Source: Phorcus lineatus (taxonomy: Eukaryota > Mollusca > Gastropoda > Trochida > Trochidae). From it: a stretch of 64,000 nt of DNA. The stretch spans positions 29,983,645 through 30,047,644 of the forward strand of contig OV121088.1 in the NCBI GenBank assembly GCA_921293015.1, read 5' to 3'. The notes under the pieces were generated by a model that worked only from the letters and a program-made list of their open reading frames with translations, made no database searches and was not told the DNA's origin. Made by a program: the position numbers and the translations under genes. Positions 1-64,000 of this stretch are shown here, one piece after another; the first letter of the stretch is position 1, and the number at the start of each line of letters is the position of its first letter.

Positions 1-78
1 GCTGTCTCTGAAGATGTATACATAATTCACACTCAATACTACTGCAGATAGCTGAAAAAACAGTATGATTGTAAAGCC

Positions 79-830
79 TAGCCTTGGGTCTGTACCAGGT
101 GTATGATTTGAATGAGGAATTTAAAATTCTTTAAAAACTTCTAGCCTTGGGTCTGTACCAGGTGGATGATTTGAGTGCGGACTATAAATTCTTTAAAAAC
201 TTCTAGCCTTGGGTCTGTACCAGGTGGATGATTTGAATGAGGAATTTAAAATTCTTTAAAAACTTCTAGCCTTGGGTCTGTACCAGGTGTATGATTTGAA
301 TGAGGAATTTAAAATTCTTTAAAAACTTCTAGCCTTGGGTCTGTACCAGGTGGATGATTTGAGTGCGGACTATAAATTCTTTAAAAACTTCTAGCCTTGG
401 GTCTGTACCAAGTGGATGATTTGAATGAGGAATTTAAAATTCTTTAAAAACTTCTAGCCTTGGGTCTGTACCAGGTGGATGATTTGAATGCGGACTATAA
501 ATTCTTTAAAAACTTCTAGCCTTGGGTCTGTACCAGGTGGATGATTTGAGTGCGGACTAAAAATTCTTTAAAAACTTCTAGCCTTGGGTCTGTACCAGGT
601 GGATGGTTTGAGTGCGGACTATAAATTCTAAAAAAACTTCTAGCCTTGGGTCTGTACCAGGTGGATGATTTGAGTGCGGACTATAAATTCTAAAAAAACT
701 TCTAGCCTTGGGTCTGTACCAGGTGGATGATTTGATTGCAGACTATAAATTCTTTAAAAATGTCTAGCCTTGAATCTGTACAAGGTGGATGATTTGAGTG
801 CAGACTGAAATTTCTTTCAAATACTTCTTG
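79..830. repeat. Tandem array of a ~63-bp unit (about 12 copies)
   Basis: The unit contains CTAGCCTTGGGTCTGTACCA followed by GGTGGATGATTTGA and an AT-rich tail ending TTCTTTAAAAACTT. Successive CTAGCCTTGGG motifs start at about 79, 141, 203 and 266, giving a period of 62-63. Two sub-types alternate: one with GAATGAGGAATTTAAAATTC and one with GAGTGCGGACTATAAATTC. The last two or three copies, after about 720, are increasingly diverged. No coding potential is visible. Confidence 0.95.
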
Positions 831-1061
831 ATGTTCTATGAACGGATGATCTGAGTATGTTGACTTTACCTTTACCAAAACTGTTAGCCCTTAAGCTGTA
901 TACATAATATACTTTTGCTACTGCTCAAGAAGTTGAACGAAAAGTAAAATTGATTTGAGATTTGAGTGTGTGGATTGAACACTTTTACTAATACCGCTAG
1001 CCAGAGCTGAACATTCAAGACAATATCAAACAACTCTTAATAGTCTACAGTGCAAGTACAC

Positions 1062-1426
1062 ATACTGTATTCGACGTGATAAGCGCTAAAAAAATTGGTA
1101 AAAGGGGGGCGCTTATTAAAATGGTAAAAATTTTCCTCAAGTTTAGTCTTCAAAGTGTTTTCTTACGATACACATGTCTTTGAAATATGGTTTTGTAACT
1201 TTTATCATTTTGATGGTGGCTGGGGGTCTTGAAATACCCTGATTCTTCACTTTAGTGGAAGTAAAAGACTTATTGAAAGACTGAAAAAACCTTCTTCAAT
1301 GAATCAGCATGCAAGGTAAGCAATGTTGAGAGGTGGGCGCTAAATCAGGATGCATATTGTTCAGTCAAAAACGTGGTGGGTGGGCGCTTATAGGGGAGTG
1401 GGCGGTTATTAAGTCGAATACGGTAT
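1062..1426. mobile_element. Short inverted-repeat element (MITE-like), ~365 bp
   Basis: The left end reads ATACTGTATTCGAC and the right end GTCGAATACGGTAT, an inverted pair with one mismatch in 14. Inside each end are related GCGCTTATT / GGCGGTTATT stretches. There is no internal ORF, so this would be a non-autonomous DNA transposon. The flanks show no clear target duplication. The related words GGCGCTTATTTAATAT and GAATTAAATGCAATATCTCC occur again near 42.2-42.5 kb, possibly another decayed member. Confidence 0.6.
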
Positions 1427-4400
1427 TTCATTTTTTCTTTGCGCCAGTATATCTGGCAACTACAGCTATAGCAAAGGGTGTGTATATCTCTTAAAGAAAA
1501 AAAAAGTCATGGAATTTCTCATTATCTTTAGTAAGCATGTCATAGTGATATTTTGCCCTATGGCATTGCATGGAAAATATGAACCAACATTTAATTCCTA
1601 TCAATGGTATCAAGTTATGTCAGTTCATGTATATCTGATGAGTATCATGTAAATTCCCAGATGCTGTAAGAAAAAGCTCAATAGTGAAGGCACAGTGCTT
1701 CACACACCTGTTTTAATGCATATTTAATATTGTGAAATGTAACAACATTGAATGAATATGCATCAAATATTGTACTCTGGACCATGCGGCCTTCAACACA
1801 GAATAAACTCTCTCTCATTGGCAAGACTTACAGTAACATGTTGCGACATCCTGCATGGAAAGGGCAGACAATATTTCAGATTAACTAAATTTGTCAGATA
1901 TCCATCATGTGATAAAGTCGTCGATGTCTGGGAGGTCACACATGTGACCGACATGGGACACTTATCAGTGGCAAGGCAAGGTGGCAACATCTTGCCAGTA
2001 TTAGCTGCAAAGTGCTTGAATACATCTTGTCGTTGAATGCAAAAACAAAGTTCTTCAAATGCATTATGTAATCAAGTGCATAAAATAAAAGTTGAAGCAG
2101 GTGTGATCACTAAATGATAAATCAATATAGATGGAGTTGACTTTATTTAAATATTCCATTCAGACCAACTCTATTTAAGTCCACTCCATCATATTCTCTT
2201 TCAAGCCATGATGGGGGTAGGTCCATGGCGGAGATACACAGGGGGTTCTAGCACCTTTGCCCTCCCCCCTCAATCAACCTTCAAAAGGGTGAACCTCCGC
2301 CCATACCCTACCTCTACAGGATAAGCCCCCTTTAAAATTTCTTGATCTGCCACAGTATTTTCACTCTGGAAAGGTGTCTGGACAAAAATCTAACAAGTGC
2401 ATAATCATGCCTAGGTAATTCACTGGAATAAAGGAGAGAGTAAATCTATGGGTTTTGATTGACGTATGTAATGTTGGATGTAAGTGAGGTGTAAAGATTC
2501 AGAGCTACACCTCAGATAGGCCCAAATGACAACCTTAATACTAGACTTGTGTTGTAAAGATTCATCGATAGTATCGATGTTTGCATCCTCTACTACGTGA
2601 TATGAGTGCATCAATGAAAAACACATTTAGACAATATATCAGGACATTTATATCGTGAGGGTCCACGATACATCGATATATCGCCATAAGAGACAGTATC
2701 TCCCAAAACATAATTTGTTTCATACAAATAACCATGAAAACTAAAACTAAAATTTTTTTTATTCTATTTCAGAGATTAGTGTTTAGACAAATAGATAATT
2801 TATGATAATTCTGATATTTTATCTGCAATTTCACAGTCTCTCAAATTGTTTTCCCCTTCATGTCATGTTTATGAAAGTTAGGTAGCTAAGCAATTACATT
2901 TCTTTTCTATGTTGTACATATTCTTCTTTTATAAACTGTGGAGAATCAGAATCATATCGAATCACAAAGACAGTATCGTGATGATAATCGTCTCACATGT
3001 TCCTTGGCAATACTACCATGATATTTTGTCTTGCCTAATAAGACTGCTTTCAGGATATTTCTTTCCCCACTAAGGCCACGATGCACAGGTCTACTTTATA
3101 CGGACCAAGCACCAAGTTGTTTTGCCATTGAACAGCGGCAAAATCAACTCATATATTAGTCACACCAACAAGAGGATCACCTTGTTATCTTGTGATCATG
3201 GCTGACAACTGGTCAATATTGATGAAGCTACTGCGTATATTTCGTAATAAATTTCATATATTTCTTTTGACCGAACTTGCAACCATCAATATTCTGTAAT
3301 GATATCTCCTCTGTTTTTGTTCTCTGCCTTTGTCAGAAGAACCTGCTGGAAAAATAATGTTTTCTGTTTTGACAGAACAATATTAACGATCTCAGCATGT
3401 TGGTACTCGCAGTCAATTTTCTTTTTTTCAAACCTTAAAGTCAACAAACAGCAACCATGTAAACATGTAATCAAGGACTATTAAGTGTTTCCACTTAGTT
3501 CAGGTAAAGAACATTCTTTCTAGTTTCTCAACCCAACCGGTGAACAGGAAACTAGAACCAATTAAACGTCACCCATCTCATGACAAATGACTAAGGAGCA
3601 GACATGTCAAACATGTGGTGTGCAATTGTCAAATTTGTCTACAGTCTTTTTCCTGCACTTTAATATCCCTTTTTTGGTATTCAAAGTCTACCTGAGCAAT
3701 TCATAAATCTCCTGAGCAAAATTAGTCAAGTATGAAGCTTCCTGAATGAGAACAGAAGATACATTACAATGCTAAACTGACAAAAGGCTCCGGGCATTCA
3801 ACCTTAAGGCAACATCTAATAAAGCACAAAGCCTCCCCATTGGATAATTAATACCAATATGACGTAATTGATGGCCGTCACAGTTTTAACACATTGCACC
3901 TCAAATGGAGGTGTTCCCTGTTTTAAATATATATATGACAATGCACTGTTTGCTGATATATACTTTAGACTTGAGGCATAAAATTAAAGAGGTTTTTATT
4001 GATGTGTGTCAAATTAATCTTTAAATACACTTGAGATAATTGTGGTTGAAACATTTGATCTTCCCTACTATTGTTATTGAGCTATTAAAGGGTGCCATGG
4101 TTTATCTAGTTAATGACTTTAAAAAACTTTATTTTCTCAAATAAATGAGTGTTGTAAATCATAAGTATTGTTTGACATCAAGATTAGACCCATCAAGAAT
4201 ATGCAAAACACAGTATATTTAAACCATGTAATTACATTAATGTATGTTTAAATCACACAAATAACAGTGTGACATTAGGTTATAGCTATTGAAGACATGC
4301 TTACATACATAATACAAGATGTTTGTTCTAATTAAATCAATTCTCTAAAATAATTTTCAAAAAAAATAAATGAAAAGAACCTCAAATTGATGTTCATTAT

Positions 4401-5333
4401 TTAAGTATCCCTATTTCTGGGTTCACATCTCCAAATATCTTTAACAAATTCCAAGAAACCTAAAGAATATTAAGACTCTTTTTAAAAAAATCAAAGCCTG
4501 TAAAGTTTTGACTGTTTGCTGAACCAATTTCTTCTGGAATAAAAAACATAAAACCTGTAACTTTGAGCTGATATGCAAAACCTCAGACTTAATTTAGCTT
4601 ATCGTTTCTTACAGTTTTCAATGTAACAATGTACAAAATGGTACAATATTGTATTGAAAAAACTTAACCTGACCATTCTCATATCACTTATTTCTAAAAT
4701 ATAATGGAAAACATTTTGAGTTGACATTTTCTGTTTAGCTGATTGTAATAAAGTAAAGACAAAACATTAACTGAATTATCTCCCTTGGGTTACTAATCAA
4801 CTCTGTTGTACCAGCTGAAAATAATAGTGATTGTTGTTATGTTAGCTTGAATGTTTTGGTTATGTTGTGTTAAAATAGTTGATAATTATGACTGTATCTA
4901 ATCTCAGCAAAAAAAACTTCTTGTTGAGGATCAGTTCAGCGATGATTATTTAGCATGAAGGCCAAAAGCCATTGTTGTAGTAAAATAGATTTTGAAGAAG
5001 TTGAGATGATCTCAATCTCTATACAGCAGTTGTCATATCTTTCCACATAACAGCTGCTTCAGTACACAAAATAATTGCAACAATTTGCCATTTAGATATA
5101 TTGTGTGATCTAAAACTTAACATTTCACAAGGATTATTGTCAAAATTATCTGTTATTACTTTACCAACTTATTTTTTCTCTCTTGATATGATAATGTGTG
5201 CATCACATCTATGAAGAAAATGCAGTGTTGGTCTAGCTAGGGATCATTTTGTCCAATAATAAACAGCTGGGAACCTCAACAATGAAGAAAGTATTCTTCT
5301 TTTCAAAATGTAATGGGACACAAATCAATAAAG
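1427..5333. other. Intergenic stretch, no supported gene
   Basis: This AT-rich sequence holds only short ORFs without recognisable motifs or convincing splice context. An open stretch at 1752-2036 is readable on both strands but matches nothing I know. An imperfect hairpin sits at 2130-2190 (GATGGAGTTGACTTTA against TAAGTCCACTCCATC). Confidence 0.6.
2130..2190. repeat. Imperfect inverted repeat (hairpin)
   Basis: GATGGAGTTGACTTTATTT on the left pairs with the reverse complement of AAATAGAGTTGG-related and AAGTCCACTCCATC sequence on the right, separated by a short AT-rich loop. It may be the remnant of a small palindromic element. Confidence 0.5.
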
Positions 5334-5486
5334 GCAGGGATTGGAAAAGTAGGGGCCAAGGGCCATTTTGCACATTGGATGAAAAATTTCATCATTGCAT
5401 CTAAGGTGAATGACCCATTCAAAATTCTGAAAATGACTAAAAGCCCTAAAAATGGCCCATTGTCAAAGGTGTCCTTTCCAATCTCT
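5334..5486. mobile_element. CAGGGATTGG MITE, copy 1 (degraded right end)
   Basis: The left end begins CAGGGATTGGAAAAG and the body contains GGGCCA(A/T)TTTTGCACA and AATGACCCATTCAAAATT. The right end, CCTTTCCAATCTCTT, is a worn version of CTTTCCCAATCCCTG. Copies at 29868-30026 and 33768-33941 share both ends and the body. A 79-codon ORF running through it is a by-product and not a gene. Confidence 0.75.
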
Positions 5487-5790
5487 TTAAAAGTGGATAA
5501 ATATCCCCTAGATTCTTTCCAGAAACAACACCAGAACTGCCTTTTTGTTTGAAATAATATCAGTTACACAACAACAAATTTTCTTAACCAGATTCAAATC
5601 AGTTGCCTAAGAATACCACTGTATTTTAACAGGAACTATTTGAGGAAATATGACTGAGGCTTCTCCAAAGGGGACTGAACACATGGCACTCGCTTTACAC
5701 GGTTTAGGATTATTCCACCTGCATCACAGCCTCCATGCGATTGGTAGATATAGGTGAAACTAAAACAATGTATCAAAAAACATTGCAAAC

Positions 5791-6109
5791 CTTGAATGCC
5801 TCTTCTCCGTGTGCTCTCTCGCAGATCGTAGAATGGCGAGGTCCGCTGAGGCTCAGTCGGGCTCAGGTTTGGGCTGAGGTTCAAGATAGGAGGGCTGTGG
5901 GTGCTGATGTAGTGACCTTGACCTTCAAGACTCGACTGGATCTGACTGGCCCCTTCTGGCATCAGGGCTAAAGATTCGGCCCCGCAAATGTTGTCCGGAT
6001 TTGGCACATAGTTGGAGGTAATATGGCTGGCATGGCAGGGTGGTGGCTTGGGGAGAAGGTGATGATATTGTACGATCTGAGGTTCTTTCTGGGACGAAGC
6101 CACTGGCAT
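5791..6109 (-). CDS. Candidate first coding exon of an unrecognised gene
   Basis: On the minus strand an ATG at 6109 opens about 106 codons of coding-like sequence, preceded in frame by a stop two codons upstream. A possible acceptor (TTGTATTGTAG) lies further upstream at about 6150, so a spliced 5' leader is plausible. The product begins MPVASSQKEPQ and is rich in His, Pro, Ser and Asn, with a PILNLSPNLSPTEP stretch. After CGG AGA AGA the reading frame soon degrades; a GT after ATTCAAG at 5791 is a usable donor. The block is clearly GC-richer than its surroundings. I recognise no domain, and no downstream exon could be placed at lower coordinates. It could be the disordered N-terminus of a regulatory protein, a pseudogene fragment, or chance. 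Confidence 0.4.
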
Positions 6110-6213
6110 TCTTCACTTACGTAATGCCGGAGGGGGGTGCTACCTACAATACAATGTCAACTATGAGTCTACTAGAGCAGTGACAATATCTCGTATATGT
6201 CCCCCAAAAAAGT

Positions 6214-7103
6214 CAATCTCATTGAAACCAGATCGAAACTTGTCCTACGTAACTCGCTGGGTTTCTTGATCTTACTATGGCTCCATAAGAGTGGTGTCGG
6301 ATGACCTTGATTGTGGTCTTTCATCTTCAATTAATTAAACCAAACACAGGTTCGTTTATCGATTTTGTCCGATGATTGCAGAAAAGTTTATAGTGAGGGC
6401 CGCTCTGAAACCCCCCCCCCCCCCCCACAATGAATCATCCACTAGATACTATCTGAGTTCTAAATATTTAACTGTATACATCATTTAACTGCAAATATTT
6501 TTGTTTGTACTCGATGGATTTATCTATCAGCCCCTATTTTTTGAGAAATTCTTACTTTTAAATTGAAAAATAGAAAAGATCTTTTGACCAAAATGATTGG
6601 TGACCTTACTTTGAGATAAATGCTTAGTAGGCCTTTATAATGTGTCGTACTTTTGTTTTGGTAAATTTCTTTACTCTTACTTCCCAAATTTCTGAAAACT
6701 GTTATATAGAACGATGAAAGAGCCATATCGAACACAAATATTATCACGATAGTATCTCTTACTCACTAATTTTTTTCAAGGTCGCAGACATGGCTTAATT
6801 TCCGACCAAACATGAGTGTGATCTTCATGATAGTAAACAAACACACTAACATTTTGTGTTAATCCAAATTCGGCTTTTCTCGGGTTCATTCAGAAAAAAA
6901 CTTGTATTCCAAGATTCAAAGGTTAGATGTGATCTTTTGTATGTCAGTTCAATAGTTGCCAATGTCTTTCAAGACTCAATTCTTATTGGCTGAAACAGTC
7001 TGGCGGTCAAGGCCATCTGACACGGCCCTTATGGAGCTGTGGTCAGATCAAGAAACGCAGCGAGGTATGACAGACAAGTTTCGAGCTAATTTCAATGAGA
7101 TTG
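6214..7103. mobile_element. DNA transposon relic with long terminal inverted repeats
   Basis: The left end, CAATCTCATTGAAACCAGAT followed by CGAAACTTGTC...CTCGCTGGGTTTCTTGATCT, is mirrored at the right end as AGATCAAGAAACGCAGCGAG...GACAAGTTTCGAGC...TTCAATGAGATTG. Similarity continues inward through CTCCATAAG...GTGTC, giving inverted repeats of roughly 100 bp. The interior is non-coding and holds a C16 run. The same ends form the 80-bp palindrome at 39217-39296 and appear to have seeded the minisatellite at 61.7 kb. Confidence 0.75.
6411..6426. repeat. Poly-C run (C16)
   Basis: Sixteen consecutive cytosines on the plus strand lie inside the inverted-repeat element. The length is likely to be polymorphic or affected by sequencing error. 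Confidence 0.9.
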
Positions 7104-8413
7104 GAAAATAATTTATTGTGACACGTATCGAATTGAATCGTCATGAGATCTCGTGATAAATATCGTATCGTGAAATGTATAGTCACAACTCTTGAGTTTA
7201 CAACAAGAAAAAAAATAAAATCAGCCTATCATAATGAATATTCAGTTTACAATGATAATAACAACTCTTTAATGTCCATATTCCGTTGTCCAAACAAAAT
7301 TATTTGGTAATTCTTATTTTCTTTTGGCATCTAGCAACTGCAATGCATATCTAAAGTTCAATCTTGTATGTGTTTTAATAAGTGGTAATAATAAATATAC
7401 ACAGTTGGTAATACTAATTAAAAATTATCCTCATTCCTATGTCCAAACATAATCATTTGGAAAATCTTTTTTCACCCTTAGCACCCATCAACCTCAATTA
7501 GTTTGAAGCCAAATTGGATGGTTGATGTAGATGTTCTGTGTGTCCCTTAGTGACAGGATGAGTGGTCCAGGTGTTAAAATATAACATCCCTTGCAACAAA
7601 ATAGTATCAAATTCAATTGTCGTCAAATTGATTTTAACAGAATTTTAATATTTTAGAAGCAGGACAACTGAATGTATAAGACCCTGATATCAATGTTATA
7701 TCTGTGCGTTTTACCCGACTATCATAGTTTGTGTTAGAGTTCAATGTATTAGCCACTTAAATGCAGTTCTAGAGGACTTGTTTACCAAATTTCTTATCAT
7801 ACAATGTTCAACTGAGCGCATCAAATTACACTAAAGCAAGCATCACGTGAAACACTGGCATCAAGCTGTTCAAGCTAACGAAATATTATTTACATGATCA
7901 TAATATTTTCCTTTCTTAGCAAGCCCTTAGATGATTATGTACTTTTACATCATCAAAGAAGATCAAGTCTGATGGATTGACAACTTCTTTATTGCATTAT
8001 AAGTGACAAGTTAGTGTAGATACTAATACCATATTCTCTGTAACTGTGTTTTATAATCCAAACCTCTGTTCCACAGGAGAAATCGCTTGTGGGAGATAAA
8101 GTGATATCTCCCAGGAGATATCTTTTTGGCAGTAGATTTTTAGCAATGCCCTTCTGACGTCAAGTATATGTCATCACAGTTGTTTTACATCATTAAGTAA
8201 TGGCATCACAATGCTATGACATCATAAACATGACAACGTCACAATGCTATGACATCACCGCACTTGGAGTATGGTGTTCAGTAATGTTCATTTGTCATTT
8301 AAATGTAATGAAAATGATTTTGAATGATAAATTTAATCTCACTCTCGTGTCTTCTGACATCAAATATATCAACACTAGTTGATAAAAGTACACTTGGGTG
8401 AGATTCTCTATAT
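7104..8413. other. Intergenic stretch, no supported gene
   Basis: AT-rich sequence. Around 8150-8260 the phrase ATGACATCA/CAATGCTATGACATCA recurs in short degenerate copies. No coding exon or RNA gene was recognised. Confidence 0.6.
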
Positions 8414-9302
8414 ATTTGGGATCACACTGTCTGCAATAGTACAAAATCTTTTACTGTTTTCAAGATTGTAAGTTGTGGGATTCAAACCCATAACCTCAGA
8501 GTCAAAACATTGCCAGCATTGCCCAAAACAGCCGCTAACCAATCCTGACATTTCGCCTTGTCTAGATGGTTAGCTGTTGGTATGGCCGTCGCTTGAATGA
8601 TGCTATTTCGTAACTTTTCGATGCGTATCGCTGCTTTGTGATGCAATTCAGTCTGATTAAAATCGACCGTGTTTCGAGGAATAAAAGTTTCAAAATATTG
8701 ACTCTATCGAGATTCGAACTCTATTTGTCTAGGCTATCCTCTCCACCAGGTCTGACCGCACCCTACTGTAGCGCACGTTCTTGCGTAAACTATGCTAACC
8801 AATCACAATGCATGCGGCAAAAGCATTCGGTATCAGTAGCTAGGGGGAGGTAACTCCCATTTACCATTCGTTAACCTTGATCGCCGCTATCTTTATTTTA
8901 AACGCGATGATGTGATTGGTTCGCTATTGACTAGGTTTTATCTGCGCTAAACTGGTGTCGGCACGTGCAAGCAGTGAGGCTGCCTTCAGACCTACTGGAG
9001 AGGATAGCCTAGACAAATAGAGTTCCAATCTCGATAGACCCAATATTTTTAAACTTTTATTCCATCGGAACACGGTCGATATCAATCAGACTGTGATGCA
9101 ATTTCGTCTGTTAATGTGGTCGTTTTGCTGCTTTCCGTTGCGATTCCATTTTTTCTTTGGTAGACCCGGGTTAGCTGCTGGTATGATCAATGGTGGCAGA
9201 GTTGCCCGACTCTGAGGATGTGGGTTCAATTCTAAAAAGGACTCAAACCAAAAAAGTACAAGAATTTGTACTATTACAAATAGTGACTGTGTGATCCCAA
9301 AT
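8414..9302. repeat. Giant imperfect palindrome (~890 bp) with tRNA-like sequence in both arms
   Basis: The left arm starts TTTGGGATCACACTGTCTGC and the right arm ends GTGACTGTGTGATCCCAAA. Pairing continues inward through AATAGTACAAA, then AACCTCAGAGTC against GACTCTGAGGAT, then CGACCGTGTTTC against GAACACGGTCGAT, then CTATTTGTCTAGGCTATCC against GGATAGCCTAGACAAATAG. CCAATCACA against TGTGATTGG brings it close to a centre near 8857 (GGGGGAGGTAACTCCC). At 9190-9230 the plus strand reads GTGGCAGAGTTGCC...GGGTTCAATTC, resembling RNA polymerase III A and B boxes; the mirrored copy is at about 8470-8510. It may be two SINE-bearing copies in head-to-head orientation or a foldback element. The arms are roughly 80-90% similar by eye. 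Confidence 0.8.
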
Positions 9303-11160
9303 TAACAGCCATAATTGTTCAATATCTAAATGATGTAACTCTAATGGTATTCTGTGGATAGACAAGAAGTTGACTATCCATTAACCTTGTCCACCTTTAT
9401 CACATCAGCTTTTAGAACGCCTATCAAAGAAGGGTCTCTTAATGATTGTTTTTCTTGGTTTATTTTCATAGGAATTAAATTTTGTAATGTCACATAAGAT
9501 GGCATTAGGAAACATTGCCTTATCAAGAATAGGTTAACATTAAGGATTTTTAGCCTTATTTTTCTTTAAACACAAAATAGATAAGATAAAGCCTTATTCA
9601 AATTACTCAGTCTGTCAAACTGACAGGTTAAGAATTGTCTCAGAATATTAAATGTAATAAATGAAACAATAGAGTAAATCCCAAGGAATTAAGTGCCTGA
9701 AGCATGTTTTTTTAATCACCAGCAGCCCTTTATCATGAATATGACTTGCGTGTCTAGCCTCATTAACAGTTCTTACACCTTCCACATCAAGGAAACAAAA
9801 GATGGTTAAGTATTTGTAAAAACAGGGGATCCAACTACTAAATTTTAATTGTTGTTGTGCATAAATTAAGTGATAAGCTGTGGTGATATATCTTATATGT
9901 ATCCACCCAGCCATGACTAATTAACTGCAGCCATTACATAACACAAACCTACTGTCAAAACACTTTCTGTGAACAGAAGGCGATGGATATTTCAATTAAC
10001 TGGGTTTTTTTATTTGGCTGACATATTTTCTTGTTCTCCATGTGTTTACCAATTTGTCAAACCCCAGTAGATTTGGAAGTGACATAATGCACTTTCAATG
10101 TGCATTAGCCATACAGTAGTATATCATGTTACTAGCAATCAATATAGACTATACTTTTGTATATTACATTTCCTAACATTATAATTATCAATAAGTAATT
10201 GTATACCTATCACTTTGTACTTATTTGTAATGTTTACTTGCCTTAAGTGAAACTGATTAATGTTTAAAAATATGTCCTGACCGATATTTATGATAGGAGG
10301 ATGTGGCTTTGTCATTTAACTGTCTGACACGAATACTTGGGACGGACACAAATCAATTTCCTTCAATTGCAGTTCGCCTAGTATTCCTTTGCTCAAAAGA
10401 GTCCCCGTGTTCATATAGAAAATAAAATCTCCTTTAAGATATAAAAGATCATTAATATCACTGCATGTGAATGACCATTGCCAAAACTTAATGCTTATAC
10501 GAAGGCCTGTCAGTGTCACTCCCATTTGCCTGGTCGGTACATTCTGTTCCAAATTCTTTGCGTCAAATGTGGGTCGACACCATTCATTCTCAACCAATTT
10601 AGTAGACACATGGAACTTGTATATTATTGTACATTGATTATGTGAAACATGAACCACTTTCTCACCTGTCTGTGTAACTAATTAGTTCCGTTTTGTTGGA
10701 AAAGCACAGAACACATTCAATATAGGTGGAAAGTCAAGCACATCACTCAGATGATAATCAAATAAAGGATTCCCCGCCTACGGTAGTGACGTCATATGCA
10801 AAGGAAATACCTTCTGCAAAAACTTTAATACAAATTCAAATATTTTTAAATATAAGTATTGAATTTGGCTTTACAATGACTTAACATAACTAAGAATAAT
10901 TATAATATGTATAAAATAATATAATTGTAGTTTGTTTTGATGAAAGAAATTGAGGACGATGACGACAAGCGATATAAATAACCGTGCAATGGTTGGCTGA
11001 GCTTGTCACATGGGCAGCTGGAGAGCACCTGATTGGCATGACGCTCAGTCGAGACGCGAACAAGGAGGAGAGAGGGAAGGATAAGTGGGCATAAGCCCTT
11101 GTTTTTGTTAGGTAATTTGGACTTGAAATCGGTGAAATTTCGAAGAATCAATTCTATGTG
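9303..11160. other. Intergenic stretch, no supported gene
   Basis: A 113-codon minus-strand ORF at 10316-10657 has no recognisable motif and mixed codon use; I do not call it a gene. The final part, from about 10.9 kb, becomes richer in purine-rich and CG-containing sequence as it approaches the PNRC gene, and may hold its promoter and 5' leader. Confidence 0.5.
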
Positions 11161-11412
11161 TAAGGAGGAGGCAGTTCATACTTAAATTCAAGATCAGAAG
11201 AAGGAAACGGGCCATAATTTCAAGAAATTCTGAGGTCGCTTTTTGGAAGATTGTTGGACGCCATCTTGAAGTAAACAAACATTGACAGAGTTGTTGTTTT
11301 GGAGGAATTTGTCTTCAGTTCAGTTTGTCAAAAGAGGAAACACTGTGCAGTGTAGGTGTTGTTGACATTGGAGGAAAACTATTTTTGACTTTTGACGTAA
11401 TCGATCGTACAA

Positions 11413-11898
11413 ATGGTTTTGTCAACATTAGGTATGTCTAACATGAAGGACAAACCGAAAAGGTCAAACGGGAAAACAAGCCCCAAGATGGAAGACCAGG
11501 TGAAAACTTCACCGAAATATGGAAAGCAAGTGCCAAAGAGGTTTGCTGGACCAAAGGAAGGTACAGTAGAGAAAAGGACACTGAAAAGTGCACAGCACTT
11601 GACGCCTTATCCTAATGGTTTAACCTCAAACCCCCATTGCGAGAGGCGAAAGGAAAATGACAGGGCAAAAAAGCGGAGCCGATGCCCGTCCGAAAGTGAA
11701 GTGCAGTCATTGAGATTGGATGAAATCCTTGATGCACAGGCATATGCCTATGCAGGTGCTAAATTTAGCGACCCACCCTCACCTAAAGTACTGCCGAAGC
11801 CTCCATCTCACTGGATGAACAATGAAAATGCTATACCAAGATGTGATGATATGACAAGTCACCTGAAGATGTTATTGAAAGTACCTGTCCAAGCATAG
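11413..11898 (+). CDS. PNRC2: Proline-rich nuclear receptor coactivator (PNRC1/2-like)
   Basis: An intact 161-codon single-exon reading frame. Near residues 114-133 it has [20 protein letters not shown] followed by HWM, the hallmark proline-rich (SH3-binding type) motif of PNRC1/PNRC2. Near the C-terminus LKMLLKV matches the LKxLL nuclear-receptor box that ends vertebrate PNRC2. The rest is basic and predicted disordered (lysine-rich at residues 10-60, a KKRSR cluster). In vertebrates PNRC2 binds nuclear receptors and links DCP1A to UPF1 in mRNA decay; the [13 protein letters not shown] segment is the DCP1-contact region. The first ATG at 11413 is chosen because the frame is open from there; ATGs at 11434 and 11443 are alternatives. 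The symbol is assigned by motif, so PNRC1 versus PNRC2 cannot be separated for an invertebrate. It is probably nuclear and P-body associated. Confidence 0.85.
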
Positions 11899-13216
11899 AC
11901 ATTTCAAAAGGGCAACAGTTTTGTTGTTCGAGACCAACTGGTCCCACAATCAAAGTCATTCCAGGTTTATTTTTGTAAAGGCTTGAAACAGTATTGTCAT
12001 AGTATGGCATTTTCATGAAATCATTGTTTGAATTTATGACACCATTAACTTTTAAAATTGTGAACATGTTTACATATCATTGTACATGAACTGCTGTCTT
12101 CTAAAACCAGAGGTTCAATGCATCCAATTTCATCCTGTGCATCTTTGTAATAGACATCTAAATCGCAATAGCCCCTCTGGTATGGAAAATATACATGTGC
12201 AGTTCTGTATAATTCTATTGTATATATATTTTAGTATGCTTCAGTTCATGTGATGATTATTGCGTCTAACTTATGAGCAAAATAGTGCAATACCTACAGC
12301 ACAGGTAATCGAGTGCTTCTACGACATCAGAGCTCTAAGGTGCTGTCTTGAGCCAAATTTCTGTGATTTGTTATGTGATGCATTTCCATTTAATGAAACA
12401 GGGTGCATGTTTAAGCTAATGCAAGGTACAAGAGGAATGTTGGGTCGGTGGGGCCATATTTTGCAAACGATATTTTCATGAGCTTTTCACTTATGGTTGT
12501 CATGAAATTTAATTTGTATGAAATTAATGCATACTCATTATGGTGTCCATACTGAAACATGTTTTAGATTATTTGTTTTTGAACATTTATTGTTGAACCA
12601 AACAATTTAAAACTGAATATTCTATGTATTACCTTTCTCAGGATATGTGTGTATCAGGAATATGTTTTGACCCCTTCTTACCTTCAAAGTTTACTTTTTC
12701 ACTGTGTATTTGGATATTCATGCACCTTTTTCAAATGGAATCACTATTTAAATTGCCAATGTGTAGAAATGAGTCTCAGATGCTTTACATGTCAGGTTCA
12801 AATGTTGTATTGTCTATTTTTGACATTGTAAATTGTTTCAAACTTTCTCAATATTGCAATGTGCTTGCAAAATTCATGAAACTAAAGTAGTTGTGATAAT
12901 TTCCTGGTAGGGAATTCTGTTAATGATAGAATTATGTTCTATTGTTAGCTACTGTTTTAAAGTAGATAATCGATAAGTATTAGTATGACTTGTGGAAAAT
13001 TAATTAAGAAAATGTGAAAAAATGTTTGAAATATAAGAAATGCTTAACAAATGGTATGAAAATATTTGTGTAGGAGAAGTAGTTTTTTTTATGAAAATAC
13101 ATAAGAATGACATTTTTGGATTTTATCACTCTACTTCTATTTCATGCTTTTGTTGCTCGATTTTCATTGTTCCTCATTACAAGCTGTTACATTGTTAATT
13201 GTGGATTTCTTTTCAG
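11899..13216. other. 3' flank of the PNRC gene, no separate gene supported
   Basis: T-rich sequence with a few short ORFs (12260-12481, 12624-12890) of low-complexity hydrophobic composition. It is probably the start of a 3' untranslated region. The true transcript end is not determined. Confidence 0.45.
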
Positions 13217-14037
13217 ATGATTTTATGGTTTGTTATATTTGCAAGAATCTGTCTTACGACAATTGGCATTCCATTATCATGTTATCTCTACTTAGCCAGT
13301 GACATTGAAATACATTGGTCTGAAAGGGTATAATTTCATGGACATTGTATGAAAAGTTCATGAACATCAAGCGTGGTGTGCCAGAAGAATTGATGATTCC
13401 ACAACAGCAACAAAGGGAGATTAGTCTACAATCAAGACGAGATGCACAAAGGGTAAATGATGAAGAGGACAAAGTCTGTATGGCATAGACAATAACCATA
13501 CAGTGAACTTGAAAATATTATGTAATTGTTTATCACATGAACTGAGCACATCAGAACTGCACTACGTATTATTTCAATATTCTGTCAGCCATCTAGCTAT
13601 ATCATTTTTATGTTTTATGCCATCTCATTGATTTTTTCGTCCCTATTTGGGTGTCCAGCTTCTTGAACAGAGGTTTTTTAACAATGAAGACAGGTTGAAT
13701 GATGAGTGCTTGGTTATGAATGGATATTTGCTGGTGTGAATGTTTGTGTTGTGCTGTCTCTTTATAACCATTTTGGTGCTATATATATTATTTAAAAGCA
13801 TCAAATTGTTTATATGTTTACATCTTTCCTTGGGAGATTTTTAGGGAGTACTGCACTTTACTGGGCGTGGGTGATCTTCAACTTCATGGCGTTTCCTTTG
13901 CAACCCTTAAGCTAGACAAACTAACCTCGAAACTGCTAAAGATCCATGACAAGGATCCACAGGTTATATTAGATGTCCCAAAATATCTTACGGCTAAAGA
14001 AGACGGTCAATTAGCAATACAAGGGCTAAAAGGATAA
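13217..14037 (+). CDS. Coding-like exons of an unrecognised small gene (possibly a pseudogene)
   Basis: Three blocks on the plus strand read like protein. Block A, 13217-13333, follows a good acceptor (TTTCTTTTCAG) and begins with ATG. It encodes a hydrophobic segment (FVIFARICLTTIGIPLSCYL) ending DIEIHWSERV and a stop. Block B, 13324-13452, overlaps it in another frame and encodes LYEKFMNIKRGVPEELMIPQ followed by a Gln/Arg-rich stretch; AGG|GTAAAT at 13452 is a plausible donor. Block C, 13849-14037, follows an AG in TTTTTAGGGAG, keeps phase with B, and encodes 62 residues including LKLDKLTSKLLKIHDKDPQV, then a stop. The A-to-B frame change suggests either an indel, making this a pseudogene, or an assembly error. 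A small membrane protein would fit A plus B. I do not recognise the family. It could also lie inside a long PNRC 3' UTR. Confidence 0.4.
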
Positions 14038-16457
14038 TGTAAATGAATTTAATAGATGTGTGCCCAGTAAGATGCAGTCTGGCCGATTTTTACCACCTTT
14101 CCCCAAGTGTTTTAGGCATGAAAATACATTTTAAACATGTTATTTTCCTGACCTTGCCAGATAGAAATTAAAACATTTAAAATGTTTTAATATTTTGACA
14201 GTGATTATGTGGGTACAAAGTCATGAAGAATGAAAAGTTAATGGTGTACATTACAAAGCAGATTAATCAAAAATAATGTACCATAAATGAAGGATAATTT
14301 ACTTAACAAAGCCTTGAACATGTTCAAGCTGTTGCAGAATTCGGAGAGATGGAGATGTGTTTATTATCTAAGGTAAGATCCCATTGCTAAAGATTGGTTG
14401 ATCAACCTTGCTAACATCTTGTATCCTCAACTTTAAATGAGGGTTGTGTTTCTTGTGATATTTGACAAATATTTTTAACTTGCCGTGAAGGATTTGTCAT
14501 GTCGGGGCAGTTTGCCTTTCTACCTTTCAAATATATTCCCTCAATCTGAAAATGATTTTAAGATCAGGTAGGTTTTTCACTACCAGTTTTCTATTGAAGA
14601 AGTTAATGTCACTAAGATTGTCTTCAGGTAAATTAGTTATAGCCTTAAATATGACTGGGAATTACCTTCAGTGCATTAATGTTCTGCTGTAACTGCATTA
14701 CATTCTTTTGAATGTTCATAGGTTTGGATGACCTATTTTATGCAAACATTCTATATGTTCCAATGTTTGGTCGGTCTAAGTCACAAGATTCTGTGTTACA
14801 AAGATACTATGACTTTTAGTGATAAGAGATTAGGAATATTATATAATTTCAAAATATATGGCAGTGGCTTTGGTACCACCTGAAAGGTAATTATTTCCCT
14901 ACTTAATATTTAGAATTGTAATTCTTGATTGTAATACAGAATGTCTGAACCATTTTAGCACACTTCGAAAACCATTGAGAAGTTTTTATTTATGTCTTTG
15001 GTTAATTTGTGCCATGTGTTAAGATATCTGTTGTTTCGCCAAAGATTCAGTGCTACGGACACATTTACAATTACTTTGTGATAACTTTCATCTTTGATTA
15101 ATGAAATAATCAATTGTGGTACATATTGCATTGAAGATTCAAAGTGGATTAAGAATTTTGAAAATATTTTTTTGCTAAACCAGGAAAGAAAATATCTTTA
15201 TAATTCTTGGCACAGGTAGTGTCTCCAATGTAATCATCTTTGTCAATTGAAATTTTGTTTTGCAATAATGGTGCCAAGATGACTGTGTATATTATGAAGA
15301 AGTATTTATGATATCCTGTTAAGAATGTGTTCAGAGATCCAATGGCAGGAATCTCTGTCCTATCGTTTTCCAAGACGATGGACATTTTAACACCACTTTT
15401 GTGCGTGTATGGCGCTGTAGTTCACTTTAGTGAACTTAAGTGACCGATATCAAGGAAGAGTGGAATTGAAAAGTATACAAATTACCTATTTCAGTAATTG
15501 TAAAATCGTTTGGCAGGCCTTCATTTCCTATTCTTCCTTGGTAAATCATTTTTGGTTGAAGGAGGAAATATCAAAATTGACCACACTTTTTGATACTTTG
15601 ACATTTATTCTTAAACTATTTTCCTCCTTCAAAAAAATTTATTTTTGAAATTCAAAAAGAAAGCATGTTAGTGTGGTCTGTCGAGTGGGAGAGGTGTAGT
15701 CAACATTTGATCAGGGATTTTCATGTCATATTTTGGATTAACTATTCAAATTTTATTTTCACTTCTCTTAAGCTCTTTAAAATTAAGATTAGAAGATCCC
15801 TGAAAAAACTTTTGTTAACATTGTGCTGTTCTTGTGTTTGTAATTTACAAGCAAAAGCAATTTATTTTCTCAAGTTAAGGTAATCTGAGCTTGACAAAAT
15901 TTGGACGCGAGTCTTAATGCTTAATTTATTTTTGCATGTTTGAAAACTATTTTATTATCTTTCAGTAATTCAATGTTAAGATCGAGATAAAATTGAAATA
16001 TTCTCGAGTTCCTTTTTAAGTTTTGTGGAATATCTTTTTTTTCTACTTTATATTAACATATTTCTTGAGCAATAATCTGACTTATAAAAGGGTTTTCTGA
16101 AAGAAAAGGTCACAATTATGAATTTATATTTTAATAAAAAAAAATAATCTTGATTTGTTCAGTCATAAGCCATTATTTCTAAGGCTGCTGTTATTAATGA
16201 TGTAAGGTAACTAAATTCACCTTACTTGTTTGTCCATTTAAACCTGTGCCTTTTTTCAGTGCAGAAAGCCCTTTATAGGTTTCATATTTTGGAAATTAGG
16301 AATTAGGCTTGTGGGAATTAAGATACTGAAATTCACTTTGTGTATTTTAGTTAAATATTATCTCTTCAGAATTGTCAATTAATAGTCTTTTAATGGCTGA
16401 AGAAAATATACAGGGCATTTTAAAGTGCCAGTCTGTAATTTATGAAGCCAGAATCTT
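14038..16457. other. AT-rich stretch, no supported gene
   Basis: Several ORFs of 70-80 codons (15149-15385, 15430-15648, 15665-15883) are low-complexity and lack start or splice context. This may be 3' UTR of an upstream plus-strand gene, ending near the polyadenylation signal at 16458. Confidence 0.45.
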
Positions 16458-16463
16458 AATAAA
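16458..16463 (+). other. Candidate polyadenylation signal AATAAA
   Basis: AATAAA is followed about 20-30 bases later by a T/G-rich stretch (TTATTGTGATGTCC). This makes it the best plus-strand transcript end downstream of the PNRC gene and the 13-14 kb blocks. Many other AATAAA words occur in this AT-rich DNA. Confidence 0.3.
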
Positions 16464-16667
16464 ATTGTTTCTGAAATTATTGTGATGTCCTTTATTCCAA
16501 TGTTGAGGTAAAGACTAAGATCTTGTCCTGAGTAAGTATTAAGTTCTTTAGCAGTAAGACATGTTTTTACAAAGCAAACTGATAAGTTATCAGTTACCCT
16601 TGATATCCCGCCAGGGGCTCAGCAACTTGGTTTGCAGTCTAGAACTGTTGTAGGCAGTATGGTTCGG

Positions 16668-16850
16668 GTGCAATGCTTCACTGAATTTCAGCGCAGTACA
16701 ACCCATGGTTCGCTAGTTCAAGCCAATGCTCGTAGGTTTCACCGCAATGCTTAGCCACAATGTTGTTGTGGGCTTTCTCCCTGCAGAAATACTTGCAGTT
16801 GCGGTAGAAGTGAAGTACTCTTGAAAGTGGAGTTAAACCCAAATCAGTTT
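16668..16850 (+). mobile_element. SINE-like copy
   Basis: A GC-richer island contains GGTTCGCTAGTTCAAGCC, which resembles an RNA polymerase III B box. It ends TACTCTTGAAAGTGGAGTTAAACCC. The same tail recurs at 20868-20895 as TACTCTTGGAAGTGGCGTTAAACC, as expected for a dispersed SINE family. Ends and target duplications were not resolved. Confidence 0.5.
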
Positions 16851-17403
16851 GCCTTATCTAGATTTGGATTTAACTTCAAATTCAACTGGTATGTCATCTC
16901 TGATTTTCTAACATTTCTGTGTTGGCAAGTGCAAAATAAATAAGCTATTCAGATCAAAAGAAGTAAGGGACCATGGCATCTTTTCTTGGGTCTGTAGTCT
17001 TGTGAACTCCTCTGAAACCGCTGCACTCCCAAAGAAAAAACATTTGGGACTGACCCACCACCTCAAATATGGGCTTGGAAGGCATTTACCCTAAAATCTG
17101 ACATGAAGTTGAAAATTTCTAACTTTGCTGTTGAACACTCTTTGAATATGGGTGTGGCAGCGTCGCGACCCTCTGATTGTCTGTCTTCGGGAAACCATCC
17201 ATGTTAGGAATCTAAATTTTGATACTATTCATCTTTGAAGGATGGAGACTAAGACGTAAATTTCATTGTTCTGACCCAATTGATACGGGCTTGGCAAGGG
17301 TGCATATTAAGGGTGATTCACCAAAACCTTAACCAGTTTGTAGAGGAAGAATAACATTTGGACTAGTCCTATTTTTAATATCGTACGAAGAATCTTCATT
17401 TTT

Positions 17404-18296
17404 AGCTCATCAGGTCTGAAAGACCCGATGGGCTTATGGCATGGCAAGGCGTCCGGCGTCCGTCCATCCGTAAACTTTTCACTTTTTCGACTTCTTCTCC
17501 AGAACCAATGACTCTAGAGAGCTGAAAATTTATGTGCATACTCCTTGGCAAATGGGGATTCTAAATTGTAGATTTCATGACCCCATGACCCCAAATGGGG
17601 TCACAAAGGTCAAAACCTTAAAAATCTATTTTAATCTTCTTCTCCAGTTCCAAAAGGTCCAGAGAGCTGAAAAGTTGTGTGTAGACTCCTTGGGCACTGG
17701 AGATTCTAAATTGTAGATTTTGTGACCCCATGACCCCAAATGGGGTCACAGGGGTCAAAACCTAAAAAAACTAATTTCATCTTTTTTCCTAGTTCCAAAA
17801 GGTCTAGAGAGCTGAAAAGGTGTGTGTAGACTCCTTGGCCAATGGGGATTCTAAATTGTAGGTTTGGTGACCCCATGACCCCAAATGGGGTCACGGGTCA
17901 AAACCTAAAAAACCTAATTTCATCTTTTTCCCTAGTTCCAATAGGTCTAGAGAGCTGAAAAATTGTGTGAAGACTCCTTGGACACTTGGGATTCTAAATT
18001 GTAGGTGTGGTGACCACTTGACCCCAAACGGGGTCACAGGGGTCAAAACCTTAAAATCCTACTTTCATCTTCTTCTCCAGTTCCAAAAGGTCTTGATAGC
18101 TTAATAGTTGTTTGTAGATTCCTTGGACAATGGGGATTCTGAATTGTAGGTTCGGTGACCCCTTGACCCCAAATGGGCAATGGGCCTTTTTTATTTGTGA
18201 ATAACTCGGACGTTGGGACAGGCTATCTTTCCTACACTGCCCATGACCTCATGGTCTAAACCCAAACACCTATTTCCATCAAAAGTCTGATGAGCT
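17404..18296. mobile_element. Inverted-repeat element carrying five ~145-bp internal tandem units
   Basis: The left end AGCTCATCAGGTCTGAAAGA and the right end AAAGTCTGATGAGCT form short terminal inverted repeats. The interior has five tandem units, each with a TAGAGAGCTGAAAA-like start, CTCCTTGG...GGGGATTCTAAATTGTAG, and then the palindrome TGACCCCAAATGGGGTCA. The palindromes begin at about 17586, 17732, 17878, 18019 and 18166, the last truncated. After them comes GGGCCTTTTTTATTTGTGAATAACTCGGACG. ORFs inside are by-products. Confidence 0.8.
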
Positions 18297-18611
18297 ACAG
18301 AGCCCATGGCTCTATTTTTGTGAATGTCATCTTTGTAGGATTGAGACAAAGATGTTTAAATTTCTTTGACCTACACCCAAAAATAAGGGCATGGCAGGGT
18401 TGCAGATGAAAAGGCTAACCATATATAAAAGCTTTGTATTAGTTAGTTTATTCTTATTAATGTGGTAATAGGGGTCCAAGTTCATGTCTGTAGCATATTT
18501 AATAAGCAAAATATAAACATAAAATGGTCAGCAGTTTTGTAGTGTATGACTGAGCTCAAGACTACATTTCTACTATTAAACTGTGTACACATTACCAGGG
18601 ACTAAAAGATA

Positions 18612-19850
18612 AACTCTTCAAAAAAAGAAACGACATTCATGCGAAATTGATTTTTTCGAAACGGGTCAATTTTTTTCATGATACATACCTGTAATTTAAA
18701 GAAAGGCTTGCTCAAAAGTGTAAATTTACCAAAAACAATGGCCCAAAAAGTTTACGTTGTGTTCAGGGACAAAAACGAGCGATTCGTCCAAATGCATTTT
18801 CTGCCAAAGCACGTGCAGCATGGGATCATGAAGGTTTACATGCAGACACGTCTGCTTTAGGGGTATAAAAAGCCATATCAGTTGCTGTGCATTCAAACTA
18901 CACAACACGACCTGAAGAATGCCGAGACTGAACAGAGCGCAACGCAACAACGCTATTGGCAGACTGCAAGCAGGAACGACGCAGCGAGATGTTGCAACAT
19001 ACTTTGGCGTGTCCAGACAGACCATCTCTTCATTGTGGACCCGTTTCAACACCCGAAACAGCGTTGATGATAGGCCAAGGTCAGGAAGACCAAGGGTGAC
19101 CACTCGGGCCCAAGATCGGTACATCCGACTGCTCCACCTTCGGGAACGCACCAGGACAGCAACGTCAACAACAACGCAGATACCAGGCCTGCGTTGAATT
19201 TCCGACCAAACGGTACGCAACAGGCTGAGAGAGGCTGGACTTTTTCCACGACGACCGGTTCTACGTCCCATTTTAACGTAACGTCATCTGGCGGAACGTC
19301 TCCAGTGGTGTCACCAGAGGATGAGATGGGCACGTGCAAGGTGGATAACCATTCTCTTCACTGATGAGTCCCGTTTTATGCTTTGACGAAGTGATTGACG
19401 AGCACGTGTATACCGACGTCGTGGAGAACGTTATGCTGCCAACTGTGTTCAGGAGGTTGTCCCATTTGGAGGTGGGAGTGTCATGGTGTGGACCGGGATC
19501 CGTCACGGTGTTAGGACACCCCTTGTGCATGTTGTGGGTAACCTCACAGGAGTACGGTATAGGGACTTGATCCTACAGCCTTATGTTATTCCTCACGTCA
19601 ACGTCCATGGTTGTCTCTTTCAGCAGGACAATGCTCGACCACATGTTGCTCGTGTTTGTCAAGACTTTTTACAGCGTAACAATGTCCAGACATTGCCATG
19701 GCCAGCCAGGTCACCAGATTTGTCACCAAATGAGCATCTCTGGGACGAACTGGATCGACGCGTGCGCAGTAGGAATCCACCACCCCAAACACTTCCAGCA
19801 CTTCTTGCAGTCATTCTTGAAGTCATTTCATGTTTTTAGTTATTTTTTAA
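18612..19850 (+). pseudogene. Degraded Tc1/mariner-superfamily transposase
   Basis: The transposase begins at ATG 18919 with MPRLNRAQRNNAIGRLQAG and an HTH region (RDVATYFGVSRQTISSLWTR) followed by DDRPRSGRPRVT, typical of the Tc1 N-terminal paired-like DNA-binding domain. The frame stops at 19195-19197. The middle is scrambled by frameshifts (19200-19480). The catalytic C-terminal half reappears in another frame at 19483-19839, with the second aspartate in GCLFQQDNARPHVA and the terminal glutamate in SPDLSPNEHLWDELDRR, consistent with a DD34E signature. The 5' end carries CTCTTCAAAAAAAGAAACGA, likely one terminal inverted repeat. No matching right repeat was seen, so the 3' end is probably truncated. 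It cannot make a full transposase. Confidence 0.9.
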
Positions 19851-19999
19851 TGCACTTTGTGCCTGATGAGACTATTTCCACAAGATACGAGGGAAAATAT
19901 ATAAGAGTGTTTTAAGGAATCAGACCAAAATTACTCCCTTTCTCTCCCAACAGAGGAAGCTCAGTCATAACTTTCTATACAATCTGTTTTAATACGAAG

Positions 20000-20412
20000 G
20001 TTTCTCGGACTTCCGGCAGTTTCCCCTACCACCGCAATATTGCAATATTATATAAACTACCTTGCGACATTTCAGCCAATGAAAACACTGAATGCATGAA
20101 TAACAGTTGTTGTCTCACAGGCTTATGCAATGATGCAGTTGCAAAATGAGTGTGTGAGTGAGTTATTGATTAACGCCGCTTGGGCATATGTGTTCTGCAA
20201 AGAAGACTCAAAGTGCAAGGTGCATTTTCTAATAAAGTTTAGCTTTTGGAAAGCTTACAGAAATAATTTAGGCGATTTGAATGATAACTTTTGAAACTGA
20301 TTGCACAACTAACTTTGATTACATCCAATCAGCGTTCTAAGTTTCTAGATCAAGAAACGTTTGTATAAGACAGATGTATAGCAATTTATGACAGAGCTAC
20401 CATATTTGGGAG
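20000..20412. repeat. Dispersed repeat block, copy 1
   Basis: Features in order: TTCCGGCAG, AATATTGCAA, CATTTCAGCCAATGAAAACA, TGAGTGAGTTATTGATTAACG followed by CCGCTTGGGC, then GTTCTGCAAAGAAGACTCAAA, AATAAAGTTTAGC, TTGCACAACTAACTTT and ATGACAGAGCTACC. The same series, with an insertion, is found at 22448-23332. It includes the CGCCGCTTGGGC module that also occurs at 29491. Confidence 0.7.
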
Positions 20413-22447
20413 AGAATGAGTTACTCCCTGCTGTTTTTAAAAAAAAAGATGTTTGCCATTTTGTATCACAGTTTATGGATCATAAGGTTTGAGATTTTGT
20501 GTAAAGACAACTTCTCAAATGTACTGATACTTATGTATTTCACATGAAGAACTCATGGGTATTTATTTCCTACGAGGGCAAAATACCACTTCATTGTGAC
20601 ATCACATCACGTCATAAACAGTGCTTTGACATCACAGTTTGCCACAGGTTGCTTTCAAAATGTGACGACTGTTAAACTGCCTATGCTAGACAGTTGATTT
20701 TGATAATTTCCTTTGATTTTGCTACTACATCAATAAACAATATTATATTCGTGCCCATGACATTCTATGTTCTAGACAGTCATGCCTAAAAATAAGTATA
20801 TCCCTTGCGCTCCCTTTTGTTTCATGCCTTCTTCCTGTAATAATACAAGCAGCTATGATACAAGCAAAATACTCTTGGAAGTGGCGTTAAACCTAACATC
20901 ACCTCATCCTTAGTTTTCAACATCAACAATACAAAGGTTGATGAACGTCAGAGCCCATCATCCTGCATAAGATATAAAAAAATTTAGATGCTGATTTAAT
21001 TTGATAATTGTGCAACAGACTTGAAATGTTTTTGATAGCTGTTTAAAATTACCATATTAGCTATAGCGGTTATCTGTTCTATGGCTAATCTCACTAAGAG
21101 CAGGAAAATAACATAACAAATTCTAAAAAACAACTTTCTTATTAGGTTAGCAGTTTATTACACTATATACACAAGCATATGTACATCAATTCCTCTAAAA
21201 CCATTATCTGATCCTTAAAAGTTCATTTAAAAACTAAACATTGATAAAATGCATTATGATGTTATGGTACATGAAGCTGGTAAATCAGTTCCTAGTCTAA
21301 CATAGGTAAATAAAAAGGTATTCCAAGGAGAAGGTATGTAGCTCATCTATCCCTATCTTTAAGATAGGCTTTCCACAATATCTGCACATACACACAAATA
21401 CATGTCATTTCATTGAATTAAAAAAAAACTCTAGCTGAACAAGGAGATGTAGGTTTGATATATTACTTCAACATGAGGGACCATGATTAATATTTGATTT
21501 ATCAATATCTTTGATAAGCACAAATGACAACATTTTATGTCTAACATTAAAGGTAGAGCAAGATTTAAAGAGATTTCAAAGAGGTCCCTTCCACAAAGGT
21601 CTAAAGTAAACTGAAGACATCGATTGCAATGTTAAATGATTGGTACATTACAATGTGCAAAATGGCCCAGATTGCTGTTATTGATATTGAACTGTTCTAA
21701 TGAAATGTTCAATGAAATGATATGATGATATAAATAAAATTTGTATTGCTTTGTACATGCAAGCCGTTAAAACTCCTATATATCCAAATGAATAAAGGAA
21801 TAGCATCTACAGAATTTTTTTGTGTTGAAATCAAAGATTTGTTACTTTGAATTGAAACAGTTATGAATTCCTATATATCAAATCTATTTGAAAACTTAGC
21901 CTTTTCAATAGCAAATTAAGATATGGCAACTATTCAAATTTTTATATTTGTTTTCCATTTTAACATTCTCAATAATTGATGCAACATTGTTTTAATTTCC
22001 TATTTCACATTGTTGTTACTTTTCGCTTTCATTGAAAATAAAAAAAATTTCTCACAACACAAGTTCACTTTGATTCAATGACAATGAAAACTTTGACCAC
22101 ATTACATCACAGCACACACCCAGACACTATGTACACAAATCTATCATAACAAACGTAACTTGAAATAAAACAACTGGTTGATAATGAAAGACAGAGAAGA
22201 TAAGAACAGTGACAGGATGACCTAGATAAAATAGTTACCACATTCATTCTACATTCAAACGTCGCATTAAAATATGTTATGCTCGCTACCCTCTTCATCA
22301 AAATCTAAAGAAACTGCTGTTACACTGATGGTCTGTCGAGAACATTTGAATGGGTTTCGATTTATCCATACATGCATTCTCTCCCAAAAGAAGTAGACAA
22401 GACCTAATTTACTATACTACCCCTGTTGTAATATGATCTCTCCATAG
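20413..22447. other. Intergenic / possible 3' UTR of the PRC1-like gene
   Basis: AT-rich sequence without supported ORFs. A SINE-type tail lies at 20868-20895. On the minus strand an AATAAA (TTTATT at about 21150) could terminate the PRC1-like transcript, but this is a guess. Confidence 0.4.
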
Positions 22448-23332
22448 ACTTCCAGCAGGTTACTCCAGCGGCAAAATATTGCAACATAAACTATCTTGCA
22501 CTATTTCAGCCAATTAAAACACTGCATGCATAACATTTCTTATTATCATTAAGATAAAGTCGTTTAATTCTGACTGGTCAATAGACAATGTACACGACAC
22601 TGTTTTCAGATTTGCCAGGTCGTACCGACCGTACAACGCGCCAGTTCGGTTTAAATTGATATATTGACCTGATCTAATGCTCGACTCACAATTATTCTTT
22701 TTTTTCTATCCTTTAGCTGCAGGTATCTCCCTTGACATAACCCTAAACTACATACCGCAAATTTGTTTCACACTGCATCGCAGTCTGCATATGACTTGAA
22801 GTAGCCGAAAATGAATAAATGATGCAGAAATATAATTAAGTGATGGAGTTATTGTTTAGTGCCGCTTGGGCAATATTTAAGCCATAAGCGGCGACGCAAA
22901 AATAAAAGATTTTGAAGTGAAATAAATTAGACACAGTTTTGATGAGTTGTATTGGACTGTTAGAACCTTGTATATGTTGCATTTTCTGCGACTCATGCGT
23001 CAGAAAATATGAAATCTACAAGGGTCTTAAAGACCCATACACCCTTTCAAAACACAGTATAACTAATTACTATTGTTGTCACTGAAGACTATGCAATGGT
23101 GCAGTCGCTAAATGTTAGACAACTGTGTTCTGTAAAGAAGACTGAAAATACAAAGTGCACATTTGAATAAAGTTTAGCATACAGCTTGTAGAAAGATGAC
23201 TTAAAACAGTGTCGCTGATTGTACAACTAACTTTCAATGCAGCCAGACTACAGACTTTTAATTTGTAGACCATAAAATGCTTGTATTAGGACAGGTAAGT
23301 ATGTGAATTTGACAGAGCTACCTCTGTGAGGA
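22448..23332. repeat. Dispersed repeat block, copy 2, with a ~500-bp insertion
   Basis: It shares with copy 1 the series CTTCCAGCAG, AATATTGCAAC, ATTTCAGCCAATTAAAACAC, TGTTCTGTAAAGAAGACTGAA, AATAAAGTTTAGCAT, TTGTACAACTAACTTT and TTGACAGAGCTACC. Between the second and third groups extra sequence is inserted, including TGGAGTTATTGTTTAGTGCC followed by GCTTGGGCAATATT at 22845-22880. Confidence 0.65.
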
Positions 23333-23765
23333 GTGAATGTCGGACATGGCCTTTCTCATGAAATTTAACACCAGCTTGACAAAGACCACTGGCTGTTTTT
23401 TTCAAGCATCAGTTTTTGTGTAAGAATTTTATAAACTCAGTGAAACCAAGTTAATTGGATTCTTTTCCAATAATACACCATACATGATGTTTTTCCAAAC
23501 ATTCGCTGAAAAATCTTCATTTTCATTACCCTAGGGTAAGCATAACAGTTTTCAAATAACAATTTCGTACAGATGTTTTTATGTAAACACATCAGTGTAT
23601 GGCATGGACAGCTGAGCATTGCACAAAATAATCTCCGATTGCTCCTGAAAGCTATAATATAAGGCTGGCACGGACACACACATAGATTCAGTCACCCAGG
23701 TTATACAAGTTCTTCTATACATGTTAAAACAAGACGTGTGTATCATGATAATGAAGCAAGATTAT

Positions 23766-23852
23766 CTAGTGAAGCTTGCCGGGGCTGGGAGGAGGGATGG
23801 CGAATACGCTGCTACTTCGACAGTAGGGACGAGAAGTGGGATTGAGACCGAC
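23766..23852 (-). CDS. PRC1: Alternative last exon of the PRC1-like gene
   Basis: On the minus strand a clean acceptor (TTGTATTTTCAG) is followed at 23852 by 28 codons starting VGLNPTSRPYCRSSSVFAIP and ending in TAG at 23766. Entry phase 0 matches the phase of the exon ending at 26745, so it can replace the last exon at 25774-25821. If the 22-nt micro-exon at 25139-25160 is included first, this exon is read in another frame (GRSQSHFSSLLSK) and stops at 23812. Vertebrate PRC1 also varies in its C-terminal tail. No transcript evidence is available. Confidence 0.55.
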   Translation of the reverse strand, partial: VGLNPTSRPYCRSSSVFAIPPPSPGKLH

Positions 23853-25138
23853 CTGAAAATACAAAACATGTTTTAATGTACTTTAAAATTTCAATATCAC
23901 ATCAACTTCAACATTACTTTGTAAATAATGATCATCACTTTCAATCAAACTTTCTATTATTTCACTCATTTCCTAATGGATTGAAAATTTATCATTGAAA
24001 TTCAAATTATACACATGGCATTATAAAGAAATTAGAATCACTTACTATAGTTAACAAAAATTTTACTCTGTTAATCAATAAATTTGCAAAGCATGCAATT
24101 TAGTTGAAAATTGTTGCTTCATACAAAGTTGTCAAATAAAATCATGCACAAGTGATGTTTTACCATATCAAACAAGAGTGCATGTAAAGAGATCATGCAT
24201 ATATGATTTCATTATTCTAGATGAATCGACTACAATGAAGGCAAAAATAGTCTACCAGGCCAGCAAATACCGCACCACAGATCGTACACTTCGCCTCTAA
24301 ACCATTCCCCGCCTCAAACTACAGGACACCTTATTATGCAAGATAGCAGTTAAACTTCTATTACAAAATATCCTTGCATCATTTCTGGATACTAGCCAAA
24401 ACTTAGAAATTTTTTTTAAATTTACAGGAAAAGTTGAAAAAAGAAAACGAAACAAATAAACAAAATGAAATCAATGAGTCAGTGCAAGCAATAAGTGTTA
24501 ACCACAATCTTCAGTCAAGAAAGTAATATTTCTGGAGATTGACATTTGTAAGTAAAAATGATTAACAGTGAGTTGGGGCAAAAAAGCACCGTGCAAGCAG
24601 CAACTTCTAATGATATAATGACTGGTCAGCTTTTGTGACAGTCTTGTTGAACCTCAGCTGTAAACTTCCTTCCAAAGGTCAAACTTCACTTCAAAAGCCA
24701 TTGGGTCAAGCTAATCTAGTGGTTACTGTATACATATACATACATATACATATAAAAAAACAAGCGAGCAGTTGATATTCAGGCATGAAAAATAGGGTGA
24801 AATGGTACACTTGAGCTATGGTTGAGCGGTACGTAATCGTTTTGGTACAGAACCAAGCATGCAACAAACTAAACACATTCTTGCTTGAAATTTAAGTCTG
24901 CAGAAAGTAAATCGGAGAATAACTGCTCTGTTAACTATTATAATTGTGAACCATTTCACCACTAATTAATCCAAATTGTAAGATGACTTTTCCTTAGATG
25001 CAGTGACAAACTGGCGAGATTTTTTTATGGCGTAAAAAGTGGATACCTGTCTTACTAGCCACTAATTTTTAGAAAGAAGTTTGACCTTAAGAAGAAAATG
25101 AAGCAGTTGAGTTTGAACTGGTTGTGTTGTGTGCTTAC

Positions 25139-25160
25139 CGGTGCTACTCAGAGCTCCTTT
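25139..25160 (-). CDS. PRC1: Candidate 22-nt micro-exon of the PRC1-like gene
   Basis: The minus strand reads TTAACATTGCAG, then 22 nt encoding KGALSST plus one base, then GTAAGC. Both splice sites are strong. The length is not a multiple of three, so inclusion shifts the frame of the exon at 23852. The serine-rich result (KGALSSTG joined to RSQSHFSSLLSK) resembles the composition of PRC1 tails. Confidence 0.4.
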
Positions 25161-25773
25161 CTGCAATGTTAAATGATATCATACAGTGCACGGCTTGGCA
25201 ATCAACTTTCGGAAAATATTGCCTTTCTCATGCAGGCAGTCAAGATTAAAGGATAATAAGCTGACTAACTATGAACTAACTATTTTCAGCTTCTTATTGT
25301 GAATACATTTGTTATGATGGGTATATTTCCAAATACATTATTGACAAAAATAAATGGGATGATAATTTTTTCTCTCTAAATTTTTAAGATGTTTAAAATA
25401 CTAAAAGCATCAGATAAATGCTCTGTAAATGAATTTCTTAACACTAATGAATTCATGACTTGTGCTAAACAACACTGAATGATTATTTTACAGGATTTGG
25501 ATTTGCAACAGGTGAGAAATAGGCTACATGAATGAATGAATACAAATTTTTTTAAGGTGTTTTGATTGCCAAAACAACACCTTGCCATTATTTCTATAAA
25601 AACAATGATTTTAGTTTTTAAATTTACACATACTGAATTCAAATTCAAACAACTAAAAAGTAATGCATAATAAAATAAGTGCAGAACCATGAACTGAATA
25701 CGTGCAAGCTGGTTATAGCATCAGTATGACATTGACGTAAACCATGCTTATTTAACATGCCAGTAACTACCTC

Positions 25774-28700
25774 CTATTGAGGTTTCGCAACTTCAGTGCT
25801 GTCTTTTGGTGCTTCCTTGCCCTGCATCAACAAAGTTATGTGGTCAGTTTGTGATACGATCTCATTCAATCATCGCAGTTAGTTTTCTGATCAAAGGGGA
25901 ACAACTCCATTTTAAGAATTTAATGATTGCATTTTTGAAATTTTGCAATTTGAGTTGGTTACCTTTTTAAAATCAATATTTGATATCTACACAATTAGAT
26001 TTTGATGAAATGTTTAGTTTAGCCGTCAACCCATGATGTTATCCACATAAAGCTAGAAGTAATGTTACATGTTTCAGAGTGGGTTGACTCCTCTCGCACA
26101 TCTTGATGAAATATTGATATATGATAGTTTTTGAAAAATTGATAGGAGTTTGGACTAAATACAATCTAAGTTGGTACTGGAGTCATGCAACTACTTTCTT
26201 GACTGAAGGGACTTCTACTTGTTAGTTTGTGTTAATATTGTGATGTAGGACAGTATTCATTGTTTTAATACATGTATATTTGGACAGTTGGAGAAAAAAA
26301 AAGAGGGTAAATATCAAAGAAGAGGCCAAGCATTTATTTTCTATGTATAATGGTTACAGGTGCAAGCAAAGTATTATATAAAACTTTGTTTAAAATAAAC
26401 AAGAGAAAATAGGTAGGTCACCAAGAAAATAAAGTCAAAAGGTATAATTGCCAATCAATCAATCAATCAATCAATCAATCCAGGTATTTTCCCCATTTTC
26501 TTATCATAACGATAACCAGTGCAGTTCAACAAGGTATTAGTGAAACAGGGTTGGGTCAGGGGTGGGAACTGATTGATGAACTCGGATGCATGGCAGGCGC
26601 AACTGGGATGCAATGTGTACATAAACAACATCAGTATTTAACGGGAGAGGACTTCAAATTGGTACACACAGCAAATTCTTGGTACGATCCCATGGAGGCC
26701 AGACTTGAGTTGCTTTGGCCACACCCGCCATCCTTGCTGCTTACCGTTGTCTGGCTGAACATGGAGTCGTCGCCGTGGTTACGCTCAGACAGCACCTTAC
26801 GTGCCAGCCGCAAGGACCGGCGCTTCTGTGAACGGTTGCTGGGCGTCTGAGAGGGGTGAAAATTATTGAAAATATGGAGGAAATATTGAATCAAACTAAG
26901 GCAGATATTCTTTTATTTATTTTCAAAAATAAATGTTCAAAATTTCATTGTTATGTTTATTGAAATGTAAAAGTGAATTTTCAACATGATTTGATACTAT
27001 TTATTTACACATGTTTACACAGTTAATATAATGTCAAGAAAATGGTTACATACATTTATACTTGGACATTCACCTTTTATGACAAATTATTTTGTTGATG
27101 AACTGATCAGACAAGTAACTGGTTAGTTGAACAGAAACAAATACATAGTAGCTCAAACAATGCAGGTGTTAAAACAAATGTGTGACTTTATGATTGTATA
27201 TTCAATATTAATCTCAGCCACAGAAAGATAAAATAATAATACTCATCGAGTCATGACATATTTTTCATGAAGTACAGTTTAAAAACTTTTACTTTACAAA
27301 AACTTCTTACCAATCTGAGTATATCTTACGGAAAATCTTGAAAGTAGAAAACACAAAAAAAAAATTGAAATCAAAGTTTCTTTTTAGATTGTCTGATGAC
27401 AATTCAAAGGTGTATTCCACTAGCAATATCACCTGTAATTCATGGTGACAAGAAAGTGACCTCTGTTTCTGAATCTACATACCTTACTGGCGGAGACAGG
27501 TGCGCGCCTGTATGGAGACGCGAACACACTAGTGTGTTGTATTCTGCTTACTGAGGAAGGTGTTCTAGAAGTGTCATTCAACTGTGGGAAACATGCAAAC
27601 AGCCAACAGTGAGGGGCGTGAAGAGAAGTTGGTTGACGACAGACACCACTGATTGACAGATGCTCATTTCATTGTATGCATTTCAAAACTTGCCTAAGTC
27701 ATTTTCCTTGATATTTGTTGTGATTAGATTATGCCACAGGAATTGTTTGACTATTTTTAGTACAACAGGAATTTCACAAATTTTGAACTTGTGTATTTAA
27801 GATCTTATGAACTGGGGGAAAAAATTAAGTTGAATAATATTACCAAAGTTTTAATTAAAAAACTTGATTTTGTTCATGATAATTGATAAATGTTGGAAGA
27901 GCTCTTTTCAAGTATTTACTTAAAGTGTGATCAAACATTATTAATTTAATGATCGATATTAATGTTACTATGATTTAACTGATCAATCATTTGTCAGCTT
28001 GTACACAGTTAGTTACGGAAAAACAAGAATCAATTAAAAATTCTAAAATTTAATTTTTTTAATCAAGATAATTCTTTTTTATATCTTTAAGTCATTCCTC
28101 TTCAGTAATGTAAAATTATAGATCTTGGAATAACAATATGAAAGCTCTGTCAACCAATGTATCTCAAAATGTGCAATAAGTATGATGACGCCAATACTAA
28201 AAGATAATGAAACATACTTAGATGAAATGGTCTTATGATTGTACTGTTTGTATTCTTTAAGGCAGTATCTCGGCCATTAATGGCGTTTCTTTTTTCATTC
28301 AGTTGAGTTACTTAGAAACATGCCGGGTCCTAGTTTCGATGAATAAGCATGGAATGAAATTACAAACAGGAAGCTGTTATTCAAGTAGCAGTACAAAGCC
28401 AGAGCGTTTCACCAAGTAAAAAGCACTGGACAAGAGCTTAGCTTGCCAATAGGGCCTTCTATTTACCTTACAGCGAACGCTTACTTGAATTGATATTTGA
28501 CTATCAATCTGTTTCGGCAGAAAACAGCATTTTCAGCATTTATAGCAAAGATTAATAAATATATTTCACAATGAAAATGACGTTTTACGATCAATCCTAA
28601 GTAAGACAAGTATAAGATTATTTCGTTAACATTATTCTTGTCAATGGTACATAAATGTAAAGATGACACTTCAAACTTTGGTTTTACCTTTCTGACTTTG

Positions 28701-31700
28701 TTGGGTGTTTTTTGTGGAGTTGTTAGTCCCCTCTTCGATGGTGTTGTCGGTCTTGATCCATAAATCATTTCCTCTTGAATTTGTTTTGCTTTGGCTTTTT
28801 GCTGAAAAAGAGAACAAACCATAAATAATGATAATCAATACTGATTTATGTCAAAAATATAATTAGGAGATAAATCAATTCTGTTCTCTTTTGGGGTTGT
28901 ATGTCGTGCATTTTTCACCCCTAAATTTAATTTCAAACCGAGCTTGCAAGGTCAAAGAAAGTTACATTTGGAGGTTGAATTCAACCAACTGAGCCAACAA
29001 GACCATATCACTCCATAATCCAAAACCGTAGAATGATAATCAAAGGTACAGCTTTCCCCTATTCAGCTTTGTTAACCCATTCTTTTACCACAGAGGTTAC
29101 ACAAGCAATTACTTCCCTACTGACCTGTATTTTAATTGGAGCACTTTCTTGGCTAGAAATAGAAGATCCTTTTGAAAGCAAAAAGAAATATGGTCCACTT
29201 GTTACAGAGGTTATGAGACAATATACGTTTTGAGAATGGTTGGTACCACAAAGAAAAAGAAAATCCACCCTTATAAAATGAAAACAATTCAAAAGTAGCT
29301 TCATACCCTCTGTTCCTTCTCGCGTATCTTCTGCTCGTTGTATGCCTCCCTCTGTTTGACGATGTAGTTCTCATACTTGACCCCGTCCACAAGGAAGTCT
29401 TGTTTGTGTGTTTTCTCCCACTGCTTGACCGCATCTTTGACGTCCTCCTCCACCTGAAACACATAGCACGTTGGTCAATATATTCAATATAGTGAGTGAG
29501 TGAGTTGTTGTTCAACGCCGCTTGGGCAATATATCAGCCATTAGCGGCAATAATATTCAGTACATAGGAAGGGACTAAAAATAGACTTTTAATAAAAGAT
29601 GGATTTTTTAAATATAAAAGTTGATTTAATGGCTACAATATGGATATGAGGGATTTCAGGTTCACTCATATGAAGATTGATAGTATTAATGCAATCCCTT
29701 CTCATATAAAAATCCATTCATAGAACTTTATCGGCTGTACAAGGAGGGAGACCAATGAATGAAAATACACCCAAACAACCAATAACCACACAGATACCTA
29801 ATTATTCAGCAATTCAACATCCACAATAACTTATTTTAGTAACCACTTTTTGTTTCATAATTCCATTCAGGGATTGGGAAAGACAGCCTGGACAATGGGC
29901 CATTTTTAGCGCTTTTAGTCATTTCCAGAATTTTGAAGTAGCAATGGTAAAATTTCTGATTTGAATGGGCCATTTTTTTATCCAATGTGCAAAATGGCCC
30001 ATGGCCCCTGCCTTTCCCAATCCCTGTCCAATTACGCAACAAACCACCCAATGATATTATTTCAAGATCTGAAATGTAAATGCTCACCTTTGGTAATTCC
30101 TTCATTAGTTTCTTGCGTTCTTTCTCTTCTTGAAGGAGACAGTTGTGTCTTCGGTTCTTATATCTGTTTGGGTCGTTAGCCTTTCTCTACAACACAAAAC
30201 ACCAGGAGATGTAATGAATATTCACAAAACTAACTTCGAAGAATAAATTCATTCAACTATGAATTGTCCTCGTAATAAGCTTACCAAAAAACAGACTAAA
30301 CACTCAATTAATTACTCAAGTGACAGCACAATTGTTAATCTTGATGTCATGTAAGTGTTGTGGCAGCAATTGTAAATGATATAACTCAGCTCGTAATAAA
30401 TAAAATACTAAACTCAATCATGTTAAATTACATCTTCATCAAATTTTGTGAATGGTATTGTGTTCCAAATCCCCTTTGCTTGTGATAAAATTGTTATTAC
30501 AAGGGACGTAATTTAATATCCCTTACATCTGTTGAACCATTTTCATATATCATTGGATTCTGTTTTTATGTTTTTAAACTAAATGAAAACAAGGGATGTA
30601 CCTCAAACTCTATCATCTTGAGGAAGAGCTCCTCTCTACGAGCGATCTGGGAGAGCATTTCCTTGTTGGCGTTGTAGTAGGCCTTGACACGTTCAAGCTC
30701 CTGCTCATGTAGATCCAGCAAAGCTTCTGTGTAGTGCTCTGGTAGAAGGTATTTACATTTAACATTGTATAAAAGGTAAATATAAACTTGTCCTTAGTAT
30801 TTCAGCTTCAAAACAAACTGTGGTAGGGGTAGCCACAAAGTATGTTAACTTTAAAATGATTCTTACAACTAGAGTGTAAAAAAGATGCCTCTTCCCCTCC
30901 AGGCATTTCTCAAAGTTGTTTTAGAATGATGCTCCCCAAACAAATCCTTTATTCAAACGACTACAGCCAAGTTAATGATAAGTAAACATCAACAAAAACT
31001 GAAGAAAGGTCAAAGCCCAAACAGGCCATCTACATGTTGGGAAGATCCTGGATACCAAATTTGGTGATGATTGGTCAAATAGTTTCAGATTAATGCTCCG
31101 AAAAAGAACACTACCCTTGAAAGAGACAAAGTTTAAATCATTGCCATGGAAACAGAAAAAATAAAATTGACAAGCTGTTCAAACCCCAAAATGCACATCT
31201 ACATGTTATGTAGAGGCTGTTATGATAATCATAAGATGTACATCTATGTTTTGATCCTCAATACATTTAAACCTTGATCTCCCATGTTCTCTCAAATATT
31301 GGGAATGGCATGAGATCTGTGATTTACTGTTTAGCGCTGTTTTAGCAATATTTCAACCTTTAGCATGTGGAGATCTTTGAGATTGTGTTTTCAACAGCAA
31401 AGAAAGTAAACTGATCATCTCAATACTGAGATGCACTTTTTGTTCCTGTATCGCAACTCACCATCAGTAAGGTGTTCAAACTCATCCCTCTGTTTTTTGC
31501 TGTAGAAACACTGGTCCCACCAATGTATCAACTCTCGTCGGATTCCTTCCACAAACCTCTGAATGTTCTGAAACTTAAGCTTCTCACAGCGTGTGATTTC
31601 CTCTCGTAGAGCACTTATTACTGCCGGTTTAAAACTGTCCTTGTCCTTCTTAAAATCATCACGTTCACTGTGCTCAAGCTCAAGTCGATCCCATAATGAA

Positions 31701-33661
31701 TGCACTTGATACCATAAATCTAGGGTAGTTTGTTTCATTTCGTCTTTCTTTTGTTCAAGCTGAAAATATGATATCAAAGTTGAATAGTCTATGTCTACAT
31801 GGAATAGATTGGACAATTTTTTTTACTGAAAAGCTTTAACTGCATTGAGCTTTCCATGCCCTGTTGGGGACAGAAAATCTACTCAGGGATAAAACCCAAA
31901 ATAGCTGAAATATCCATTCCGGGGCATATATCTTTTTTTTTTAAATTTTATTTTAAATTTGTTCCCCAATTCAGTACAATAATTTGTATGATGTTACACA
32001 ACACTTAATAAATATACAACAAGTTCTTATGGCAATATGAATTGAGATAGATTGATATATCTTGTATAACAGGATCATAAACAGTCAATGCTACTGACCT
32101 CTTGATGAAGTGACTTCAGGGACCTCATGTTCTGTGTGGAGAGCTGGAAGGAGTCGTCATCTTCACACATGATGTCTCGCTCGAACGATGAGTCGGGACT
32201 ACGATCCATTTCGTTAAACAGATCTATGATATCTTTCTTCAGGTGGACAAACTCTTGATGTCTTGTTTCCTGCATTGAGAGAACAGTACACATGTCAGCA
32301 ATATTCTAAGTTGTCCAAGAGCAGATAAAATGCCATATCTAAGTTAAAATGATGTCTACAATAGGGCTTTTGTTTGCATCCTTTTTGTAGTCAGTGAGGA
32401 TGTCTTCAGCCACCAAACTAAGCCTTCACACATAATTCTTAGAATATCTAGGTATAGGAATACATCAACAACAACACCAACAGTGACAATGTATTGTCAT
32501 TCGCAGATACAAAGCTTTTTGAAAAAATCATGTTTTTAGGAGAAGATGCAGGTGAAATTTTGGGCTGTTTCCTTTAAAATTTTCACAATTTGAATACTCT
32601 AACCATCTTAATCATCCTACCCTATAACTTGTACAAATTTGGTACATTAGCATCTGATTTGATCAATGCAAAAGGTCCTATCTAATAAGAACTGGTCAAT
32701 AGAACCAACTCAGTTGATAACATAGGAACAACACAAACAGGGGCTAGTAAGGTTAATGTGACAGACATAATCAAGGACACTAAGCGAATCTAACATATGT
32801 CAGTCTATCTGTTCATCTAACCTTCTCGGCGGTGAGAGTGAAGATGTGTTTCTCCAGCTCCTTCAGCTGCTCCTTGGTGGGGACGGTGCCGGACGCGATG
32901 TAGTATGGGGTAGAGCAGAGCACTTCACATAGGTGCTGGTCCTGGTCCTTCAGTGTCTTCAGGTTCTTCATCCGCGTCTTCTTCTCTAACTGCAGCGACT
33001 CAAGCTTCGCTCTCAGCTCCTTTTCCTTCTGTAGCATCGTCAGTGATTCCTTCGGCTGTAGGAGTAACAATAGGAGGACGTAAGTGTCATTGCAGTGAGA
33101 AACTTGTAACAGTATGGTTAGTTAGCTGGTCATTTTAGTGTGCTCTGATTACCTTTACACAATATGGCCCAAAACTTATAAATGACACAATACCTTTAAG
33201 TTCCCATTATCTCTGAAATTACATCCAAAATGGGCAAATATTCTGTACAAGCCATCAACTAACATCAAAGAAAGTTGACTTTTTTTACTCTGACAAGATG
33301 ACAAAAATCAGATGTTTTTCCATAAAAATCCCCCAACTTAATTGTTCCTACCCATTAAGGATTAAACCAAAAGCAACAAAGATCAAATAGTCTACATACC
33401 TTGAATGGAGACACCACCAATTCTCCCGAGATCTGGATCATCTCCTCGGTGTAGCTGAGGATGTTCTGCTGGATCTGTGTCCGCAGGGATGACTCCTCCT
33501 CAACCATCTCCTCCAGGAGGTTACACAGATGGTGTGAGACGGTGCCCGCCCGTTCCGACATCTGAGACTCACATATTCCGATCTCATTCCAAATGTGGTA
33601 AAGTTTGTTGAGGGCTGCGTCAAGTCGTCCTGTCACCTCAGACTTGATCTTATCTTTGCTA
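25774..33661 (-). CDS. PRC1: Protein regulator of cytokinesis 1 (PRC1/Ase1/MAP65 family)
   Basis: PRC1 crosslinks antiparallel microtubules at the central spindle. Minus-strand exons, all GT-AG: 33661-33400, 33055-32822, 32269-32099, 31759-31462, 30738-30602, 30186-30088, 29453-29307, 28801-28688, 27581-27483, 26846-26745, 25821-25774 (TAG). Phases agree throughout. Diagnostic segments: [15 protein letters not shown] (N-terminal dimerisation coiled coil); [12 protein letters not shown] and [14 protein letters not shown] (rod); [55 protein letters not shown] and [12 protein letters not shown] (spectrin-fold microtubule-binding domain); [20 protein letters not shown] (CDK-site and nuclear-signal region). 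The assembled protein is about 570 residues against about 620 in human. The tail is short and variable, with alternative last exons downstream. The first coding exon is uncertain; vertebrate PRC1 also starts with a tiny exon ending in phase 2, as required here. The CAGGG MITE lies in the first intron. Expression in M phase is expected from the family but not shown by the sequence. Confidence 0.93.
26452..26480. repeat. Microsatellite (AATC)n
   Basis: About seven uninterrupted AATC units lie within the intron between the PRC1 exons at 25821 and 26745. Confidence 0.9.
29491..29552. mobile_element. SINE-like fragment (GTGAGTGAGTTG...CGCCGCTTGGGCAATAT)
   Basis: AGTGAGTGAGTGAGTTGTTG is followed by TTCAACGCCGCTTGGGCAAT and AGCCATTAGCGGC. 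Related copies occur at 20154-20190 and 22845-22895. I associate such modules with abundant mollusc repeats; this is recollection and was not searched. It lies in the PRC1 intron just upstream of the exon 29453-29307. Confidence 0.6.
29868..30026. mobile_element. CAGGGATTGGG MITE, copy 2 (both ends intact)
   Basis: Perfect terminal inverted repeats: CAGGGATTGGGAAAG at the left and CTTTCCCAATCCCTG at the right. The body is inverted relative to copy 1 and contains GGCCCATGGCCCCTGCC. It sits in the PRC1 intron upstream of exon 29453-29307. CAGGG ends suggest a hAT-type non-autonomous element, but an 8-bp target duplication is not clean here. Confidence 0.85.
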
Positions 33662-33767
33662 CTATAATCAGAAAAGAAAAAATGTATAATCATTAGAATT
33701 CTGATGGTATATCATAATAATAAGAATCGTTAATCATGATACTTATATGACGGCATTATATGTATTG

Positions 33768-33941
33768 CAGGGTTTGGGAAAGGCAGGGGCCATGGGCACT
33801 TTTTGCACACTGTAGGAAAAATGGCCCATTACCATTAGAACTTTTACTATTGCTATAAAGGGGAATGACCCATTCAAAATTTCATAAAAGGACTGAAAGT
33901 CCCAAAATGGCCAATTGTCAATGTTTTTTTTCCCAATCCTG
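33768..33941. mobile_element. CAGGG MITE, copy 3, with a candidate target duplication
   Basis: It begins CAGGGTTTGGGAAAGGCAGG and ends CCCAATCCTG. GTATTG occurs directly on both sides (33762-33767 and 33942-33947), the likely remnant of a target-site duplication. It is inserted in intron 1 of the PRC1-like gene. Confidence 0.8.
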
Positions 33942-34016
33942 GTATTGTGATAGATTTTATGTATCATGTAGTCCAAGCTCCATATAAGATTTTTAAAAAG
34001 TGTTTATGATACATAC

Positions 34017-34027
34017 TACTTTGACAT
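34017..34027 (-). CDS. PRC1: Candidate first coding micro-exon of the PRC1-like gene
   Basis: The minus strand has ATG TCA AAG TA followed by a GTATGT donor, which is the exact phase needed to join TAGCAAAGATAAG at 33661 and gives [12 protein letters not shown]. An in-frame TGA lies four codons upstream. The start context (GATTATGT) is weak. It is chosen because vertebrate PRC1 also begins with a four-codon exon. Other short exons further upstream cannot be excluded. Confidence 0.3.
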
Positions 34028-35006
34028 AATCACATATCATGGGTATTCTCAAAATTGAAGTTTGTATTCATATTTTGATACCCACTACATATATATAAGG
34101 AGCAGGTATCACTTGATTTGTGAAAGAAAATGTCAGTGTCACTTTGTAGTGTATTATAATAAGTATGTGTGCTATATAAACTTCTGCTGAGTGACATGAT
34201 ACTAGTATGATGATAAATTTATTTGCCTCTTTGCAAAGCGATACATCACATCATGATATATCCGGTAATAAAACACAATAACAAATATAAGTTGGACATC
34301 ACCTGTTTAATTCTCATTGGAACTGTCAAAATTCAGTAACACTAATTCAGTGAAGGAAATTCATTGAATGGGATCCAGAAGTAAATATGAGTACTGTATG
34401 CAAACATTTAAAATGTTAGTGTATCATCTATATCATTGTGTCTATTGATAACCATAAATCTAAGAATGATTCATATTTTCTGAATATAAGTAGATGCCAA
34501 ACACAAATTGAAATGTTATAGAGGTTCGACTATACAAACATTTTATGATAAAATACATATCACAATATATCATAACGATACATATCAATATGATACATGT
34601 CAAGATACTTTTTTACAGGGATTTTTTTTTTTAAATATTAACCTTTGAAAAACACCTTGGTTTCTAGGAAAAATAAACAATTTTGAAGTAAATGATATGT
34701 ATCATGATACAGTCTACAGACACTGTAGGACGAGCTAAAATTATGGAGTATGGTCATGGAGATGCATTTAACTAGCTGGAATTTGCTTGGACTAGAACTT
34801 ACAGAAAGGTACTTGTCAGAATGGATAGGGCATTGACATTGTTAATTCAATCCCTGCTAGGGGTAGAGATCTTTGGACATACAGAGGCTAGCTATACAAG
34901 GTTTCTTTAATCAAATTCAAACATTAATAATATGCGGAGAACTCTTTATCTTTCACCATGATATTATGTGTTAAATGGTCATGCATCTTTTACCTAGTAA
35001 GTTCTC

Positions 35007-36897
35007 TTAAAGAGCCACTCCGTGAGTTGTTGGAATCATATATGCCAAACTTAATCAATGGTGTTATTTGATCGCAAAGTATCGACTGTTACCAAAAAGA
35101 CACATTTTAAAGCCTATTGTTTTTTAACAGTGACAATATGAAGGTAGAAAGTTGCAATTTTGATCGAAAACCGGACAGTGGCGCGCGTCAACTTGTCAAA
35201 CGCAAGTTTTGAGACTTATCTAAAACAGCCAGGAGGGCAGACAGGAGCACCTTTAGAATCCCTCACCAAAAAATTCTCGTGGTGTATGTTTATAAAAGCA
35301 CGCGCCAAAGGCGCGTGTGGACTGCCGAAGGCGCCCTATATATAAGAGAAGCACGCAACAGCGGGCTGATCTCCGTAAGGAGACATTTTAGACGAAAATA
35401 GAGTTCATTTTCGTGTCTATCGGCAAAAGTTTAATTTAAAACTTCGTCTGAAAGATGATAGTTTTAAACACGAATTTTAGTATCTATGGCAATCGAGGGA
35501 AAATCCCGATGACGTATCTGGTTGCTGATTGGTCAATTCTTACCTCACGTGACGAATGTTTCCAAATAAGGAACAGGTTACTTGGGGAAAATCTCATGAC
35601 AGAAACGGTGATGTTTTTGTTTACGTTATGTTTTTGTAATTTTCAGTTTATGATGCTGCCTATATCGGTCACATGAGAGTTTTAACGACTGAGTGTCATT
35701 TTATCTGTAAGGAATTATTTTGTGTATCATTTTTTGAATGACAATAGTTGTTTTTAAACAAAACTTGGAAGGATTCACAGGAAAGACCTAGCCTAAGTGA
35801 AAATGTCGATGTTTTCATTAACTCCCACGGTAAATTAAACTAAATTCGCACGCTACCAAATGCATTTAAGATATTGTTAAAATACTTAAAGACATATAAT
35901 TTATTTTCATTGAAACTTACCTTGTAGTAAATTTTATTATAAGATCTAATCATACTTTTTTCTTTGGTGACAACTCGAGGCCCGGAAATTTACATCCCGG
36001 ACCGGGATATTTACTATTCAAGATGAAGCTAGGCTTACATTACTACATCATTTAACTTTACCCTTGAAACAAAAATGCATCTTATCAAAGGGCTGAGAAT
36101 ATCATGATGTATCCAGGGGTTAACTCGTAACCTATTGTCAGTAATCGAAACTTTATGTACCGTGAATCAACCTAAAATGACAGTACTACTTAACCTCTGT
36201 TAAATGCAGCATCTATAAGGGGATCCAAGGGTTAAATAACATCCTCGAAATGTATCCAAGGCTTTGCAAACCGTCAATCAGACGCCCGGAAAACCCAAAT
36301 ATGTTGTCGAAATCAAAGAGAACCTTCGCCTACTGACGAAAAGGTAACAATATTTCTTGAAATCATGACTGTGACGATCCCTGAACAATTATACTAACCA
36401 CAAGATACGATGTAAGCGTTGGGCCTAGTGCGAAATAAGATCAACAATGTACCCAAAGGACTAAAATTTCCAAAACCGCCAACCTGGCAAAAGTCACAGT
36501 AAACGTAAATGGCGTCAAGTCTAACACTTCTTGCTTCAATGAGAAATGGCATCTGCGCATGTCCGGTAAGAAAAGTGTTCTCGAATTAAAAAAACATTCT
36601 TTTCACGAGAGGTAAATTTGGTGAGGGATTCTAAAGTTAGGCCGGCAGATATGAGTTGATAGTGTTTGTTAGGTTATATATATATAACTAGTATCCATGT
36701 ATTTTGGACTTGATATCTACACCTCTGTGCATTTATAAGGCTGTTTTTAGATTTTCATGGAAAACCAGTATTTGTCATATATATTTCTTTTGGACATGAA
36801 AAGTTAAAATGTTTTGATTTCATATCACCATATATGACATTTAGGTTCGTATCAAAGGTAAAAAATATGTTATGAAAATCACGGAGTGGCTCTTTAA
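35007..36897. mobile_element. TTAA-bounded inverted-repeat element (~1.9 kb)
   Basis: The ends are TTAAAGAGCCACTCCGTGA and its reverse complement TCACGGAGTGGCTCTTTAA, nineteen matching bases with a TTAA at each boundary, as for piggyBac-type insertions. A second inverted pair lies inside (TTTAGAATCCCTCACCAAA at 35252 and its complement near 36620). No transposase ORF is present. Internal features are a perfect GC hairpin CACGCGCC-AAA-GGCGCGTG at 35299-35318 followed by CTATATATAAG, and the phrase GATCGAAAACCGGACA at 35162. It lies just upstream of the PRC1-like gene, so that promoter may be close to or inside it. A left-end relative appears at 52532-52745. Confidence 0.7.
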
Positions 36898-39800
36898 CAA
36901 GGTGTAATCAATCAACGAATTCCAGATGTACTTTATTCAATATTTTAATGACAGACTTATTTGCTATACAAAATATATTAAAAGTTACGAAATTTTTGTT
37001 AGTAAAATGTCATGACACTGTCAGACAACAAATGGTTAGTTTAAAATGACTTTTTATGATCATTAAATGCACGGTTGTAAAGTTTATGTTTTATTCCACC
37101 TTACACAAAGCAAATCTCCCTATAACAGTTAACCAACATAAATTACGTAAATCATCAAGTAGAGTTTTAAGTGGGCATATTCTGTTAATCTCCATGTGTG
37201 GCTTCAGAAATCGGGAACCTAAATATTCTCAAGGGTAGATTCATTTTATCTGTCGATTTCTAATTTACCAAATCAGATTATTATTTCCGAACACATTAAT
37301 TAGCAAAAATATGAAAATCAAAGATAACATACCTCGATCCCGTCATCATGTTGAAGTTTTACCTGTAAAAAAACTAATACATCAAATATTTCTTAGGACA
37401 TTGTTTCATCTAACTTCTGTTACCGCTCCGGGTTTTGAAATTTACCGATGTAAACTTTCTTTTGATTGGCCCGTTCGAATATTTCCCGTCATGCAAAGAT
37501 GATTCATTCAAGGGAGGTAATTCAAATGTTATACGTGCGGACCACAACAGTATACTTCAACATAAGTTATAATCATTATTCGGGCTAATTTATGTATGCC
37601 ACTAATGAATGTTTTAAAAAACATCACAAAATGTATATATTATATACGTGTTTGGTAAATCACTAACTACTTAGTAATTATCAATTCACACTGTTAATTG
37701 TTTTAAATGTATGTCAAATTTTGATGTAAAATCATTAAATTCTATAGTTCAAGATTAACCACTGATATTTGATGCCAAACGATGTCCACATGCCTTGCAC
37801 AAGTCTAATTATACAGTGTTTTCTCATATTTAATACTTTAAAGTACCCAAATGATTTATGATAATACTAAAACAGCAATGCTTAATGTCGTAATTTCACG
37901 CTCGTAGCGCCGATGAATGGCTTCACTTCTAATTCTTGTTTTATTTTACCGTGTGCACCCTCATTTATCTAGTTGTAAAATCTAAATCAACCAAAATGTA
38001 ATCATTAGTACCATGTTTCAACTGGGTTTCGTTATGATCATGTGACAAGTAATTAACATTATTGTATGAACGGGAATATCCCCTTTAATTTCGTTTCCTC
38101 ATGAAATACCCCGATTGGACTGTCCTTTTAATTAGATATTACTTGAATCATACGCAACTCAATGTAATATATGGTTTTTTTCTGTCCGAACGCTTTAATT
38201 TCTTAAGAACAATGAAATTATATTCCCATGTCACATTTCCCCCACCACCTTGTCCTGATCATATTTCAATGAATGCTTCTAACCATAGCAATGTGTTTTG
38301 AAAGTGTATGTAAAATATATTTACATTTACAACATAAACATCAAAGAAAATCGCATATTGCCAGTGTTTATTCGTGCTTTTCAGCGGACTTTGTTAACAA
38401 TTTGATTTATGGGATACTCATATACTTCAAAAATACTAAACATACGACTGTAGTGAAAACATATTTCCGTATAATATCCAATTAATTTGGACTTTACACA
38501 AATTACGAAGAAGGATCAAGAAATTATAGTTTGTAGTTTAAGCATTTTTATTTTTTTTAATCATGACACGGTCACATCTGCAAATAAATAAATAAATCAA
38601 AAAATAAAATAATCAACACAGACAAATGATGTCCTTTTCTTGGACAAATAAGTACACATGTATTAATCAAATATAAGTTAAGCTAATATTTTATGAGAAT
38701 AAGAAGTATAGTAACAAGATTGGTTTTCAACCATATTTTCATACACATATAAAATCTAAAATTTTCATTGTAAAACTTCTTAAGCGAGACATCTTAAAAT
38801 TACGCTCATCATTATCTGGTCCTAATGAAAATTTCCTTCGTAGGGTTCTTTGTCTACTGTACATATCCCAAGGTCCCTCTATCGTGGAAGTCTACAGCTG
38901 TCTCTAAAAGCCTTATAAGAAAGCAGCTGACAAGAGAAGAAAACTACGAGGTAATTGTTTCTCCACGTATATAAAGGAAACTACAAGGTAAATGTCTGGT
39001 ACTGTGTTTATTATTATGAAATTCTCATTTACAATTCTCTTTTAGAAGAATACATAAATGAATTATAAGTAAGTACATTAATTTTTCAAAATGTATATTT
39101 CTTATCAAATAACTGCTTGACTTGTATATGACTTTCTTTAGGTGTTAATGAATTAATTAATTGTATTCCTAAAGCATAAGGTTATATATTGGTGATATCC
39201 AGGTCCTATATCTCTGCAATCTCATTGAAATCAGGTCGAAACTTGTCCCTCGTACCTCGCTACGTTTCTAGTTTCGATCTGATTTCAATGAGATTGTTAT
39301 CTCTGCAGATACACATATCTGGATGCAATAATTTCATAGCTCCAATTTAATATGGCCGCATCGAACATGTCAATACACAGTATTGAAATTAATGGTGACA
39401 ATTCCACTCTATCTCAATAGTTCCTATTTTCACACTGAAACTAGCCTACACATATCGGCATTACTTTTGTATCGAATGTAACCATATGGATATAATATTG
39501 AAATCAAATTCTTTATTTCTATTATTTGAAAGAAACATAAATCCTTTGATTATACGAACGCTAAATTTGTAGACTATAATCCCTGATAATAAGTGTACAT
39601 ACATATAGTGATGGGGCGGGGGTTACCCCCCTTGACTCAAAACTAACATAATGTATTTGATGAATTAAGCAAACAAATACATCGAAAAAGTAGTCTTTGG
39701 TTTGGAGGCCATACTGTCTTATATTCTCTTATGCTTGGTACATTTATAGTAGAGGTGCATCGACTTAAAACGAGTAACCAAAGTGATTATTTCCTCTAAA

Positions 39801-40031
39801 CTAGTGTATATCTCTTTACGAAAGAAATGTGTCGTGGTAATTTGTACATGTACAACATGCCCTACTTTGCAAACTCAATTGGAAGTACGGAATGATTGTG
39901 TAGGCCAATGTTGATGGAAGCGTTTTCGGCACTGGGGTGATTGTAACTGTCATTCCTTGATCTTAATCTATTTCTCATCGTCAATATACAATATCAAACA
40001 ACAACAGCTTAGAACATCCTACAAACATCGG
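36898..40031. other. Intergenic stretch, no firmly supported gene
   Basis: It separates the PRC1-like and BTB-NPH3-like genes. It contains an 80-bp palindrome at 39217-39296. One AG-to-GT bounded open block of 107 nt lies at 38844-38950 (plus strand, contains KSTAVSKSLIRKQLTREENY), but it has no partner exons and may be chance. Confidence 0.5.
39217..39296. mobile_element. 80-bp palindromic remnant of the CAATCTCATTGAAA family
   Basis: CAATCTCATTGAAATCAGGT followed by CGAAACTTGTCCCTCGTACC on the left is answered by TTTCGATCTGATTTCAATGA and GATTG on the right, with almost no spacer. TATCTCTG flanks both sides (left immediately before, right after one extra T), a likely 8-bp target duplication. 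It shares ends with the element at 6214-7103. Confidence 0.75.
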
Positions 40032-43000
40032 CTAATACCGATGCGAGTAAGGAAAATACGTTCTATGCGAAGAATGATTGGAGGACGAGTTGTACGGTTG
40101 TCGGCGCTGATTGGCTCGTTGGTCGAGACTGCGGAACGTCCGGTCAAACCGGAACTCAAGTTCGTCCTCGTGTGGAATGTCGTGCTCCACACCGGAAGTG
40201 TGGAAAGACGAAGCGGAAGTGTAGGGGAAGTGAGACGTCCGACTGGAGTAAACAGGACCTGACAGTTTGGACCGTGCCGCTGAGAGAACATCTTGGGCGG
40301 CTTTTACTGCGTCCGTGGTGTCCGGGCTTGCCTTCAAACTCTCGCGAGAATCAGAGAAACCTAGAAATAAATATTTTATATTCTAATAAATAAGCGTAGA
40401 AGTAGTAATCTGTAACGACAGTTCTGAGGACACAAAGAAGGCTTTACAAACAGAAAGCAAGCTAGTGACCTAAATATATATACGTGATTCTACAAGGATA
40501 CCCACCGGAGTCGGAGTTCCTGGACGCCAAGGCAGCGGACGGAGCAGATGGAGAAGTGGACGCCCTGGCCTGGTATTTCTGCAGCTCTTCCTCCTGCATC
40601 TCCGCGATATACTTCACAGAGTCCAGCTCCGACCTCAACTTATGGCAAAGGCTCAGAGCTCCCTTCGCGATGTAGCTCTGCGGCACAAGATCGGAGTCGA
40701 ACGCCTTCTGGAGCGTTGTTTCAGACATCAGAGAGAAGTTCAGCAGCTTCAAGAGTTCCTTTTGTTGGTCCGGGCTCATCTTATCTTTCTCTGGATTACA
40801 GATACAGGAAATTAAACCATCAATAGTGTAGGCAGGAGCGAATCGGCACATACCGTATTTTCTCTAATACAACCCCGGGGTTCTGTTTCCCCAAGTACCC
40901 TCTTACCGACCCAACCACTGACGTAAAGCATAAGTCAATTACATATCACGATGAAAGCTAATGAAACTGTTACAAATGAACAACAAGATCTTTATCTTCA
41001 TTTCAAATAAGTAACCCCGAATACTATCGCCTTCGCTTAAAACAAACCAAAATATGTCGAATAATCATTTGTTCTATATGCAATACAAAGAAGATTATGT
41101 GAACATGTGATTATAAAAATATTAACTCTTATTTAATTACACTCACGACAAATACTCCACAACATATTTAATTGGGCTGTTTTTAGTGTTTTGTTAATTA
41201 AAAAAAAAGAAAGAAATTAGATCTCTCTTGTTGAAAGCTTATCTACATAGAATCCTTAGCAGAATCCAGTTAAACAATAAACAACGCTCGCAATAACCCT
41301 TATTCTGACGCCAAATACTAACTGTTATCAGAAACTGTCCTCGCTACTAGAACATGTCAGCGGACGTGAAACCACTTTACTGCACTGAAACACGTACATT
41401 CTTAAAGGGGCAGGGGCACGCCTTTTTTGGAAATTACATTTCCTTAGAGTCTCTCTAATAAATCGATGTTTACGTCAAATGCATTCTTTTCAGAGAAACA
41501 AAGCTCATCACTAATCAGGCCGAACAAAGTATCAAGTACCAACACCTTTTAATCATTTTAGGTCGATGGATACACGTTACGTTCGTTCTAAAACTGCTTC
41601 TGTTGAAGAAAATATTGACTTGAAATTGGTAATGTTTAATTTCGTTTTAGTGAGTTCACATTGTTTACCTCAAAAATCGCGACTGTCCCTTCAATGGAAT
41701 CCAGGGATCCAACGAAAAGGAGAAAATAAGGAACTAATTGAAAGATAATCTTGAGACAATTTGCCGTGTCAATTTTCCGAGTGTATTATTTTCATTTCAA
41801 CAAGAGCGAATTCTTTTACACGAATTTTTTTATTCACTTTGTGACATCACTTTAAATGGATGTTTCTTGTTTATAAAAATGCTTCATTTTCATAAAATAT
41901 GTTTCATTATTCTTTATTTGACATCACTTTAGCATGTATATTTCTTGATAACAACAATTACATCATTTGGATAATTAATTCCCTTGATTGACAGTGACAC
42001 CTTTAAATAGCATGTCTATTCTTGATAATAACATGTGCAATGTTTTGATACAATAACTCTAATGCTTCACTGTATGACAGCACGTCAAACGCTAAACTAG
42101 TCATATCAAACTACGGATAATACACGCGACAGGTACCATGTACGGCGTATGGGCACGACCTTATCATTCTACCAACATATCGTAATTCCTCTGATACGCG
42201 CAAGAGCACCTCTAAACCCCCGGCACTCTTTAGAGACCCGACGCATCGCTTATTGAAGTTCTTGCATTAAATTCTCTAAACCCGGTTTTTTTTTACTCAA
42301 CTACCGTTTTCCGCAGGGGTCAAGGGCAGTTGAGAAATAAAGTGTAAAGAATTAAATGCAATATCTCCAATAAGACCCGGGTGCAAGGGGTGCTGAAAAA
42401 ATATGCGCCTGAGCGCGTTTCAGAGGATTTACGGTACCCTGGACACCCCTCCCCCTTTAAAAGAGGCCGGCGCTTATTTAATATAATATGTAAATATCTG
42501 CCATCGTAGGCTTCTCAAATATACATTCTTGGCACTTAACCATAGCCCCTTGTCGTGATCAGATATGTTATATTGCCTGTAAGACAAATTTTTATTTGTA
42601 TTAGGGTATTTCATGACGGACAACAATGCTTGACTAATTTGCCTTGTTTTGTAATCCCTATTGGTTAGTTGTAGGGTATCGTCGATGAAGTATAATGTCA
42701 TAACTGACTAGTGTTGACAACGTCGTTCTTTGGTAACTTTATTACTTCAATATAGTTTCAAAAAATTTTCAGTGTCATTTTGAAATATTCTAGAAAATAA
42801 GCAGTTATAGGGAATTTGATTTTTTTAATGTTGATTTCTAAAACTACATTACATTTTTACATTAAAATATTTACTGTGGAGTTTCAATTCATTTTATTGG
42901 TTATTCATAGTGAAATTTGACTTTTATACAATTATAGAAATGTCTAAAATTTCGTCCTTAAATGGTTCATAAACATGTAGGCTCCATCATTGATAAAACG

Positions 43001-46000
43001 ATAAAAAAAAAAAAAAACAATGACGGAAATATATCATGTTGAATGGCTAATAAGACAACATATTTTCTATCAGTATCCTGAATAAAATATATCGATTACA
43101 AAATCTCTTTTTAAGTTTTAGCGTGTGTTTGCGCATATTTTTCACTATTCAATTGTATGTATTGAAATATTTATACAAAATGAATTATGATGACTTATTC
43201 CAATCAAAATATTGATTAGGTGCTTTTGCTAAAAGTATCGGTATATAAGAAATACTCACTGAGTGAATAAAACTTTATGAATGAAGTCATTTAATCAAGA
43301 AGTTCTGACTGTTGTTGAAAAACATCAACCCATATTGTTGAAAAACATCAACCCATGTTGTTGAAAAACAATATAAAGCTAGTCGAGATGCTGATTTAAT
43401 TTAATCAAACCATTTAATTAAACCTTTTTTCGGAAATTTATCTATTGCAGGTGGATGATATAAGGTCAGTTCATAGTGTTAATGTTTTTTTGTGTTATTT
43501 CATAAAAAGAAACTTCTTACTGTCAAAGGATTTGAATTGTTGGAATAAATATGTTTAGAATAAATATCATCATAATTGGTGTGTTGACACGCAGAATTGC
43601 CAAATAAAATATCATGAAAATCGACGAGTGTCTTTTTAACCCTCATTCCCCCCTATCCGTTGTTTCGAGCGTAACAGGGTCCAGTCAGTCATTCCATAAT
43701 TCGTTATGTCGTTGTTTAGTTTCATAAGAACCAAATCCATACTTTCAAATACCTGATATGTACAGTGACAGACTTAATAATGTTTCCATTCTAATATATG
43801 TCAAATTGTACATAAAACAACTTCATATTATTATACCGCTATGCTTAGATTACTGATTGCAGTGAAAATTGGATCATCTACGTGTACCGCTACACATATG
43901 ATATATGCATGCATTTGACGGTTTTCAGTACCTGATTTAATGTCAGTTAATCTGGATACATCAATGCATGTCACACTTCAGTTGCACTGCCTCATGACTG
44001 TGTATAAAATAATTGCATTCAATACAGTCTAGCTTCCCATTCAGCAAGTCTAGATTAAACTGAATTCCCAGATGAAATAGAAAGCGAATGACAATAACAT
44101 GGATAAAAGACATTACCTATTTTCTAAGGTCATAGAATAAATGTAAATATATTGATTTTAGATACATGTTGATAGATGTATAGATGATAATAATACCTAC
44201 ATGTCCCCGAACAAAATGCAAGGGGACAATAATCTATGCTGTTAAAGGGACAGTATCAAGTAAAAATAAAAAATATGGGAAGCCATTTAAGTGTGAACAC
44301 CTTTTAATCATTTGCGTTAAGGAAATGGATTAGCATAGCTTAACAAAACATGGTACGTTCATTTGGAAAAAAACACTGCCTTGCAATTTGTAACATTTAT
44401 TTTTTGTTTCTGTGAGATCACTTCTTTACCTAAAACGTGAAACTGTCCCTTTAAGAGCGCAAAATCAGTTATGTCAGACGACAAAACAATTGTTCGTAGC
44501 CAGTAACAGAAGGACACATTCAATCTTATTGAATTAAGATCTAAAGTGCTGCCCTACGTGTAATATGCGTACAGTAGAGCCAAAATTTAGATCTTATTGC
44601 TTTGAGATTGACAGACATAAATCTCTTGTCTCGCAAACACTATAGAGAATGTACACTGCAGTTTAAGTACTAATAGCCAAAGGTCATATATGAATTTGGT
44701 CATGTGGTCAATTGGTATTAGAGAGCTCAGAAACTAATACCTTATTTCAATGAGATTGACAGACATTAAGCGATGGTCACGCAAACACTATAGATAATGT
44801 ATGTACACTGTATATTAGGTCACGCAAACACTAAAGAGAATGTACACTGTAGATTAAGGACTAAGGTCATAGATCAATTTTGTCATGTCACAATTGGTAT
44901 TAGAGAGCTCAGCCATAATGTATCAGAAAACCATCGGAATCCTTACAGTACCGAGTCAGGCCAGATGGAAATATGAAACGTTTGCTAAGCATTCATTGAA
45001 CAAAAGTAACCACTATTTTACTGAACCTAACACTGCATACAACTTAAAAAGTGTGGACAAACACCAATATGTCAGAATTGGTGCCATAGTCATTTACCCT
45101 GACAAATGTTTTCCAGTTCCTATGGAAGCTTACTACATTTTCATAAAATACACGCAGACAACAAAACTTAATAGTTTGATGAACGAATGGAAGAAGAACA
45201 TTGTTGACACAGAGCACATAATTTGCTATATGCCCCGAGGGCATATATCATTCAGAAGCTGTGTCCATTTGCGTTACACGCTAATGCTTTTGAATCGCTA
45301 CATAATGTCATGAACAACAATGGCAAATGCGTGGTGAGAACCCGTTGTCCTTAAAACATTACTGCGGAAAAAATAAATACTTCTTTGAAAGACATTTAGA
45401 GGTAAGGTTAGAAGAATAAGAATCCATTTCTTTGGATCAACAACGTCTTTATCATAAAAGAGTAGCAATCACTAACTTATTAACGGTTGGTATTTACCAT
45501 TACTAAAAACCACTACTTTCTTCATTAGTATTCGTACTTGTCCTACACAAGTGTAACTTAACGATCACGATGCCATAAATAACACATTGTTGAACAAAAA
45601 CACGTTGCAACGCTTTTACAATTTTAGAACATTAGAGTAAATGAACACATTTCTTTTTTTCAGCATTTCATAATACCCTCTATAATAATTCCTGAGTACT
45701 TACTAAAGAGATAATAATAAGAAATGCACGGGTACATTGAGCACTGAAAATGGCCTTGTTTGTAGGCATTTAAGTAATTAGCCTAAAAAACGCGACCGTT
45801 AAATATATAATTTATATATCTAATCTAAAACAAAACATTATGAAATCATTATTTTGATGAGCATTTTAAGATAAAGCTTTACGACAGTGCTACATGAGAA
45901 ACTGAAATTGTTTTTTGGAGATGTACTGCAGGGGTGACGTTTCCCTCAACTGCTTTCTCTCCTTTATACAAATGAAATATAAATACATGTCTGACAAGAT

Positions 46001-47859
46001 CCCTTTTAATTTCAATCCACAAGGCAAATTTACAACAACGTATGCACGTAAAGTATAGCTGCAGTTAATAAACGAGGGTTTATTTGTGCTTTGCACACGG
46101 GGGTGTCGGTAGGTTCACTTATTGATTTCGCTGTGTTATAATGTACTGCATTGTCCAATAAGTTTGTAGTACCTTGTACTCTACTGAAATGTATGGGCAA
46201 ACTTATTTGCGTATTCATTAACTGGAGGTGTATCACTTCATCTCACGTCTAAAAACGTCACATTTCACAACGAACACAAGCACTATGAACTTGCACACAT
46301 CGTTTCTTTGATACTTAAGGATATTTGTTTTCCGATGAAGAAAACTTAGTAATGCCCCATCGAAAATATCATTATAATGTCTTTGACCTGAAGTTCCATA
46401 ATATCAAAATATCAACTAGATTTACAAACCGACATATTTTTTATGCTTTAAGGTTTGTGTTTTAAATGAAGCAAACGGTAAAAATTCAATATTGTGCTTT
46501 ACACTACTATATTTGACAATATGATTGAAACGTTTTTTATTCTATAAAAGTATAAAGTATTTGTGAAAATATTTGTGATTGCATACTCACAATCGTGATC
46601 TATGGACAGTATTTTGAATGTACAGTTTTATGACAACTGAATCTCTCTGAATGTGTTACCAAAGAAAATGGAAGTTTTAAAAATGGCAACCCACCTGTCT
46701 TAAGGATGTACTCGAGAACTTCATACAGCGTATCATGATTTACTCTACTACCGGAAGGAGCAGCAGCTGCAAGGAGTTTGAAAGTCTCAGCCGTCAGGAC
46801 TCCTTTCTTCGCCATTTCCGACATGTACGTGTCCACGAGCTTGCAAGCCTTCTGGGCGTTGTCCGAGTCCCCATTGGTTGATTCTATAACAATGTCATGA
46901 AGGACGGAAGGGGAGATAATACATAAATCTTCCGGAGAGAGTTTGTTGAGCATCTCCCCCGCTATCTTGACTAGAAGTTTGCGGCATGTACAACCCCTCG
47001 CTGTAGCAATTCTCAGAACCTTGGTAATCCACTCTGTAGTGACGTCAGCGACGGTATAAGCTTCCTCTGGTAAAACAACCAGAACTGAATCCAACACTTT
47101 GGCAACATCCACTTTCTTTTCTTGAGATTTTTGTTCATCATCCTTTTGCGATGAACGAGCTTTAGAGTCGGTCTTTCCATCATCGCCTTCGTCCTTCTCT
47201 ATAGCCGCGGTGACATATTTAATCACCATTTCTCCCAATTCTGACGTATTTATTCCCTTCTCCTTTGCTTGTTTCAAGATTTTGACGAACCATTCCACTG
47301 GAAGTGTGTACAAATTCAGGACCGGTTTCTCCCCTTTATCGTCAGGAGATTTCCTTGATGTCGGGCTACTGAATCTCGTGGGTGGTTTCAACCAGCACTC
47401 GACTAAAGCATCTGTGCATTGGTCAACTATCCCCGATCTCTCGGAAAGTGTTCCTATCTTGGCACAGTATAAAAGAAGGGAGATAATACCAGAGCTTGAT
47501 CTACTCATCTTGGCAGACGTGATAGTATCCTGAAGAAACTTTTCCGAAGTTTCAATTAAGTTTCCCGCTCCTTCCATTTGTAAGTATTCCGCCGCGCAGC
47601 GAACTTGCACGATATTGTTTTTAGTGAGGTCAAAGTTCATGCTATAACAGAAATCTGCTACCAAGCCGAATATCTCGTGTCCACCCGGGAAGTTTGCCAA
47701 GTCAACTTTCTGGGAGTCAGCCATCTTGCCCCTTGTCAGATTACAAAAATAATTTGATTTCGCAAATAGGGGAAATTTATGTAGCTTAAAGGTCTTCCCA
47801 TCGACGACGACTGACAGATCTGAGAGATCACCGCTCTCTCGAAACTTGGAAAAATTCAT
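40032..47859 (-). CDS. BTB-NPH3-like protein (NRL-family architecture) in an animal gene
   Basis: Three minus-strand exons join in phase: 47859-46695, 40790-40506, 40360-40032 (TAG). Together they give 592 codons; the intron between the first two is 5.9 kb. Residues 1-110 are a BTB domain of plant NPH3 type: LHKFPLFAKSNYF, NFPGGHEIFGLVADFCYSM, then VRCAAEYLQM and LIETSEKFL. Residues 185-430 follow the NPH3 domain order: VEWFVKILKQAKEKGI, VLDSVLVVLPEEA, CRKLLVKIAGEMLNKLSPED then LCIISPS, LVDTYMSEMAKKGVLTAETF then KLLAAAAPS, NHDTLYEVLEYILKT (compare the plant LYRAIDIYLK motif) and KELLKLLNFSLMSETTLQKA. A charged linker (221-250) splits the domain, as in plants. Residues 438-462 look coiled coil, and the tail is Ser/Arg/Tyr-rich. 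Plant NRL proteins are CUL3 adaptors acting at the plasma membrane in phototropin and auxin signalling; that role cannot be transferred. The BTB fold suggests a CUL3 or dimerisation function (inference). The start is favoured by AAAATGA context and immediate BTB homology. Confidence 0.85.
41402..41694. mobile_element. TTAAAGGGRCAG MITE, copy in BTB-NPH3 intron
   Basis: It starts TTAAAGGGGCAGGGGCACG and ends CGCGACTGTCCCTTCAA, a worn inverted repeat; the terminal TTAA has mutated to TCAA. The body shares CACCTTTTAATCATTT with the copy at 44242. Confidence 0.65.
43312..43369. repeat. 22-bp direct repeat, 2.6 copies
   Basis: TGTTGAAAAACATCAACCCA is repeated in tandem with an AT/TA spacer inside the BTB-NPH3 intron. 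It is the only notable local repeat in this otherwise plain AT-rich stretch. Confidence 0.9.
44242..44454. mobile_element. TTAAAGGGACAG MITE, best-preserved copy (213 bp)
   Basis: It starts TTAAAGGGACAGTATCAAG and ends CGTGAAACTGTCCCTTTAA, with TTAA at both boundaries. The internal text ATTTGCGTTAAGGAAATGGA and TGCCTTGCAATTTGTAACAT recurs in diverged form in the copy at 57818. Confidence 0.85.
44600..44930. repeat. Local tandem duplication in the BTB-NPH3 intron
   Basis: The phrases GCAAACACTATAGA, GAATGTACACTG, AAGGTCATA, and CAATTGGTATTAGAGAGCTC followed by AG appear twice, about 180-240 bp apart. TTGAGATTGACAGACAT also repeats (44603 and 44752). A 142-codon ORF starting at 44885 begins inside the second copy and is not supported as a gene. 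Confidence 0.7.
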
Positions 47860-48802
47860 TTTGGATTGTCAGATCATTTACAAATCCTCAATCTCAAATG
47901 TCGTCTGCTCATACAGGGTCAGTGAACACATGTCATGTCAATATCATATTTGCTGTCAATCACTTGCTTAGCAACCATAAACTCGCTGAGAGGTTGTCAC
48001 AAAAGAGTCCTAAAATATGTCAATTGTTTATGAACCAGTAAAATCTTCTATTCGACAACCTCAAAGATGAAATCGTATTTCCGCATTAACAAATTACCAC
48101 TCTCACCTTATTCCTTTTAAGCCAGGTTACACTTCCGGTAAACTGTTTGAAGCAGACGACACAACAACTGAAATGTTATTTGAAATAACCCAACCTGTAC
48201 AAAACAGAGGGGTAGTGCACAATGTTTTAAATATCCAAAACAATCCGTGTATCTATTTACTCTGAGGCCTCTCTACACAACTGTCGATCGAGTGAATGCA
48301 AGCTCGTTTGTTATGGTAAAACCGATAACAGTCATCTGTGTCCGAACATGTCCTAAAAGACCGGGCTAGTTTCGCGGGTGAACGCTTATAGTGTGATCCT
48401 TGTAATTGACAACCGTTGTAGAAATAACGTTGACTGTACTGCGATATTATAACACCGTGGAGTTTAAAGCAAAGTGATTTTATCTTGATCTCTTGATAGT
48501 TTAATTCAGGATTAATCACTCGGCACATATATGCCAAACATAGCGTATTTGGATTACTGCCAGACTTATAAACAAGATATAGGCCAGCGAGTCATTTGTG
48601 TAATCGGTGATTGTAACATGAAAGGGCTTACTGTACCGGAGTTCAAAGCAAACCGTCCCTTTAATACACTTTTCGTTTACAAGTCATATATGACTTCTGT
48701 CTATATGTTTTGTATATGTTATGTAAATCAAAGATTCGTCATATAGGGTACCACATAAAAATGATCAAATCGTGTTTTCTAACATTATTTACATATATTT
48801 TC

Positions 48803-48893
48803 AAAAAAAAAAAAAAAAAATTTTAAAAACATTATTCGATTAAGGTATCGATTTTTAAAAACATTCGATTAAGGTATCGATTTTTAAAAATGG
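48803..48893. repeat. Poly-A run and duplicated 32-bp phrase
   Basis: An A18 tract is followed by two near-identical copies of CATTCGATTAAGGTATCGAT followed by TTTTAAAAA. This may be the tail of a retroposed sequence. Confidence 0.7.
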
Positions 48894-49332
48894 TCCATTA
48901 ATTGCTACATTTCTTTTATACATGTGTTTTCTGAATATGCTAGTATCTATTCAAGTCAGAGATTTCAGCCCTTTCATAGGAGAATTAATCTATTTACTTG
49001 ACAAAATTAAATATACCGTATTCAATGAAAATTGAAGGTCCCAATGTAAATATAGCAAGGAACAAGAGACGAAGGACGACGATGACCAAAGACAGAAAAA
49101 ATAAATACAGGTATATGAAAATATTAATGCAATGAGTAATAATTTCCATTTCACATCTTAGGGAGTTCAATTTAAAATTGATGTGTAACGGGCATATCAA
49201 CATAAAAATAGCATAGCAGTGACAAGATGCGAAACGTACATACCATACGAAATCGCATCACAGTTTAGCGATACGAAACGAAACATTACGAAATAGCATC
49301 AATCAATAAATTCCTTACGAAAAACAAATGGA

Positions 49333-49779
49333 GAGTCAATTGATGATGATGTAAGTGTTTGCAGAAATTGTAACTCAGGCAATATTGAAGATGAATTTAA
49401 TGTATCGTTTGTTTGTAAATTTCAGAAGAATATATTTAACTTTTGTATCATCGATCAGAGATAAACAACTTTGTCCAGTGTGTTAAATTCTAAAATGCTG
49501 GGCCTAGATTTTCGAAGATCTCTTAGTGCTAAGAGAGTTGTAGGTCAATGTTAATTGATGGTACTTACGACTATCTTAGTGCTAGGAGAGCTTTGTAAAT
49601 CTGGGCCCAGATGTTATTAAATCTCTTAAAACATGTACTCTTTGTAAGAAATGTAACCGCCACATGTACGACTTAATACATCAACTGTAGGCCTGATATA
49701 CTGAATAAACGAATCTGAATCCGAATCTGAATTTGAATCAATCAAGTTAATAATTACTTACATCATCATCAATTGACTC
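49333..49779. mobile_element. Inverted-repeat element with exact 24-bp ends
   Basis: GAGTCAATTGATGATGATGT followed by AAGT at the left is matched by its exact reverse complement ending at 49779. The interior is non-coding and contains the 49498-49610 palindrome, probably a nested insertion. The right end abuts another element beginning at 49778. Confidence 0.7.
49498..49610. mobile_element. Palindromic MITE (CTGGGCCYAGATTT ends)
   Basis: It begins CTGGGCCTAGATTTTCGAAG and ends TTTGTAAATCTGGGCCCAG. The two halves, each carrying CTCTTAGTGCTAAGAGAG / CTATCTTAGTGCTAGGAGAG sequence, are inverted copies around a central AATTGATGGTACTTACGAC spacer. Confidence 0.75.
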
Positions 49780-50013
49780 GTATGAATCGGCTAAAATTTT
49801 GTCATTAAATTAAATACTACACAGAATGAAAAGAGCATATACAAATTTACATTTAAAAGAGCAATATCACAAATGTATCAAATTACAAAAAAAGATTGAA
49901 GACTGAAAATGAATGTCACACCATTTTTGTTACCATGCAACACCTGAATGCATCAATAAAATTTCATTTGTTAGTATTTAATCTAATGACAAAATTTTAG
50001 CCAATTCATACGA
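49778..50013. mobile_element. 236-bp MITE with ~40-bp inverted ends
   Basis: The left end, TCGTATGAATCGGCTAAAAT followed by TTTGTCATTAAATTAAATAC, is mirrored by GTATTTAATCTAATGACAAA and ATTTTAGCCAATTCATACGA at the right. There are few mismatches and no coding capacity. Confidence 0.85.
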
Positions 50014-50882
50014 TTTTTCAATGAAAATCTGAACCTTTCGGTTTGTTGAAAGTTATGTATTTTGAAATTCATTCATATGGTAAAGCCATACAATGATAGT
50101 TATAGCATGCAAAACTTATGGTTTCAATTAAAATAGAGGAAGGGCAGTGTCCAATAAACATCGTGTACAGGGAAACAGAAAGTAAACGTAATAAATTTGA
50201 GAGTTCAACATGGAATTATGACTTTAAAACACTTTCATTGTAAATGTGACTCAACATTCCTGAATTTTTTATATATATATTTTTAAAATATATTGTTTTA
50301 CAGCAACACATATAGATAAGGAAAGAGTTAACGGGGAAGTATAACAACAGAATAAACATGAACTATTTCTAAAATAATTATTACACGTTCGTAGTTCATT
50401 ATCAATAAGACACAGAGGTGTTGGATTTTTGAAATATGACAAACTTTCAAAAGATTAATCTTATCGACGATTACTGATTATTGCTCAAAATGTTCTTAAT
50501 GCTTATCACAATGCTTAACAGTATAATGACAATATAAAAGGTGTTAGTTTTCTTATGATCGAAAACCGGACAATTTAATGCAAGTGCAAGTGGCGCGTGT
50601 CTATTGGCCAAATATGATTCTGGATAGTTATTCAAAGCAGAAGAAGATACAATGCTGTAGATAAAATAATTTGTGACATAACCAGTTAACATGTAAATAA
50701 CTTAACATAACATAGAATGCTGTTTTTATTCATATCGGTATATGACTATATGTATTTGTCTGTAACGATTCAAAAGATAAGAAACTGTAACCCGGTCACA
50801 ACCATTCGACACTATCTGGCTCTAATGTGGAACAAACTTTCCATTTGCCATAAATCCCGCTGCTTTGATAGACCGGAGGATA

Positions 50883-53800
50883 ATGGGTCTGTTTGTCACC
50901 ATACCTTTCTACTTCCTATTCACAAGTGGAATCGAAAGCGTGAGCTATGAATTTGACGACAGTTCCGGAATGGGGAGGAGATTCGATGGAATCGGTGGCA
51001 TTAGTGGCGGAGGGGTAATGTGAATTTTAAAAAAAATAAAAATTTTGTGTATAAAATTTGAAAAAAATCATGTAATAAAAAGTTTCTTTTAACTCTTAAC
51101 ATATACGATTCCTTAGAAAATTACTAAAAAATCTGAATCAACGATTGATGTGCTGGTATAGTATATACCAATTACTTACAGGAATGTTTACTCAATTCCG
51201 AAATCAAAATTTTAATTTTCTAATACTTTCATATTTCAATATTTGAGGTTATGGAACACGTGCATATTGCTACTCATGTACTTCAAACGACTTGACTGAA
51301 ACCATTGCTTTCAATTGTTCTTTAGGGCCCTTAAAAAGTGGCAGGTAGGTTCGTTGAAACCCGTAAATCACCCACGTCGGACAATTTGAAATGACCTTCT
51401 CTTTACAAATTTTATCCTTAAAAAGTTGTGCTTCAAAGGTATAGATTGATTATGACAGAACTATCTAACTCTTTAGGTGTTACATTTTACACATTTCTTC
51501 TCTCTATAACTATTTTTCTCGCGTCTAGCACTTTGTCCTTCAAATCCAAAGAAATTCTATCATAATATATGTATAGCTTAGGAAGATAAAGAAGTTGCAA
51601 TGGGACCGTCTGTATTTTATGAAAGATGAGAAGTCTCACTTTTTCCACCAAAAAAAAAATCATTTCACTACCAACTTCCAGTGCAAAGCATAAGTCACGT
51701 CAGTCATCATCATAGAATAAGTTACGCCTTGCTGCATTGTGCAAACATTCGTGGTTTTCTCTTATTCTGATTGCACGGCGAAGCTCAGGTGCAGTAGGCG
51801 GAAGAGTTGAATCTTAAAAGATGGCAATATTCAATATTATATTAAATAATGCACAACATTAGCCAGTAATTGAGACTGCGGCAAATTATGCTTCGCTGGG
51901 AAAGATTTATCACCATACATCTTTGTATATATAGTCGACTGCATACAAAATGAGTAATGTTTGCTATCTTACAGGCCACATCCAAACTGCTTGTGAACTA
52001 TCCAGAGAAGTACAGGAATCAGATCCTTGACTTTCTCTTCAAGGTTTGTAGTTCAACGCTTTTTGTGGACAAATTTCCTTTGGTTGGTTCTGAACAATCA
52101 TCGAGGCTTCAGTTATGGGCTAATCCTTTTTTTATCCATAGATATTGCAAAGAATTTGCCTGATAATAATCAGCTTTTAATCTTGGCCCTTATTATGATA
52201 TGCCCTTTTCGAATCAAAATGGCTGTCGCAGATATTTTATGAATGCTTCACACAGTATGCACGCCAATCCGCACTTAGGTCGCGCCAGGTTTTTTAAGTA
52301 GACAAGCGGCAATATACATTTTAGAGATATCAATAGAATGAATGAAATAAGAAAGGAACTCTGAGATCTTATCATTTTCAGATGTCATTTTGCATTACTT
52401 GCTTAGATGTAATGTACGTTTTTTAACCTTAAATTGAGAAAAATGGCCCTGGGGATCGACCAAGTTATGATGACAACCACTTTTGTAACATTGCTAAAAG
52501 TGACCAAATGTTTATAAATTTTAACTTAAAGGGGCTGTTGGTGAGTCACATTTGCGAGACTTTATCATATTGTCATTTTGCCATGAGGTACTGACTGTTT
52601 CTGAAAAAGTGTCAATCACTAGATAATCGTTACAGTGACATAGTGAAAGCTTTGATCGAAAACCGGACAATATACCACTGCTGGCGTGCGCAAATTATTC
52701 AATGTAATTTTAGGAACTTATATAATGCAGACAGACAAACAGATTGGAGTTTATAGTTTTGAATAGGTTCTATTACTTGTATTGATGAATATTTGATGTG
52801 ATTTCGGCTTCTGCACATGTATAGGCATGGTCCAATTCCTTTTAAAAGATTCAATGTTCATAAATTTGTAATACTTTTTTTCAAGATGAATATATAAACC
52901 TTTTAAAATCCTCATCAACATATATGGTCTGTTGGCACTTTCAAGCCAGATAAAATGTCTCAAAGTATCTCTTTACGTTATCTTGAATTTTTTAAACGTT
53001 TGCTAATGTATGCTTGATCACATTAACATATTAAGCATGATCTTAAATTTATTGCGATCTATCAGCCGGAGTTTGGTGCCAGTCTGCAGATTCTGAAGGT
53101 GGAGATAGGGGGAGACGCCCAGAGTACCGGTAAGAGTTCACTAAGAAGATATTACTGATGTGGCTTTACAGAGGATAAAACAAGACAACGAAGTAAAGCT
53201 ATGATTTATAAAACAAAACACCTAGTACAAAGTTGTGGGCTCGTTTCCACATTTTCACGTTTCACGTAACGTTATTCCTTATTATATTGATGAAGTAATT
53301 GTTTACGACTACAATTTCAACAAAATTTAAATTTAGCCCTGAATATAATAAAAGGTAAACGTCTTGGTGTTTTTTTGTTTACGGGAAATCAAAATACCCA
53401 AATGTAGACACAATCGTTGACAGTTGTTTGAATTGGTTTAAATGGATTACACATACGACTCTTATTTTAGATGGAGAGAGCTTGCGAACGGAATATATTT
53501 ACATATTTATCAGTTCACCAATTAAACTTAGTTCTTAAATTGTGAGACTTCGACTGACATCGTTTCTGAGACTCAATTGACGCGGATGAAAATATCTACA
53601 TGTTCTTTGGACTTTTGATAATCATAAAATCCTTTTTCTTATCCAAAATGAATACCTCTGGTTCATATGTTATGCTAAAACCTCTCCAGATGGCACAGAG
53701 GCGTCCCACATGCACTACCCCTGGGACGAGAACTACAACAGAGGCTACGAGTGGTGGCTTATGAAGGAGGCCAAGAAGGTGAGTTCCTTTCGTTGTTATA

Positions 53801-56800
53801 TACTGTTGAGGGTGATGCCGGGATTTAGAAATCCCGTGTTACTTTATTCAGCATATGTTGGTGCTAGTAAATGGTGGCTAATGAAGGAGGCCAAAAGATG
53901 AGTTGCTTTCGTTGTTATACACTGTTGAGGGTGATGCCGGGATTTAGAAATCCCGTGTTACTTTATTCAGCATATGTTGGTGCTAATAAATGGTGGCTAA
54001 TGTAGGAGGCCAAAAGATGAGTTGCTTTCGTTGTTATACACTGTTGAGGGTGATGCCGGGATTTAGAAATCCCGTGTTACTTTATTCACATATGTTGCTA
54101 ATAAATGGTGGCTAATGAAGGAGGCCAAAAGGTGAGTTCCTTTCGTTGGGATATGATATTCTCAAAAGTTAGACATCTGGATTTAAAAGTCCCCTGAGAC
54201 TTTATTCGTTCGACATTGATGTTCTTTGTTTTGTAGGCTAATGATTGAGTAAAAACAGCGGATGGTTGCCAATGTAATAATGAGTCTTGCGAAACTCTAT
54301 TACTTAGTGTCAATGCGAATAAATGCCAATATATGTCCACGATGATATCCGGACTAATAACACTTGGTACGTACGGTTGTCCATTAAAGAAGACTTTAAA
54401 GAGATGATATGAACTACAATATGGAGAACCTTACCTTCTTGCGATATTTTGACAAACACATACGTCTTTCCATGCGCTGATAGGCAAGTTACAAATATGT
54501 AAGTATAGGGTAAAATGTTGTGGATGAAAGCATAGAAATCCCCTTGTTGCTGTCTTTTTTTTCAAATAACAAAACCAGCCCTAATTTTTTTTCATTTCAA
54601 TTATTCTATTCAGAGAAACCCCAACATAAAGCTGTATGGACTTCCATGGGGGTTCCCCGGCTGGTTGGCAGGACAACCGAATGACCCGTATGTTAACCGA
54701 CAGAACCTGGCCACGTACATCATGAAGTGGATCCAGGGAGCGAAGAGTCACCACAACCTTACCATAGATCTCATAGGGGTGAAGATTTTTAGATTTTTAA
54801 TTTAAAAAAAAAAGAATTTATTATTTTATTAGATGAGGTATAAGCATAGCTTTACTTATGATATTAAACGTTATAGAAATATATAAATTTATGTACATTA
54901 TTTGTTTACTCTTTCTGCTATTGATATTGCATAAAAGATTATCCATACGGATACAATTAATTTTGTCTTTCGCACTATCTTAAGACAACTAATTCTTAAA
55001 ATGCCTATCACATCATAAATGTACTGCAATGCATAATGTTATAAATTTGTTTGAATATTGAGGGCTATAAGGTAGATTGGATTGAAATTCTATCTAAAGT
55101 ACTTTTAAGATATCAGTGCTATGATTTAGATGATTTTGATTTACGATAAGAATTTATTTAACCATTATTTACGCAACTATTAAATATTCTCAATATTCCA
55201 TCGCATGATACCTGACCCGAAGATACATTATATTGATTAGCCTTATTTCCTTATTTTAAATTATAAGATATTTTGGGGGGTATTTGGTTGTAAAAATAAT
55301 TATTTCTTGTCAGTAAAAATATCTCCTTTCTGATAGATATGGAACGAACATGACTACGATGTGGAATATATCAAGGTAAACTGCTTTTGTTTTTATGTTA
55401 TTGTTAACTTATTTGAAACTAGTTTATAACCGAAACATGCATCCACATAAACCCCTCGGCAAAAGAAACTGTTTAAAATATCTTTGAAATGACATAATAG
55501 AAACTCAACAATATTGATGTTGATAGTAAGCATTGCTGTCAAAGTGCCTGAATTACCTTAGTTTTATGATTATGTTTTATATTTACTCATTTCTAAAAAT
55601 TAATGTCAGAATATATTCACTTGACTTGACGTGACAAACAGTTAAAATAACTGCTCTAAGTCGATGGTGGCTATCACCACTATAGTAAAAACACCTACCA
55701 ATAACCAAAAACATATAACAAAATCAAACGAAACACTTGTGGTCTCTGAAAATTTACAAAGACTGTCCATGGATACCTAAGAAACGACATAGTTCCGGCA
55801 TTTCCACTGACAACGTTTTTTACAATATAGATTTATAGATTGTTGTAGGAATATTGGACAAGCCTGAAATATGTTTTTTTTATTTTAAGGTTGATATTGT
55901 CGATGAAGATAAATCAGGGATTAAATACATAGGAAAATATATACATTTCAGTTAAAACCGAACAACTCCCTTAAAATTGTTAAGAAGCGAAATCATTTAC
56001 ATTAGCTTTATAACCTTTCAAACACTTTTCACTCAAAATCTTTAGTCTGCTTTATTTAGTTTCCAATGCAACGTTTATGCAACTTAATCTGTGCCATTTA
56101 ATCCCACTTTATATCACGCTTCCACTACTGAAACCGATGTTGGATGTTATCGGCTTTCAACAGCTCCAGATAAATTTCGATCTCATTTTTTTTTTAAAAT
56201 GAAAATTTAAAAGTTTGGCATTTTAAGGATTAAGAAGTTATGTTAAGAAAGGCGATTTTAACTTGAATCAGGACGGATGGCATTTGACTATCAGTTAAAC
56301 CACATGCAAAATTTATTAAACATACTCTGTGTCACTTTAATCCCACTTTATTTCACACTTCATCTCCTTGGACAAGTGTTGGATAGTAACGGCTTTTTAA
56401 GGATTAAGATGTTATTTTCAGAAAGGCTATTTTTACTTCACTCAGGACATAGGTTATTTGCCACATACAAAATGTATGCAATATACGACGCGTCACTTTA
56501 ATAACACTTTATTTTATACTTCAGCTACTGAGACAGATGTTGGATAGTAACGGCTTCCAACACGTCCAGATAGTGGCTGCCGATGGAGACTTCAAGATAG
56601 CGGAAGATGTTCTCAAAGACAGAGATCTGGCTGATGCTTTAGTGGCCATTGGGTACTGTCATTAAAGGGTCAGCTCTACCGCGGCATTTTTCGACGATAT
56701 GATATTCGAGGATATTCTACTTAAGTTGCTTATGCTTTTATTTTTTCAGTTACGTTATCAGCATTTTCAAAAGATTTCTTTAAACCATTTAATTATAAAA

Positions 56801-59800
56801 GCATACATGAGACTGAACAAAAGACTAAGATAGAGTCTATCTAATAAGATTTATTTCTTGGTCTTGCAGTTTCATATTGAGAACTGCTAACTTGTTGCAT
56901 GATGACCTCGACCTTAATATGATTCCATTTTTTACAAAGTCATTGAGGAGGTCATAAAAAGACATTATCCCTCGATTTTCATCTTAAAGAATACCTAGGG
57001 CGTTCTGTGGATAAATCTATTACACATGTAAAATGTTGTCAAATTTGATAAAATATATGAAACATTAACTTACCTAGAAAAATGATGAAAGATGCAACAT
57101 TTCCTCAAACGAGGTGTTCTTTAGAGGTTACAAGGGTAGAATGTAGAATGTAGAATGTAACTGTCCGGAATTGTCTTATACAGTTACACCCTTACTTTGT
57201 TTAGTTGAGATATGGTTATCTTCCTAAAATCGAGTCTAGTTTCTTATGATTTGTTTCTTTTCAAATACTAAAATTTGATTAAAATTAACCCTCCTCGTAT
57301 TTTAAGATATCAAGACTAAGATATATGGATCCCTCGAAACAGAGTTGATTGGGACCAGAATGCTCATTATTTGGGGGAAAAACTTATTTGTTCATGCATA
57401 AAATGAATACTAGTAGTTAAGAAAAAGAACCTAAATGTCGGTCTTGGCTATTTTATTCAGTAATTTATGTTTCTATTCTCCAAGAGTACACTACCCGGGC
57501 ACGCAGTCTACACCAACAGCAATTCAAACAGGGAAAACGCTCTGGGCTTCCGAAGACTACAACGCTCCCAACGACGATGTCGGTGGTGGATGTTGGGCCA
57601 GGGTGCGTTTAATAACTAAATCATTTCAATTTTCTTCAATTCAAGTGAATGATTGATAAAAGAATTTAATCGTTAACATTTTAGTGATACGAAATAGTTT
57701 ACTTTAGTCTATTTTTAGATAGTTAACTAGAAATCAATAATGATTTCGACCCTAGACCTATGTTCTTTATCTCAATAGTTTCTTAAAGTTTATCTCATGT
57801 TGCTATTGTTTGGGATTTTAAAGGGGCAGTAGCACGTTTGATGAAAACTTTATTTCTTAAAATTTTCCCAAGTAAACACTTGTTTATGCCAAATGTGTTC
57901 TCTTCAGACTGGCATCCGTAGTCGTAGAAGGAATAATCAAGCATATAGCATACAGCAAAAACCACTTGAGGCCATTTTTGTGTGAACTCGTTTAAACCAT
58001 TTGATGTAGGGAAATGAATAATTAAGTGAAAATGGCATGTACGATCTCGAACTCTTTTTTTTGGATTAAGAAACATTGTCTTGCAATTGGTTAAATTTAT
58101 TTTGCTTTCATGAGATCATTTTATTTATCTTAAACGGTTGTACTGTCCCTTTAAACCAAGACCAAGAATTTGAAATATTTACTTCTCGATGTTTTGACGC
58201 TGCATCTTGTCTCTGAATTACAGATACTAAACCAAAATTATGTGAATGGAAAAATGACAAGGTAACATTCATTATATAATGAAATTTATGAAATTAAAAG
58301 TTGATATTCAGTGAATATCTTACCAAAAAATACAACTTGTTATAACACGTCAGTCAGAACATTATATGAACATACAATAACAGCTGCGCCGTCAATGAAC
58401 ATAAAATAAACTTTAATTGATAATAAAACACTCATCCTATGTTAATCGAAAAACCAAATTTGCAATGACATCATCGCATTAGGAATCTTAGTGCAGTGAG
58501 GTAGTGCAGTGTACATTTTGAATGGAAACGTGATGAAAATGAATATTTGATACTGAATAGAATTTCACCTTCGTGTCTTCTGATCTCCAATGCATTCACA
58601 CTCGTCGGTACGCGGTAAAAGTAAAATTATCGTTGACAAGCCTCGGATATTTGGAACTTTTAACAACTCCTGTTGATATATTTTATATCAGAAGACACAA
58701 AGATGAGATTATTTATATTTCATATTACTTCAGCACTATAGCATGGAACCTGATAACGAGTTACTACGACCACATCTACTACGACCGGTCTGGTCTGATG
58801 ACCGCCATACAGCCTTGGAGCGGCAACTACATGGTTCAGAGTCCTATCTGGGTGTCAGGTTGGATATGAATACACTATTGAATGAATATTTCCATAACAT
58901 TGATACAGAATATCTGCACCGATTCCCTCTGAATTTCATAAGTTTAGATGTACATGTAATACATAACTATCAGATAAATATCCTAATGTTCTAAGTTCTC
59001 TTATTAAAACCTTAACAACCGTAAGCAAATGCCCTCAAATTGATGTATGTTGATGTCAGTTTCTATAGTTAGCAATATATTTTTGATCTTGAAAAACTAG
59101 CGCCTGCGTAGTTGTAGAACTATGTTTAATTTGAAGACATTTTGGTATTCATAGAATTACCTTTCTCTATAAAAATGTGAATTACTTTGTGATACTTGTT
59201 CTTTAACTACAAAGTTATTACTTTCTCTTCATCTGATATACAATTTAAACCTTTGAAAAGCTTTTCGATGATAATAAAATAACTGATAATATACAAGATG
59301 TAGTTTTTTTCAACGATCCAAATAGCAAACATTTCACTGAATATTTTCTCTCATTTTACAATTTTATAAACGCATCACCAACATTTGCAAACGTTCTAAA
59401 GGAAAGGATCAAATTACAAAAAAATACACCTTTGCAGCTCATACGACCCAATTCACGGACATAGGCTGGACGTATTTGAAACACGGTCAGGGTGTAGGCC
59501 ATCTTGAATCTGGAGGGAGTTACGTAGGACTGGTCAGTCCAGACAAGAATGACCTTACCATTGTTGTTGAAACTATAGTAGGTATAAGTTTATAACATAC
59601 ACTGGTTATATATTTTCTAGTTATCCTCATTTAAATTGAATGTAAAATTAAGTAAATATAGTTGATAACCAAATACTAGTATACAAAAGGTTATAATAAT
59701 TTATATGAGTTTTTCTTTTGAATTTTTAAAAAACTGACCACTAAGAGAACGGTTGCATCGATTAACAATTCTATATTTACACGTGTTTCAGGAGTTTCAA

Positions 59801-62800
59801 AAAAACATAATTGGCATTCTTTACTGGTTTTAATCAAGTATAAATTGGTAAATTCGGTAAAGCATATGTTTCTAGGATGTTTTATATACGTTTCTAAGAT
59901 TGGGATAACAAGTTATCTTCAAGTCATTATCCTCTGTTCATCCTCACGACCTTTTATGATATATTCTGTCAATATGATTTCCCAAGGGTTGTTCACTTTT
60001 AAGTTTTCAAATTCACATCTTAATTCGTTAAAACTTGCTCTAGAGTAATTGAAAAAAAAAGTTTTTACGAATATCCTACTCGATTGGTAACGTTGGCGAC
60101 CTCAATAGCCATATAAAGGTTTTGAGAAGGTTATGATGCAGGTAATACGGTACATGTAATAAGTTTTGTTGGCAAAATACGATACAAGTAATAAGTTTTG
60201 TTAGCAAAATACGATACATGTAATAAGTTTTGTTAGCAAAATACGATACATGTAATAAGTTTTGTTAGCAAAATACGATACATGTAATAAGTTTTGTTAG
60301 CAAAATACGATACATGTAATAAGTTTTGTTAGCAAAATACGATGCAAGTAATAAGTTTTGTTAGCAAAATACGATGCAAGTAATAAGTTTTGTTAGCAAA
60401 ATACGATGCATGTAATAAGTTTTGTAAGCAAAATACCATACATGTAATAAGTTTTGTTTGCAAAATACGATACATGTAATAAGTTTTGTTAGCAAAATAC
60501 GATACATGTAATAATTTTTGTCAGCAAAATACGATACATGTAATAAGTTTTGTAAGCAAAATACGATACATATGTAATAAGATTTGTTAGCAAAATATTT
60601 CAAATCTTCAATCATAGTCTTTGTCACTTTCAGGCACACAATCACTCGGTGTGTTTCCGGCCCCCTATAAAGCCATACGATGTACATAAAGCCACAATCA
60701 ATTTGAAATTAAAGGGGAGTTTTGTGAGTAAAACAATATGATATTTTCGTTTCGATATGTATATGTGTAATAAAATGAAAACCTCTTATTGCTTAACTAC
60801 AGGGGAAGGAAGTTTGTTTTGAAAGAGACTATATACACTGTGTAGAAATAGTTTTTGTGATGACTTTCATGTTAGTGTATCATGTGCGTTTTCAGGGACT
60901 AACAGTATAATGTTTATTTGTAATATTCGACATATCAAGAAATCTTATTTATGGCATCAGATGTCCTATTCGTTTCAAAAGGTATCATCTTTTGCTAAAA
61001 GTCATTTTTAACCATGAGGAATTTTGAAACTTTAATAGAGCGCGACTTACTTTGATTTTGTACATTTTTTACCATGAAGCTGAATATTATCGTGATATTT
61101 GATACTAAATGGCAATAGTATTCTTTATTGAAAAAAATTCCAAAATGCAACAAACGAGGAAATGTATTTTGATTATTATTTAGTCTGGTGGTGCTTAACT
61201 TACTGTTGTGTTTCGTATCAAGGAATTAAATTTATTAGATTTTCTTTATAAATCATTCAAGAACAGAGGTATGAATGCAACAAACGATGTAACTTTTTGT
61301 TGTTTATTTTTTAGTCCAAGATCAAAAGGCTTCAGGTGTGGTATACCAAACTGAGTTTCCCACCTTCAGAGGAGTCAGTGCTTTTCAAGAAGTTGGATTC
61401 AGTCAACGTATGTACCCCAAGGGACCGAGAGTCTCTCTCTCTAATATCGGCTTATTTCGCAATCATGCTTTGAAGGAGAATTAGATTAGGGACGGTAAAT
61501 CATAGAAAACATCTATCGCAATGAATTATTTACATCTTTTCAACTTATGTAGAGATACATGCGCTTTATTCAGAATCGCCACAACTCAATTCCCGATATT
61601 TTAGGACGTGATTATAAGTTATTAGTTCAGTGATTTAATAAAAAAAACTTTCGATATCCGCTCGAACCTATCGCTAGTACCTCGTTGCATTTCATTAGTA
61701 CCTCGTTGCATTTCACTAGTACCTCGTTGCATTTCACAAGTACCTCATTGCATTTCACTAATATCTTGTTGCATTTCGCTAGTACCTCGTTGCATTTCAC
61801 TAGTACCTCGTTGCATTTAACTAGTATCTCGTTGCATTTCACTAATATCTCGTTGCATTTCACTAGTACCTCGTTGCATTTCACTAGTACCTCGTTGCAT
61901 TTCACAAGTACCTCATTGCATTTCACTAGTACCTCGTTGCATTTCACTAGTACCTCGTTGCATTTCACTAGTATCTCGTTGCATTTCACTAGTACCTCGT
62001 TGCATTTCACTAGTATCTCCTTGCATTTCACTAATATCTCGTTGCATTTCACTAGTATCTCGTTGCATTTCACTAGTACCTCGTTGCATTTCACTAGTAT
62101 CTCGTTGCATTTCACTAGTACCGCGTTGCATTTCACTAGTACCTCGTTGCATTTCACAAGTAACTCATTGCATTTCCCTAGTACCTCATTGCATCACTGA
62201 TCTGAGTCAAGCTCCAAACGGGTCGTGACAGGTGACCTTTGCTCTCCAGCCAACCAGCAACGAGAAAAGTAAGCCTTTGAGAGCAGCGCTCAGATCAACG
62301 CAACGAGGTGCGAGTGATAGTCTCTCTCATTTCATTAAAATTTAATATAATGAGATGACCCTCTTGATGGCAGTCACGTATTATTCTACGCAGTTTCAGT
62401 AAAACAAACTGGCATTCAGGTTCCTTTGGTTTGTTATTAAAAAAAAGGTTGAAGATGGCACTGTTACCTTGTATCTCGGCGTTGACGAGATCTGGACGTT
62501 AACGACCTTGAGCCGAGGTCAAAAGGGAGAATATCCAACACCGCCACCATCAGAACCGTTTCCTTTACCATACATGGATGATTTTGAAGGTACAATAGAT
62601 ACATTATTTAATGATAAACATTGTAATATGATCTATGTCTAATGAAATATCGAGATGTTTTTGATATGAAAAGTCAGTTAAGGAGTAAGAAAACGGGAAA
62701 AGTAATCAAACCCATTTTAATGTTTGTTTTATGCGTAAATATCTTCGAAAGGAGCTCATCCATTGCGGATATGAAGATGTTCAATGGCCTCGGTGTAAGG

Positions 62801-64000
62801 GGAACGGAATAACGCTATGGTTCTCAGCTCTCGTATATATGGTAGTTTTGATTACACATTGGGATATACATCGGCGTAATACTAATCAGCGACTCTGCAG
62901 TGACTGAACATTATGCTTATGGCTTATAATTACGATATAACCCGTACCTTGTCAGCGATTCTTTACTTTCTCTTTCCCAATACCAAGGGTACGAGGAACA
63001 TGAGGAGCCCTACAATCTGGCTCCTCAACTTGGATCATTCGAGGTGGTGGCTGAGGCAAACAACAAGTTCCTGAGACAGACGGTCCTACAACAACCCCTC
63101 CCCTGGTGTTTCACCTTCCTTGAACACAACCACAACAGGACTCTCGGTATCATTGGAGACCACAACTGGTGAGATTGTGGTGGTTCGCGAGGATTTTTAT
63201 ATGATTGGATTGTGTCGACCAAGTTAATACTAGCTGTAATGACATACGCCATGACTTCTTGGAATACAAGCCCTAGAAAATGAGTAGAAAAGCGATGGGT
63301 AAAAATAATTCAAACTATTCATTATTAAGTTAATTCTAGTCAACGAATGTTTTTTAATGCTACAAAATTTAATGAAATTCCAGGAGAAAACCTAGGTTTC
63401 TCCCTTATTCATATTTTATCTACTACTTTCAAACTGTGGCTGTATACCGTCGTTTTGTGATTCTATGGGACATGTTATTGGTTGGAAATACGTATTATTA
63501 ATAAATACCAATATCTATTTATTTTCTGTTCCATTTCATCGATAAGTATTGACTGATTATGAAAAGTATGAATTTGTTAAATGGTGAAGTAGAATTTGAA
63601 TAAAACGTTTAAAGTCATATATCGAAAAACAGATATACGCCACATCGACACAATTGAGTCAAACATTAGTTTTTAAACTTTTATGTAGCAGAAATAGGAC
63701 AAACGCCGTGCTAGATTATAGGTTATATGACTAGTATACATGGGAGGTAGAATTTTGGTTTGTGAAAATAACTATAAGGGTTTTACTCGGTTATCAAGGG
63801 AACAAAGGAAGCGTAAGTTATGAGGCATTTAGGGGTGAAAAGTTGAGTGAGATGATTTGACCTTTAATCAGTAAATATGGTATCAAAGCCAACTAAATTT
63901 TTAAAAAGATAAACCAAAGTATATAAAGTGACATGGAGTGACTTTACTTGCCATACCAATTATTCAACAATTCTCCTGACCAACCCAGGGGTAACATCAG
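50883..64000 (+). CDS. GALC: Galactocerebrosidase (galactosylceramidase, GH59), 3' end beyond the window
   Basis: GALC is the lysosomal hydrolase that removes galactose from galactosylceramide and psychosine. In-phase GT-AG exons: 50883-51014, 51975-52043, 53066-53129, 53690-53778, 54614-54778, 55337-55375, 56525-56652, 57485-57602, 58224-58261, 58734-58858, 59438-59577, 60634-60723, 61315-61407, 62448-62589, 62988-63168, and probably 63989 onward (TGG|GGTAACATC). That gives 537 complete codons against 685 residues in human. A signal peptide ([20 protein letters not shown]) precedes [20 protein letters not shown]. Family landmarks: [66 protein letters not shown] (acid/base Glu about 177), HYPGTQ, WASEDYN (nucleophile Glu about 252), [51 protein letters not shown]. 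The lectin-like C-terminus is missing only because the window ends. The ATG at 50883 is chosen for its signal peptide. The introns contain exon-duplication debris and minisatellites. Confidence 0.95.
52532..52745. mobile_element. Left-end fragment related to the TTAA element at 35 kb
   Basis: It starts TTAAAGGGGCTGTTGGTGAG and carries GATCGAAAACCGGACA, GCGTGCGCAA and GCAGACAGACA in the same order as the 35007 element. No right end was seen. A third occurrence of GATCGAAAACCGGACA at 50557, followed by GGCGCGTGTC, marks another fragment. Confidence 0.5.
53753..54135 (+). repeat. Tandem copies of the GALC exon-4 3' end plus splice donor and intron start
   Basis: The genuine exon end (TGGTGGCTTATGAAGGAGGC then CAAGAAG|GTGAGT at 53778) and about 90 bp of following intron are repeated at about 53873, 53991 and 54106 with a ~115-120-bp period. 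Copies 2 and 3 have lost the donor (AAAAGATGAGT). Copy 3 has an in-frame TAG. Copy 4 again reads AAAAGGTGAGTTCC, an intact donor in a different phase. Upstream of copies 2 and 3 sits TTACTTTATTCAG, which looks like an acceptor. Confidence 0.9.
56099..56177 (+). pseudogene. Decayed copy of the GALC exon-7 start (relic A)
   Basis: ATCCCACTTTATATCACGCT followed by TCCACTACTGAAACCGATGT and TGGATGTTATCGGCTTTCAA resembles the true junction at 56502-56577 (CACTTTATTTTATACTTCAG|CTACTGAGACAGATGTTGGA). The reading frame is still open ([16 protein letters not shown]) but the acceptor AG is lost (TTCCAC). Confidence 0.75.
56335..56400 (+). pseudogene. Decayed copy of the GALC exon-7 start (relic B)
   Basis: TTTAATCCCACTTTATTTCA then CACTTCATCTCCTTGGACAA and GTGTTGGATAGTAACGGCTT again resembles the exon-7 junction, but it ends in TTTTAAGGATTAAGA. 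That phrase is also present after relic A (TTTTAAGGATTAAGAAG at 56221), so a unit of roughly 180-200 bp seems to have been duplicated. Confidence 0.7.
57818..58154. mobile_element. TTAAAGGGGCAG MITE in GALC intron 8
   Basis: TTAAAGGGGCAGTAGCACGT at the left and ACGGTTGTACTGTCCCTTTA plus A at the right, with TTAA at both boundaries. The body is homologous to the 44242 copy (ATTGTCTTGCAATTGGTTAA, CATGAGATCA). It lies wholly inside the intron between exons 57602 and 58224. Confidence 0.85.
60136..60596. repeat. Minisatellite, 32-bp unit, ~14 copies (GALC intron 11)
   Basis: The unit is GTAATAAGTTTTGTTAGCAA followed by AATACGATACAT. Copies differ at a few positions (ATGCAAGTA versus ATACATGTA; GTTGGC, GTAAGC and GTCAGC variants). 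It ends about 40 bp before the acceptor at 60634. ORFs through it are by-products. Confidence 0.95.
61671..62200. repeat. Minisatellite, 21-bp unit, ~25 copies (GALC intron 13)
   Basis: The unit is TAGTACCTCGTTGCATTTCA plus C, with variants TATCTCG, ACCTCA and AATATCTC. Because 21 is a multiple of three and the unit lacks stops in several frames, long ORFs of 7-residue repeats (EVLVKCN on minus, TSLHFTS on plus) appear on both strands. These are artefacts. The flanks (CGAACCTATCGCTAGTACCT at 61662 and CAACGAGGTGCGAGTGATAG near 62300) look like inverted ends of the CAATCTC-type element. Confidence 0.95.
63169..63988. other. GALC intron 15, no other feature seen
   Basis: Plain AT-rich intron between the donor TG|GTGAGA and the candidate acceptor CTGACCAACCCAG at the right edge. 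The last 12 bases of the window would continue the protein as W-G-N-I, compatible with the start of the GALC C-terminal domain (after IIGDYNW in human). Confidence 0.5.

Follow-up and report, generated by a model that had tools for sequence, protein, structure and literature searches.

An animal BTB-NPH3 (NRL) family gene in the gastropod Phorcus lineatus, with relatives in molluscs, nemerteans, octocorals and a rotifer

The stretch of DNA analysed here (64,000 nucleotides of Phorcus lineatus contig OV121088.1, positions 29,983,645 to 30,047,644 of the forward strand, hereafter the window) carries an intact gene which, judged from its sequence, is of animal origin and encodes a protein of the BTB-NPH3 (NRL) family. 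Judged in the same way, it belongs to a separate animal branch, so far made up of octocorals, a rotifer, nemerteans and molluscs, which stands apart from the sampled plant branch. The gene is real and probably very old in animals. Our joint explanation, to which we give a probability of about 0.6, is that the window encodes an animal BTB-NPH3 member on a branch of its own, that the protein is a dimeric adaptor, likely for CUL3, and that the family was vertically inherited. In passages of three papers, among them PMC1257465 and PMC7242014, the BTB-NPH3 family is treated as plant-specific or as having arisen at the origin of plants. In the open-licence literature, as far as the passages retrieved extend (PMC1257465, PMC11477308, PMC10528773, PMC13075204 and PMC6650413 included), we found no report of an animal BTB-NPH3 or NPH3 member; most other papers on the family are plant studies, to judge by their titles. 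Papers on the alligator and on K13 name the family, and an animal member is absent from their relevant passages; in the passages of a sea urchin paper PF03000 appears merely in a list of HMMs used for searching, and in those of a diatom paper the number is applied to a phosphatase domain.

The gene product of 592 residues is read from three exons running from an ATG at 47859, preceded by in-frame stops, to a TAG that ends at 40032 on the minus strand (Table 1). The original prediction of three phase-compatible GT-AG exons and an intron of about 5.9 kb was exact in its coordinates. At the second exon junction of the model the Haliotis ortholog aligns with zero gaps, and the end of exon 1 was inferred at the same place in 24 other unspliced ORFs. 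By eye, the plant ORF P0171 apparently reads through an exon end about 4 bases from the position of the animal intron 1; a single row is not enough for claiming a shared plant-animal intron. Animal neighbours, PRC1 and GALC, had been named on either side of the gene, and the flanking ORFs did match them in Pfam and in PDB, where the best relative of ORF 31415-31822 was entry 4l3i, Protein regulator of cytokinesis 1 (E 1.6e-17), and that of ORF 54536-54805 was galactocerebrosidase (E 2e-15).

Table 1. Features of the gene and its neighbours, in positions of the window
Feature	Position	Strand	Details
Exon 1	46695..47859	-	start codon, BTB, linkers and the larger share of NPH3; aa 1-388 + one base; donor GTGGGTTG
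BTB/POZ domain	47554..47853	-	aa 3-102; Pfam PF00651, E 8.7e-15, 55.3 bits
NPH3 domain, exon 1 part	46695..47313	-	aa 183-388; Pfam PF03000
Intron 1	40791..46694	-	5,904 bases, phase 1, GT-AG
Exon 2	40506..40790	-	end of NPH3 domain and long C-terminal helix; ungapped match to Haliotis P0001 across the junction
NPH3 domain, exon 2 part	40720..40790	-	aa 389-412; PF03000 range mapped via the gene model
Long C-terminal helix, possibly coiled coil	40555..40680	-	aa ~426-467; AlphaFold2 model of ortholog P0001, residues 436-477, mapped by alignment
Intron 2	40361..40505	-	145 bases, phase 1, GT-AG
Exon 3	40032..40360	-	low-confidence tail, probably disordered (model), and TAG stop
Tail motif	40032..40187	-	EHDI..EDELEF..DR.FRSLD and C-terminal YFPYSHRY; common to other molluscs, less so in some bivalves; alignment and Haliotis pair
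PRC1 (MAP65/ASE1 family)	31415..33711	-	flanking gene; three exon-containing ORFs, Pfam MAP65_ASE1, E 1.8e-21, 2.7e-14, 9.3e-10
GALC (glycosyl hydrolase family 59)	53590..58869	+	flanking gene; three exon-containing ORFs, Pfam Glyco_hydro_59, E 2.8e-13, 1.9e-16, 1.7e-12

It had been claimed from the letters alone that this is an NPH3/NRL-type BTB protein, and the HMM search proposed as a check agreed: PF03000, whose cutoff is 27 bits, was matched by residues 183-412 of the 592-residue protein at 77.4 bits (E 1.9e-21, far outside what chance would give), whereas Pfam listed neither BACK nor Kelch up to E 10. The NPH3-type motifs LHKFPL, FPGG, FCYS, VRCAAEYLQM and LIETSEKFL are present, as is LYEVLEYILK, the counterpart of the plant LYRAIDIYLK. 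Since the NPH3 region resembles BACK in the models over its N-terminal part, one might think of convergence, with NPH3-like motifs arising in an animal protein of the BTB-BACK kind; this is very improbable, as BACK stays unlisted while NPH3 is matched at so low an E value, and as the mollusc and plant halves past the BTB domain match each other as profiles over 322 columns (score 145, E 2.5e-18), whereas reversed and shuffled controls fall to a background of 14-22. That comparison used 29 of 36 chosen rows plus the window protein, the seven rows that lack the BTB-end motif (molluscs P0007, P0016 and P0020; plants P0069, P0072, P0113 and P0142) being left out. The octocoral and rotifer NPH3 halves matched the plants weakly (probability 78 and 82%, E about 1e-5, the rotifer value without a reversed control), and in Dendronephthya and Xenia the Pfam NPH3 score lies under the cutoff.

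Relatives were searched for with a 593-residue version of the protein, which has one extra Gly and the same NPH3 and BTB bit scores. Among the matches listed, at least 27 named molluscs have one, as do two nemerteans, two octocorals and one rotifer, and 61 proteins, 27 of them from named molluscs, outrank the nemertean ones. Plant contamination, against which the original prediction had argued, is made very improbable by orthologs in at least 27 named molluscs and by the common end of exon 1 in 24 ORFs, a conclusion that does not depend on long reads. Plant-like names in databases (root phototropism protein 2 in Plakobranchus ocellatus, for example) are what a recent transfer from a land plant or a contaminated assembly might leave behind. 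Such a source is almost certainly not the explanation, as the protein is 75% identical to that of abalone over its full length and the top plant match reaches 27% over 70% of the query (plant matches listed: 24-39%, local alignments), as PRC1 and GALC flank the gene, as the exon end is shared, and as the land-plant rows group together without animals. On sequence grounds, the animal spread and the separation in the trees argue strongly against both contamination and recent plant transfer. The mollusc genes named root phototropism protein 2, including that of Plakobranchus, a chloroplast-stealing slug, belong to the animal branch and do not indicate algal gene capture. A prokaryotic or viral source was also considered and rejected, since neither the 87 matches in GTDB genomes nor the 57 pattern matches in viral contigs included a confirmed relative.

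In all four trees the animal rows and the streptophyte rows lie on opposite sides of one branch (Chara in three of the four). In the 47-row tree all 18 land-plant rows fall on one side with 100/99 support and none of the 28 animal rows is among them, and the window protein lies outside the land-plant NRL subfamilies. Molluscs stand apart from the other animals in this tree (89/83, not starred), unlike in the species tree, and in the 30-row tree bilaterian and further rows join weakly (45/76). Octocorals, rotifers, P0067 and Chara have long branches, and in the 47-row tree a meeting of long branches was flagged at Chara and P0067. P0162 was left out of two of the four trees. All are unrooted, and because no outgroup was found they cannot separate vertical descent from one very old transfer.

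An animal branch common to cnidarians and bilaterians implies either an earlier origin of the family or a very early transfer. The option that the family is older than the plant-animal split, raised in the original prediction, is strengthened by the octocoral, rotifer and nemertean members, and vertical inheritance since before that split, followed by loss in many animal lineages, is the most likely history. We lean, by a little over even odds, towards BTB-NPH3 as an ancient eukaryotic adaptor family that predates the plant-animal split: cnidarians and several spiralian phyla would have retained it, most of the familiar model animals would have lost it, and plant phototropism would be a later use. 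A single horizontal transfer that linked an early animal with a streptophyte alga, took place before the split of cnidarians from bilaterians and was followed by vertical descent in animals, is compatible with an unrooted tree, which allows either direction, and would fit the lack of fungi, other opisthokonts and amoebae among the named matches listed (best 120 of 331; best 120 of 303; 29 of 29). We consider it unlikely: the animal rows do not fall within the sampled plants, so early an event would be unusual, and absence from other groups is weak evidence because the searches were word-based and covered the matches listed.

AlphaFold models of one animal and one plant member have their main elements in closely matching order, and each can be aligned to CUL3-bound KBTBD2 over its BTB-BACK part. 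KBTBD2 and A55 were aligned over 182-234 residues (rmsd 3.5-4.3) at Z values that BTB-only chains reach as well and that helical models can attain through chance arrangement. Long Foldseek alignments to KBTBD proteins had low TM-scores of 0.20-0.28 (by query) and rmsd of 5.7-10.9. The C-terminal half of the NPH3 region had no listed fold match, in a comparison that barely probed that part. A solved NPH3-domain structure was not found by sequence, since all six PDB matches of plant P0068, and all of the best 60 of 62 PDB matches of profile A1, lie in or near BTB domains. In the model of ortholog P0001 the helix at 436-477 has block pLDDT of 93-95, down to 73 at the helix end, and the counterpart of exon 3 is mostly under 60, with one short helix at 75. 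The models suggest a layout of a BTB domain, a 3-box/BACK-like segment and further NPH3 helices that may form a rigid scaffold, followed by the long helix and by a flexible tail whose C-terminal motif is conserved.

Most likely the protein would act as a BTB dimer that serves as an adaptor or scaffold, with CUL3 as a possible partner; the CUL3-adaptor role put forward in the original prediction stays a reasonable hypothesis. Dimerisation of the BTB domain would give a two-armed adaptor, the helical scaffold and the tail would bind client or cortical proteins, and these would be brought for ubiquitination to a partner, of which CUL3-RBX1 is the likeliest. Plant members act together with phototropin and related AGC kinases, and phototropin is, to our knowledge, not an animal protein, so phototropism would be the plant use of an older adaptor. 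Animal members would provide a setting in which, as far as we know, both phototropin and plant auxin transport are lacking, and in which the basic biochemical function of NPH3 domains could be sought.

Of the 94 animal rows whose loop could be read, 18 match the phi-x-E pattern, which we take to be the CUL3 motif, and 13 of these are of octocoral type; the window protein has M-A-D at this position, and molluscs do not conserve the motif for CUL3 contact. The 76 rows that lack the pattern, and the long, predicted flexible tail conserved in molluscs, would suit a scaffold at the membrane or cortex rather than a ubiquitin-ligase adaptor, as with the NPY/MEL plant members, which are thought to act in polarity. 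Binding of plant members to membrane lipids, 14-3-3 proteins and AGC kinases, described in passages of PMC8531446, PMC8531357 and PMC8774072, points the same way. We hold such a scaffold to be a serious but less probable reading, as both the animal and the plant model align with CUL3-bound BTB-BACK proteins and as NPH3 itself was reported to bind CUL3 via its BTB domain (PMC7242014). For plant members, CUL3 binding and phototropin or AGC kinase binding are both reported in PMC7242014 and PMC8531357.

Compared with BTB-ZF proteins (BCL6, Miz1, ZBTB8A), in which we know of no NPH3 domain, the BTB domain is alike (rmsd about 2 over about 105 residues) and the match stops at residue 111-119 or so. 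Animal BTB-BACK-Kelch CUL3 adaptors (KBTBD2, KLHL, KBTBD4) differ in their BACK and Kelch domains and propeller, in place of which the window protein has further NPH3 helices and the long helix. The plant NRL family (NPH3, RPT2, NPY/MEL, DOT3 and the At1g67900 type) has the same order of BTB, NPH3 domain and C-terminal helix, and 33 majority residues are held in common past residue 110; local identity is 24-39% in the plant matches listed, and the plants lie on the opposite side of the tree. The C-terminal helix is continuous, with 42 residues, in the animal model and split into two separate helices in the plant model, extra small helices differ between the two, and the animal protein has an acidic, lysine-rich linker and the mollusc tail motif. 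Several plant members, though not all, carry a C-terminal RxS phosphosite bound by 14-3-3, whereas no RxS occurs in the final 25 residues of the protein encoded in the window. This motif does not define the BTB-NPH3 family, since among the 23 animal rows 6, and among the 14 streptophyte rows 7, have it within that distance of the C-terminus.

The original prediction of a three-exon gene with phase-compatible GT-AG introns was borne out by the gene model. Both introns are GT-AG and phase 1 (5,904 and 145 bases), in-frame stops lie upstream of the ATG, and the intron 2 donor, GTGGGTAT, was chosen for two reasons: it is a GT site, and it gives a gapless match to the Haliotis asinina protein across the junction (75% identity over 605 aligned columns for the whole protein). 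In the window protein Pfam placed an NPH3 domain at residues 183-412, far above the cutoff (E 1.9e-21, 77.4 bits vs 27), and a BTB domain at residues 3-102 (E 8.7e-15), and neither BACK nor Kelch was among the matches up to E 10. Solved structures matched by sequence were BTB-domain proteins, aligned via the BTB portion. The animal neighbours also proposed, PRC1 and GALC, were recovered by Pfam. One ORF on each side was compared with PDB: the PRC1 one matched Protein regulator of cytokinesis 1 best (E 1.6e-17), the GALC one galactocerebrosidase (E 2e-15). The observation of an NPH3-type BTB gene, and its main interpretation, hold.

Features of the window
Feature	Position	Strand	Remarks
BTB-NPH3 gene	47859..40032	minus	three exons, 592-residue product, TAG stop
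BTB-NPH3 exon 1	47859..46695	minus	
BTB-NPH3 exon 2	40790..40506	minus	
BTB-NPH3 exon 3	40360..40032	minus	
PRC1 exons	31.4-33.7 kb	minus	Pfam
GALC exons	53.6-58.9 kb	plus	Pfam
Transposase pieces	18916-19839	plus	adjoining ORFs; HTH_28 E 2.2e-6, DDE_3 E 1e-7; Tc1/IS630-type
Minisatellite	60144-60597		period 32, 14.1 copies, 94% matches
Minisatellite	61674-62194		period 21, 24.8 copies, 91% matches; long ORFs open on both strands

The search for relatives in other animals found them in molluscs, nemerteans, octocorals and a rotifer, and the spread beyond molluscs is new here. Among the best 120 of 331 matches of the first protein search, all 64 rows from P0001 to P0064 carried precomputed annotations of both BTB and NPH3. 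Named in this set are 27 molluscs, all gastropods or bivalves, and two nemerteans, Lineus longissimus (38%) and Tubulanus polymorphus (35%); plant rows start at P0068 (27%, E 5.6e-29). Searching with 12 animal rows gave no new animal row among the best 120 of 303 matches, and six divergent rows gave 29 matches, including two octocorals, Dendronephthya gigantea and Xenia sp., as well as a rotifer, Brachionus calyciflorus, and an alga, Chara braunii. When 30 of the 95 less similar presumed-animal rows were scanned singly, BTB was found in all 30 and NPH3 (E <= 0.001) in 19, several of the other 11 being short pieces. NPH3 scores were 37.0 in Brachionus and 32.1 in one octocoral-type row, both over the cutoff, and 22.6 in Dendronephthya and 23.4 in Xenia, both under it. 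Vertebrates, arthropods, nematodes, cephalopods and hexacorals were not among the names listed, which counts as a hint because the listings were capped, the searches word-based, and names cover part of the matches.

Pairwise comparison of post-BTB profiles, with rough E-values, joined molluscs to plants at E 2.5e-18 (322 columns, score 144.7), to nemerteans at 3.9e-64, to octocorals at 5e-33 and to rotifers at 7e-16 (146 columns). Plants were also matched by nemerteans (E 1.3e-14), octocorals (E ~1e-5, probability 78%, score 48.7) and rotifers (E ~1e-5, probability 82%). Controls with one reversed plant profile scored 20.2 against molluscs, 17.2 against nemerteans and 18.0 against octocorals, and 20 column-shuffled plant profiles scored 13.8-21.8 against molluscs, the group they covered. 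In an alignment of animal (23) and streptophyte (14) rows, 67 window positions have a majority residue common to both groups (>=60% in each); 33 of these positions lie past residue 110, with D343, Y345, E348, L355, F360, P368, R372, H375 and D376 near the NPH3 domain end.

In a 47-row, 540-column tree with plant NRL proteins, 28 animal rows (three of unknown animal group) were split from 18 land-plant rows plus Chara, each side with 100/100 support, the land plants grouping at 100/99; this clean separation from the sampled plants is new here. The NPH3 part by itself (36 rows) gave animals 100/99 and land plants 98/98, rising to 100/100 for both when Chara, P0067, P0162 and two rotifer-type rows were omitted, and a 30-row tree gave plants 100/99. 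Branching order inside animals was not resolved in the 47-row and 30-row trees. As the trees are unrooted and have no outgroup, they are compatible with vertical descent and with one very early transfer; since members occur in both cnidarians and bilaterians and the animal rows are monophyletic, an origin before those two lineages split is favoured.

Among 28 rows selected by sequence pattern as ending shortly after the exon 1 end segment, 24 (23 mollusc-like rows in the range P0032-P0059, plus P0064) continue beyond exon 1 at one common point, directly following LExxLxx-G or a near variant of it; the window ORF likewise continues past a segment of this type. Judging from these unspliced ORF ends, the intron 1 position thus appears to be old and to be conserved in molluscs and P0064; this putative exon end shared within molluscs is new here. 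In relatives, full-length proteins lie on contigs of only 2.2-2.8 kb, P0018 with its 373 member sequences being one example, and these contigs may represent spliced transcripts. A plant ORF, P0171, seems to pass an exon end that lies ~4 bases away from where intron 1 begins in animals (window 46695), and on this one row a common or slid intron is possible.

Passages in earlier papers describe BTB-NPH3 as absent from the other genomes considered and perhaps a plant-specific adaptation (PMC1257465), NPH3 as arising at plant origin (PMC4327156), and the NRL family as plant-specific (PMC7242014). No report of animal members was found in the open-licence papers searched. Databases nevertheless already contain such animal genes under automatic, plant-like names: Gigantopelta has a root phototropism protein 2-like entry, for example, and Mya a DOT3-like one.

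Plant NPH3 is described as a CUL3 substrate adaptor binding CUL3 via BTB and phot1 via a coiled coil, and also as a 14-3-3-regulated membrane protein (PMC7242014, PMC8531357, PMC8531446). Predicted structures of animal and plant members match closely in the order of their main elements, which is new here. Judged by anatomy, the animal protein would dimerise through BTB, with a helical arm and a flexible tail exposed for binding. Recruitment of CUL3 is our first choice (probability about 0.5), followed by a cortical scaffold working without CUL3, a tentative second. A phi-x-E motif in BTB domains is known from CUL3-BTB work. By pattern search it occurred in 18 of the 94 animal rows with a readable loop (95 given, one unreadable), 13 of these being octocoral-type M-x-D-E loops, and in 11 of 74 plant rows (77 given); the window protein has M-A-D there. 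The motif is therefore not decisive on CUL3.

Octocoral-type P0145, P0149, P0154 and P0159 have a distinct common C-terminal third, GQW..N...LNV...FLFDPF.E (YLFDPF in one row), ending near YWPF, where many molluscs instead end YFPYSHRY-like. Rotifer-type P0161, P0163, P0165, P0108 and P0169 carry a long repeated post-BTB linker with units like NLINIAGDIL, to which P0108 adds LTQIASEIR units.
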